Translations under genes and position numbers: made by a program | The notes under the pieces: generated by a model | What the model was told of the DNA's origin: nothing | What the model saw: only the letters and a program-made list of their open reading frames with translations | Databases searched by the model: none | NCBI GenBank assembly: GCA_015056055.1 | Contig: SVHC01000026.1 | Location: forward strand, 1-40,300 | Length of the DNA: 40,300 nucleotides | Direction of reading: 5' to 3' | Origin: Clostridiales bacterium | Lineage (GTDB): Bacteria > Bacillota > Clostridia > Christensenellales > Aristaeellaceae | Part shown: positions 1 to 40,300 of the stretch, piece after piece | Numbering within the stretch: the stretch's first letter is position 1 | How the letters are laid out: each line of letters begins with the position of its first letter

Positions 1-273
1 GACAAGTTTGAGAGCAGCTGCGGCTGGCCTGCATTCTCAAAACCCATTGAGGAACCGTCCATTGTGGAAATCCTCGATACCAGCCATGGCATGATCCGTA
101 CCGAAGTACGCAGCCGGGCAGGTAATTCTCATCTGGGCCATGTATTTGAGAATGACCCGGAATCTCCCAACGGTGTGCGCTACTGCATCAACAGCGCGTC
201 GCTGAGATTTATCCCCTATGCACACATGGAGGCCGAGGGATACGGGTATCTGAAGGATCTGTTTGATCAGTAA
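1..273 (+). CDS. msrB: Peptide methionine sulfoxide reductase MsrB, C-terminal part (5' end outside window)
   Basis: The frame is open from base 1 and ends with TAA at 271-273, giving the last 90 residues. The MsrB fold is clear from CGWPAF, RTEVRS, SHLGHVF and [11 protein letters not shown]. The Cys of RYCINS (residue 62 here) is the family's catalytic thiol that reduces methionine-R-sulfoxide; the Cys before GWPAF (residue 7) is a candidate resolving cysteine. The CxxC that zinc-binding MsrBs carry just before HLGHVF is absent (RAGNSHLGH), so this is probably the zinc-free form. In Bacillota MsrB is often fused to MsrA, so the missing part could be a whole MsrA domain; that cannot be decided here. 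The role is repair of oxidised protein methionines, in the cytoplasm unless the missing part carries an export signal. An intrinsic terminator follows at 356. Confidence 0.93.
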
Positions 274-355
274 AAAACAGGTGCATTGCGCCCATTCCTG
301 CACCCAACCAGGTGCAACCGTCCCTTGTATCAAAATAAACCGGATTAGCCATACA

Positions 356-388
356 AAATCCGCTTTCTTTTGAAGGCGGATTTTTTCT
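356..388 (+). terminator. Intrinsic terminator of msrB
   Basis: AAATCCGC (356-363) pairs with GCGGATTT (376-383). The stem extends inward through TTTC/GAAG to a TTTT loop and is followed by a T-run. Confidence 0.88.
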
Positions 389-455
389 TGAATTATTCAC
401 TATTTATTGACTACAAGCGTATGCGGTGTTACTTTTTGTGTTGGAAGCGTATACT

Positions 456-508
456 TGTTGACATTTCAATAGGTATATGATACACTATCACCTGTTGACA
501 ATTCAACA
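456..508 (+). promoter_or_regulatory. Two palindromic boxes flanking the degV promoter (candidate operators)
   Basis: The boxes are TGTTGA-CATT-TCAATA (456-471, near-perfect) and TGTTGA-CAAT-TCAACA (493-508, perfect 6-bp arms). They lie 37 bp apart. The first overlaps the -35 hexamer and the second covers the expected transcription start, a layout typical of repressor sites. No regulator gene lies nearby. The 274-615 gap otherwise holds only the msrB terminator, a short direct repeat (AAGCGTATRC at 415 and 445) and the degV promoter and ribosome binding site. Confidence 0.5.
458..486 (+). promoter_or_regulatory. Sigma-A promoter of degV gene
   Basis: TTGACA (458-463), 17-bp spacer, TACACT (481-486). 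The -35 box is perfect and the -10 box matches consensus at 4 of 6 positions. Transcription would start near 493, leaving a leader of about 120 nt. Confidence 0.6.
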
Positions 509-615
509 AGAATGTGAGATTTGATGGATGTAAGAACGCTTTGCTTTTTGCGACGCTGCTGAAGATGAAAGTGAACTGATTCCATCTTGCATAAAGTGAA
601 AGAGAGGAAACCGCG

Positions 616-1482
616 ATGAATAGCTATGTTGTATTTACGGATTCCTGCTGCGATGTATCTCCTGAGGTACTTGCTCAGTGGGGGGTTCCCTTTGCATCCA
701 TGTCCTTTGCCTTTGATGGAGAGGAGAAGGAATATCTCAATACGGATATCACCAATAAAGAATTCTACGATCGGATGCGTCAGGGCGCCCATGCAAAAAC
801 ATCTGCTGTCAACGCGGATACCTTTGCACGTGCGTTTGCTCCGATTCTGGAAGAGGGCAAGGATATTCTGTATGTGGGTTTTTCTTCCGGCTTGAGCACC
901 ACGGTCAACTCTGCTCACATGGCAGCCAGAGATTTGAAGGAAACATACCCGGATCGCAAAATTGTAATTGTTGATACGCTGGCAGCTTCTGCCGGCAGCG
1001 GTCTCATGGTTTATCTGGCAGTGGAAAAAAGGAACGCGGGCGTATCTCTGGAAGAAAATGCCGAGTATATTGAATCGCTTACGGCCCACAACTGCATTTG
1101 GTTCACTGTTGATGATCTGGAATATCTGAAGCGCGGCGGTCGTGTAAGCCCGTTGGTCGCCTTTGCCGGCGGTATCCTTGGTGTTAAGCCGGTTCTGCAG
1201 ATGGACAATGAAGGCCATCTTGTCAAGGTTTCAACGGCGCGCGGCAGGAAGAATTCTATCAAGGCGCTTGCCGATAAGTATGCGGAGCTTTCCTACGCGG
1301 AGAAGAATACGCCGGTATTTATTTCTCACGCTGACTGCGAAGCAGACGCCAACGAACTTGCGAATATTCTGACGCAGAAGTACGGTGCGAAGGTTACTTT
1401 GATTACGGAGATTGGCCCTGTTATCGGCTCGCATGCTGGTCCGGGTACCGTGGCACTTTTCTTCATTGGCGAGCATAGATAA
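616..1482 (+). CDS. DegV family protein (fatty-acid-binding, FakB-like)
   Basis: A 288-residue protein, the normal DegV length. DegV/FakB proteins hold a fatty acid in a buried pocket and present it to the kinase FakA, which makes acyl-phosphate for phospholipid synthesis. Visible family motifs are the N-terminal TDSCCD, the KTSAVN segment, the SSGLSTT turn followed by SAHMA, DDLEYLKRGGR in the middle, and the C-terminal GPVIGSHAGPG with the conserved His. The start is set by GAGAGGA about 10 bp upstream of the ATG. No fakA lies in the window, so the partner must be encoded elsewhere. The palindromic boxes at the promoter suggest repressor control, perhaps lipid-linked. The gene is monocistronic, with a terminator at 1510. 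Confidence 0.92.
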   Translation: MNSYVVFTDSCCDVSPEVLAQWGVPFASMSFAFDGEEKEYLNTDITNKEFYDRMRQGAHAKTSAVNADTFARAFAPILEEGKDILYVGFSSGLSTTVNSAHMAARDLKETYPDRKIVIVDTLAASAGSGLMVYLAVEKRNAGVSLEENAEYIESLTAHNCIWFTVDDLEYLKRGGRVSPLVAFAGGILGVKPVLQMDNEGHLVKVSTARGRKNSIKALADKYAELSYAEKNTPVFISHADCEADANELANILTQKYGAKVTLITEIGPVIGSHAGPGTVALFFIGEHR

Positions 1483-1509
1483 GGACGCACTCCGGATTCT
1501 GACAATACA

Positions 1510-1538
1510 CCTCCACGGCAGCAGCTGTGGAGGTTTTT
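1510..1538 (+). terminator. Intrinsic terminator of degV gene
   Basis: CCTCCAC (1510-1516) pairs with GTGGAGG (1527-1533), followed by TTTTT. Confidence 0.9.
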
Positions 1539-1552
1539 CATACTTGTCTGCA

Positions 1553-1581
1553 TTTACAACGGGCATTGCACATGATATACT
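1553..1581 (+). promoter_or_regulatory. Sigma-A promoter of the DUF2200 gene
   Basis: TTTACA (1553-1558), 17-bp spacer, TATACT (1576-1581). It sits between the degV terminator and the next gene. Confidence 0.6.
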
Positions 1582-1633
1582 TTAAAACGATATGGCTTCG
1601 GAAAAAAGTGTTGATTGGAGCAGGAGCATTACA

Positions 1634-1984
1634 ATGAGCAACGATAAGGTATTTGGGATGCCTTTTGCGAAGGTTTTTCCGCTGCTGATTGCAAAGGCAG
1701 AGCGGAAGGGTCGTAGCCGCGAGGAAGTATATGAGGTGACCGAGTGGCTTACAGGATATACGGCCGGGCAGCTGGACGAATTGCTTGCCGGGGAGGGTAC
1801 ATATGGCGAATTTTTTGCAAAAGCACCTGACCTCAATGCAAACAGGCACAAGATTACCGGCTCGGTGTGCGGCGTGAAACTGGCAGAGATCGATGACCCG
1901 ATGATGCTGGAGATTCGGTATCTGGATAAGCTGATAGATGAGCTGGCTAAAGGCAAGCCCATGGAGAAAATTCTCAGAAAATAG
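1634..1984 (+). CDS. DUF2200 family protein
   Basis: A 116-residue cytoplasmic protein matching DUF2200 as I know the family: an N-terminal VFGMPFAKVFPLL segment, an AERKGRSREEVYEVTEWLTGY helix region, GEFFAKAP, HKITGSVCGVK, and the C-terminal RYLDKLIDELAKGKPMEKIL. The family is small and common in Bacillota and has no established function; the near-invariant C-terminal helix suggests an interaction surface. I chose the ATG at 1634 because GGAG sequences lie just upstream. An in-frame ATG at 1592 would add 14 residues that fit nothing in the family and would leave almost no leader after the promoter. No partner gene is evident; the gene stands alone between two promoters. Confidence 0.85.
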   Translation: MSNDKVFGMPFAKVFPLLIAKAERKGRSREEVYEVTEWLTGYTAGQLDELLAGEGTYGEFFAKAPDLNANRHKITGSVCGVKLAEIDDPMMLEIRYLDKLIDELAKGKPMEKILRK

Positions 1985-2046
1985 GGGATGTCCTGCCGTT
2001 CAGGGCTCAAGGGCTTTGGCAAAATATCGCATATACAGATAAAGTA

Positions 2047-2075
2047 TTGCGCCGCGGCATGGTGCGCGCTATAAT
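2047..2075 (+). promoter_or_regulatory. Probable promoter of the PHP phosphatase gene
   Basis: TTGCGC (2047-2052), 17-bp spacer, TATAAT (2070-2075). The -10 box is perfect; the -35 box matches only TTG. Confidence 0.5.
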
Positions 2076-2150
2076 TACGGTTGTAAGAGTATGCATTTTT
2101 CAGCTGCGTCGGTGTAATGCTGCCGGTTGGCTATTGAAAGGGCAATCAGA

Positions 2151-2873
2151 ATGAATTTGGCAGAAACAAATCTTGGTTTGACAGATATCCATGCGCATTT
2201 TCTTTGGGGAATCGATGATGGGCCGGCAAAGCCGGAGGGCATGTATCAATTGATTCGGGACGCCCATTCACAGGGAATTGTGCGCTTTACCGCCACGCCG
2301 CATGTCCGCCCGGGATACAGACCTTTCGATGCGGGAAAGTATCGCGACAGGCTGCACGAGGCCCGGGAATTTTGCCGGGCGCAGAATCCGGATATGGAAA
2401 TTATCGCAGGCGCTGAGGTGGCATGGACGTATCAGACGGCCTATGCCCTGCGGCAGAGAACCATTCCCACCTTGGGTGAAACGGACTATGTACTCCTTGA
2501 ACTGGGGTGGGATATCACCCTGCAAGAGGCGTACAGCGCCGTCAGAAGCGTGGAAGGCGCGGGTTATTTGCCGGTACTTGCACATGTGGAACGGTGTCGC
2601 TGCTTTGCATGGGCGCCCTGGCAGGCACTGCGATTCCGGGAGAAAACAGGCGCACTGTTTCAGATGAATGCGGATACAGTGCTCAGACCGCGAGGTCTTG
2701 TGGAAAAATACTTCCGGAATCTGATGATTCGGGAACGCGCGATTGATGTGGTTGCGTCCGATGCCCACGGCGGTGCCGGACGGCCGGTAAACCTGCGCCG
2801 GGCATATAATTGGCTGCTGGCTCATACGGATCAAGAGTATGCCGGACTTTTGACCTGCTTTTCGTATGAATAG
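2151..2873 (+). CDS. PHP-domain phosphatase, CpsB/YwqE-like (probable tyrosine phosphatase)
   Basis: A 240-residue protein with the PHP metal-site motifs in order: DIHAH (D12, H14, H16), GIDDGP, ATPH (H51), GAEV (E89), LAHVER (H145) and SDAHG (D204, H206). CpsB/YwqE enzymes are manganese-dependent phosphotyrosine phosphatases that reset the tyrosine kinase controlling capsule or exopolysaccharide assembly. No kinase, polymerase or other capsule gene lies beside it, so its substrate here is open, and a histidinol-phosphatase-like role is the main alternative. I start at ATG 2151, with AAAGGG 8 bp upstream. A TTG at 2127 would also be in frame but has no ribosome binding site. The protein has no signal peptide. 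The stop is followed by no clear plus-strand terminator. Confidence 0.85.
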   Translation: MNLAETNLGLTDIHAHFLWGIDDGPAKPEGMYQLIRDAHSQGIVRFTATPHVRPGYRPFDAGKYRDRLHEAREFCRAQNPDMEIIAGAEVAWTYQTAYALRQRTIPTLGETDYVLLELGWDITLQEAYSAVRSVEGAGYLPVLAHVERCRCFAWAPWQALRFREKTGALFQMNADTVLRPRGLVEKYFRNLMIRERAIDVVASDAHGGAGRPVNLRRAYNWLLAHTDQEYAGLLTCFSYE

Positions 2874-2940
2874 CCCGAACCCAACGCCGGAGAATCACAG
2901 AAGAAATAGATTTGGAAGAACGAAAGATTCTAAATAAACA

Positions 2941-3007
2941 GCAGATGCCGGGGCATCTGCTCAGGCCATTGACAAAACGCGCCGCCGGAAATGCAAACCG
3001 GCGGCGC
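2941..3007 (-). terminator. Tandem terminators of the minus-strand secreted protein gene
   Basis: Read on the minus strand, the first hairpin is GCGCCGCCGG/CCGGCGGCGC (plus coordinates 2979-3007, 10 bp, followed by GTTTTG). The second is GCAGATGCC/GGCATCTGC (2941-2960), followed by a T-rich stretch. The GC-rich first stem is the main candidate. Confidence 0.75.
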
Positions 3008-3023
3008 TTCACTATATGCAATT

Positions 3024-3677
3024 TTATTCCAGCGCATACTCCACCCAGGCAATATTCGGCCCGGAAAGGTCCCTTTCAATCTGGGAAGGCGACAGCACGA
3101 TTGCTGCGGTATTTTCCTTTGCGGCCGGGAGGGGAACGGAGGCGCTTGTCCCGTCTGAGAAGGTTTTCAAAAGCCCGGCGGGGGGCTGCGGGGATTTTGT
3201 GCCGGAGTACCATAGGGCTCCGTCCGCATACCATATGCGGTGGAAAAGCGCAATGGAATTATACGCCGATTCGAGTAGGGGATAATCGGTGGCAAGCGTG
3301 ATCCACTCGCCGTCTTTTTTATAAACAACGCTGAATTTGATGGCCTGGTCATTTTCGGCCTGAGCAAGGGATTCGAGCTTATTTTTGTCACAAAGCACAT
3401 GCGCGTTGCCGGGCTGCGTTTCGGGTAAAGGGAAGGAATCCGTCGTTCCGTCCGAATATTCCCATTTGAGATACAGCGGGCAATTTTTCCAGTCCCATTC
3501 CCCTTTCTGCGCAAACCAGTATTGATTTCCGGAAAGCCGGATTTCAAATTTGTTCACGCGGAGCTTGTTCACATGGGGGACAAAGACGCTGTCTGCCATA
3601 GCCTGCGAGGGAATCATCCACGTTACCAGAAGAACGATCACGAAAAAACGGGAGATGCTGCGCGCTGCCTTGGTCAT
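3024..3677 (-). CDS. Small exported protein of unknown function with an internal repeat
   Basis: 217 residues starting at the ATG whose complement ends at 3677, chosen because GAGG lies about 10 bp upstream and a signal peptide begins at once: basic MTKAARSISR, a hydrophobic core, then a likely cut after SQAMA near residue 28. There is no lipobox, so the product is probably released or held by other contacts. I recognise no family. The mature part holds two similar units: SDGTTDSFPLP at about 75-85 and SDGTSASVPLP at about 174-184, each preceded by a Trp/Tyr-rich stretch and followed by a beta-strand-like VVYK or VEYALE segment. That suggests two copies of a small beta domain. No promoter with good boxes was found. 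It runs away from the GH43 cluster and is convergent with the PHP gene. Confidence 0.75.
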   Translation of the reverse strand: MTKAARSISRFFVIVLLVTWMIPSQAMADSVFVPHVNKLRVNKFEIRLSGNQYWFAQKGEWDWKNCPLYLKWEYSDGTTDSFPLPETQPGNAHVLCDKNKLESLAQAENDQAIKFSVVYKKDGEWITLATDYPLLESAYNSIALFHRIWYADGALWYSGTKSPQPPAGLLKTFSDGTSASVPLPAAKENTAAIVLSPSQIERDLSGPNIAWVEYALE

Positions 3678-3805
3678 GTCAAATCGCCTCTTTTCATAAA
3701 ATTTGGAAACGAAGGTTTTATATGTTGGACGGGGGGATGATATACCCGGTTCCGCGTGCAAAATGGAAAAGATCTGCCGGAGGGGAGTTATGTGTTAATT
3801 AATCA

Positions 3806-3834
3806 TTGACCTTGTGCCTTCTGTATGGTATTCT
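3806..3834 (+). promoter_or_regulatory. Sigma-A promoter of the GH43-GH172 cluster
   Basis: TTGACC (3806-3811), 17-bp spacer, TATTCT (3829-3834). It is followed 18 bp later by AGGAGG at 3853-3858. Confidence 0.75.
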
Positions 3835-3865
3835 ATGTAAAGGATCCTATACAGGAGGTGTTTTT

Positions 3866-4735
3866 TTGAAATTCAGCGATATCAATATCCGCGATCCGTT
3901 CGTCGTGCTGCATGAGGGGAAATATTACATGTACGGTACCCGCGGCGCAACCTGCTGGGGGCGTGCGCGCGGGGTCGATGTTTATGTCAGCGATGATCTG
4001 GAAAACTGGTCCGACCCGATCGAGGTGTTCAGTGCGCCGGAGGGATATTTCCACAATATGTGGGCGCCCGAGGTACACCTTTATAAAGGAAACTTTTATA
4101 TGTTCATGACGCTCAAGCCGGGCGCAAACCATCCGGACCCCGAGCGCAAGATGGGCACCTATATTCTGCGTGCGGATGCGCCGGACGGAAAATTCACTCT
4201 GCATTCCGAGCGTGCCATCACGCCCGCCGACTGGCATTGCCTGGACGGTACTCTGTATGTTGAAAACGGCAAGCCCTACATGGTATTCTGCCATGAGTGG
4301 ACGCAGGTTCACGACGGCGAAATCTGTGCCATCCCCATGAAGGACGATCTTACGGCAGCGGACGGCGAGGCGGTACTGCTCTTTAAGGCATCTCAGCCCA
4401 AGTGGAACACCGGCCTTGGAAACGACGGAGTCAATTTTGTCACCGACGGACCGTTCTTCTATCGCACATCTCAGAATCGGCTGGTCATGATCTGGTCCAG
4501 CGTGGTGGGCGAAAACTACTGCGAGGCCATGGCCTATTCGTCCGATAACACGCTCATGGGCAAATGGACGAACGACGAGCGCCTGCTCTTCGAAAAAGAC
4601 GGCGGTCACGGCATGATTTTCCGCGACAATGATGGAAAGCTGCTGTTCATCTGCCATCAGCCCAATGATACACCCAATGAGAGGCCCGTACTGTTTGAAC
4701 TCGCGGAAGAGAACGATTCTTTCCGCGTGAAATAA
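3866..4735 (+). CDS. Glycoside hydrolase family 43-like protein (five-bladed beta-propeller)
   Basis: 289 residues from a TTG start, the only in-frame start correctly placed behind AGGAGG (3853-3858, 7-bp gap). The first blade begins DINIRDP; D10 of RDP is the usual GH43 catalytic base. LDG (D127) fits the pKa-modulating Asp. The position where many GH43 enzymes have EGP or EAP reads TDGP (D194), while a Glu lies in CHEW (E144), so the general acid is uncertain. WAPE (E69) and GGHGMIF are also propeller landmarks. GH43 enzymes mostly remove L-arabinose or D-xylose from plant polysaccharides. There is no signal peptide, so it should act on imported oligomers. It heads a probable three-gene operon with two GH172 genes (13-bp gap to the first). 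Confidence 0.85.
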   Translation: MKFSDINIRDPFVVLHEGKYYMYGTRGATCWGRARGVDVYVSDDLENWSDPIEVFSAPEGYFHNMWAPEVHLYKGNFYMFMTLKPGANHPDPERKMGTYILRADAPDGKFTLHSERAITPADWHCLDGTLYVENGKPYMVFCHEWTQVHDGEICAIPMKDDLTAADGEAVLLFKASQPKWNTGLGNDGVNFVTDGPFFYRTSQNRLVMIWSSVVGENYCEAMAYSSDNTLMGKWTNDERLLFEKDGGHGMIFRDNDGKLLFICHQPNDTPNERPVLFELAEENDSFRVK

Positions 4736-4748
4736 GGGGGAAAATCAA

Positions 4749-5849
4749 ATGAGCAATATGTTTGGCATTACCAAAGTTAAGAACGGCAAGACACGCCTGA
4801 TCACCGCCGAAAACGTATACGGCGAAAAGGGCAAGGGCGGCATGGCTACCCCCACCGACAACGCACAGCCCGAGGTCCTTGCAATCGGTCAGCGCTGGAA
4901 GAAGGACACCAACTCCCGTGAACTGGGCCAGAAGTGGAAGGTTCGCCCCTGCATCGAACTGCCCACCGGCAGCGTTACCACCATCATGGATGTAGACGGC
5001 CCCGCCACCATCCAGCACATCTGGGTAGCAATGCCCCATGAGCGCACCCGCGACATCATCCTGCGCGCCTACTGGGACAACGAGGAAACCCCCAGCATCG
5101 AGGTTCCGATCGGCGATTTCTTCTGCAACCCGTTCAAGAAGCAGCTGAAGATCAATGCTATCCCGATCAACGTAAATCCCACCGGCGCAATGAACTGCTA
5201 TCTGCCGATGCCTTTCCGCAAGCATGCGAAGATCACCGTTGAAAACCGCTATCCCGAAGATATGCCCTGCTTCTTCTACGCCATCAGCTATGAGCTGGAT
5301 GCAGTTGAGGACGATGAGGCATACCTGCATGCACAGTTCCGCCGCACCAACCCCGTGAAGTACGGCGATGATTATGTCATCGTGGACGGCATCAAGGGCA
5401 AGGGCCACTATGTCGGCACCCAGATGGTATGGCAGCAGAATTCCCAGGGCTGGTGGGGCGAAGGCGAAATCAAGGCCTTCATCGACGGCGACGGCGAATT
5501 CCCGACCTACTGCGGCACCGGTACCGAAGACTATTTCGGCGGCGCATGGTGCTTCTGCGAAAACTATTCCGCGCCCTTCCTTGGCTATCAGGATACCATG
5601 ACCCTGGGCGACAATCCGCGTCCGTTCAATGCCGTCGGCAACCGCCACAGCATGTATCGCTTCCACATGATGGATCCCATCCGTTTCGACAGCGATCTGA
5701 AGATCACCATGCAGGCACTCGGCTGGCGCAGCGAAATGCGCTATATGCCCCTGCAGGATGATATCGCATCCGTTGCATACTGGTATCAGATCGAGCCGCA
5801 CAATCCCTTCCCGACTCTCGGTTCCAGAAACGATCTGGAGATCATCTAA
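4749..5849 (+). CDS. Glycoside hydrolase family 172 (DUF2961) protein, copy 1
   Basis: A 366-residue single-domain DUF2961 protein. Landmarks are ENVYGEKGKGG near the N-terminus, IQHIW (about 88-92), VNPTGAMNCYLPMPFRK (142-158), GWWGEGEIKAFIDGD (234-248) and CGTGTEDYFGGAW (255-267). The glutamates in GEGE (238/240) and in GTED (260) are my candidates for nucleophile and acid/base, by analogy with the difructose-dianhydride enzyme that defined GH172. Known GH172 members act on alpha-D-fructofuranosides or D-arabinofuranosides, so a furanosidase role is likely; the substrate cannot be read from sequence. There is no signal peptide, so it should be intracellular. The ribosome binding site is AAGGGGG. 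It lies 13 bp after the GH43 gene and 26 bp before a close paralogue. Confidence 0.9.
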   Translation: MSNMFGITKVKNGKTRLITAENVYGEKGKGGMATPTDNAQPEVLAIGQRWKKDTNSRELGQKWKVRPCIELPTGSVTTIMDVDGPATIQHIWVAMPHERTRDIILRAYWDNEETPSIEVPIGDFFCNPFKKQLKINAIPINVNPTGAMNCYLPMPFRKHAKITVENRYPEDMPCFFYAISYELDAVEDDEAYLHAQFRRTNPVKYGDDYVIVDGIKGKGHYVGTQMVWQQNSQGWWGEGEIKAFIDGDGEFPTYCGTGTEDYFGGAWCFCENYSAPFLGYQDTMTLGDNPRPFNAVGNRHSMYRFHMMDPIRFDSDLKITMQALGWRSEMRYMPLQDDIASVAYWYQIEPHNPFPTLGSRNDLEII

Positions 5850-5875
5850 AAACGATCGGATAAGGAGAAATTGCG

Positions 5876-6976
5876 ATGAGCAACTTTTTTGACATTGCCA
5901 GGCTCAAAAAAGGTCAGACCCGCCTGATCACGGCTGAGAATGTATACGGCGAAAAGGGCAAGGGCGGTATGGCTACTCCGACCGACAATGCGCAGCCTGA
6001 GGTTCTGAAAATCGGCCAGGTGTGGAAGAAGGACATGCCCTCGCGCGAACTGGGTCAGAAGTGGAAGGTGCGTCCCTGCATCGAGCTGCCCGCCGGCAGT
6101 ACCACCACCATCATGGATGTGGATGGCCCGGCTACGATTCAGCATATCTGGATCACTCTGGATAATCAGCGTTTCCGCGATGTGATCCTGCGCGCCTACT
6201 GGGACGATGAGGAAAATCCCAGCATCGAAGTGCCCGTTGGCGATTTCTTCGGCTGCCCGTTCAAAAAGCGCCTGAATATCAATGCGCTCGCAATCAATGT
6301 GAATCCCACCGGCGGTCTGAACTGCTACTTCCCGATGCCTTTCCGCAAGCATGCGAAAATCACCGTGGAAAACCGTGCGCCCGAGGCAATCGGCGGCTTC
6401 TTCTACGCCATCAGCTATGAGCTGGGCGATGTTCCGGAAGAACTGGCTTATATGCATGCGCAGTTCCGCCGCACCAATCCCGTTCAGTACGGAGATGATT
6501 ATGTCATCGTGGACGGCATTCAGGGCAGGGGCCACTATGTGGGCACCCAGATGGGTTGGCAGCAGAACACCGAAGGCTGGTGGGGTGAAGGCGAAATTAA
6601 AGCCTTTATCGACGGCGATGAAGAATTCCCGACCTATTGCGGCACCGGCACGGAAGACTATTTCGGCGGCGCATGGGGCTTCATGGGAAATTATTCCGCG
6701 CCTTTCCTTGGCTATCAGGATACCATGACCCTGGGCGACAATCCCCGTTCCACCAATTCCGTCGGCAACCGTCACAGCATGTATCGCTTCCATGTGATGG
6801 ATCCCATCCGCTTCGACAGCGATCTCAAGGTAACGATGCAGGCCATCGGCTGGCGCAGCGAGGGACGCTTCCTGCCCCTGCAGGACGATATCTGCTCCGT
6901 TGCCTACTGGTATCAGACCGAGCCGCACAATCCCTTCCCGGCTCTCGGCTCCAGAAATGATCTGGAAGTGATCTAA
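5876..6976 (+). CDS. Glycoside hydrolase family 172 (DUF2961) protein, copy 2
   Basis: 366 residues, the same length as copy 1 and by eye more than 80% identical over the first 90 residues, with all candidate catalytic motifs kept (GEGEIKAFIDGD, CGTGTEDYFGGAW). Differences cluster in short patches, such as ITKVKNGK against IARLKKGQ at the N-terminus and WCFCEN against WGFMGN after the second catalytic motif. The latter sits next to the active site and may change specificity. GGATAAGGAG provides the ribosome binding site. GH172 enzymes form oligomers, so the two copies could work separately or as a hetero-oligomer. A strong terminator at 6985-7024 ends the operon. Confidence 0.9.
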   Translation: MSNFFDIARLKKGQTRLITAENVYGEKGKGGMATPTDNAQPEVLKIGQVWKKDMPSRELGQKWKVRPCIELPAGSTTTIMDVDGPATIQHIWITLDNQRFRDVILRAYWDDEENPSIEVPVGDFFGCPFKKRLNINALAINVNPTGGLNCYFPMPFRKHAKITVENRAPEAIGGFFYAISYELGDVPEELAYMHAQFRRTNPVQYGDDYVIVDGIQGRGHYVGTQMGWQQNTEGWWGEGEIKAFIDGDEEFPTYCGTGTEDYFGGAWGFMGNYSAPFLGYQDTMTLGDNPRSTNSVGNRHSMYRFHVMDPIRFDSDLKVTMQAIGWRSEGRFLPLQDDICSVAYWYQTEPHNPFPALGSRNDLEVI

Positions 6977-6984
6977 AAACTTGC

Positions 6985-7024
6985 AAAACGCCCGCCGCGC
7001 TGCAGCGCAGTTCGGCGGGCGTTT
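6985..7024 (+). terminator. Intrinsic terminator of the GH43-GH172 operon
   Basis: AAACGCCCGCCG (6986-6997) pairs with CGGCGGGCGTTT (7013-7024), a 12-bp stem with a 15-nt loop. The A/T ends let it work in both directions. Confidence 0.88.
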
Positions 7025-7060
7025 GTGATATGGGAAAATGGCGGGATATGCGCAAAATTC

Positions 7061-7090
7061 TTGCACTTCCGGGCTGAATCATGGTATACT
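7061..7090 (+). promoter_or_regulatory. Promoter of the HEPN/MNT pair
   Basis: TTGCAC (7061-7066), 18-bp spacer, TATACT (7085-7090). It lies about 20 bp before the mntA start, so the leader is very short. Confidence 0.65.
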
Positions 7091-7111
7091 ATAATTGAAG
7101 GAGGTGTGAAC

Positions 7112-7393
7112 ATGACGACAGAAGAAACCATCCGCAGCGTAGTAAACAGTTTGAAATCGACATATGACCTTCGAAAGGTCAGCATCTTTGGCTCCTATGC
7201 TGAAGGACGCGCAACGGCAAATAGTGATCTGGATTTGCTTGTGGAATTTGAGCAGCCCACGGTTTCGCTTATCAAACTGAATTCCCTCAAATACGATCTG
7301 GAGGACTCTCTTGGGCTTTCCGTAGACGTGATTCACGCTCCGCTCCCGGTGGACAGCATGATTCAGCCGGGAAAGGTGGTGCGGGTTCTGTGA
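7112..7393 (+). CDS. mntA: MNT-domain nucleotidyltransferase antitoxin (MntA-type)
   Basis: 93 residues, a minimal nucleotidyltransferase. The GSX10DXD active-site motif is complete: G27-S28, then ten residues, then D39-L-D41; a third acidic residue is offered by SVDVI (D72). In characterised MntA-HepT pairs the antitoxin transfers AMP to a tyrosine in the HepT RX4HXY motif and so silences its RNase activity. The start at 7112 is fixed by GGAGG 7 bp upstream; earlier in-frame codons lie inside the promoter. Its stop overlaps the start of the toxin gene (GTGA), which points to translational coupling with antitoxin made first. The pair stands alone, with no mobile-element genes beside it. Confidence 0.9.
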   Translation: MTTEETIRSVVNSLKSTYDLRKVSIFGSYAEGRATANSDLDLLVEFEQPTVSLIKLNSLKYDLEDSLGLSVDVIHAPLPVDSMIQPGKVVRVL

Positions 7394-7740
7394 ACAGCCG
7401 TGACCGCCAGATATGCGATAAAATTCTTTCTGAAATTGCGGTTGCTGAGGAATTGCTCAGAGGGGTGTCGCCGGAAGCCTTTATTTGCGATGAACGTACG
7501 GTTCGCGCTGTTTGCATGACTCTTATCAACATCGGTGAACTGGTGAAGAACCTTACGCCGGAATTAAAACAGGCGCACCGAAATATTCCTTGGCGCGCCA
7601 TCTCAGGCATGCGGGATATCACTGCTCACAGGTATCAGACGCTTCGCAAAGAAGACGTATACAGCACCTGTGCGGATGATTTACCGATATTCGAAGAGCA
7701 GCTGCTTTGTTTGATTCGGGAAGAACAGAATATCATTTGA
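7390..7740 (+). CDS. hepT: HEPN-domain toxin (HepT-type RNase, DUF86)
   Basis: 116 residues, all-helical DUF86/HEPN. The toxin motif RX4HXY is intact: R75-DITA-H80-R-Y82. R and H form the RNase site of the HEPN dimer, and the tyrosine is the AMPylation target used by MntA for neutralisation. The preceding NIGELVKNL helix is typical of HepT. Translation starts at GTG 7390, whose last two bases are the first two of the antitoxin TGA stop. Because both catalytic motifs are unbroken the pair is probably functional. Stabilisation of a genomic region or abortive phage defence are the usual proposals. No strong terminator follows before 7800. Confidence 0.9.
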   Translation: MNSRDRQICDKILSEIAVAEELLRGVSPEAFICDERTVRAVCMTLINIGELVKNLTPELKQAHRNIPWRAISGMRDITAHRYQTLRKEDVYSTCADDLPIFEEQLLCLIREEQNII

Positions 7741-7838
7741 AGGTTTTTGCGGATAGGGATTATTCAATCTCTGTCCGCATCTGTTTATACCGGATGATGC
7801 GGATGCTTTTCAAACCCTCTCCCGGGATAATGCGGTTG

Positions 7839-7889
7839 TAATTTCAGACGCCCAAAACGACATTTCAGACACGAAAATGTACTTTTCAG
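7839..7889 (+). promoter_or_regulatory. Three direct repeats at 21-bp period (LytTR-type response-regulator boxes, candidate)
   Basis: Nine-base boxes TAATTTCAG (7839-7847), ACATTTCAG (7860-7868) and ACTTTTCAG (7881-7889) are each separated by exactly 12 bp. Box 2 fits the ComE-type half-site ACANTTCAG as I remember it; box 3 differs at one position and box 1 at two. The last box ends 10 bp before the -35 hexamer at 7900. Two-turn spacing and same-face binding are the signature of LytTR-domain regulators. Confidence 0.55.
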
Positions 7890-7899
7890 GCAGAAAGTG

Positions 7900-7928
7900 T
7901 TGAAATGGCGCGAGATGTCTGCTATGCT
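7900..7928 (+). promoter_or_regulatory. Promoter of the DUF6273 gene
   Basis: TTGAAA (7900-7905), 17-bp spacer, TATGCT (7923-7928), placed directly after the three repeats. Confidence 0.7.
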
Positions 7929-7969
7929 GAAACTGAAAAGAGCAATCCAAAAAGAAGGAGGAGAGCGAA

Positions 7970-8755
7970 ATGAAACGCACCAAACTGACGGCATGGATAA
8001 TGATTACAATACTGCTTAGTGGAATCATTCCGGCATCTGCGGAAGAAAAAGCTGCTCCGCCGGAAATACAGGAAAATGAAGAGTGCTACTTTGATTATCT
8101 TACCTTTGGCGTTTACGAACAGGACAACAATCTTGAAAACGGCCCGGAACCTATCGAATGGTTTGTGCTGGAAGTTGAGAACGGCAGGGCGCTTGTAGTC
8201 AGCCGGCATGCGCTGGAACTTATGCCGTATCACAATACCATCGAGTGGGATACTTCGCTTATGTGGGAAACATGGGATATCCGCGCATGGCTGAATGGGG
8301 AATTTTTGGAAACGGCTTTCACTGCGGCGGAAATTGCGAGAATTCCTACCGTTACCGTAGAAGCGCAGCTGAACAGCTTTTCTTACAATCAGGGCAACGA
8401 TACCCGGGATAAGGTATTTCTTTTAAGCTACAATGAGGTCCCGCGGTATTTCGGGAATGGCAGAACGCGTACCTGCAGACCGACGGAATATGCAATCGCA
8501 CGGTATGAGGCCAAAACCGGAAGACAGTGGAAACAGATCGTGGATGACGTGTGGGAGGAATACACCGGAACCTGTTCCTGGTGGCTGCGTACACCCGGGG
8601 ATTTCCCCGGAAGTGCAACGATTTCCCATCACAGAGGAGGCTTAGGATTTATGAGTTCCTATAGTTTCACCTTCCCATATGCGGCCTTTGGGTATCCGGA
8701 ACCGGATTATCACCATGGAGTCCGCCCGGCGATGTGGATTGATCTAGAACCGTAA
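7970..8755 (+). CDS. Exported DUF6273-domain protein
   Basis: 261 residues. MKRTK, a hydrophobic stretch and PASA-EE form a standard signal peptide cut near residue 25, without a lipobox. The mature part fits DUF6273: a FDYLTFGVYEQ strand, PIEWFVLEV, ALVVSRHAL, WDIRAWLNGEFLETAF, NDTRDKVFLLS, CSWWLRTPG and the C-terminal GVRPAMWI. The domain occurs widely in secreted or surface proteins of gut Clostridia and is related in appearance to formylglycine/lectin-type folds; no enzymatic function is established. The ribosome binding site GGAGG lies 10 bp before ATG. The promoter with LytTR-like boxes suggests control by a cell-density or peptide-sensing two-component system, so the product may have a surface or social role. 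Confidence 0.85.
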   Translation: MKRTKLTAWIMITILLSGIIPASAEEKAAPPEIQENEECYFDYLTFGVYEQDNNLENGPEPIEWFVLEVENGRALVVSRHALELMPYHNTIEWDTSLMWETWDIRAWLNGEFLETAFTAAEIARIPTVTVEAQLNSFSYNQGNDTRDKVFLLSYNEVPRYFGNGRTRTCRPTEYAIARYEAKTGRQWKQIVDDVWEEYTGTCSWWLRTPGDFPGSATISHHRGGLGFMSSYSFTFPYAAFGYPEPDYHHGVRPAMWIDLEP

Positions 8756-8779
8756 AATAAAACTGTCCAAATGAAATAT

Positions 8780-8808
8780 CCCCTCAGCCGCGTTTTGCGA
8801 TTGAGGGG
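8780..8808. terminator. Shared terminator hairpin between convergent genes
   Basis: CCCCTCA (8780-8786) pairs with TGAGGGG (8802-8808). It sits 25 bp after the DUF6273 stop and 2 bp from the stop of the opposing gene. The T-tracts on either side are weak. Confidence 0.6.
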
Positions 8809-8809
8809 A

Positions 8810-9388
8810 CTAATTGTTTTCGGGGAATTCCAGCTGCATCTGTTCTGCCTGCAATTCATTTTTGCGCACGATATTGCGCGTTCCGGGGTGAATGATCACG
8901 CAGGAAAGCTGCTTTTTGAGCGCCTGCTTTATGGTATATGCGGTGCCGCCCGTATCCGAGCCTGTGGAAATGGCGATCATGTCGGTGGAATGATCCACCA
9001 TATAGCGGTCGCGTTCAAGGAACGCTGCTTTCGAATAATTCGCGCACACATAGACGACCGCATTTGTATGGGCAAGAAGGTTTGCATGCCGGTCTTTCCA
9101 GCGCTGCGACCAATTGGCTTCCTGACCGTAAAAGGGCAAAACGCATACGAGCTTCACATCCGGGAAGCTTTTTTTCATTTCCAGCACGATCTCGCCGCAG
9201 ATAATGTCCGCCCCGCGTGCACATCCGGTAAGGAATGCACAAACGCCCGCTTCGATTTTGGCTCGGATTTCGCGGCGGATAACGTCTTTTAAAAGGAGGT
9301 ATTCCTGCGCGTTTTCGTCCATGGTGGCAAGCCCCATGTTTTCCGGCCTGTGGCCTGTAAAGCAGCATGCGCGCGTGGTTTCTGCCAT
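8810..9388 (-). CDS. SLOG-superfamily protein, YpsA-like (DUF1273)
   Basis: 192 residues. The N-terminal CCFTGHRPE motif, GCARGADIICGEIVL (the SLOG glycine-rich loop), VLPFYGQ, RDRYMVDHSTDMIA and GSDTGGTAYTI match the YpsA/DUF1273 family. The SLOG fold binds nucleotides or nucleotide-derived ligands. YpsA in Bacillus affects cell division and stress resistance, but the ligand is unknown. No membrane segment is present. The start is supported by CGGAGGA 8 bp upstream on the minus strand, and a near-perfect promoter lies at 9449-9477. The gene is divergent from rpsF. Two or three cysteines near the N-terminus (CCF) are usual for the family. Confidence 0.88.
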   Translation of the reverse strand: MAETTRACCFTGHRPENMGLATMDENAQEYLLLKDVIRREIRAKIEAGVCAFLTGCARGADIICGEIVLEMKKSFPDVKLVCVLPFYGQEANWSQRWKDRHANLLAHTNAVVYVCANYSKAAFLERDRYMVDHSTDMIAISTGSDTGGTAYTIKQALKKQLSCVIIHPGTRNIVRKNELQAEQMQLEFPENN

Positions 9389-9448
9389 GGCGGTTCCTCC
9401 GATAGGTGATGAAAATCGTCAGTTTGTTCGAAAAAGATTCTGCTTTAT

Positions 9449-9477
9449 ATTGTACGCGCTTGCAGCAGCACTGTCAA
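9449..9477 (-). promoter_or_regulatory. Promoter of the SLOG gene
   Basis: Read on the minus strand: TTGACA (9472-9477), 17-bp spacer, TACAAT (9449-9454). Confidence 0.78.
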
Positions 9478-9532
9478 GCTGTTTTGTGTGCACAGGAAGC
9501 GTGCGAAAATTTGGTTAAAGTTTTATAAGTGC

Positions 9533-9561
9533 TTGAAATGTTCACATGGGGTCTGTATAAT
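9533..9561 (+). promoter_or_regulatory. Promoter of rpsF-ssb-rpsR
   Basis: TTGAAA (9533-9538), 17-bp spacer, TATAAT (9556-9561). Confidence 0.85.
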
Positions 9562-9574
9562 CTATACCTAGCGC

Positions 9575-9621
9575 ATCCTTGCCTTGAACAAGAGATTCAA
9601 GGCCGTAAGTCCATAAGGAGG
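9575..9621 (+). promoter_or_regulatory. rpsF leader: candidate S6:S18 autoregulatory element
   Basis: An inner hairpin GCCTTGAA/TTCAAGGC (9581-9603) is followed by the single-stranded CCGTAAGTCC and closed by an outer stem TCCTT (9576-9580) with AAGGA (9615-9619), which overlaps the Shine-Dalgarno sequence of rpsF. A hairpin, an asymmetric loop with a CCG triplet and a stem that hides the ribosome binding site are the hallmarks of the S6:S18-binding motif known from rpsF leaders. The structure is visible; binding is inferred. Confidence 0.65.
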
Positions 9622-9631
9622 TGAAAAACGC

Positions 9632-10036
9632 ATGAATCAGTATGAAGTCATGTATATTCTTGACCCTGCGCTTGATGATCAGGCGCGTGCGAATCTGATG
9701 GAGCGCTTTGAAGGCATCGTTACCGCCGGTGGTGGTATGGTAGACCGTGTAGATGAATGGGGACGCCGTCGTCTGGCTTACACCATTGACTACAAGAACG
9801 AGGGATACTACATCCTGATGTACATCACTGCGCCGGCCGATCTGCCCCGCGAACTTGAGCGTAACTTCAAGAACGTCGAGCAGGTTCTCCGCTACATGGT
9901 TATCCGCTTCGAGGGCGCTCTGCCCGCAAAGCGCGAGCCCTTCAAGGCCCGTGAAACCGTGAGCGAGAAGGTTGTTGAGGAAGCTCCCGCTGCTGAAGAA
10001 GCAGTTGTAGAAGCAGCCGAAGCAACTGAGGCTTAA
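9632..10036 (+). CDS. rpsF: 30S ribosomal protein S6
   Basis: 134 residues. MNQYEVMYILDP at the start, DRVDEWGRRRLAYTI, EGYYILMYI and LRYMVIRFE are the S6 core, which ends near residue 100. The remaining ~35 residues are an acidic, alanine-rich tail (EEAPAAEEAVVEAAE), a common low-complexity extension in Clostridia. S6 forms a dimer with S18 on the platform of the small subunit and here is co-transcribed with it. The ribosome binding site AAGGAGG is partly buried in the leader structure described at 9575-9621. Confidence 0.98.
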   Translation: MNQYEVMYILDPALDDQARANLMERFEGIVTAGGGMVDRVDEWGRRRLAYTIDYKNEGYYILMYITAPADLPRELERNFKNVEQVLRYMVIRFEGALPAKREPFKARETVSEKVVEEAPAAEEAVVEAAEATEA

Positions 10037-10059
10037 TCAACAAAGGCGGGTGTAATTGG

Positions 10060-10488
10060 ATGAATAAGGCAATCTTAATCGGAAATCTTACCCGCGACCC
10101 GGAGCTGCGTACGCTTCCCAACGGTGCTTCTGTCTGCACGTTCACGATTGCGATCAACCGCAAGTTCGTAAACCAGCAGGGCGTCCGTGAAGCGGATTTC
10201 CTCAACATCGTCGCATGGCGTCAGTTGGGTGAAAACTGCGCACGCTACCTCACCAAAGGTCGTAAAGTTGGCGTCGTCGGATCGATTCAGACCCGTTCTT
10301 ATGATGCGCAGGACGGATCGAAGCGATATGTTACCGAAATCGTCGCCGACGATATCGAGTTCCTGTCGTCCCAGCAGGATGGTGGCCAGGCCCGCACGGG
10401 CAATGTTCCGCCTCCGCCCGAGATGCCTGCTTATGGCATGGCTTCCGGCGGCTTCACTGAAGTCGAGGATGACGAGCTTCCGTTCTGA
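10060..10488 (+). CDS. ssb: Single-stranded DNA-binding protein
   Basis: 142 residues. The OB-fold begins [17 protein letters not shown] and continues through [38 protein letters not shown] and [13 protein letters not shown] (to about residue 108). A short flexible linker with proline and glycine leads to the acidic tip DDELPF, the conserved docking peptide for replication and repair partners. It lies 23 bp after rpsF in the standard Bacillota order rpsF-ssb-rpsR. The ribosome binding site is weak (AAAGGCGGGTG). Confidence 0.98.
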
Positions 10489-10559
10489 TTATTTCGGGCC
10501 TTCCGTCCGTCAAAGCCTGCCATAGCAGGAAACGCATTAAAGTCAAGGAGGGAAACAAC

Positions 10560-10808
10560 ATGTCTGAGGATCGTGGCACTCGCCGTCCCCGCGGCCGCAA
10601 GCCGCGCAGGAAGGTTTGCCGTTTCTGCGTAGATAAAGTTGCGCACATCGATTATAAGGACACGGGTCGCCTGTCGTCCTTCACCAGCGAGCGCGGCAAG
10701 ATTCTGCCCCGTCGCATGACCGGCGCTTGCGCCAAGCACCAGCGTCAGCTGAGCATCGCTATCAAGCGTGCCCGTACCGTTGCGCTGCTGCCCTACACGA
10801 AGGGTTAA
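10560..10808 (+). CDS. rpsR: 30S ribosomal protein S18
   Basis: 82 residues. A basic N-terminal extension ([11 protein letters not shown]) precedes the S18 core: [35 protein letters not shown] and [12 protein letters not shown]. The cysteines of VCRFC and GACAKH are those of the zinc-type (C+) S18, so the protein probably binds zinc, unlike the C- paralogue that some species keep for zinc starvation. The ribosome binding site is AAGGAGGG. The gene closes the operon and is followed by a strong terminator. Confidence 0.97.
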
Positions 10809-10824
10809 TCGCTTCGTCTTTCAC

Positions 10825-10857
10825 CCGATACGGTTTTTTGCCGTATCGGTTTTTTTC
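10825..10857 (+). terminator. Terminator of rpsF-ssb-rpsR
   Basis: CCGATACGG (10825-10833) pairs with CCGTATCGG (10841-10849), followed by a run of seven T. Confidence 0.95.
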
Positions 10858-10886
10858 TTGCGGTTGCGGCTAAAGTATGTTACAAT
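10858..10886 (+). promoter_or_regulatory. Probable promoter of the GH95 gene
   Basis: TTGCGG (10858-10863), 17-bp spacer, TACAAT (10881-10886). The -35 box starts directly after the preceding terminator T-tract. Confidence 0.55.
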
Positions 10887-10895
10887 GATGCAAAG

Positions 10896-10940
10896 CCTTC
10901 TCCTTGAGGAGAAGGTGTCGGCATTCGCCGACGGATGAGG
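10896..10940 (+). repeat. Bipartite-hairpin intergenic repeat, copy A
   Basis: Hairpin 1 is CCTTCTCC-TTGA-GGAGAAGG-like (10896-10915), then TG, hairpin 2 is GTCGGC-ATTC-GCCGAC (10917-10932), then GGATGAGG. The same plan recurs at 38356 and in part at 40081. The element lies in the leader of the GH95 gene. Confidence 0.5.
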
Positions 10941-10982
10941 TGTTCTATAGCAATGCATTCTGTCAAAATTGGAGGCAATCGC

Positions 10983-13196
10983 ATGGCAAATATTCTGCAT
11001 CTGAAAAACGCGGCTCCCGAATGGGAAAATGCATCCCCCGTCGGCAATGGCTATGCCGGCATGATGGTGTTCGGCGGCGTTGCCGAGGAAAAAATCACCC
11101 TGAATGAGGAAACCATTTGGGCGGGCGGCGAGATGGATACCCGTCTTGACGGCTTTGCCGAAAAGATTGCGCATGTGCGCGATATGCTGGCGAACGGTCT
11201 TGTTCACGAGGTTGACAACTGGATCGAGCAGAATATGGGCGATTGCTATAACCGCATCAAGTCCTATGAATATGCGGGCGAGATCCATGTCGCCATGCAT
11301 GCGGATGATGTATGCGAAAACTACCGCCGCGATATTGATCTGGTGAACGGCGTCTGCACCGTTGCCTACGAAAAAAACGGCGCGGCCTATACGCGCGAAT
11401 ACTTTGCATCCTATCCCGATAAGCTTCTGTGCGCACGCTTCACGGCGGATAAGCCGTTTGACGCGAAGATTTCCTACACCCGCGAAAATGTGGATGCATT
11501 GGATGCTTCCACCGGCGATATCATCGCGAAAGCGCATACTGCATTCGGCGATCATACCTTTATGCTGGAAGTGCGCATTGTGACCGATGGCGAAAAGGTT
11601 GCCTGTGCGGATGGCGTATGCGTGAAGAATGCTTCTTATATCGAATTTTATACGGCTGTTTCCACCTCTTTCCGCAATGGGGAGAACATGGAAAAGGCCC
11701 TTCAGGAAAACATTGCCGCTGCGGCTAAGGGCTGGAATGCGCTGAAAGAAGCGCACATTGCCGACCACAGCGCCGTTATGAGTCGTTCTTCGCTTGATTT
11801 TGGCGAAGCGGAGGCGGCTGTCAGCTCTCTTACCGTCAGCGAGCGGCTGGAACGTCTGAAGAATGATCCCGAAGCGAAGGACAACAATCTGGTTTCGCTC
11901 TACTGGCAGTTCGGCAAGTATCTGCTCGTCGGCTCCAGCCGCCCCGGCACGCTGCCCGCCAACCTGCAGGGCGTTTGGGCGGATGGTCTGGATGTTCCGT
12001 GGAACGGCGACTATCACACCAACATCAATCTGCAGATGAACTACTGGCAGGCAGAGGAAGCCAATATCTCCGAATGCACAAAGGCCCTGTTTGATTATAT
12101 GAACGGCTATCTCCTGCCCGGCGGTCAGAAAATGGCCCGCGAAAACTACAAAACGGGCGGCATGGTCGTGCATCATCTTTCGGATATCTATGGTTTTGCC
12201 GCTGTGGCGGACGGCCCGTGGGGACTGTGGCCGCTGGGCGGCGCATGGCTTGCATATCACATGTGGGAGCATTATCTCTATACCGGGGATAAAGCGTTCC
12301 TGCGCGATACGGCCTATGAATATATCAAAAACTGCGCGCAGTTCGCCATCGAGAATATGTTTGAAGGCAAGGACGGCTATCTGCATACCGGTCCGTCCAC
12401 CTCGCCGGAAAACCGCTATATCGTCGATGTGAACGGCGAAAAGAAAAAGTGCTACATTGCCGTTTCGCCCACGATGGATCTGCAGATCATCGGAGGACTT
12501 CTGGACTTCTACGCCGAGTGCGAGGATATTCTGGCAATCGATCCCGAATACGCAAAGGCAGCCCGTGCAGTCCGCGCCCGCATGGTTCCCGTTCAGATCG
12601 GCAAGGACGGACGCCTGATGGAGTGGACCGAGGAATACGAGGAGTGCGAACCCGGGCACAGGCATATGTCCCACGCTTTCGGTCTGTATCCTGCGGCGCA
12701 GATCACCCGCAAAACGGCGGATTATTTCCGCGCGGTCCGCAAATCGCTGGATACCCGTCTGAGCTACGGCGGCGGTCATACCGGCTGGTCCCGCGGCTGG
12801 CTGATCAATATGTTTGCCCGCCTGCGCGACGGCGAGGCGACCTACGCAAACATCCGCGCCCTGTTCACGAAATCCACCCTGCCCAATCTGCTGGATACGC
12901 ATGCGCCCTTCCAGATTGACGGCAACTTCGGCGGAGCTGCCGGTATCGGCGAAATGCTCATGCAGAGCCATGAGGGCTTCATCTCCCTCCTGCCTGCATT
13001 GCCGTCCGTACTGTCCGAGGGCAGCTTTACCGGCTTTAAGGCCCGCGGCGGCGTAACTGTTTCCTGCGAATGGAAAAATGGCCGCGTGGTGCGCGTGGTG
13101 CTGGAAACGGATAAGCCTGAGACCATTGCAATTGAACTTCCCGGCGAGGAAGTATTTGAAATTGCCGTCGACGGCAAGGCCGAAATCCTGCGCTGA
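10983..13196 (+). CDS. Glycoside hydrolase family 95 (alpha-L-fucosidase / alpha-L-galactosidase)
   Basis: 737 residues, normal for a single-module GH95 enzyme. An N-terminal beta-domain begins [22 protein letters not shown]; the (alpha/alpha)6 barrel carries [27 protein letters not shown] (N347 and N349, the asparagines that assist the attacking water), PSTSPEN (E476, candidate general acid) and [16 protein letters not shown] (D646). These assignments follow the bifidobacterial AfcA model and are inferred by motif. GH95 enzymes remove terminal alpha-1,2-L-fucose from mucin or milk glycans, or L-galactose from plant xyloglucan. No signal peptide, so intracellular. The start at 10983 follows GGAGG; an upstream in-frame ATG at 10935 lies within the repeat-bearing leader and lacks a ribosome binding site. 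Confidence 0.93.
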
Positions 13197-13212
13197 TTGA
13201 TTGAAACTATGG

Positions 13213-13243
13213 CCCCTCTGCCGGTTGGATATCGGCGGAGGGG
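13213..13243 (+). terminator. Hairpin between GH95 and HAD genes (weak terminator or processing site)
   Basis: CCCCTCTGCCG (13213-13223) pairs with CGGCGGAGGGG (13233-13243), 11 bp with one T-G wobble. The following TGACTTTATC is a poor T-tract, so partial read-through into the HAD gene is likely. Confidence 0.5.
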
Positions 13244-13266
13244 TGACTTTATCGAGGAAGATGCAA

Positions 13267-13926
13267 ATGAACAAATTGCCCGAACTGAAGGCAGCTATCT
13301 TTGATCTGGACGGAACGCTGCTGGATTCCATGCACATCTGGGACACCTTTGGCGAGGCATATCTCAAGTCCATCGGCGTTGCGCCGCGCGAGGGCGTAAA
13401 CCGCGCGGTAGGCAATCTGAGCATCGTGCAGGCTGCGCAGTATTTCCGGGAGGAGTACGGCGTACCTTTTACGGAAGAGGAAATCATGGACGGCATCAAT
13501 CGCCTTGCGGAAAAATGCTATAGGGAAGAGGCGCTGCTTAAAAAGGGCGTCCGAGAATTTCTGGAAAAGCTGCATGCGCAAGGTGTGAAAATGTGTGTTG
13601 CCACTGCGACGGACCGCTATCTCGTCGACGCGGCTCTTACCCGCTGCGGCGTGCGGCAGTATTTTTCGGAGATTTTCACCTGTACCGAAGTAGGAAGCGG
13701 AAAAGATGAGCCGGAAATCTTCCGTCGGGCGCTGGCGTTTCTGGGTGAAAAACGGCAGAATACCGTGATTTTTGAGGATGCTCTCTACGCTGTCAAAACC
13801 GCAAAGGCGGATGGCTTTTTCGTCTGCGCCGTTTATGACCCGCACGAAAGAAATGCGGATACTCTTCGCGCGCTTGCGGATATGTACGTCATGGGCATGG
13901 ATGAGCCGGAAAATAACGCAGGTTAA
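13267..13926 (+). CDS. HAD-family hydrolase (beta-phosphoglucomutase / phosphatase-like)
   Basis: 219 residues. HAD motif I is FDLDGTLLDS (nucleophile D13, acid D15). A helical cap follows (about residues 18-95), then motif II VATATD, the motif III lysine in GSGKDEPEIF, and motif IV FEDALYAVKTAKADGF with an Asp for magnesium. The cap type and overall layout match the beta-phosphoglucomutase/sugar-phosphatase branch, which handles small phosphosugars; the substrate is not predictable. I chose ATG 13267 because GAGGAAG is 7 bp upstream; ATG 13261 would leave no spacing. It lies 70 bp after the GH95 gene on the same strand and is probably co-expressed through the weak hairpin, which suggests a role in sugar catabolism. 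Confidence 0.85.
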   Translation: MNKLPELKAAIFDLDGTLLDSMHIWDTFGEAYLKSIGVAPREGVNRAVGNLSIVQAAQYFREEYGVPFTEEEIMDGINRLAEKCYREEALLKKGVREFLEKLHAQGVKMCVATATDRYLVDAALTRCGVRQYFSEIFTCTEVGSGKDEPEIFRRALAFLGEKRQNTVIFEDALYAVKTAKADGFFVCAVYDPHERNADTLRALADMYVMGMDEPENNAG

Positions 13927-13941
13927 TTTTATGAAAACCTA

Positions 13942-13970
13942 TGGACTTTTCCCGCATTTCGCGCTATAAT
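13942..13970 (+). promoter_or_regulatory. Promoter of tRNA-Asn
   Basis: TGGACT (13942-13947), 17-bp spacer, TATAAT (13965-13970). It lies 28 bp upstream of the mature tRNA. Confidence 0.65.
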
Positions 13971-13998
13971 ATCAGCGTTCGATTTCAGAACGCAATAT

Positions 13999-14073
<75 letters not shown>

Positions 14074-14075
14074 CG

Positions 14076-14112
14076 AATCACGCAGACATGATAAATGTCT
14101 GCGTGATTTTTT
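14076..14112 (+). terminator. Terminator of tRNA-Asn
   Basis: A 14-bp perfect stem, AATCACGCAGACAT (14076-14089) with ATGTCTGCGTGATT (14095-14108), running into TTTTTT. Confidence 0.95.
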
Positions 14113-14466
14113 ATGCCTGCGAAAAAGAATCGCGGAAAACTGCGAGCAGTGGCGAATGTGCCGAAAAGGGGAGGCTTTCCTATAAAATAGAATTCTGTGA
14201 CCGAACGGAAATATTTCCTGACGGTCATTTTTTATTGCGGGGGAAGCGGTTATTATGAAATAAGGTATGCGCGAGCCGGCAGAAATTGTGTTTGGGAAAA
14301 AGAGATTTTGATTTACGGCAAAGAATCTCTTGCTGTTTGGAAAATATCTTCCTATATAATTATAGCGACGGTATCTCTGCGGACGGTGCGGCGGTGAACA
14401 AGATAAGTATGACGATTTTTGCGTGATTTAAATGGCGGAATCTTTTTCCTTTTGGCTCAAAAATGG
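14113..14466. other. Non-coding gap between tRNA-Asn and the ABC importer operon
   Basis: I see no protein gene here. It holds a terminator-like hairpin TGACCG/CGGTCA with inner GGAAAT/ATTTCC (14198-14227, then TTTTTT to 14233) for which no gene is visible, and a possible second promoter TTGCTG-N17-TATATA near 14329. The hairpin could end an unrecognised small RNA or be the remnant of a lost gene. Confidence 0.4.
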
Positions 14467-14496
14467 TTGACAGGGGGGGTTAAGGCGTGATATAAT
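14467..14496 (+). promoter_or_regulatory. Strong promoter of the ABC importer operon
   Basis: Perfect hexamers TTGACA (14467-14472) and TATAAT (14491-14496), 18-bp spacer containing a GGGGGGG run. The leader to the start codon is about 107 nt. Confidence 0.85.
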
Positions 14497-14609
14497 CATA
14501 TATCTTTACATTCACAGGGCGTTTTTGGCGTGATAATGCAAGTTCTGGCATTAGGAATTGCAAGAATAGCTGGCTGAATTGTGAAGAAAAATACTTGGAG
14601 GGAAACATC

Positions 14610-17129
14610 ATGAATAAAACCCTGAAGTCTGTTCTCTCGGTTGCTCTGTGCCTGATGCTCAGCCTGTCCATGTTCGCAGCTTCTGCCGAACAGGTCACTC
14701 TTAAGCAGGCCGAGTACAACACCACCACCTCCGTCATGCCCAGCAACTGGAACGCGTTCACCTATGATGACAACAATGATAGGCAGATCAAGGACTACCT
14801 TGGTTCCTCGTTCTTTGAGTATGACTACAAGTTCGAAGACGACAAGAAGTTCAACGATGACGGTTCCATCAACAAGGACGGCATCGTTCCGGGCGCTTAC
14901 ACCACCAACTACTCCGCTGCCACCAAGCTGGAGGACGTTACCGCTACCGTTGACGCCAAGTGGGGCTACACCGACGAGCAGAAGGCCGAAGGCGGCTATG
15001 CTTGGAAGATCACCCTGCGCAATGACCTGATGTGGGACGACGGCACCCCCATCACCGCAGCTGATTTCGAATATTCCATGAAGGAACTGCTGGATCCTGC
15101 CTTCATGAACTTCCGTGCCAACATCTACTATGACACCCTGATGATCAAGAACTCCAAGAACTACTTCTTCCAGAATCAGGAAGGTACCTACGAGACTCTG
15201 GGTTCTCAGGGCTATGCCTCCGTTCAGGCAGCTGTTGATGCAGGCGAAACCCTGTACGTCAACATCTGGAACATGTGGGGCACTGCAGGTTACACCGACG
15301 CGGAAGGCAATGAGTGCCCCGAGTACGTAACCATCACTGACGAAACCGTTTACAGCAACGCTGACGGCTCTGACTCCGCTTCCGGTGCATTCCTGTACCA
15401 GAACTACGGTGCATACCTCGAGCCCGGCGCCGGCTACGATGCCACCATCTATGTTGAGAACACCAATCGCGATATCGCTTGGGAAAACGTAGGTCTCTAC
15501 GCCATCCCCGAGGAGAACGCTGTTGTTGTATGCCTGGACAAGGCCTACTCCTTCCTGAAGGAAGACGGCAGCCTGTCCGTTTGGGCTCCCTACTACATCT
15601 CCGATCTGCCCCTGGTTCACAAGGAAAAGTACGAGGCTTCCAAGATCGCTCCCGCCAACGGCGCAACTCTGTGGACCTCTAACTACAACTCCTCTCTCGA
15701 GACCACGGCCAGCTGGGGTCCCTACAAGCTGGCTGAGTTCGAAGCCGGTTCCCACTACAAGCTCGTTAAGAACGAGAACTGGTACGGCTGGAACATGGAT
15801 CAGTACAAGAACCAGTACAACATCACCGCTATCAACTGCCGCAAGGTTGAAGAGTTCGCCACCAAGTGGATGGGCTTCCTGAACGGCACCTACGACGACG
15901 CTTCCCTGCAGACTGAGAACGTTGCCGAGTACCTGGATTCCAAGTACGTTTACTTCACCTCCACCTCCACCGGCACCTTCGGCATGCAGCTGTTCTCTGA
16001 TCTGTCCGTTCTGAAGGAGAGCGAGAACAACAACGGCATTCTGGCTATCCAGGAATTCCGTCATGCATTTAACCTGGGCCTGAACCGCAGCGACATCGTT
16101 GAGAAGATTTGGCCCGGCTCTGCAGTTCCCTGCTTCGGTCTGCTGAACGTTGCTTACTACTACGACATCGAGAACTCTCCTGAGCTGGAAGACGGCGGTC
16201 AGTACCGCAACGCCACCATCGCTAAGGAAGGCATCCTGCGCGCTTACGGCTACGAGCAGGACGAAGACGGCTTCTGGGCCACCGGCGACATGACCGGCAT
16301 GGACACCGAAGAGGCTTACGAGACCCTGACCGGTTACAACCCCGAAGTTGCTAAGGAAAAGATGAAGGAAGCTATCGCTATCCTGCTCGCCAACCCCGAG
16401 GAGTATGGCTACGACGCTTCCAAGAACATCACCCTGATCTACGGTTCTTCTTCCGACACCGATAAGCAGCGCTTCCGCGCAAGCTACCTGCAGGAGATCC
16501 TGGATGGTCTGACCGCAGGCACCGAGCTGGAAGACAAGATCGACGTCGTATTCGATGCTTCCGCCGGCGCTCAGTGGGCAGAGGCCTTCCGTACCGGCGC
16601 AACCCAGATCGGCTTCGGTTATGGCTTCTCCGGTAACGCATTCAACCCCTTCGACATCATTGGCGCATTCGTCAACCCCGATGATGACCTGAACTACCAC
16701 ATGTACTGGGATACCTCCGCTATCGACATGACCATGACCATGCCGGAGGGTGATTACGAAGGCGCTGGTGAAGAAATCACCATGAGCGTTCAGAACTGGT
16801 ACTACTGCCTGAACGGCCTGGCCGAGACTGAGAATCAGGCTAAGACCTACAACTGGGGTGCAGGCTTCGCTCCCGTTGAGACCCGTCTGATGATCCTCTC
16901 CGCTCTGGAAGAGCTGACCATCAAGGAGTCCCGTTCTGTCATGCTGATCGCTGACGGCGGCGGATCCTTCCTGGGCGCCAAGTTCTCCTACTTCTCCGAG
17001 GACGAGCACACCTTCATGGGCTTCGGCGGCCTGCGCTACATGGAAGTCAACTACACCGACGCTGAGTGGGCTGATTACGTTGCTGCCAACAACAACGACC
17101 TGTCTGCTGAGTACAAGAAGTCTGAGTAA
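14610..17129 (+). CDS. ABC importer substrate-binding protein, family 5 (oligopeptide/oligosaccharide), enlarged
   Basis: 839 residues; family-5 binding proteins such as OppA are usually 500-600. The family is recognised from the N-terminal lobe segment WKITLRNDLMWDDGTPITAADFEYSMKELLDP, from RHAFNLGLNRSDIVEKIWPGSAVPCFGLL and from repeated loading-site segments towards the C-terminus. MNKTLK, a hydrophobic core and FAASA-EQ make a signal peptide cut near residue 26. It has no lipobox: the only Cys in the signal (VALC) lacks the small residue before it. A Gram-positive binding protein would normally be lipid-anchored, so how it is held at the membrane is open. The extra length lies mainly between about residues 45 and 260. 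ATG 14610 follows GGAGGG. It delivers peptides or oligosaccharides to the permease encoded next. Confidence 0.88.
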   Translation: MNKTLKSVLSVALCLMLSLSMFAASAEQVTLKQAEYNTTTSVMPSNWNAFTYDDNNDRQIKDYLGSSFFEYDYKFEDDKKFNDDGSINKDGIVPGAYTTNYSAATKLEDVTATVDAKWGYTDEQKAEGGYAWKITLRNDLMWDDGTPITAADFEYSMKELLDPAFMNFRANIYYDTLMIKNSKNYFFQNQEGTYETLGSQGYASVQAAVDAGETLYVNIWNMWGTAGYTDAEGNECPEYVTITDETVYSNADGSDSASGAFLYQNYGAYLEPGAGYDATIYVENTNRDIAWENVGLYAIPEENAVVVCLDKAYSFLKEDGSLSVWAPYYISDLPLVHKEKYEASKIAPANGATLWTSNYNSSLETTASWGPYKLAEFEAGSHYKLVKNENWYGWNMDQYKNQYNITAINCRKVEEFATKWMGFLNGTYDDASLQTENVAEYLDSKYVYFTSTSTGTFGMQLFSDLSVLKESENNNGILAIQEFRHAFNLGLNRSDIVEKIWPGSAVPCFGLLNVAYYYDIENSPELEDGGQYRNATIAKEGILRAYGYEQDEDGFWATGDMTGMDTEEAYETLTGYNPEVAKEKMKEAIAILLANPEEYGYDASKNITLIYGSSSDTDKQRFRASYLQEILDGLTAGTELEDKIDVVFDASAGAQWAEAFRTGATQIGFGYGFSGNAFNPFDIIGAFVNPDDDLNYHMYWDTSAIDMTMTMPEGDYEGAGEEITMSVQNWYYCLNGLAETENQAKTYNWGAGFAPVETRLMILSALEELTIKESRSVMLIADGGGSFLGAKFSYFSEDEHTFMGFGGLRYMEVNYTDAEWADYVAANNNDLSAEYKKSE

Positions 17130-17193
17130 TTTCAGATTCGTCCATTATCTGGGTTATGATTTGTACCCGGGTTATTACTTGGGCTAAATGATC

Positions 17194-17230
17194 GCGAACG
17201 GCGGTGAGCTATTGCGCCACCGCCGTTCGC
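17194..17230 (+). other. Intercistronic 13-bp hairpin after the binding-protein gene
   Basis: GCGAACGGCGGTG (17194-17206) pairs perfectly with CACCGCCGTTCGC (17218-17230), without a T-tract. A stable stem between a binding-protein gene and its permease usually protects the upstream mRNA end and lets the binding protein be made in excess. The rest of 17130-17477 holds a short AGCTGC/GCAGCT stem at 17333-17348 followed by a T-rich stretch, and no gene or clear promoter. Confidence 0.6.
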
Positions 17231-17477
17231 AATATATGCGACTAAAGTTGCAAAACAGGTTCCCGATAAACGGTAGCAGTAATGCACTGGACTGCTACGA
17301 AGATGAATAATCCAAGCGACCGGTTTAATAATAGCTGCGACAGCAGCTGTTTGGATGTTTTTGAGCATCTGGTTGACGGTGGCGCGCAGATTTATTCTTC
17401 ACGCAGAGCCTTGCAAACGGATGCTTTGGGCTCAGACACTGTGAATAGAAAAAAACAAAAACAGAGGAGAAAAACCT

Positions 17478-18485
17478 ATGTATATGTTTAAATATGTGTC
17501 GAAGCGCTTGGGTTTGATGCTGCTCACATTCAGTATCATCTTTACGATGTGCTTTGTACTGATCAAGCTTCTGCCCATTCCCACAACTGCGCTTCCCGGA
17601 CAGGACCCCGAGATCAAGATGAAAACCCTTGAGGGCCGCGGCTGGATCACCAACATTAAAGAGGGTTCTAACGGTGTCTGGACGTATGACAGAGTACCCA
17701 TTATGATCCAGTTTGGTACCTACATCAAAAGAATTGTGACCGAGGGCGACTTCGGTATCGCCACCACCTATGGCGAATATCTCAATATGAACCTCTGGCA
17801 GGTATTCGTGAATCATCTGCCTCCCACGATCCTGATCAACATTTATTCCACCCTGATCGGTGTGCCGATCGGTTTGGGGTTGGGTATCATTGCCGCGTTG
17901 AAGAAGAACAAGTGGCAGGACCAGCTGATCAACATTGTCATTATTCTGCTGATCTCTGTTCCCTCCATTGTTCTGGCGCTGATGATTCAGTATGTCTTCT
18001 GCTTTAAGCTGGGCTGGTTCCCGCTGACCATGTCAGTCAGCAATGAATATTTTACCTGGCCTGTATTCCGTTCCATGCTGCCTGCGGTATTTGCTCTGTG
18101 CCTGGGCTCCATTGCGGGTTATGCCCGTTACACCCGCGCCGAGCTGTCCGAGGTTCTGACCGGCGAATTCATGCTGCTGGCAAGAACCAAGGGCCTTACC
18201 AAAAAGCAGGCCATCTATCGTCATGCAATGCGCAATTCTATGGTTGTAATTTTCCCGTCTATTCTGAGCGAATTTGTCGCGGTTTTGTCCGGTTCGCTGA
18301 TCATTGAAAAAATGTTCGGCGTCAACGGCGTAGGCGGTTTGTATTTGAATTCCATTGTTTTCCAGGATTATGACTTCTTTATGCTGCTGTCCGGCTTCTA
18401 CACCCTGGTCAGCCTGACTGCAGGTATCGTTATCGATATCAGCTACGGTTTCATTGACCCGAGAATCAGAATGGGAGCGAAGTAA
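17478..18485 (+). CDS. ABC importer permease, OppB/DppB type
   Basis: 335 residues, close to the family norm. Six membrane segments are predicted, starting with LMLLTFSIIFTMCFVLI. The DppB landmarks HLPPTILINIYST and the EAA loop ARYTRAELSEVL...ARTKGLTKKQAIYRHAMRNSM (about 215-255) are present; the EAA loop docks on the ATPases. The region between TM1 and TM2 (about 30-100) carries roughly 25 extra residues including PGQDPEIKMKTLEGRGW. AGAGGAG lies 9 bp before the first ATG. It is separated from the OppC-like gene by only 2 bp. Confidence 0.92.
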   Translation: MYMFKYVSKRLGLMLLTFSIIFTMCFVLIKLLPIPTTALPGQDPEIKMKTLEGRGWITNIKEGSNGVWTYDRVPIMIQFGTYIKRIVTEGDFGIATTYGEYLNMNLWQVFVNHLPPTILINIYSTLIGVPIGLGLGIIAALKKNKWQDQLINIVIILLISVPSIVLALMIQYVFCFKLGWFPLTMSVSNEYFTWPVFRSMLPAVFALCLGSIAGYARYTRAELSEVLTGEFMLLARTKGLTKKQAIYRHAMRNSMVVIFPSILSEFVAVLSGSLIIEKMFGVNGVGGLYLNSIVFQDYDFFMLLSGFYTLVSLTAGIVIDISYGFIDPRIRMGAK

Positions 18486-18487
18486 TC

Positions 18488-20068
18488 ATGGACAAGAATT
18501 TGAACAACATTCCCATTGAGAAATTTCGGTTTTCTGCCAGAAATGACCTGTATCATGACACCAAATTCGAAACGAAGCCCATAAGCTATTTCCAGGGCGC
18601 TTTTATGCGCTTCAGCAAGAACAAGGGCGCTGTTGTCGGCGGTGTGGTCATTGCGGTGCTGGTGCTTTTCGCGATTCTGGCTCCCTTTTTCACTCCCTTC
18701 ACGCCTTCGTACTACGACATGGTCTATGCATACGTGTACCCCAAGCTGAACCTGTTCGCAGAAAGCAACATCGATTTCTGGGACGGCTGCAAGGAGAAGA
18801 GCACGAACTATGTCGGCTACCTCAAGGATGTTGCTCTTGCCGCTGAGACCGGAAGAGAGGTCATCAAGAATGGCGAGTATGAGGTCAGCGAGGATGGTTC
18901 GGTCTATACCTACCGCTACGATACCTATTACGGCGTTGGCTTCGGTAAATATAAGACGATCTCTATGGAAGAGTTTAATGACATACAGGAATATCAGAAC
19001 GAGACCGGCAGACAGGTCCTGTATCCTGTTGTAAAGTCGTCTGACAGACCCAGCCTTGAAAAGAACAAGTATGATGCCAACATCTACTACGAGGTAGAAA
19101 ACCGCAAGGCATCCACTCTCCGTCCCAAGCTGGACGAGAACGGCAACATCATCCCCAACTATTGGAAGTATGAAGCCGGCAAAGCCAGCTCCCTGGTTCC
19201 TGAGTACAACTCCCTCAGAATCGAAGGCGAGAACGGCTTCGAGGAAGACGGCAAGCGGTACTACTATGCTTACGGCCGCAAGGTCGACGGCGGTGTTGAG
19301 GTCAGAGCCGAGTACTACGAATACTACATCTATCGGCACAACGAAGTGCTGAAGGACGGTATCACGGAGCCTACCTTCATCTTCGGTACCACCCAGACCG
19401 GTAAGGATATCTTTGCATGCCTGGCTTACGGCGCAAGATTCTCCTTCATCTTCGCAACGCTCGTTGCTATGGCCAACTTTATTTTCGGCGTGATCTGGGG
19501 TTCCATCTCCGGTTACTGCGGCGGCAAGATCGACCTGTTCATGGAGCGATTTGCTGAGATTCTGGGTTCTGTGCCCAGCATGATCGTTATTACCCTGCTG
19601 AAGTACCACATGGGTACCGCCAGCCAGGTGCTGGTCTTGTTTATAGCGTTCTTCGCTACAGGCTGGATCGGCATGGCAGGCAGAACCCGTATGCAGTTCT
19701 ACCGTTTCAAGAATCAGGAATATGTTCTGGCGGCAAGGACTCTGGGCGCCCGTGACTCGAGAATTATGTTCAAGCATATTTTCCCCAACGGTCTGGGCAC
19801 CATCGTTACCAGCGTCGCTCTGGTCATTCCCGCAATGATCTATTCCGAGACCAGCCTTTCCTATCTGGGTATCATCAATCTGGAAGCCGGTAACACCACT
19901 TCTGTCGGTACCCTGATCGCAGCAGGCCAGCAGTCCATCATGGCCAACGCCGGCTATGTGGCTCTGTTCCCCTGCCTGTTCCTGATTCTTTTGATGCTTA
20001 GCTTTAACCTGTTCGGCAACGGATTGCGCGACGCGTTCAATCCTTCTCTGAGAGGAACGGAGGATTAA
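18488..20068 (+). CDS. ABC importer permease, OppC/DppC type, with a large extracytoplasmic insertion
   Basis: 526 residues against about 300 for the family. The cytoplasmic N-terminus (FRFSARND...) and TM1 (about 48-70) are normal. In OppC the motif G(T)D..G.D normally follows TM1 within about 25 residues; here it comes only at FGTTQTGKDIF (299-309). Residues about 75-296 are an insertion rich in Tyr, Lys, Glu and Asp (for example YEVSEDGSVYTYRYD), with no membrane segment, which would lie outside the cell facing the binding protein. The transmembrane core and the EAA loop (401-434: YVLAARTLGARDSRIMFKHIFPN) are intact. The start is 2 bp after the oppB-like stop, the next gene 2 bp after its own. 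Confidence 0.9.
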   Translation: MDKNLNNIPIEKFRFSARNDLYHDTKFETKPISYFQGAFMRFSKNKGAVVGGVVIAVLVLFAILAPFFTPFTPSYYDMVYAYVYPKLNLFAESNIDFWDGCKEKSTNYVGYLKDVALAAETGREVIKNGEYEVSEDGSVYTYRYDTYYGVGFGKYKTISMEEFNDIQEYQNETGRQVLYPVVKSSDRPSLEKNKYDANIYYEVENRKASTLRPKLDENGNIIPNYWKYEAGKASSLVPEYNSLRIEGENGFEEDGKRYYYAYGRKVDGGVEVRAEYYEYYIYRHNEVLKDGITEPTFIFGTTQTGKDIFACLAYGARFSFIFATLVAMANFIFGVIWGSISGYCGGKIDLFMERFAEILGSVPSMIVITLLKYHMGTASQVLVLFIAFFATGWIGMAGRTRMQFYRFKNQEYVLAARTLGARDSRIMFKHIFPNGLGTIVTSVALVIPAMIYSETSLSYLGIINLEAGNTTSVGTLIAAGQQSIMANAGYVALFPCLFLILLMLSFNLFGNGLRDAFNPSLRGTED

Positions 20069-20070
20069 GC

Positions 20071-22302
20071 ATGAATAGAGAAGTTAAACTGTCTGTCAAT
20101 GATCTTAAGATCTCCTTCCGTACAGATGCCGGTAAGGTTCAGGCTGTACGAAACATTTCTTTCGATCTTTATAAGGGCGAAACCCTGGCCATCGTTGGCG
20201 AATCCGGTTCCGGTAAGTCCGTTACCTCCAAGGCCATCATGGGCATCTCTGCCGGCAACTCCATTTATGAGGGCGGCGAGATCCTCTACGACGGAAAGGA
20301 CCTGACCCGTATTCCCGAGGAGGAAATGCACAAGCTGCGCGGTGATAAGATCGCCATGATCTTCCAGGATCCGCTGTCCTCCCTGAACCCCATCATGCGC
20401 ATCGGTAAGCAGATCACCGAGGCAATGCTTCTGAAGAACAAGGCAAACCGCAAGGAAGGCCGCGTTACCTTCAACAAGACCCTGGCAGTGCTGTCCGATA
20501 CGATCAAAAAGGCACTTGCCGAGAAACCGCAAATGGGAGTTTCTGCTGCGGATGTTGACAACTATATCAAGACGTTTGATAATTTCAACATTCAGGCCAT
20601 CAAGCTTGAAAACAGCTACAATGATGCCCGCACCGCTGCGGAAGAAATGATCGCCGTGATCGAGGATCTGCTTTTCATGACCGAAAACAAGCAGAAGGTC
20701 GACGTGGTGGGCTCTTTGGGTCTTGCCAAGAGCAGACTTGGTGAGATCAACGACAAGTACTTCACTTCCGGCTTCGCCGATGTGCTGAAGGCTCACGCGG
20801 CTGCCCTTGACGGCGTGATCCGCGCAGAGCGTTCCAAGGTATCCGTTATTGACTTCGCAAAGAAGATGGTGGGCAGCGGCGCTTCCAAGAACGAGGCGTC
20901 CCCCGAAACGGTAGAAACCCTGAAAGCACTGAAGAAAACCGCTCAGGAAATGCTTGCATTGCCTCAGTACAACTTCTTCCGGATCGGCTACTATGTGTAT
21001 AAGCGTCCCGAAACGGATCTGAGCCGCATGTCTGCTGATGAGGCCAATGAAATGGCCGTAAAGTTCCTGCGAGAGGACTTTATGGACTCCTTCCTGGTGC
21101 TTGTCAAGCTTGCTGTGCAGTATTCCTTTGATAAGACCATCGCAAATAAGAAAGCCGCTGTCGAGACCCTCGAGAATGCTATCGGCTTCTTCAAAGCCGG
21201 TAAGTTTACCTCGCAGGAAGCGGAGAAGATCTGCAAGCGCGTAAACAGCAGCGTATCCGCAGCCATTGATCCCCTTGCCATCGTCAAGGACAATGTGGCT
21301 TATACCTGCGGAAGCTCCCTTGAGCGAGAAGTGGAAAAGTACTTCTTCTATGTGAAGAACAATCCCAAGGAAGAGGAGCGCTTTGCACGTCAGACCGCAC
21401 AGCGAGAGGCTCTGCTTGCAAAGGGTAAGAAAGTGGACTGGAAGATCGTTCCCAAATCTGTGATCGAGCTTGATGTACAGATCGGGATCATCGTTTCCAT
21501 CCTTTCCCGCGTGCTGAACAAATTCAATGCCGATATTGCATACGCCAACAGCTTTGATGTTGATGCGCGCTGCACGGAGATCATTGATTTCCTCAAGGAA
21601 AAGGCATCCCAGGTCGTTTATACCCTGACCAAGCGGATCGCCAAGGAAAAGGCTATCAAGCTCATGGAAGAGGTTGGTATTCCCGAAGCGAGAATGCGTT
21701 ACAGACAGTATCCGTTCGAATTCTCCGGCGGTATGCGTCAGCGCATCGTTATCGCCATCGCCCTTTCCGCCAACCCCGATGTTCTGATCTGTGACGAGCC
21801 GACCACGGCGCTTGACGTGACCATTCAGGCTCAGATTCTGGAGCTGATCAATCGGCTGAAGAAGGAGCGCAACCTTTCCATCATCTTTATCACGCACGAT
21901 CTGGGCGTCGTAGCGAATATGGCGGACAGAATCGCCGTTATGTATGCAGGCAGGATCGTAGAGTACGGTACGGCTGAAGAGGTATTCTACAATCCCAGGC
22001 ACCCCTATACCTGGGCGCTGCTGTCCTCCATGCCGGATCTGGATACCAACGAGAAGCTGGATGCGATCCCGGGCACGCCTCCCAATATGATCTATCCTCC
22101 CGTCGGCGACGCGTTTGCTGAAAGAAACAAGTACGCGATGGAGATCGACTTCGAGATGCAGCCGCCTATGTATGAGGTTTCTCCCACGCATTACGCTGCA
22201 ACCTGGCTGCTCCATCCCAACGCGCCTAAAGTAGAAATGCCGAAGATCATTACCGAACGTATCAGACGAATGCAAGAAAGGGGCGGCAACCATGGCGAAT
22301 AA
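20071..22302 (+). CDS. ABC importer ATPase, OppD/DppD type, with a ~390-residue helical insertion
   Basis: 743 residues; OppD proteins are about 330-350. All nucleotide-binding motifs are intact: Walker A GESGSGKS (43-50), Q-loop IFQDPLSSLNP (97-107), signature FSGGMRQR (551-558), Walker B VLICDEP (571-577), D-loop ALDVTIQ and H-loop THD (608-610). Q-loop and signature are normally about 60 residues apart but here about 450. The insertion (about 130-520) is rich in Lys, Glu and Ala, looks mostly helical and has no membrane segment or motif I recognise. It replaces the helical subdomain tip that contacts the permease EAA loop. The C-terminal module (HYAATWLLHPNAP) resembles the cysteine-free form of lactic acid bacterial OppD. 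GGAGG precedes the start; the end overlaps the next gene by 11 bp. Confidence 0.93.
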   Translation: MNREVKLSVNDLKISFRTDAGKVQAVRNISFDLYKGETLAIVGESGSGKSVTSKAIMGISAGNSIYEGGEILYDGKDLTRIPEEEMHKLRGDKIAMIFQDPLSSLNPIMRIGKQITEAMLLKNKANRKEGRVTFNKTLAVLSDTIKKALAEKPQMGVSAADVDNYIKTFDNFNIQAIKLENSYNDARTAAEEMIAVIEDLLFMTENKQKVDVVGSLGLAKSRLGEINDKYFTSGFADVLKAHAAALDGVIRAERSKVSVIDFAKKMVGSGASKNEASPETVETLKALKKTAQEMLALPQYNFFRIGYYVYKRPETDLSRMSADEANEMAVKFLREDFMDSFLVLVKLAVQYSFDKTIANKKAAVETLENAIGFFKAGKFTSQEAEKICKRVNSSVSAAIDPLAIVKDNVAYTCGSSLEREVEKYFFYVKNNPKEEERFARQTAQREALLAKGKKVDWKIVPKSVIELDVQIGIIVSILSRVLNKFNADIAYANSFDVDARCTEIIDFLKEKASQVVYTLTKRIAKEKAIKLMEEVGIPEARMRYRQYPFEFSGGMRQRIVIAIALSANPDVLICDEPTTALDVTIQAQILELINRLKKERNLSIIFITHDLGVVANMADRIAVMYAGRIVEYGTAEEVFYNPRHPYTWALLSSMPDLDTNEKLDAIPGTPPNMIYPPVGDAFAERNKYAMEIDFEMQPPMYEVSPTHYAATWLLHPNAPKVEMPKIITERIRRMQERGGNHGE

Positions 22303-23548
22303 TGAAGTATTGCTGAAAGTGGACCACCTTTGTCAGTATTTTCGTTTGGGACGTAAGGATCTTAAGGCTGTCGACGATGTGAGCTTTGAGATCAAAAAGG
22401 GCGAGTCCTTTGGCCTGGTCGGCGAATCCGGCTGCGGCAAGACCACGACCGGCCGCGCTATCATCAAGCTGTATAATATTACCTCAGGCAATGTATACTT
22501 CAAGGGTGAAAGAATCGGCGCCGGCATCCGTTCTTATAAGGACGCCATCTCCGCAGCCCGCAACGATGCAGCCGCCAAAATCAAGGCGCTTCGTGCTGAA
22601 AAGGATGCGGACGGCGCAAGAAAAGACCAGATTCGGGAAGAGATCAATAAGATCAACCGGGAACTGGGCGCTGTCGTTGACAGGAACCGTGCGCTGATCA
22701 GAGATGCCAAGTCCAACAGCAAGGATGTTGACAAGAGATATGTCGAATCCCTGCTCACGGCGCTGAAGGCTGAGTATGAGCAGAAGTTTGCGGTTGCTGC
22801 CGGCGATCCCGAAAGACTCGCTTCCCTCAAGAAGGAATACCAGAACCGCTGCCGCGTGGCAAAAAAGAGCAAGCTCATTACCCAGATCCAGATGATCTTC
22901 CAGGATCCCATCGCTTCTCTTGATCCCCGTATGACCGTTCGCGATATCATCTCCGAGGGTCTGGTGATCAAGGGCATTACCGATAAAGAATACATCAACG
23001 AGAAGGTCTACGAGATTCTGGAGATGGTCGGACTCGTGCGCGAGCATGCAGACCGCTATCCCCATGAGTTCTCCGGCGGTCAGCGTCAGCGAATCGGCAT
23101 CGCCCGTGCGGTCATTATGCAGCCTGAGATGATCATTGCCGACGAGCCTGTATCTGCTTTGGACGTGTCCATTCAGGCGCAGGTCATCAATCTGCTGAAT
23201 GATCTTCGCGAGCGTCTGGGACTCACCATTCTGTTCATTGCCCATGACCTGTCGGTCGTAAAGTATTTCTCCGACCGCATCGGCGTTATGTACTTTGGTA
23301 AGATGGTCGAGCTGGCTGATTCTGACGAGATCTTCAAAAATCCGCTTCATCCCTATACGAAATCCCTGCTTTCTGCGATTCCGCTGCCCGATCCCGTATA
23401 CGAAAAGCAGCGCACAAGGATCATTTACAATCCCATTGCGGAACACAATTACGAGGTAGACAAGCCCTCGTTCCGTGAGATTACCCCGGGTCATTTCGTA
23501 TACTGCAACAATGCAGAAGAGGAAAAATACAAGCAGCAGTGCAAGTAA
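22292..23548 (+). CDS. ABC importer ATPase, OppF/DppF type, with a ~115-residue coiled-coil-like insertion
   Basis: 418 residues against about 310-330. Walker A GESGCGKT (44-51), Q-loop [11 protein letters not shown] (202-212), signature SGGQRQR (261-267), Walker B MIIADEP (280-286) and H-loop AHD (317-319) are intact. In OppF the Q-loop normally lies about 50 residues after Walker A; here it is 150 away, because residues about 80-195 are an insertion of Lys/Glu/Ala-rich heptad-like sequence ([30 protein letters not shown]). It differs in place from the insertion in the partner ATPase, which comes after the Q-loop. The C-terminus keeps the OppF-type PGHFVYC. The start overlaps the preceding gene, implying coupled translation and equal amounts. 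Confidence 0.92.
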
Positions 23549-23564
23549 CAGGACGGTTGAAACA

Positions 23565-23978
23565 GTGAAAGAGAAAGCATCCTTAAGAAATTATGGTATT
23601 TGCGTGGGCATTGAGGTGCTGATCGCCTTTCTGGTGATTTGGGCAAAGGGGTTTTTCGCTCATAGCTTAGCGGTAAATATCCAGATCTTATCCGACGCAT
23701 TCTTCGTCGCAGGCATATTTATGACAATGTTTGCGGGTATGATGTATGTGAGCGGAGAAGGTGCTTTCATTGGCATCGGATTTGTCATCAGAAACGTGAT
23801 CCTCGCCTTTATCCCCATGGGCAGGGCAAAACATGAAGTGTATGCTGATTACCGTGCCCGCAAGCTCAGCAATGCCAAAAAGGGCGACAATCATTATGCG
23901 CTTGTGACAGGTCTCATTTTCCTTTTCATTGGAATCGTCTTTACGGTTATCTGGTACGCAGCATTTTACCGCGTATAA
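23565..23978 (+). CDS. DUF3899 family membrane protein
   Basis: 137 residues from GTG 23565, 16 bp after the OppF-like stop. Longer in-frame starts (23475, 23511) would overlap the ATPase gene and add hydrophilic sequence foreign to the family. Four hydrophobic segments: YGICVGIEVLIAFLVIWA, LSDAFFVAGIFMTMFAGM, GAFIGIGFVIRNVI and ALVTGLIFLFIGIVFTVIW. The DUF3899 hallmark LSDAFFVAG followed by MMYVSGEGAF is clear; the loop RAKHEVYADYRARK is cytoplasmic. Function unknown. Its place as last gene of the importer operon may only reflect shared transcription. The ribosome binding site is weak (AGGA). Confidence 0.85.
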   Translation: MKEKASLRNYGICVGIEVLIAFLVIWAKGFFAHSLAVNIQILSDAFFVAGIFMTMFAGMMYVSGEGAFIGIGFVIRNVILAFIPMGRAKHEVYADYRARKLSNAKKGDNHYALVTGLIFLFIGIVFTVIWYAAFYRV

Positions 23979-24007
23979 AATGCGCGCAGGGAATATCAGT
24001 TGAATCG

Positions 24008-24064
24008 CACCCCATTTGCCGGGCAGGTATGGCGAATAACTGCTCTTGCAAATGGGGTGTTTTT
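24008..24064 (+). terminator. Terminator of the ABC importer operon
   Basis: CACCCCATTTGC (24008-24019) pairs with GCAAATGGGGTG (24048-24059), 12 bp with a 28-nt loop, followed by TTTTT. Confidence 0.88.
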
Positions 24065-24132
24065 CGATCTGTTGTGCAAATTTGGACAGAGGGAAACTTC
24101 TCTGCCAATCGGGCGAAAGATGGCACACATTT

Positions 24133-24178
24133 CAATAAAAGGCACGCATCCTCAAATCTTATGAGAATGCGTGCCTTT
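24133..24178 (-). terminator. Terminator of the CDF exporter gene
   Basis: AAAGGCACGCAT (24138-24149) pairs with ATGCGTGCCTTT (24167-24178). On the minus strand it follows the stop within 4 bp and ends in TTTTATTG. Confidence 0.85.
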
Positions 24179-24181
24179 TAT

Positions 24182-25333
24182 CTATTCTTCCATCTGTGTA
24201 TCGAACGTAATCCGGATATCAAGCTGCGCGCCTTCATCTTTGCAGATTTCATCGGTGATGAATCGGCGGATTTCTTCCTTTTGGTTGCGGAGCCGGTCGG
24301 GAAGGGGAACATCGAAGACAAGGCGAATGTGGTTATCTTTCTGGACGACGCGAAAATCGTGCAGAGAGAGGGATTCATCAATGCGGAAAAGTGCATTTTC
24401 GGCGCTTTCGCGCAGACGGGAAAGCTCGGGATCATCCGTAATTACGGGGTCATAGTGCGCGACAAGGTGAACGCCCAACAGTTTCATGCATCTGCGTTCG
24501 ATGTGGTCAATAAGTTCGTGGCATGCTACGGAGCTTTCGTGCTGATCGATTTCCAGATGGATGGTGGCAAAGCATTGTTCCGGACCGTAATCGTGGATAA
24601 GCAGGTCGTGGAAACCAAGCACTTTGGGATGAAGTCTTACGATGTTTGCAATGCCGTTTCGGATTTCGGTTTTGCCGCCGGTGCCAAGGAGCGGGTCGAT
24701 GGTTTCCTTAATCAGCTTTACGCCGGAGTACAGGATGAACAGGGCGACCGCGAAACCGGTGAAACCGTCAATCTGCAGGCCGGAAAAATGCTCGATGGCG
24801 GCGGATGCAAGGACAGCCGATGTAATGAGCGCGTCGTTCCGGCTGTCAAGTGCGGTGGTCTTGAGTACGGTGGAATCAATTTTGGACGCAAAATATCGGT
24901 TCATGAGGAACATGCCGAATTTTACCGCAATGGATGCGGCAAGGATTGCAACGGTCAGCGCCGAAAGTGTGCTTTCGGTCGGCGAAAAGATTTTTTCGGC
25001 GGAAGACTTTACCAGCTCATAGCCCATGACCAGAATCAGCGCTGCTACCAGCATACCGGATATGTATTCGTAGCGTGCGTGGCCGAAAGGGTGATCCGCA
25101 TCCGGCGGCTGCGCGGAAAGACGGAATCCGACAAAGGATACGATGGATGCGGTGGCGTCGGAAAGGTTGTTGAATGCGTCGGCTACGATGGATATTGTGC
25201 CGGATAAAAGACCCGCCAGAAGCTTGCCGCCAAACAGCAGAAGATTCAGAAGGATGCTCAGTATGGATGCCAACTTGCCGATGCGGATGCGATCGGCTTT
25301 TTTCTTGTCGGGATGGGTACGGATTTCTTCCAT
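24182..25333 (-). CDS. Cation diffusion facilitator with an MntE-type (N-D-D-D) metal site: probable Mn(II) exporter
   Basis: 383 residues with the six-helix CDF core and a long cytoplasmic C-terminal domain. The transport site motif in TM2 reads FNNLSD (N55, D59) and in TM5 DSRND (D163, D167). Zinc exporters have His-Asp at these places; N-D-D-D is the set described for manganese exporter MntE, so manganese efflux is the best guess. HPFGHARYEY after TM2 is the usual CDF loop. The C-terminal half (about 215-383) is longer than the classical ~80-residue metal-sensing domain and may hold two such folds. The start is at ATG 25333 (complement), behind GGAGG, with a promoter at 25382-25410. It is divergent from the YitT gene. 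Confidence 0.9.
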   Translation of the reverse strand: MEEIRTHPDKKKADRIRIGKLASILSILLNLLLFGGKLLAGLLSGTISIVADAFNNLSDATASIVSFVGFRLSAQPPDADHPFGHARYEYISGMLVAALILVMGYELVKSSAEKIFSPTESTLSALTVAILAASIAVKFGMFLMNRYFASKIDSTVLKTTALDSRNDALITSAVLASAAIEHFSGLQIDGFTGFAVALFILYSGVKLIKETIDPLLGTGGKTEIRNGIANIVRLHPKVLGFHDLLIHDYGPEQCFATIHLEIDQHESSVACHELIDHIERRCMKLLGVHLVAHYDPVITDDPELSRLRESAENALFRIDESLSLHDFRVVQKDNHIRLVFDVPLPDRLRNQKEEIRRFITDEICKDEGAQLDIRITFDTQMEE

Positions 25334-25381
25334 TAAATACCTCCGTGGATTGATGCGTATCCCGGTATCGGGCGCAGAATT

Positions 25382-25410
25382 ATTATATGCATGCGGAGCG
25401 CTTGCGTCAA
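25382..25410 (-). promoter_or_regulatory. Promoter of the CDF exporter gene
   Basis: On the minus strand: TTGACG (25405-25410), 17-bp spacer, TATAAT (25382-25387). Confidence 0.78.
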
Positions 25411-25434
25411 CCGTTTTTCGGAAAAGATGGCGGC

Positions 25435-25463
25435 TTGCACCGGGGCGCAAAATCGGGTATAAT
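25435..25463 (+). promoter_or_regulatory. Promoter of the YitT-family gene
   Basis: TTGCAC (25435-25440), 17-bp spacer, TATAAT (25458-25463). It is back-to-back with the CDF promoter, 25 bp apart. Confidence 0.75.
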
Positions 25464-25497
25464 CCTTACTATATTATATAACCCGAAGAGGATGAAT

Positions 25498-26118
25498 ATG
25501 AACACAATATTTGCGCGGGAAAAGCGGAGAGAGATGCTTTTCCGCATTCTTTTGATTCTGCTGGGTGCGGCGATACTTTCTTTTGGAATGCACAACATCC
25601 ACCGGCGCACCGATGTTACCGAAGGCGGCGTTTTGGGGCTGATGCTCCTGGTCGATCACTGGCTGCACATTTCGCCGTCAATCTCCGGCCCGGTTATGGA
25701 TGCAATCTGCTATGCACTGGCGCTGAGATTTCTGGGCATGGGCTTTATCGGCTGGTCGGCGTTGGCAACAGGGGCGGTGGCGGCGTTTTTCAGGCTGTGG
25801 GAGAGTCTGCCGTACATGCTGCCGGACCTTTCGGGGCAGCCTTTGCTGGCGGCAATCTGCGGCGCGGTGTTTGTCGGAATTGGCGTGGGACTCATCGTCC
25901 GGCAGGGGGGCTCGGCAGGCGGCGACGATGCGCTTGCGCTTACCATTTCGCATGTAACGGGCTGGCGGCTGTCGCGCGCGTATCTGATTACCGATTTTGC
26001 CGTGTTGGCGCTGTCGCTTACCTATATTGCGCCGGTGAGAATCGCGTACTCCGTGGCTTCGGTCACGCTGTCGGGCTTGCTTGTGGACTTCGTCAAAAGC
26101 GTCGGCAAAAAAAGTTGA
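25498..26118 (+). CDS. YitT-family (DUF161) integral membrane protein, short form
   Basis: 206 residues with five to six hydrophobic segments. YitT landmarks are the early GGVLGLMLL after TM1, and GGSAGGDDALAL with a following GWRLSRAYLITDF, equivalent to the family's G.S.GG.D. The C-terminal cytoplasmic DUF2179 domain of full YitT proteins (about 280 residues) is missing; the frame ends right after the last helix (LLVDFVKSVGKKS), so this is a short form and not a frameshift remnant as far as I can see. Function of the family is unknown. ATG 25498 is chosen because GAAGAGG is 6 bp upstream; ATG 25492 would abut it. The terminator follows within 10 bp. Confidence 0.82.
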   Translation: MNTIFAREKRREMLFRILLILLGAAILSFGMHNIHRRTDVTEGGVLGLMLLVDHWLHISPSISGPVMDAICYALALRFLGMGFIGWSALATGAVAAFFRLWESLPYMLPDLSGQPLLAAICGAVFVGIGVGLIVRQGGSAGGDDALALTISHVTGWRLSRAYLITDFAVLALSLTYIAPVRIAYSVASVTLSGLLVDFVKSVGKKS

Positions 26119-26126
26119 AATAATGG

Positions 26127-26156
26127 AAAAACGCTCTTGCAATATGGGCGTTTTTT
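26127..26156 (+). terminator. Terminator of the YitT-family gene
   Basis: AAAACGC (26128-26134) pairs with GCGTTTT (26148-26154) with a short inner extension, followed by TT. Confidence 0.75.
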
Positions 26157-26217
26157 CGCTATTATGTAACATAGATCGGTTTGTGTTTACACACTATAAA
26201 ATATTGGAGGTTTTATC

Positions 26218-29200
26218 ATGCTTCCGGAGAAAAACATTCTGCGTACTATTGAAAAGCAAAAGCGTCTGATCGCCATGATGCGCGAAATGCTTTATACCAA
26301 TGTCGGCAAGGCAGATATTCGCGGCATTTATCAGACCAAGGAACCCCTGCACGAAATCCCCGATGACAGCATGCTTTCTCCGCTGCCGGAAGATAAGGTC
26401 TGGGGCGGCGAAGGCGTTTATGCCTGGTTCAAAGGCAGCTATACCGTGCCGGCAGAGCTTGACGGCAAGATTCTGTATGCTTATCCCAAGACGACCTATT
26501 ACGAGGGCACTCTGTGGGTAAATGAGCGCATTACCGCAAACTTTGCAGCCAAAATTTTTGCCGGACCGCACGGAAACCATTATTCCAAGCGTTTCACCCC
26601 CATGGAGGGTGCAAAGGCCGGTGAAAAGTACGAATTTGCGCTGGAAACCTATGCATGGCATGAGGTTCCCGGTACCCAGCCTTTCCTTTCCGAAAGACTG
26701 CCTACCCATTTTTATAAGGTAGACGATTTTGATATCTGCGTACGCGATGATGAGCTGATGCATTTTGTATACGATTTCAACACGCTCATCCTGCTGCACG
26801 AAAAGCTTCCTGCAGGCAGCTACCACCGCGCTGCACTGGAAAATGCGCTGCATGAAGTGCACCTGAAGCTTCTGTATGATCCCTATGCATGCTCCGCAGA
26901 GGAGTTCCGCGCTGCATGGCAGTCCGCATGGCCGATCATCCGCGAAGAACTTTCCCGCAAGAACGGCACCACCGCTGCTTACTGCGGTCTGACCGGTCAC
27001 AGCCATATGGATACTGCATGGCTCTGGCCGCTTACCGAAACCGAAAAGAAGTGCGCCCGCACCTATGCCCATCAGCTCAGCCTGATGGAGGAATATCCGG
27101 AGTACCGCTTCATCCAGTCCTCCGCATATCACAGCGACGTTATGCGCCGCAAGTACCCCGAGATGTTCGCACGCATGCAGCAGCGCGTGGCCGAGGGCCG
27201 CTATGAGCCCAACGGCGGCGTATGGGTAGAGTGCGACTGCAACCTGACGGGTTCCGAATATCTGCTGCGCCAGTTTGTATGGGGCCAGAGATTCACCCGC
27301 AAGTATTTCAATTACACTTCCGACTGCTTCTGGCTGCCGGATACCTTCGGCTATTCCTATGCCATTCCGCAGATCATGAAGGGCTGCGATGTGGATTACT
27401 TCCTTACCACCAAGACCGGCTGGAACGACACCAACAAGTTCCCCTATACCTCCTTCTGGTGGCAGGGTCTGGATGGCACTCGCGTGCTTTCTCACATCAA
27501 CTGCATCCCCGCAAGTCCGGATCCCAAAGATCTTCTGAACGTGACGAACGATCTGGCAGAGCGCAGGGCTGCCCCCATGCGCCTGGTATCCTTCGGTATC
27601 GGCGACGGCGGCGGCGGTCCGCTGGTTGAAAACATTGAAATGTCTCTGCGCGTCAAGGACCTCGAGGATGTCCCGAGGTGCGAATATACTTCCGTTTCGG
27701 ATTTCATGCACAAGCTGGAGGACACTGTAAACCGTCCCAGCACGTATGCCGATGAAATCTATCTGGAGCTGCATCGCGGTACGCTGACCAACCAGCACGA
27801 AATCAAGCGCGGCAACCGCAAGCTGGAGCAGGCTCTGCACAATCTGGAGCTGGCAACCGTTCGCAAGGCTGTAAAGGAAGGCACCGCTGCATCCGGCGAA
27901 GCCATCGATCCCATCACGAATACGCTGCTTGTGCACCAGTTCCACGATATCCTGCCCGGTACTTCCATCAACTGCGTGCATGAAGAAACCCGCGAGGTCG
28001 TAGGCAAGGCCATCGAGACCACGAATGCCATGACCGCCGAAACCCTCGGAGCAAATGCAAGCGACGCAGCGGCTACTGTTATTAACACCGTATCCTTCGA
28101 CCGTAATGGCACCGTATATATGCCCGCAAAGAAGGCAGGCGTTGCAGGCTGCCTGAGCCAGAAGTTCGTAAACCTCGAAGGCAAGGAGCTGCTTGCAGTA
28201 CACGGATTGAATCTGCCCGCATTCGGCGGTCAGTGTGTTTCCTACACGGACGAGGCATGCACCGCAGCATCCGCATTCACCATGGACGGCAACAAGCTGA
28301 CCACTCCGTTTGCCTCCATCACCTTCGATGACAACGGTGCAATCGCATCCATGATCGACCTGTCCAATGGCCGCGAACTGGTAAACGGTCTGCCGTTCAA
28401 CACGTTCCTCTTCGGCGAGGATGTTCCCACTTCCTGGGACAACTGGGATATCGATGCCGACCTGGAAGAAAAGCTCCTGCCCGCAGGCAAGCTCGTAAGC
28501 CGCGAAGTCGTATCCGACGGCGCAGTCGAACTGCGCATCCGTTCGGTATGGAAGCTTTCCGATAAGCTCACCATCCGTCAGGATATGATCTTTGATGCAT
28601 TCTCTCCGATGATCGCTTTCGATACCGAGATGGACTGGCAGGAAGAACACCGCTTCCTGAAGGCTGCCTTCGATACCGACCTGCACGCCGATTCTATGCG
28701 CAGCGAGATTCAGTTCGGCAGCATCCGCCGTTCCAACCATCGCTCCACCGATAAAGAAAAGGCCCGCTTTGAGGTCTGTAACCACAAGTATTCGGATATG
28801 AGCGAAAATTCCTACGGTATCGCCATTCTGAACGACTGCAAGTACGGTATTTCCTGCGAAAACGGCAGCATGCGTCTGTCCCTGCACAAGGGCGGTATGC
28901 TCCCGGATTCCAAGGGCGACAAGGGTCTGCATCGCTGCAGCTATGCCATCCTGCCGCATGCCGGCGCATTTGCTGCTGAGAACGTTATCCGTCCGGCATA
29001 TGCATTCAACTATGCTCCCGTCGTAGTGGAAGGTGAAGCAGACGCAGCTTCCCTGCTCGCGGTTGATAAGGCAAACATCATCGTTGAAACCGTAAAGCCC
29101 TGCGAGGATGCACAGAATGCCTATATCCTGCGCCTGTACGAGGCAGCCGGCGACTGGACGACCGCTTCCGTATCCATTGCGCATGCTTACGCCGATGCGA

Positions 29201-29298
29201 AGGAATGCAATATGCTCGAAGAAAACGAGAAGGACATCGATCTTGCAAAGATCACCTTCCGTCCCTTCGAAATCAAGACCATCAAGATCGTTTACTAA
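26218..29298 (+). CDS. Alpha-mannosidase, glycoside hydrolase family 38, copy 1
   Basis: 1026 residues, normal for class II bacterial GH38. An N-terminal beta-domain (about 1-250) precedes the catalytic barrel beginning GLTGHSHMDTAWLWPL, where H263 and D265 should bind the active-site zinc; the nucleophile is D375 in FWLPDTFGYS; a further zinc ligand is the His of QFHDILPGTS. The helical motif HRGTLTNQHEIKRGNRKLE and the C-terminal beta-sandwich (MDWQEEHRFLKAAF) complete the family pattern. It removes alpha-linked mannose, for instance from N-glycan fragments. No signal peptide, so cytoplasmic. TTGGAGG lies 9 bp upstream. The promoter is not clear: TATAAA at 26195 has no good -35 box but abuts a TGTGT-TT-ACACA palindrome (26182-26193). 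Confidence 0.95.
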   Translation: MLPEKNILRTIEKQKRLIAMMREMLYTNVGKADIRGIYQTKEPLHEIPDDSMLSPLPEDKVWGGEGVYAWFKGSYTVPAELDGKILYAYPKTTYYEGTLWVNERITANFAAKIFAGPHGNHYSKRFTPMEGAKAGEKYEFALETYAWHEVPGTQPFLSERLPTHFYKVDDFDICVRDDELMHFVYDFNTLILLHEKLPAGSYHRAALENALHEVHLKLLYDPYACSAEEFRAAWQSAWPIIREELSRKNGTTAAYCGLTGHSHMDTAWLWPLTETEKKCARTYAHQLSLMEEYPEYRFIQSSAYHSDVMRRKYPEMFARMQQRVAEGRYEPNGGVWVECDCNLTGSEYLLRQFVWGQRFTRKYFNYTSDCFWLPDTFGYSYAIPQIMKGCDVDYFLTTKTGWNDTNKFPYTSFWWQGLDGTRVLSHINCIPASPDPKDLLNVTNDLAERRAAPMRLVSFGIGDGGGGPLVENIEMSLRVKDLEDVPRCEYTSVSDFMHKLEDTVNRPSTYADEIYLELHRGTLTNQHEIKRGNRKLEQALHNLELATVRKAVKEGTAASGEAIDPITNTLLVHQFHDILPGTSINCVHEETREVVGKAIETTNAMTAETLGANASDAAATVINTVSFDRNGTVYMPAKKAGVAGCLSQKFVNLEGKELLAVHGLNLPAFGGQCVSYTDEACTAASAFTMDGNKLTTPFASITFDDNGAIASMIDLSNGRELVNGLPFNTFLFGEDVPTSWDNWDIDADLEEKLLPAGKLVSREVVSDGAVELRIRSVWKLSDKLTIRQDMIFDAFSPMIAFDTEMDWQEEHRFLKAAFDTDLHADSMRSEIQFGSIRRSNHRSTDKEKARFEVCNHKYSDMSENSYGIAILNDCKYGISCENGSMRLSLHKGGMLPDSKGDKGLHRCSYAILPHAGAFAAENVIRPAYAFNYAPVVVEGEADAASLLAVDKANIIVETVKPCEDAQNAYILRLYEAAGDWTTASVSIAHAYADAKECNMLEENEKDIDLAKITFRPFEIKTIKIVY

Positions 29299-29308
29299 GA
29301 TTTATTTT

Positions 29309-29335
29309 GCGAGCCTGCTCATATGAGCGGGCTTG
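29309..29335 (+). other. Hairpin between the two GH38 genes
   Basis: A long palindrome centred on GCTCATATGAGC (29317-29328) extends to GC/GC at 29309 and 29335 with two G-T wobbles, followed by TTTG. It could be a weak terminator or mRNA processing site; the 60-bp gap and same orientation still favour co-transcription. Confidence 0.5.
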
Positions 29336-29357
29336 CTTTGTACAGGAGTGAGAAACG

Positions 29358-32300
29358 ATGCTTCCCGAGAAAAATATTTCCCGTACCATTGAAAAGCAGA
29401 AGCGCCTTGTGAAAATGCTGCGCGAGCGGATTTTTGTTCCGGTGGGGCAGGCAAATCTGCGAGGCGTTTTCCAGACGACAGAGCCGCTTTTTGAAATCCC
29501 TGCTGACAGCATGCTTTCCCCCGTGGCGGATGTTTGGGGTGGAAAGGGCGTTTATGCCTGGTTTAAGGGCGACTATACCGTGCCGGAGGAACTGGCCGGA
29601 AAGCCCCTTTTCATCTATCCGAAAATGGGTTATTACGAGGGGATGCTCTGGGTGAACGGCGCGGTGCACAGCAATTTTGCGGCAAAGTTCATCGAGGGTT
29701 CGCATGGCAACCATTACTGCAACCGCTTTACCGCAGACGCCAAGGCCGGAGAGAAGTTTGAATTTGCGCTTGAAGTCTACGCCAATCACGAAATTCCCGG
29801 CACGGGTCCGTTGGAATTCCCTGTGCAGAACTATGTTTATCCCACGGGAGCATTGGATATCTGCGTGCGTGATGACGAAATTCTGCGCTTTGTGATCGAT
29901 TTCAATCTGATTCTCCAGCTGCGCGATCAACTGCCCGAGGGCAGCTGGCGCCGTGCGTCCATTGAAAATGCGCTGCACGAAATTCATCTGAAGCTGTACT
30001 ATGATCTCGATGCCTGCTCCGAGGCGACGTGGCGCGAGGGAATGCGCACCGCGCAGGAGATTCTGACCGGGCTTCTCGCCTGCAAAAACGGCACCACCAT
30101 GCCGGAAATTTCCCTTATCGGTCACAGCCATATGGATACAATGTGGCTCTGGCCCCTTTCGGAAACGAAGAAGAAGTGTGCGCGAACCTATGCGAATCAG
30201 CTCAATCTGATGGACGAATATCCGGAGTACATGTTCATTCAGTCTTCGGCATATCACGGCGATATTATCCGCCGCCGCTATCCGGAACTGTTCGAGCGCA
30301 TCAAGGCGCGCGTAGCAGAGGGAAGGTATGAGCCCAACGGCGGCGTGTGGGTCGAATGCGACTGCAACCTGACCGGCGCAGAATATATGGTGCGCCAGTT
30401 TGTATGGGGTCAGAAATTCACCCGTAAGCATTTCGGCTATACGTCCGATGCGTTCTGGCTGCCGGATACCTTCGGCTATTCCTATGCCATTCCGCAGATC
30501 ATGAAGGGCTGCGGCGTGAATTACTTCCTTACTACGAAAACGGGCTGGAACGATACCACGAAATTCCCGTACACCTCGTTCCTGTGGCAGGGTCTGGACG
30601 GCACACGCGTGCTTTCGCACATCAATGCCACGCACGGCGGTCCCACTCCGGATGCCTACGACAATATCACAAACCGCTCCTTTGACGAACGCCGTGTTTC
30701 GCCCATGCGCCTGTTCTCCTATGGTCGCGGCGACGGCGGCGGCGGTCCGGAATTTGAGGAACTTGAAAACGCACGCCGCCTTGAGGACCTTGAAGGCATC
30801 GCCAGAAGCCGCTATGAAAGTGTTTCTTCCTTCATGCAGCGTCTGGAAAAGACCATTCAGCATCCCAGCGTGTATGCGGACGAAATCTATCTGGAACTGC
30901 ACCGCGGTACCCTGACTTCCCAGCATGAAATCAAGCGCGGCAACCGCAAGCTGGAACAGGCGCTGCACAATCTGGAGCTTTCCATCGTGAGAAAGGCGGT
31001 AAAGGATGGTGAAGCTGCTTCCGGCGAAAGTGTAGAACCCATGATGAATACGCTGCTCGTGCGCCAGTTCCACGACGTGCTCCCGGGTTCTTCCATCCAT
31101 GCCGTGAATGAGGAAACGCACCGCGAACACAAAGCGGCACTGGAAGCAACAAACGCTCTGATTCAGGAAACTCTGGCGGCGAACGAAGCGGATGGCAAAG
31201 TTACCGTCGTGAATACGCTTTCCTTCCCGCGCGAGGATACCGTATATCTCCCGGCGAAGAAAAACGGCGTTGCGGGATGCCTGTCTCAGCCGTTCACAAG
31301 CCTTGAAGGTGAAAAGCTTTTTGCAGTGCGCGGTCTGAAACTGCCTGCCTTCGGCGGCGAAACCGCCATCTATTCGGATGAAGCGTGCAATGCGGCCTCT
31401 CCTTTCAGCATGGAGGGAAATACCCTTGTTACTCCGTTTGCGCGCATTGCGTTTGATGATAACGGCGCAATTGCGTCCATGATTGATCTTGCAAACGGCC
31501 GTGAACTGGTAAAGGGTCTTGCGTTCAATACGTTCCTTTTCGGCGAGGACGTTCCCAAGGAGTCCGATGCATGGGATATTGATTCCGACCTGGAAGACAA
31601 GCTTCTGCCGGCCGGCGAGCTTGTAAGCCGCGAGGTCGTGTCCAACGGTGCGGTCGAACTGCGTATCCGTCAGGTATGGAAGTTTTCCGATAAGCTCACC
31701 ATCCGCCAGGATATGATTTTCGATGCATTCTCTCCGATGATCGCATTTGATACCGAGATGGACTGGCAGGAGGAACATCGCTTCCTGAAGGCTGCCTTCG
31801 ATACCACGCTGCATACGGACAATATGCGCAGCGAGATTCAGTTTGGCAACATCCGCCGCGCAAATCATCGCTCGGACGATGCTCTGAAGGCCAAATTTGA
31901 AGTCTGCCAGCACAAGTATTCCGATATGAGTGAGCACAGCTACGGTATAGCGATTCTTTCGGACTGCAAGTACGGCATTTCCTGCCTGGGCGGCAGAATG
32001 AGCCTGTCTCTGCACAAAGGCGGTATGCGTCCCGATTCCGTGGGTGATAAGGGTCTGCATCGCTGCCGCTATGCCATCCTGCCGCATGGCAGCGCATTCT
32101 CGGCGGAGAGCGTTATCCGTCCGGCATATGCATTCAGCTATGAGCCGGTGATCGCCTTCGGCGAGGCGGATGCAGCATCGCTTCTTACGGTTGACAAGGC
32201 AAATATCATCGTCGAAACCGTCAAGCCCTGCGAGGATACGCAGAATGCCTATATCCTGCGCATCTATGAAGCTGCCGGCGACTGGACGAAGGCTTCCGTT

Positions 32301-32426
32301 TCCCTTGCGCATCCGTATGCATCCGCAAAGGCGTGCAACATGCTGGAGGAAGAAGCGGGCGAAATTGACCTTGCAAACCTCACTTTCCGCCCGTTTGAAA
32401 TCAAGACGATCAAAATTGCATATTGA
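29358..32426 (+). CDS. Alpha-mannosidase, glycoside hydrolase family 38, copy 2
   Basis: 1022 residues, colinear with copy 1 over its whole length and roughly 65-75% identical in the parts I compared, lowest in the N-terminal domain. The catalytic set is complete: GHSHMD (H258, D260), FWLPDTFGYS (D370) and QFHDVLPGSS. Copy 2 uses MDTMWLWPL where copy 1 has MDTAWLWPL, next to the zinc site, and differs in the loop after the conserved SHIN (ATHGGPTPDAY against CIPASPDPKDL). These are good places for a change in linkage preference. The ribosome binding site is AGGAG. A long imperfect stem (32437-32484) follows without a T-tract. Confidence 0.95.
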   Translation: MLPEKNISRTIEKQKRLVKMLRERIFVPVGQANLRGVFQTTEPLFEIPADSMLSPVADVWGGKGVYAWFKGDYTVPEELAGKPLFIYPKMGYYEGMLWVNGAVHSNFAAKFIEGSHGNHYCNRFTADAKAGEKFEFALEVYANHEIPGTGPLEFPVQNYVYPTGALDICVRDDEILRFVIDFNLILQLRDQLPEGSWRRASIENALHEIHLKLYYDLDACSEATWREGMRTAQEILTGLLACKNGTTMPEISLIGHSHMDTMWLWPLSETKKKCARTYANQLNLMDEYPEYMFIQSSAYHGDIIRRRYPELFERIKARVAEGRYEPNGGVWVECDCNLTGAEYMVRQFVWGQKFTRKHFGYTSDAFWLPDTFGYSYAIPQIMKGCGVNYFLTTKTGWNDTTKFPYTSFLWQGLDGTRVLSHINATHGGPTPDAYDNITNRSFDERRVSPMRLFSYGRGDGGGGPEFEELENARRLEDLEGIARSRYESVSSFMQRLEKTIQHPSVYADEIYLELHRGTLTSQHEIKRGNRKLEQALHNLELSIVRKAVKDGEAASGESVEPMMNTLLVRQFHDVLPGSSIHAVNEETHREHKAALEATNALIQETLAANEADGKVTVVNTLSFPREDTVYLPAKKNGVAGCLSQPFTSLEGEKLFAVRGLKLPAFGGETAIYSDEACNAASPFSMEGNTLVTPFARIAFDDNGAIASMIDLANGRELVKGLAFNTFLFGEDVPKESDAWDIDSDLEDKLLPAGELVSREVVSNGAVELRIRQVWKFSDKLTIRQDMIFDAFSPMIAFDTEMDWQEEHRFLKAAFDTTLHTDNMRSEIQFGNIRRANHRSDDALKAKFEVCQHKYSDMSEHSYGIAILSDCKYGISCLGGRMSLSLHKGGMRPDSVGDKGLHRCRYAILPHGSAFSAESVIRPAYAFSYEPVIAFGEADAASLLTVDKANIIVETVKPCEDTQNAYILRIYEAAGDWTKASVSLAHPYASAKACNMLEEEAGEIDLANLTFRPFEIKTIKIAY

Positions 32427-32436
32427 TCGTGTATCT

Positions 32437-32484
32437 GATAAAGCCCTTTGGCTGCGATGCATTATGGATCCCAAGGGCTTTATC
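32437..32484 (+). other. Long imperfect hairpin after the GH38 pair
   Basis: GATAAAGCCCTTTGG (32437-32451) pairs with CCAAGGGCTTTATC (32471-32484) with one bulged T. It ends in CCCGCGG instead of a T-run, so it is a doubtful intrinsic terminator. Confidence 0.4.
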
Positions 32485-32540
32485 CCCGCGGTTTTCGAAC
32501 CTTTGGCCACTGATTTTTTTATGCGATTGTTATTAAACTA

Positions 32541-32569
32541 TTGACAAAATGCATTAAACCAGATATAAT
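32541..32569 (+). promoter_or_regulatory. Consensus promoter of greA
   Basis: Perfect TTGACA (32541-32546), 17-bp spacer, perfect TATAAT (32564-32569). Confidence 0.92.
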
Positions 32570-32591
32570 AGCCCATGGCAAGGGGAAGTAG

Positions 32592-32620
32592 CACTGCCGA
32601 TGGGCAGTGTTTCTTCTTTT
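32592..32620 (+). terminator. Leader terminator (attenuator) inside the greA 5' UTR
   Basis: CACTGCC (32592-32598) pairs with GGCAGTG (32603-32609), GATG loop, followed by TTTCTTCTTTT. With transcription starting near 32576 the stem spans about +17 to +34. It stands before the greA ribosome binding site, so it can only act as an attenuator. Confidence 0.65.
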
Positions 32621-32645
32621 ATGTTAGCAAATGGAGGAAACAAAC

Positions 32646-33125
32646 ATGTCTGAAAACCGCGTTGTACTTACCAAGGAAGAATTGAATAATCTCGAAGCCG
32701 AGCTGAATGAGCTTAAAACCGTCAAACGTCGTGAAAACGCGCTTGAGATTCAGGAGGCCCGTTCTCACGGTGATTTGAGTGAAAACGCGGAATATACCGA
32801 GGCGAAAAATGAAGAAGCCCGCATCAATGGCCGCATTCAGGAAATTGAGCAGATTCTGCGCATTGCAGATGTTGCCGATGAATCCGCTGCAGGTGCGGAC
32901 ACTGTTCGCGTTGGCAGCGTAGTTAAAGTATTCGATATGACCTACGAAGAGGAAGACGAGTACACCATCGTAGGCTATACCGGCGCAGATCCCATCAATA
33001 TGAAAATTTCCAATGAATCGCCTCTTGGCGCTGCGCTGATCGGCGCGCATGTTGGAGACGTGGTTTCGGCCAATACCCCGGGCGGTCTGGTCCAGATGAA
33101 GGTCCTCGCCATCCGTAAGGCTTAA
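32646..33125 (+). CDS. greA: Transcription elongation factor GreA
   Basis: 159 residues, the standard GreA length. The N-terminal coiled coil carries the tip motif ARSHGDLSENAEY (acidic residues that act in the polymerase secondary channel to trigger cleavage of backtracked RNA). The C-terminal FKBP-like domain includes YTIVGYTGADP, ISNESPLGAALIGAHVGDVV and the terminal VLAI. ATG 32646 follows GGAGG by 8 bp; an in-frame ATG at 32631 contains that ribosome binding site and is rejected. The leader terminator upstream suggests feedback control by GreA itself. Confidence 0.97.
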   Translation: MSENRVVLTKEELNNLEAELNELKTVKRRENALEIQEARSHGDLSENAEYTEAKNEEARINGRIQEIEQILRIADVADESAAGADTVRVGSVVKVFDMTYEEEDEYTIVGYTGADPINMKISNESPLGAALIGAHVGDVVSANTPGGLVQMKVLAIRKA

Positions 33126-33189
33126 TCCATATCTTTGTGCAGCTTCCGTCCCGCGCGGGCGGCAGTTTGCTGACTGAAAATTGTAAGAT

Positions 33190-33244
33190 GCGCCGGGAAA
33201 AGGCAGCGTCCGTATGGGGCTGCTTTTCCGGCGCGCTTTATTTG
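33190..33244 (+). terminator. Terminator of greA
   Basis: GCGCCGGGAAAAGGCAGC (33190-33207) pairs with GCTGCTTTTCCGGCGC with two single-base bulges, then GCTTTATTTG. The T-run overlaps the -35 box of the next promoter. Confidence 0.8.
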
Positions 33245-33270
33245 CTTTTCTGTGCGTGATTCGGTATAAA
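33242..33270 (+). promoter_or_regulatory. Promoter of the U32-family gene
   Basis: TTGCTT (33242-33247), 17-bp spacer, TATAAA (33265-33270). Confidence 0.6.
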
Positions 33271-33289
33271 TTCTTGTGGAGGTAGCAGC

Positions 33290-35287
33290 ATGAACACAGC
33301 CGAAATTCTGGCACCTGTTGGCGGACAGGCGCAATTGATCGCCGCCGTCCGTGCCGGGTGCGATGCGGTGTACTTCGGTGCAAAGGGGTTTAATGCCCGC
33401 CGCAATGCGGAGAACTTTTCGGATCTGACGGAGGCGGTTTCCTATTGCCATGCGCGCGGCGTAAAGGCCTATATCACGCTTAATACCCTTGTGGGAAACG
33501 ATGAAATTGCCGCTCTGGACGAAACGCTGCGCGAGATATGCGAAGCGGGCGCAGATGCGGTTATCGTGCAGGATCTGGCCGTGGCGCGGCGTGCACGCGC
33601 GCTTTGCCCGGATTTGAAACTGCATGCATCCACGCAGATGGCTGTCCACAATGCGGCAGGCGTTTTGCAGCTGGAGGAAATGGGATTTGACCGCGTGGTG
33701 CTGGCACGCGAACTTTCGCTGAACGAAATTGCCGCTATCCGCAAAAAGACGCACGTTGAACTGGAAGCATTTGTGCACGGCGCGCTGTGCATGAGCGCAT
33801 CGGGCATGTGCTATCTTTCCAGCGCACTGGGCGAACGCAGCGGCAACCGCGGTCTGTGTGCACAGCCGTGCAGGCTCAATTTCAAGGCAAACGGGCGCGA
33901 ATATGCGCTTTCCCTGAAAGACCTTTCCAACCTTGCGCATCTCAAAAAGATGGCGCAGGCGGGAATTTGCTCCTTCAAAATCGAGGGGCGCATGCGCCGC
34001 CCGGAATACGTTGCCAGCGCGGTGGACGCATGCCGCAAAGCTGCCAACGGCGAAAAATACGATGAATCCTCGCTGGAACGCATGTTCTCCCGCGCGGGCT
34101 TTACGGACGGATACCTCACCGGCAAACGCACGCTGGATATGTTCGGCCGCCGCCGCGAGGAGGATGTTGCAAACGAAAAGGAATATGCGCAGATGCGCAA
34201 TCTCTATCGCGCGGAATACCGCCGAGTGCCGGTGGATATGCGCTTTGTCGCCGGATGGAACAAAACGACTCTCACCGTAACCGATGGTGACGCGGTCATC
34301 ACGGTCACGGGAAACGGAGTCGAACCGGCGCGTACTTCGCCCACGGGTGAGGAACGCGTAAAGGGCAGTCTTGCCAAAACGGGCGATACGCCTTTTTATC
34401 TGAACCGGGTCGAAATCGAACTGCCGGAAAATGCAGCCGTTTCGCTCAGCGATGTGAACGCGCTGCGAAGAGACGCTCTGGACCTTTTAATGGAGGCGCG
34501 CCTTGCGCCTTCGCCCGTTGCATATGAGAAGTCCCCGGTGGAAATTCCGGAATACCGCCCGTCTTCGCCCCTGCGCATCCGTGCGCGTTTTGAAAGGGCG
34601 GAGCAGATGAAGGGCTTCCCGGTGGATGAAGTGGAGCATGTGATTCTGCCGCTTCGTGAAGTGCTTTTGCATCCTGAACTGCGCGAGCTTCCGCAGCTGA
34701 TTTGCGAACTTCCCGCCATCATCTATCCCGGCGATGAAGAGCGCGTGGCTGAAATGGAGCTTCCGCAGGTCATGTGTGAAAATATCGGCGCCATTCGCCT
34801 GATGAAGGGCAAGGGCATGCGCATTTTCGGCGGACATTGCCTGAATATCTTCAATGCGCTTGCGCTGGAAGGCTACAGGAAGCTCGGCGTCGAAAGTGCA
34901 ACGCTTTCCTGCGAGTTGACCATGCGCGATATCGCATCCTTTGGCGGCACGCTGGAAAGGGGAATCATCGGCTACGGCAGACTGCCGCTCATGCGGCTGC
35001 GCTCCTGCCCGGTGAACCGCTGCTCGACCTGCACCGGTAAAAACGATATCTTTGACCGCCGCGGCACCGCATTCCCGCTTCTGTGCGCGGATAAGCGCTT
35101 TGCTACCCTGCACAACAGCGTTCCGCTGTATGTAGGCGATAAAAAAATCGATGGCGTGGATTTTGCTACCCTGTATTTCACCGTGGAATCCGCCCGCGAA
35201 ACCCGCGATGTGTTCCACGCCTTCTCGGACCGCGCCTCCGTGCCTTTCGACCGCACGACGGGCCAGTATTTCAGGGGCGTATTGTAA
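33290..35287 (+). CDS. U32-family protein (peptidase U32 / RlhA-like), with C-terminal DUF3656-type region
   Basis: 665 residues. The N-terminal barrel starts AEILAPVGGQAQL and carries the U32 signature EAFVHGALCMSASGMCYLS (159-177). C167, C174, C190 and C194 (GLCAQPC) are placed to hold an iron-sulfur cluster, as in RlhA, UbiU and UbiV. Relatives act in tRNA or rRNA hydroxylation (RlhA on 23S rRNA, TrhP on tRNA uridine) more than in proteolysis, so RNA hydroxylation is the better guess; older annotation would say collagenase-like peptidase. The second half (about 300-665) is the long extension typical of the RlhA branch and adds a further cysteine group (SCPVNRCSTC). TGGAGG precedes the start by 9 bp. 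Monocistronic. Confidence 0.9.
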   Translation: MNTAEILAPVGGQAQLIAAVRAGCDAVYFGAKGFNARRNAENFSDLTEAVSYCHARGVKAYITLNTLVGNDEIAALDETLREICEAGADAVIVQDLAVARRARALCPDLKLHASTQMAVHNAAGVLQLEEMGFDRVVLARELSLNEIAAIRKKTHVELEAFVHGALCMSASGMCYLSSALGERSGNRGLCAQPCRLNFKANGREYALSLKDLSNLAHLKKMAQAGICSFKIEGRMRRPEYVASAVDACRKAANGEKYDESSLERMFSRAGFTDGYLTGKRTLDMFGRRREEDVANEKEYAQMRNLYRAEYRRVPVDMRFVAGWNKTTLTVTDGDAVITVTGNGVEPARTSPTGEERVKGSLAKTGDTPFYLNRVEIELPENAAVSLSDVNALRRDALDLLMEARLAPSPVAYEKSPVEIPEYRPSSPLRIRARFERAEQMKGFPVDEVEHVILPLREVLLHPELRELPQLICELPAIIYPGDEERVAEMELPQVMCENIGAIRLMKGKGMRIFGGHCLNIFNALALEGYRKLGVESATLSCELTMRDIASFGGTLERGIIGYGRLPLMRLRSCPVNRCSTCTGKNDIFDRRGTAFPLLCADKRFATLHNSVPLYVGDKKIDGVDFATLYFTVESARETRDVFHAFSDRASVPFDRTTGQYFRGVL

Positions 35288-35298
35288 TTGAATATATG

Positions 35299-35341
35299 AA
35301 AAAAGACGCTGCTGCAGATTGTTTCTTCTGTAGCGGCGTCT
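35299..35341 (-). terminator. Second (backup) terminator for the minus-strand C39-like gene
   Basis: AGACGCTGCTGCAGA (35304-35318) pairs with TCTGTAGCGGCGTCT (35327-35341) with two wobbles. The A-run at 35299-35304 becomes the T-run on the minus strand. On the plus strand it may fold at the end of the U32 mRNA. Confidence 0.6.
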
Positions 35342-35362
35342 AGCTATATGGCGAATCACAAC

Positions 35363-35410
35363 AAAAACAGTGAGCAAGCCACCCTTCTCAGGGGCTTGCT
35401 CACTGTTTTT
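35363..35410. terminator. Bidirectional terminator between convergent genes
   Basis: An 18-bp perfect stem, from AAAAACAGTGAGCAAGCC (35363-35380) and its complement (35393-35410), with A and T runs at both ends, works for both the U32 gene and the opposing one. Confidence 0.93.
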
Positions 35411-35448
35411 TATAAAGTAGTTCTGCAACATCCCCTGCGGGCTGGGGA

Positions 35449-38265
35449 TCACGGGATCAATGTACGGAAACGGTATACGGTGCGCGTTTCGACGGCAAGC
35501 GTATCAGAGGGAGTGATGGCCTCGGTCGTCCATGCCCCGAAAACGCCGGTCTGCTGTACATCCTTGTAGGAACGGGTGCGGTAGCGGTATTCGGTACGGG
35601 AGGCGGTAGGCGAGTCGGACCAGTAATAATACTTCGCGCCGTTGACGGTTGTGTAGTATTTTGCACCGTTGTTGTAGGAGGTGCACTGTGCCTTGGTCGT
35701 CGGCAGCCAGATGCCCTCGTGCCAACTGCTCTGAACGACGGTATCACTCTTGCCGCAACCGCCCAGATTTGTCAGGCAGCCTCGTCCGTAATAGGGCATG
35801 TGCGCGCTGCAGGAGGAACACTGGAAATAATAGTAGGGATAGGCGGTGCGCGTCTGCTGCTCCATGAGCGTGCTGTTGGAAATGGTCTTCTTGGTCGCGC
35901 TCCAGCTGCCCCAGGCGCTCCACGCGGTCAGCTGCTGAACGGTGGTGATGGGTGCACTGCGGTACTGCAGGCAGGTTTCTACCTGCGTCACTTCGTCGGC
36001 GGAGACAGGCGTTTCGGACCAGTCGCTCCAGTCGGACCATACGGCGGGCAGTGTGACGCCGCGCAGCGCATAATACGGGCTGTGCGCCGCAGCGACGGCT
36101 TCGTTGTAAGCAGAACCGGTTTCGACGAGGCAGATGCCGCCGGCAAAGGTGGGTGTACTTTCGAGCGCGGTGGTATCGAGGAAGATGAAGGAGCCATCGG
36201 GGAAGGCATCCGGGCTGATGTAGGAAACGCCCGCGGGCAGGAAGAAGAAGCGCATCTTTGCGCCGCGGAAGGCGCTTGATTCAATGTGCGTCAGGCTATT
36301 CGGCAGGCGGGCGGTCAATGTATCGTCCGTTACAATGACGGCGGCAGACAGGGAGGCAGAGGGACCCGGGAAATCCACAGTCAGGCGGGCCAGACCGGCC
36401 TCGTGGAAGGAAATGGTCCGGGCGGCCGAGTCAGCGGAAACGGCGACACCGGATTCGCTGCGGATGGAAACGGTATAGCCGGGGTTGTAATCATTGGCGA
36501 GCGTGCAGGAATATTCGAAGGGGACCGTCTGTCCGAGAGAGAACAGGTCGGCAACTTCGATCCGGCTGATGCTCTGACCGTTCAGGCGGAAGGATTCTCC
36601 GGTGATGTTTGTGGTGATTCGAACGGGTACCGACGCGGTCACGCCGTTTTTCGCGGTAATGCGCAGCGTTGTTTCGGAGATATAGGGATCATACAGGCCG
36701 GTCACTACACCTGCGGAGGTGACGAGTGCGGCGGATGGATGATCGACAGTGTAGGTCAGACCAGTCATTTCACAACCCTCGGGCAGCACGCTGATTTGCG
36801 GCGTGACGCTGTTTCCGCACATGATTTCCAGACTGCTGGGTACGATGATCTGCGAAATCTCGTTTTTGACGACCTCGAATTCATACTCGAAGTATTTGGT
36901 CTGCGGATTGCTATTGCCGAAATTGACCGTAAGAGTAAGATACCAGTACCCGTCTTTCAGGGCGGAAAGATTGAGTTTACCGATGGGGGTGGAAGCCAGA
37001 GAGACGGAGGTGGTCTGCATATTGGAGGCTTTGTATTCGGCGGTCAGTACTTCGCCGGTTTCGGCGGAATTGCCGTTGTAGATCTCGGCGGAGATGGAAG
37101 TGATGCAGTCGGTGGAGGAGACGGTGCCGGTAATTTTCGGAACCTTACCCTCGAAGAACTGTCCGGTCAGCGGAATGCCGCTGACGGATGCATTGCCGGC
37201 GGCGGAGGGTTCGGCGAGAATGCCCGCCCAGACGAAGGTGCCGTTAGCCAGCTTATACCAGACGTTTCCGAAGCTGTTGGTGACCGTGCCGACGGTGGTG
37301 ACCGTTTCGCCGACGGTCAGCATCCGGGAAGCCGGAGCTGCGCCGTAGGGATAGGTGTTGGCGGACAGGCGGTCGCTGCCGTGGGCGATGACACGGAAGG
37401 TCATGGTTTCAGCCGGTCCTTCGGTGTAGGCGACGCCGGTGACGGTGTTGCTGGACCAACTGAGGTTGACCGAGGCAGTGGTGGTCTGGAAGGTTTTCTT
37501 CAGCCATGCTTCCAGCGTGTAGTAGCATTGATTTGCCTTATTTTCCGATTCTGAGGTGGCGGGCTTGGTGGCGTACTCATTGAAGATGGCGGCGCTGTTT
37601 TTTTTGTATGCATTGATCTCCATGACGGTGAAATCGCACAGCCTGAGGGTGGTCTGGTCTTTGCCGTGGTAGCCGATGATGACGCTGGCGTGCATTGGTC
37701 CTGTGCTTGATGCGCTGTAATGGATGACAACGGGCCTGCCGGTTGAGATTTTTCCGTAAATTTCCTGAAGCGTCTCCTGGCTAGCTTTATTTGTCTCGTC
37801 ACTGGAGAGGTACCGGCCGGTGGACAGAGCCATCGGCTGGGGCAGGGTGGTTCTGTAAGAGCCCAGCCACATATAGACTAGCCTGAAATTATCCTTACTA
37901 TCGGGAAATTCCTTTGCGTTGATGGGATAATTTTTGTCGGCGATCAGATGCCAGAAGGGATCGTTCAGCCAGTTATAGTCCCCCGCGCCGGTATAGGTAC
38001 GCGTGAGCTTCGTTCCGGCGGCCACGCTCTGAACGGCGTTTACCGTGGTATAACTGTAGGCGGAGGAACCGGCGTGGTATGCCTGCAGCGAGGCAACCGC
38101 GCAAACGTAGCAATCGTCGCCAATGCCCGTGCTGACCTGAGCGACGCGCGGTACGGGGAGGGGCAGAACAGTTGGATAGACGGCGGCGTATGCCTTGCAG
38201 GCTGGCATAAGCAGGAACGCAAACAGCGCCGTCAGTGCGCACCGGAGGAAGAATGACTTTTTCAT
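35449..38265 (-). CDS. Large exported multi-domain protein with papain-like (C39-type) N-terminal domain
   Basis: 938 residues. Signal peptide MKKSFFLRCALTALFAFLL, cut after about KAYA (26). Residues 35-240 look like a C39_2-type cysteine peptidase: VAQ (Q43), CYVCAVASLQAY (C55 best fits the nucleophile, C52 is next to it), PMHASVIIGYHG (H192) and LRLCDF (D211). Then an SH3-like unit (about 300-350, WYKLANGTFVWAGIL), a beta domain (355-465), a Big2 Ig-like domain (470-552, SLEIMCGNSVTPQISVLPEGC), a leucine-rich BspA-like patch (650-690, IESSAFRGAK), and C-terminal WSDWSDWS and WSAWGSWS repeats ending in ETRTVYRFR. A Cys4 ribbon-like segment (C816, C819, C830, C837) interrupts them. It is probably a surface or secreted protease or peptide-bond-cleaving adhesin; substrate unknown. 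GGAG precedes the ATG by 8 bp. Confidence 0.85.
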   Translation of the reverse strand: MKKSFFLRCALTALFAFLLMPACKAYAAVYPTVLPLPVPRVAQVSTGIGDDCYVCAVASLQAYHAGSSAYSYTTVNAVQSVAAGTKLTRTYTGAGDYNWLNDPFWHLIADKNYPINAKEFPDSKDNFRLVYMWLGSYRTTLPQPMALSTGRYLSSDETNKASQETLQEIYGKISTGRPVVIHYSASSTGPMHASVIIGYHGKDQTTLRLCDFTVMEINAYKKNSAAIFNEYATKPATSESENKANQCYYTLEAWLKKTFQTTTASVNLSWSSNTVTGVAYTEGPAETMTFRVIAHGSDRLSANTYPYGAAPASRMLTVGETVTTVGTVTNSFGNVWYKLANGTFVWAGILAEPSAAGNASVSGIPLTGQFFEGKVPKITGTVSSTDCITSISAEIYNGNSAETGEVLTAEYKASNMQTTSVSLASTPIGKLNLSALKDGYWYLTLTVNFGNSNPQTKYFEYEFEVVKNEISQIIVPSSLEIMCGNSVTPQISVLPEGCEMTGLTYTVDHPSAALVTSAGVVTGLYDPYISETTLRITAKNGVTASVPVRITTNITGESFRLNGQSISRIEVADLFSLGQTVPFEYSCTLANDYNPGYTVSIRSESGVAVSADSAARTISFHEAGLARLTVDFPGPSASLSAAVIVTDDTLTARLPNSLTHIESSAFRGAKMRFFFLPAGVSYISPDAFPDGSFIFLDTTALESTPTFAGGICLVETGSAYNEAVAAAHSPYYALRGVTLPAVWSDWSDWSETPVSADEVTQVETCLQYRSAPITTVQQLTAWSAWGSWSATKKTISNSTLMEQQTRTAYPYYYFQCSSCSAHMPYYGRGCLTNLGGCGKSDTVVQSSWHEGIWLPTTKAQCTSYNNGAKYYTTVNGAKYYYWSDSPTASRTEYRYRTRSYKDVQQTGVFGAWTTEAITPSDTLAVETRTVYRFRTLIP

Positions 38266-38355
38266 GGAAACAACTCCTTTTTGTGGTTGGTTGCAAATTT
38301 AGATTTTTCTATTGCGAGAATGCTGCAATTGGTAATTTGCAAGAGAGAATGCCGA

Positions 38356-38410
38356 CCTTCCTTCGACAAGGGAGGTGGATTTTGCGAAGCCAAAAAAGAA
38401 GGGGGAGAAA
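38356..38410 (+). repeat. Bipartite-hairpin intergenic repeat, copy B
   Basis: Hairpin 1 is CCTTCCTT-CGAC-AAGGGAGG (38356-38375, one wobble), then TGGA, hairpin 2 is TTTTG-CGAAGC-CAAAA (38380-38395), then a purine-rich AAGAAGGGGGAG. It has the same order as copy A at 10896. It lies inside the long leader of the minus-strand gene. The rest of 38266-38686 holds the two divergent promoters and no gene. Confidence 0.5.
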
Positions 38411-38492
38411 ATTGATGCCGCATGTAGAGATTTTTTGCGGAAAGGGGATTTCTTCGAAGTTATGGTAGCATTAATATGCTGTATAATATATA

Positions 38493-38522
38493 AGTATAGC
38501 ACATCATCGGGCTGTGTTTCAA
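38493..38522 (-). promoter_or_regulatory. Promoter of the C39-like exported protein gene
   Basis: On the minus strand: TTGAAA (38517-38522), 18-bp spacer, TATACT (38493-38498). This gives an unusually long leader of about 220 nt that contains repeat copy B. Confidence 0.6.
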
Positions 38523-38604
38523 GTATATGGTAAAACTGATAGGCTATATAGAGGATAGGTGGACCGGAAATGCTGGATAATCGGAAGAACCTTCTTTAAC
38601 AGGA

Positions 38605-38633
38605 TTGAAACGCGGTGCAAAATGCGGTATAAT
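38605..38633 (+). promoter_or_regulatory. Promoter of the M18 aminopeptidase gene
   Basis: TTGAAA (38605-38610), 17-bp spacer, TATAAT (38628-38633). Confidence 0.82.
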
Positions 38634-38686
38634 AAGCGCATGGTGTGCCTATAAAACTACACTTTATACTTTCGGGAGGAATTTTT

Positions 38687-40069
38687 ATGGATCGCAAAAA
38701 TGCATGGAGCAGCTATTCCGATACCGACAAGCAGGCGCTGGAAGCCATTTCCGCGCGCTATATCGACTATATCAGCCGTGCTAAGACCGAGCGCGAGTGC
38801 GTGAAGGTTGCCATTGAGTTGGCAGAAGCCAAGGGCTATGTCAACATGAAGGACGTTATCGCTGCCGGCGGCACTGCAAAGCCCGGCGACCGTCTGTACA
38901 TGGACTGCATGGGCAAGTCCCTGATGCTGTTCATCGTGGGTGAAGAGAGCCTGGAAAAGGGCTTCAACATCCTCGGCGCACACGTTGACTCTCCCCGCAT
39001 CGACGTTAAGCAGAATCCCCTCTATGAGGACAGCGATTTTGCCTACCTTGATACGCACTACTACGGCGGCATCAAAAAGTATCAGTGGGTCACTCTGCCC
39101 CTTGCCATTCACGGCGTAGTCGTCAAGAAGGACGGCACCATGGTGGATGTATGCATCGGCGAAGATGACAACGACCCGGTATTCTCCATCACCGACCTGC
39201 TCATTCACCTCGCAGGCGACCAGATGGGCAAGAGCGCACGCGACGTGATCTCCGGTGAGCAGCTGGATCTCATGGTTGGCAGCATCCCGCTGACCGAGGA
39301 TGACAAGTCCTCCGTTAAGGACAATGTCATGAAGATCATGACCGAAAAGTACGGCTTCGAAGAGGAAGACTTCCTCTCTGCCGAACTGGAAATCGTTCCC
39401 GCAGGCAAGGCTCGCGAAATGGGCTTTGACCGCTCCATGATCTTCGGCTACGGTCACGACGACCGCGTATGCGCCTATGCACAGCTGGAAGCCATGTTCG
39501 CCATCGAAGGCGTTCCCGCCAAGACCTGCTCCTGCATCCTGGCCGATAAGGAAGAAATCGGCTCCGTCGGTGCAACCGGTATGCGCGCCAAGTATTTCGA
39601 AAACGCCGTTGCAGAGCTGATGGCTCTGAAGGGCGAATATTCCGAGCTGGCTATGCGCCGCTCCCTTGCAAACTGCAAGATGCTCTCCTGCGACGTTTCC
39701 GCCGGTTTTGACCCGGCTTTCGGCGGCCAGTTCGAACGCAAGAACACCGCTTTCCTCGGCAAGGGCGTTTGCTACAACAAGTTCACCGGTTCCGGCGGCA
39801 AGTCCGGTTCCAACGACGCCAACCCCGAATTTATCGCTCAGCTGCGCAAGATCATGGATGACAATAACATCCACTGGCAGACCGCAGAGCTCGGCCGCGT
39901 TGAGGCGGGCGGCGGCGGCACCATCGCCTATATCTGCGCTCTGTATGGCATGGAAGTTATCGATTCCGGCGTTGCGGTGCTGAACATGCACGCTCCGTGG
40001 GAAATCATCTCCAAGGCTGACCTGTTCGAAGCCTGCAAGGCTTACAAGGCTTTCGTGCTCGAAGCATAA
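38687..40069 (+). CDS. M18-family aspartyl aminopeptidase
   Basis: 460 residues, typical for bacterial M18. Metal ligands are in the expected order: LGAHVDSPR (H99), GHDDR (D258), ADKEEIGS (E289 catalytic base, E290 ligand), CDVSAGFDP (D336) and NMHAPWE (H435). M18 enzymes are cytoplasmic dodecamers that remove N-terminal acidic or hydrophobic residues from peptides, so it can finish the digestion of imported peptides. ATG 38687 follows GGGAGGA by 6 bp; the in-frame ATG at 38645 lies only 12 bp after the -10 box and has no ribosome binding site. The gene is monocistronic, with a hairpin terminator at 40081. Confidence 0.95.
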   Translation: MDRKNAWSSYSDTDKQALEAISARYIDYISRAKTERECVKVAIELAEAKGYVNMKDVIAAGGTAKPGDRLYMDCMGKSLMLFIVGEESLEKGFNILGAHVDSPRIDVKQNPLYEDSDFAYLDTHYYGGIKKYQWVTLPLAIHGVVVKKDGTMVDVCIGEDDNDPVFSITDLLIHLAGDQMGKSARDVISGEQLDLMVGSIPLTEDDKSSVKDNVMKIMTEKYGFEEEDFLSAELEIVPAGKAREMGFDRSMIFGYGHDDRVCAYAQLEAMFAIEGVPAKTCSCILADKEEIGSVGATGMRAKYFENAVAELMALKGEYSELAMRRSLANCKMLSCDVSAGFDPAFGGQFERKNTAFLGKGVCYNKFTGSGGKSGSNDANPEFIAQLRKIMDDNNIHWQTAELGRVEAGGGGTIAYICALYGMEVIDSGVAVLNMHAPWEIISKADLFEACKAYKAFVLEA

Positions 40070-40080
40070 TCGAATGATTG

Positions 40081-40117
40081 AGCCTCCCTTTGGTGACAAA
40101 GGGAGGCTTTGATTTTC
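40081..40117 (+). terminator. Terminator of the M18 gene, derived from a repeat hairpin
   Basis: AGCCTCCCTTTG (40081-40092) pairs with CAAAGGGAGGCT (40097-40108), 12 bp with GTGA loop, then TTGATTTT. The stem resembles hairpin 1 of the intergenic repeats at 10896 and 38356. Confidence 0.78.
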
Positions 40118-40300
40118 AAAAAACGCGAATATCGTTTAGCTAGAAAAGAAAAATTCAATCCGCAGCGGCGGCATGTACGGCGCGAGGAGCGAATTTTTTC
40201 GAAGGAGAGCCAGCGAACCGAAGAAAAAATCGCTACATTGCAGATTTCACGCCCGAAATCTTTATGATTTCAGTGAAATCTGGTGAGGGTGGCAGTGGCG
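40118..40300. other. Window end: structured non-coding sequence, no gene recognised
   Basis: Two foldable units are visible. One is GCGA-N-TTTTTTC paired with GAAAAAATCGC (40189-40233). The other is nested: GATTTCAC/GTGAAATC (40243-40280) around GAAATC/GATTTC (40255-40271). No ribosome binding site or coding frame is convincing. It could be the start of a longer repeat or structured RNA cut off by the window. Confidence 0.4.

Follow-up and report, generated by a model that had tools for sequence, protein, structure and literature searches.

We observed an Opp-type ABC importer on the forward strand of contig SVHC01000026.1, at positions 14610-23548 of the window, i.e., the whole stretch of 40,300 nucleotides that was analyzed. 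Four of its five subunits are oversized and OppB is of normal size. The features of the locus are as follows:

14467..14496, + strand: promoter-like site, 12/12 consensus with an extended -10, 114 bases upstream of the first gene
14610..17129, + strand: family 5 substrate-binding protein, 839 aa (ATG start) or 844 aa (TTG start farther upstream)
15177..15461, + strand: residues 190-284 of the binding protein, its largest extra block; smaller blocks elsewhere
17194..17230, + strand: stable hairpin without a T tail, between the binding protein and OppB genes
17478..18485, + strand: OppB permease, 335 aa, normal size (ORF, Pfam and NCBIfam)
18488..20068, + strand: OppC permease, 526 aa (ORF, Pfam, structure)
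18719..19378, + strand: OppC insert (residues 78-297) between TM1 and TM2, predicted to be an additional extracellular domain
20071..22302, + strand: OppD ATPase, 743 aa (ORF, Pfam, motifs, structure)
20440..21636, + strand: OppD insert in the helical subdomain, ~395 residues long, following the Q-loop
22292..23548, + strand: OppF ATPase, 418 aa (ORF, Pfam, motifs)
22544..22861, + strand: OppF insert, ~108 residues, between Walker A and the Q-loop, borders approximate
23565..23978, + strand: DUF3899 (PF13038), a membrane protein with four predicted TM segments; 137 aa, GTG start
24007..24065, + strand: intrinsic terminator downstream of the DUF3899 gene, stem 24007-24060 followed by a U run, z -5.7

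The five importer proteins match, each above its own Pfam cut-off, SBP_bac_5 (the binding protein), BPD_transp_1 (OppB), BPD_transp_1 with OppC_N (OppC) and ABC_tran with oligo_HPY (both ATPases). This domain content assigns the system to the Opp/Dpp peptide importer family of type I ABC importers. None of the subunits reaches the curated cut-off of the NCBIfam Opp3, Opp4 or MMSYN1 equivalogs, the best model for each scoring 210 bits against 480 for OppB, 255 against 450 for OppC, 475 against 740 for OppD and 405 against 800 for OppF. The initial annotation had claimed that four of the five subunits are enlarged and that their catalytic motifs are intact. The ORFs lie where it placed them, with the lengths listed above, and Walker A, the Q-loop, the signature, Walker B and the H-loop were all found in OppD as well as OppF; the coupling (EAA) loops of the permeases are likewise intact. 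Its end point of 23548 falls short, as the operon continues with the DUF3899 gene that it had missed. Chance ORFs or mis-translation are ruled out by conservation and dN/dS, and an assembly artefact by the identical organization in many genomes.

The product of this additional gene matches the DUF3899 profile with 38.8 bits (cut-off 23.4). The gene directly follows that for OppF and precedes the terminator, and it was found at this place in 116 of 117 testable loci (it is absent beside L061); it belongs to the operon as a conserved sixth member. As it also adjoins normal-sized Opp operons, DUF3899 is not specific to the enlarged form. DUF3899 is named in no paper of the literature collection searched, and its link to both enlarged and normal-sized Opp systems makes this domain of unknown function a candidate transporter subunit open to testing.

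The insertions had been proposed to lie on both sides of the membrane, and hydropathy agrees with this, placing the OppC insert outside, between TM1 and TM2, and detecting no membrane segment in the OppF of this stretch. From the start to the FGT motif there are 299 residues in the equally long OppC of locus L040, as against 84 in E. coli, and structural modeling predicts that the insert forms an ordered extracellular domain. It has no match in Pfam; in structure searches with OppC, and likewise with OppD, the core domains fill the lists, and there are no relatives of the inserts among the matches listed. The extra blocks of the binding protein were located by alignment with six normal-sized binding proteins (from related bacteria, and E. 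coli OppA). In OppD the Q-loop and the signature are 453 residues apart (normally 57-60), and the intervening insert is predicted to be a bundle of long helices constituting a large ordered domain. A single hydrophobic stretch (464-482) was found in OppD by hydropathy. In OppF, 152 residues separate Walker A from the Q-loop (normally 41-44), and neither its insert nor that of OppD has a Pfam match over the cut-off. Across systems, this OppF loop ranges from 44 residues (no insert) to 188; it is short in several, and in L074 the insert is absent and the other inserts are kept. Hence, the OppF insert is not strictly required. Ten OppF proteins in the first loci and two found later, all from the host family, are fused to a TM-ectodomain-TM module; there is no stand-alone gene for the ectodomain in the loci searched, where all 10 matches are fused.

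Searches with the OppD and OppC inserts, run separately, each recovered 41 of 151 related genomes, 40 of them common to both, and the two mismatches (one genome for each insert alone) lie at contig ends. A normal-sized OppC occurs in none of the 109 systems measured that carry the OppD insert; the OppC of L047 (437 residues) looks split by a frame break. These counts uphold the claim that the enlargements occur together. So does a second type (see below), enlarged at the same sites by inserts too different to be recognized. Seven of 127 systems were dropped for want of a measurable OppF motif or owing to a split OppF (L046, L053, L125, L139 and L164 with enlarged OppD; L190 and L198 normal). 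In a tree of OppB, the enlarged systems sampled form one clade beside the normal-sized ones; 14 of its 55 inner branches are open, and two rows, L061 and L178, are long. Of the 112 systems whose OppD has at least 560 aa, 42 stand in the tree as representatives; one of these, L197, has loops of normal size and owes its length solely to the choice of start. The enlarged system is a conserved subfamily. As its members fall in one OppB clade, much of the co-occurrence comes from inheriting a single operon, and descent of one operon from one ancestor explains it without any contact between inserts.

Comparison with five close relatives, some with high dS, gave dN/dS values of 0.08-0.30 for the inserts. 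The inserts are under purifying selection, and the values imply that these additions are both translated and maintained by selection. The tree-distance correlation of the parts was computed with the core background removed and 300 permutations, leaving out 12 of 96. The clearest pair is the binding protein with the OppC insert (0.30, no permutation as high), followed by the binding protein with the OppF insert, across the membrane (0.21, 1 of 300). The OppD and OppF inserts gave 0.11 (17 of 300), as did the binding protein with the OppD insert, again across the membrane (22 of 300). The remaining cross-membrane pairs, the OppC insert with those of OppD (0.05, 53 of 300) and OppF (0.00, 141 of 300), are lower, and the OppC insert against its own core gave -0.07. 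The test is noisy and the cross-membrane values are mixed.

The solved Opp/Dpp structures from E. coli and M. tuberculosis (8z21, 8z1v-z, 8j5q-t, 8wd9-b) share the core folds and motifs of OppC and OppD and a normal-sized B permease with the present system, which differs from them by some 215 additional residues in OppC, about 395 in OppD and 108 in OppF, and by an attached DUF3899 gene. PMC12136057 describes a scoop motif in DppB and a [4Fe-4S] cluster bound by C-terminal cysteines of DppD. The C-terminal cysteine ligands of such DppD/DppF-type ATPases are missing in this OppD, which has cysteines only at 388, 413, 501 and 574. Both ATPases are also oversized in the Opp of Mollicutes (NCBIfam NF043078/NF043079, MMSYN1_0167/0168), with an OppF of 797 aa in M. 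synoviae according to PMC7456371. The Mollicute models are the best NCBIfam match of this OppD and OppF, with scores below the curated cut-offs. The Mollicute OppF insert lies at the same site as here, before the Q-loop, whereas that of OppD precedes the Q-loop (about model positions 76-292) and the present one follows it: model positions 2-71 and 298-346 match OppD residues 7-76 and 84-132, which leaves hardly anything in the gap, and the insert here starts after about residue 124. Moreover, the OppC model of the Mollicute group has 307 positions, as against the 526 residues here. Homology of the inserts is unsupported, with no sign of it in the profile scores: the Mollicute piece through the OppF insert scores 34.6 bits, and the Q-loop piece alone scores 35.3 in a normal paralogue; running through the OppF insert adds about 11 bits to the score of the Mollicute OppD model, which is weak for helical sequence. 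The statement of the initial annotation that it knew of no described importer of this design is too strong for the ATPases, as oversized Opp ATPases are known from Mollicutes. Titles and abstract openings in the literature searched yielded no description of the present subfamily.

Closer relatives are seen in the same bacterial family, where a normal-sized Opp, fetched for its DUF3899 neighbor, is sister to the enlarged clade by OppB phylogeny (support 100/93 for the group itself, 100/96 for the join). Its OppC (383-388 residues), OppD (348-362), OppF (309-319) and binding protein (566-592) lack the enlargement; the ATPases have no inserts, and the OppC loop is similar by eye at its start and end but short, without a significant match to the OppC-insert profile (best E 0.037). 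A second enlarged type (L186, L191 and L192), also with DUF3899 next door, has an OppC of 624-629 residues, an OppD of 498-506 enlarged at the same site and an OppF also enlarged at the same site. Against insert profile A2 its OppD gave no row at E up to 10, and against A6 the best row of its OppC had E 0.77; no binding protein was recognized in these three loci.

Taken together, we consider it rather probable that this is an Opp-type (type I) importer subfamily of gut Clostridia, encoded by a six-gene operon in the order binding protein, OppB, OppC, OppD, OppF and the small four-TM DUF3899 protein, with the inserts kept as a set. Its composition, the conservation and sites of the inserts, their joint inheritance and the sixth gene are established by the analysis. 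Most simply, a normal-sized Opp would have become enlarged in an ancestor of the clade, and the enlarged parts would then have been kept. We posit that the binding protein delivers a peptide or similar oligomer, and that the extracellular domain of OppC might serve as a docking or sealing platform for it, supplementing the scoop-type contact made by the B permease of this class. The helical arm of OppD and the OppF insert could be accessory parts that steady the ATPase pair or regulate its cycle, and DUF3899 an accessory or assembly subunit. The ligands of family-5 binding proteins are not confined to peptides. The neighboring GH95, HAD and cation-efflux genes, with 0, 2 and 1 matches in the loci read (flanks of at most about 10 kb), were unusable for predicting the substrate.

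Alternatively, the inserts might be neutral or lineage-wide domain growth, i.e., tolerated add-ons with no joint function that stay together as the operon is inherited in one piece. The single OppB clade, the variable OppF loop, the mixed cross-membrane correlations and ATPase inserts whose dN/dS is about 2.4- to 8-fold that of the respective cores are compatible with this. Nevertheless, the purifying selection on the inserts, the near-core constraint on that of OppC (0.9 to 2.5 times its core), the absence of a normal-sized OppC beside an OppD insert in the 109 measured systems and the second type, enlarged at the same sites by different inserts, speak against it, leaving it a minority prospect of some weight. 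It is rather unlikely that the cytosolic inserts are sensor or regulatory domains which, as in trans-inhibited importers, switch the ATPases off upon binding substrate, nucleotide or a partner protein. The Q-loop couples the ATPase to the permease in ABC importers, and the OppD insert, modeled as a large and ordered domain, adjoins it in the helical subdomain. However, no ligand-binding Pfam family matches it above the cut-off (best PARG_cat_C, E 0.09), and its conserved residues in a 37-row alignment (invariant K283 and N308, nearly so Y184, F218, D284 and Y301, A2 numbering) make no obvious pocket.

We regard as more improbable still that the OppC domain, in some genomes along with the OppF ectodomain, is a device for retaining an anchor-less binding protein at the cell in the host family. 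The binding protein here has an SPase I-like signal peptide and, judged by eye, no lipobox; a simple pattern finds no lipobox in 19 of the 23 host-family binding proteins (the four positives resemble SPase I sites on inspection) and finds one in 11/11 from other families, and the OppF fusions seen all come from the host family. Against this, the OppC domain occurs just as much alongside lipoprotein-type binding proteins (59 of the 65 named loci by pattern); the host still has both Lgt and LspA, which also rules out lost lipoprotein machinery as the cause of the missing lipobox; and a similar signal occurs on the binding protein of the normal-sized Opp of the same genome.

Returning to the subfamily with inserts kept as a set, a more elaborate form of it, which we consider rather unlikely, is a distinct architecture with an outer collar made by the binding protein and the OppC domain, an inner assembly of helical arms on both ATPases, an integral DUF3899 subunit and, in one branch, a membrane-anchored OppF with its own extracellular domain. 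If so, the outer and inner layers together would make up a single gated route for substrates that are long or bulky, and DUF3899 would gain a first function. The peptides and signals that a bacterium can import depend on Opp, the part sizes of which vary little in the solved examples; a clade with inserts on both membrane sides, inherited as a set, offers a natural test of extra importer domains.

With regard to expression of the operon, the promoter-like site is a consensus match only, with 10 such sites in the region against 8.1 in shuffles, i.e., no excess. No RNA switch exceeds the Rfam cut-off in the whole stretch, the sole match being a tRNA at 13999-14070. The terminator is missing from the pattern-based list, since its loop is longer than the limit of the pattern. 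The segment 17180-17245, spanning the intergenic hairpin, folds with -31.2 kcal/mol (z -4.2).

We identified in the window an operon for an Opp-type ABC importer whose five classical genes span 14610-23548. The initial annotation's description of four oversized subunits is borne out: the binding protein, OppC, OppD and OppF are all enlarged, and OppB is not. Its statement that the catalytic motifs are intact also holds, all five motif types being located in both ATPases.

Residue positions of the ATPase motifs
OppD: Walker A 43, Q-loop 99, signature 552, Walker B 572, H-loop 608
OppF: Walker A 44, Q-loop 204, signature 261, Walker B 281, H-loop 317

The insert follows the Q-loop in OppD, precedes it in OppF, and lies between TM1 and TM2 in OppC; the additional residues of the binding protein fall into several blocks, of which residues 190-284 form the largest. 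Judged by the sequence features tested here, the importer belongs to the Opp/Dpp family, and it scores under the NCBIfam equivalog cut-offs. Within the host's family, the Aristaeellaceae, a lipobox is missing from most binding proteins, including that of the window (14610-14700); the host has Lgt and LspA, and the lipobox is present in binding proteins of relatives from other families.

In the predicted structures (mean pLDDT 79 for OppC and 77 for OppD), the best structural matches are solved Opp/Dpp importers, aligned on the cores. In the OppC extracellular domain, block means lie between 79 and 91 apart from stretches at 191-210 (63-73) and 241-250 (69). The OppD insert is predicted to be helical, the longest helices reaching 55 residues; most block means are 80-96, confidence dips near 251-280, 451-460 and 511-520, and residues 652-721 are poorly modelled.

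The OppD insert was recovered in 41 of 151 relatives, 7 of the 391 genomes of a class sample, and one of the 398 of a phylum sample, namely the host's own. A named-genome scan with a ten-row insert profile retained the best 80 of 116 relatives, whose record titles point to uncultured Clostridia, Oscillospiraceae, Lachnospiraceae and a few others (one, L140, is labelled Gastranaerophilales), many mentioning a herbivore gut sample. A second Opp, of normal size, is encoded in the host genome. Its OppD shares 63% identity with the window's OppD across residues 521-728 of the latter; the OppC of this normal-sized system (L009:11454-12797; 447 aa) bears a different loop domain, for which an SH3-like match is weak and below the cut-off.

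The inserts were proposed in the initial annotation to have evolved together as an extra layer of the transporter. Their co-occurrence is real: the OppC insert, searched separately, was found in 41 of the 151 genomes, 40 of them shared with the OppD-insert set, and the mismatches, one on each side (G042 and G005), are both cut at contig ends. Among 120 measured systems, 109 (104 of them distinct) have an enlarged OppD loop; OppC is at least 480 aa in 108 of these (the exception, L047, is seemingly split), and the OppF loop is enlarged in 108 (L064 being read correctly; the exception is L074). The 11 systems with normal OppD loops have OppC of 307-447 aa and OppF loops of 43-44. A second type (L186, L191, L192) is enlarged in OppC, OppD and OppF, and its inserts are missed by our insert profiles, a result that may reflect replacement, divergence or a second origin; these inserts are charged, helical-looking and different, and occupy the same ATPase sites, with OppC at about 625 aa. 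In an OppB tree of 58 rows, the enlarged systems, including this second type, form one clade (99/99), to which a group of six normal-sized DUF3899-linked systems is sister (100/93 for that group, 100/96 for the node uniting the two). The joint occurrence thus stands, but it may represent a single event kept by descent.

Tree-distance correlations, with core subunits as background (84 systems, 300 permutations), bear on the same question; since the permutation ignores phylogeny and one control failed (OppC insert versus its own core, -0.07), we read them as hints. The remaining controls gave 0.89 (OppB versus OppC core), 0.77 (OppD core versus OppF core), and 0.41 and 0.43 (OppD and OppF inserts versus their own cores). 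The hints favour the outer pair, the binding protein and OppC insert (0.30; 0/300 permutations as high), the binding protein and OppB reaching 0.44 (0/300). For pairs on opposite sides of the membrane the signal is mixed: the binding protein correlates at 0.21 with the OppF insert (1/300) and 0.11 with the OppD insert (22/300), and the OppC insert at 0.05 with the OppD insert (53/300) and 0.00 with the OppF insert (141/300). The OppD and OppF inserts correlate at 0.11 (17/300).

The operon includes a sixth gene:

23565-23978 (+), DUF3899-matching protein (PF13038), 137 aa, four predicted TM segments

It starts 16 bases past OppF and is followed by a strong terminator. Among 122 loci with OppD longer than 560 aa (five contigs being counted twice), DUF3899 lies no more than 400 bases downstream of OppF, in the same orientation, in 116 and is missing there in one (L061); the other five (L062, L069, L077, L116, L149), with a cut contig or OppF undetected, fall outside this judgement. 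DUF3899 matches occur in 49 of the 151 relatives, including 40 of the 41 OppD-insert genomes; in the exception, G034, the operon (L069) is cut shortly past OppF in the stretch read. In all seven genomes with stop-free DUF3899 and no OppD insert match (G005, G010, G047, G066, G071, G073, G083), Opp genes adjoin it in the stretches read, on the opposite strand in G066 and on a cut contig in G005; the weaker matches in G097 and G124 contain stop codons. Nine genomes of the class sample (381 searched) carry DUF3899 above the cut-off: the seven with the OppD insert and two others. Of these two, G515 has it beside OppB and OppC, and in G278 the match is borderline and the short stretch read around it shows no Opp gene. 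DUF3899 genes are also found next to or close to Opp operons of normal size, in some cases in the reverse orientation, at L187, L188, L189, L194, L195, L199, L201, L202 and L203; the domain looks Opp-associated beyond the enlarged type. A search of titles and abstract starts found no paper on DUF3899.

What is shown is the composition and conservation of the operon; as its most likely mode of action we propose that the binding protein would capture the substrate and dock on OppB and the OppC extracellular domain, with the OppD/OppF pair driving transfer by ATP. The modelled helical arm of OppD probably steadies or regulates this pair, and DUF3899 probably aids assembly. The initial annotation knew of no described importer of this design; the same literature search (titles and abstract starts) found no paper on the enlarged subfamily, but oversized Opp ATPases as such have a known precedent in Mollicutes (PMC7456371), whose Opp differs from the window importer in its OppD insert site.

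A further elaboration is seen in ten host-family loci (L055, L057, L058, L060, L062, L063, L064, L067, L071, L072), where OppF is 802-902 aa and the ATPase is preceded by two TM segments that enclose about 320-400 residues; two more long OppF proteins, from G005 (cut) and G007, are at loci L185 and L193. Hydropathy suggests that the middle segment is an ectodomain outside the cell, and no stand-alone copy of this module was found in the loci searched.

The window also encodes:

4749-5849 and 5876-6976, a tandem pair of DUF2961 proteins, equal in length
35449-38265 (-), a protein of 938 aa; its C39-peptidase-like and leucine-rich-repeat matches are weak and fall below cut-off
10935-13196, a GH95 enzyme
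26218-29298 and 29358-32426, a tandem pair of GH38 alpha-mannosidases
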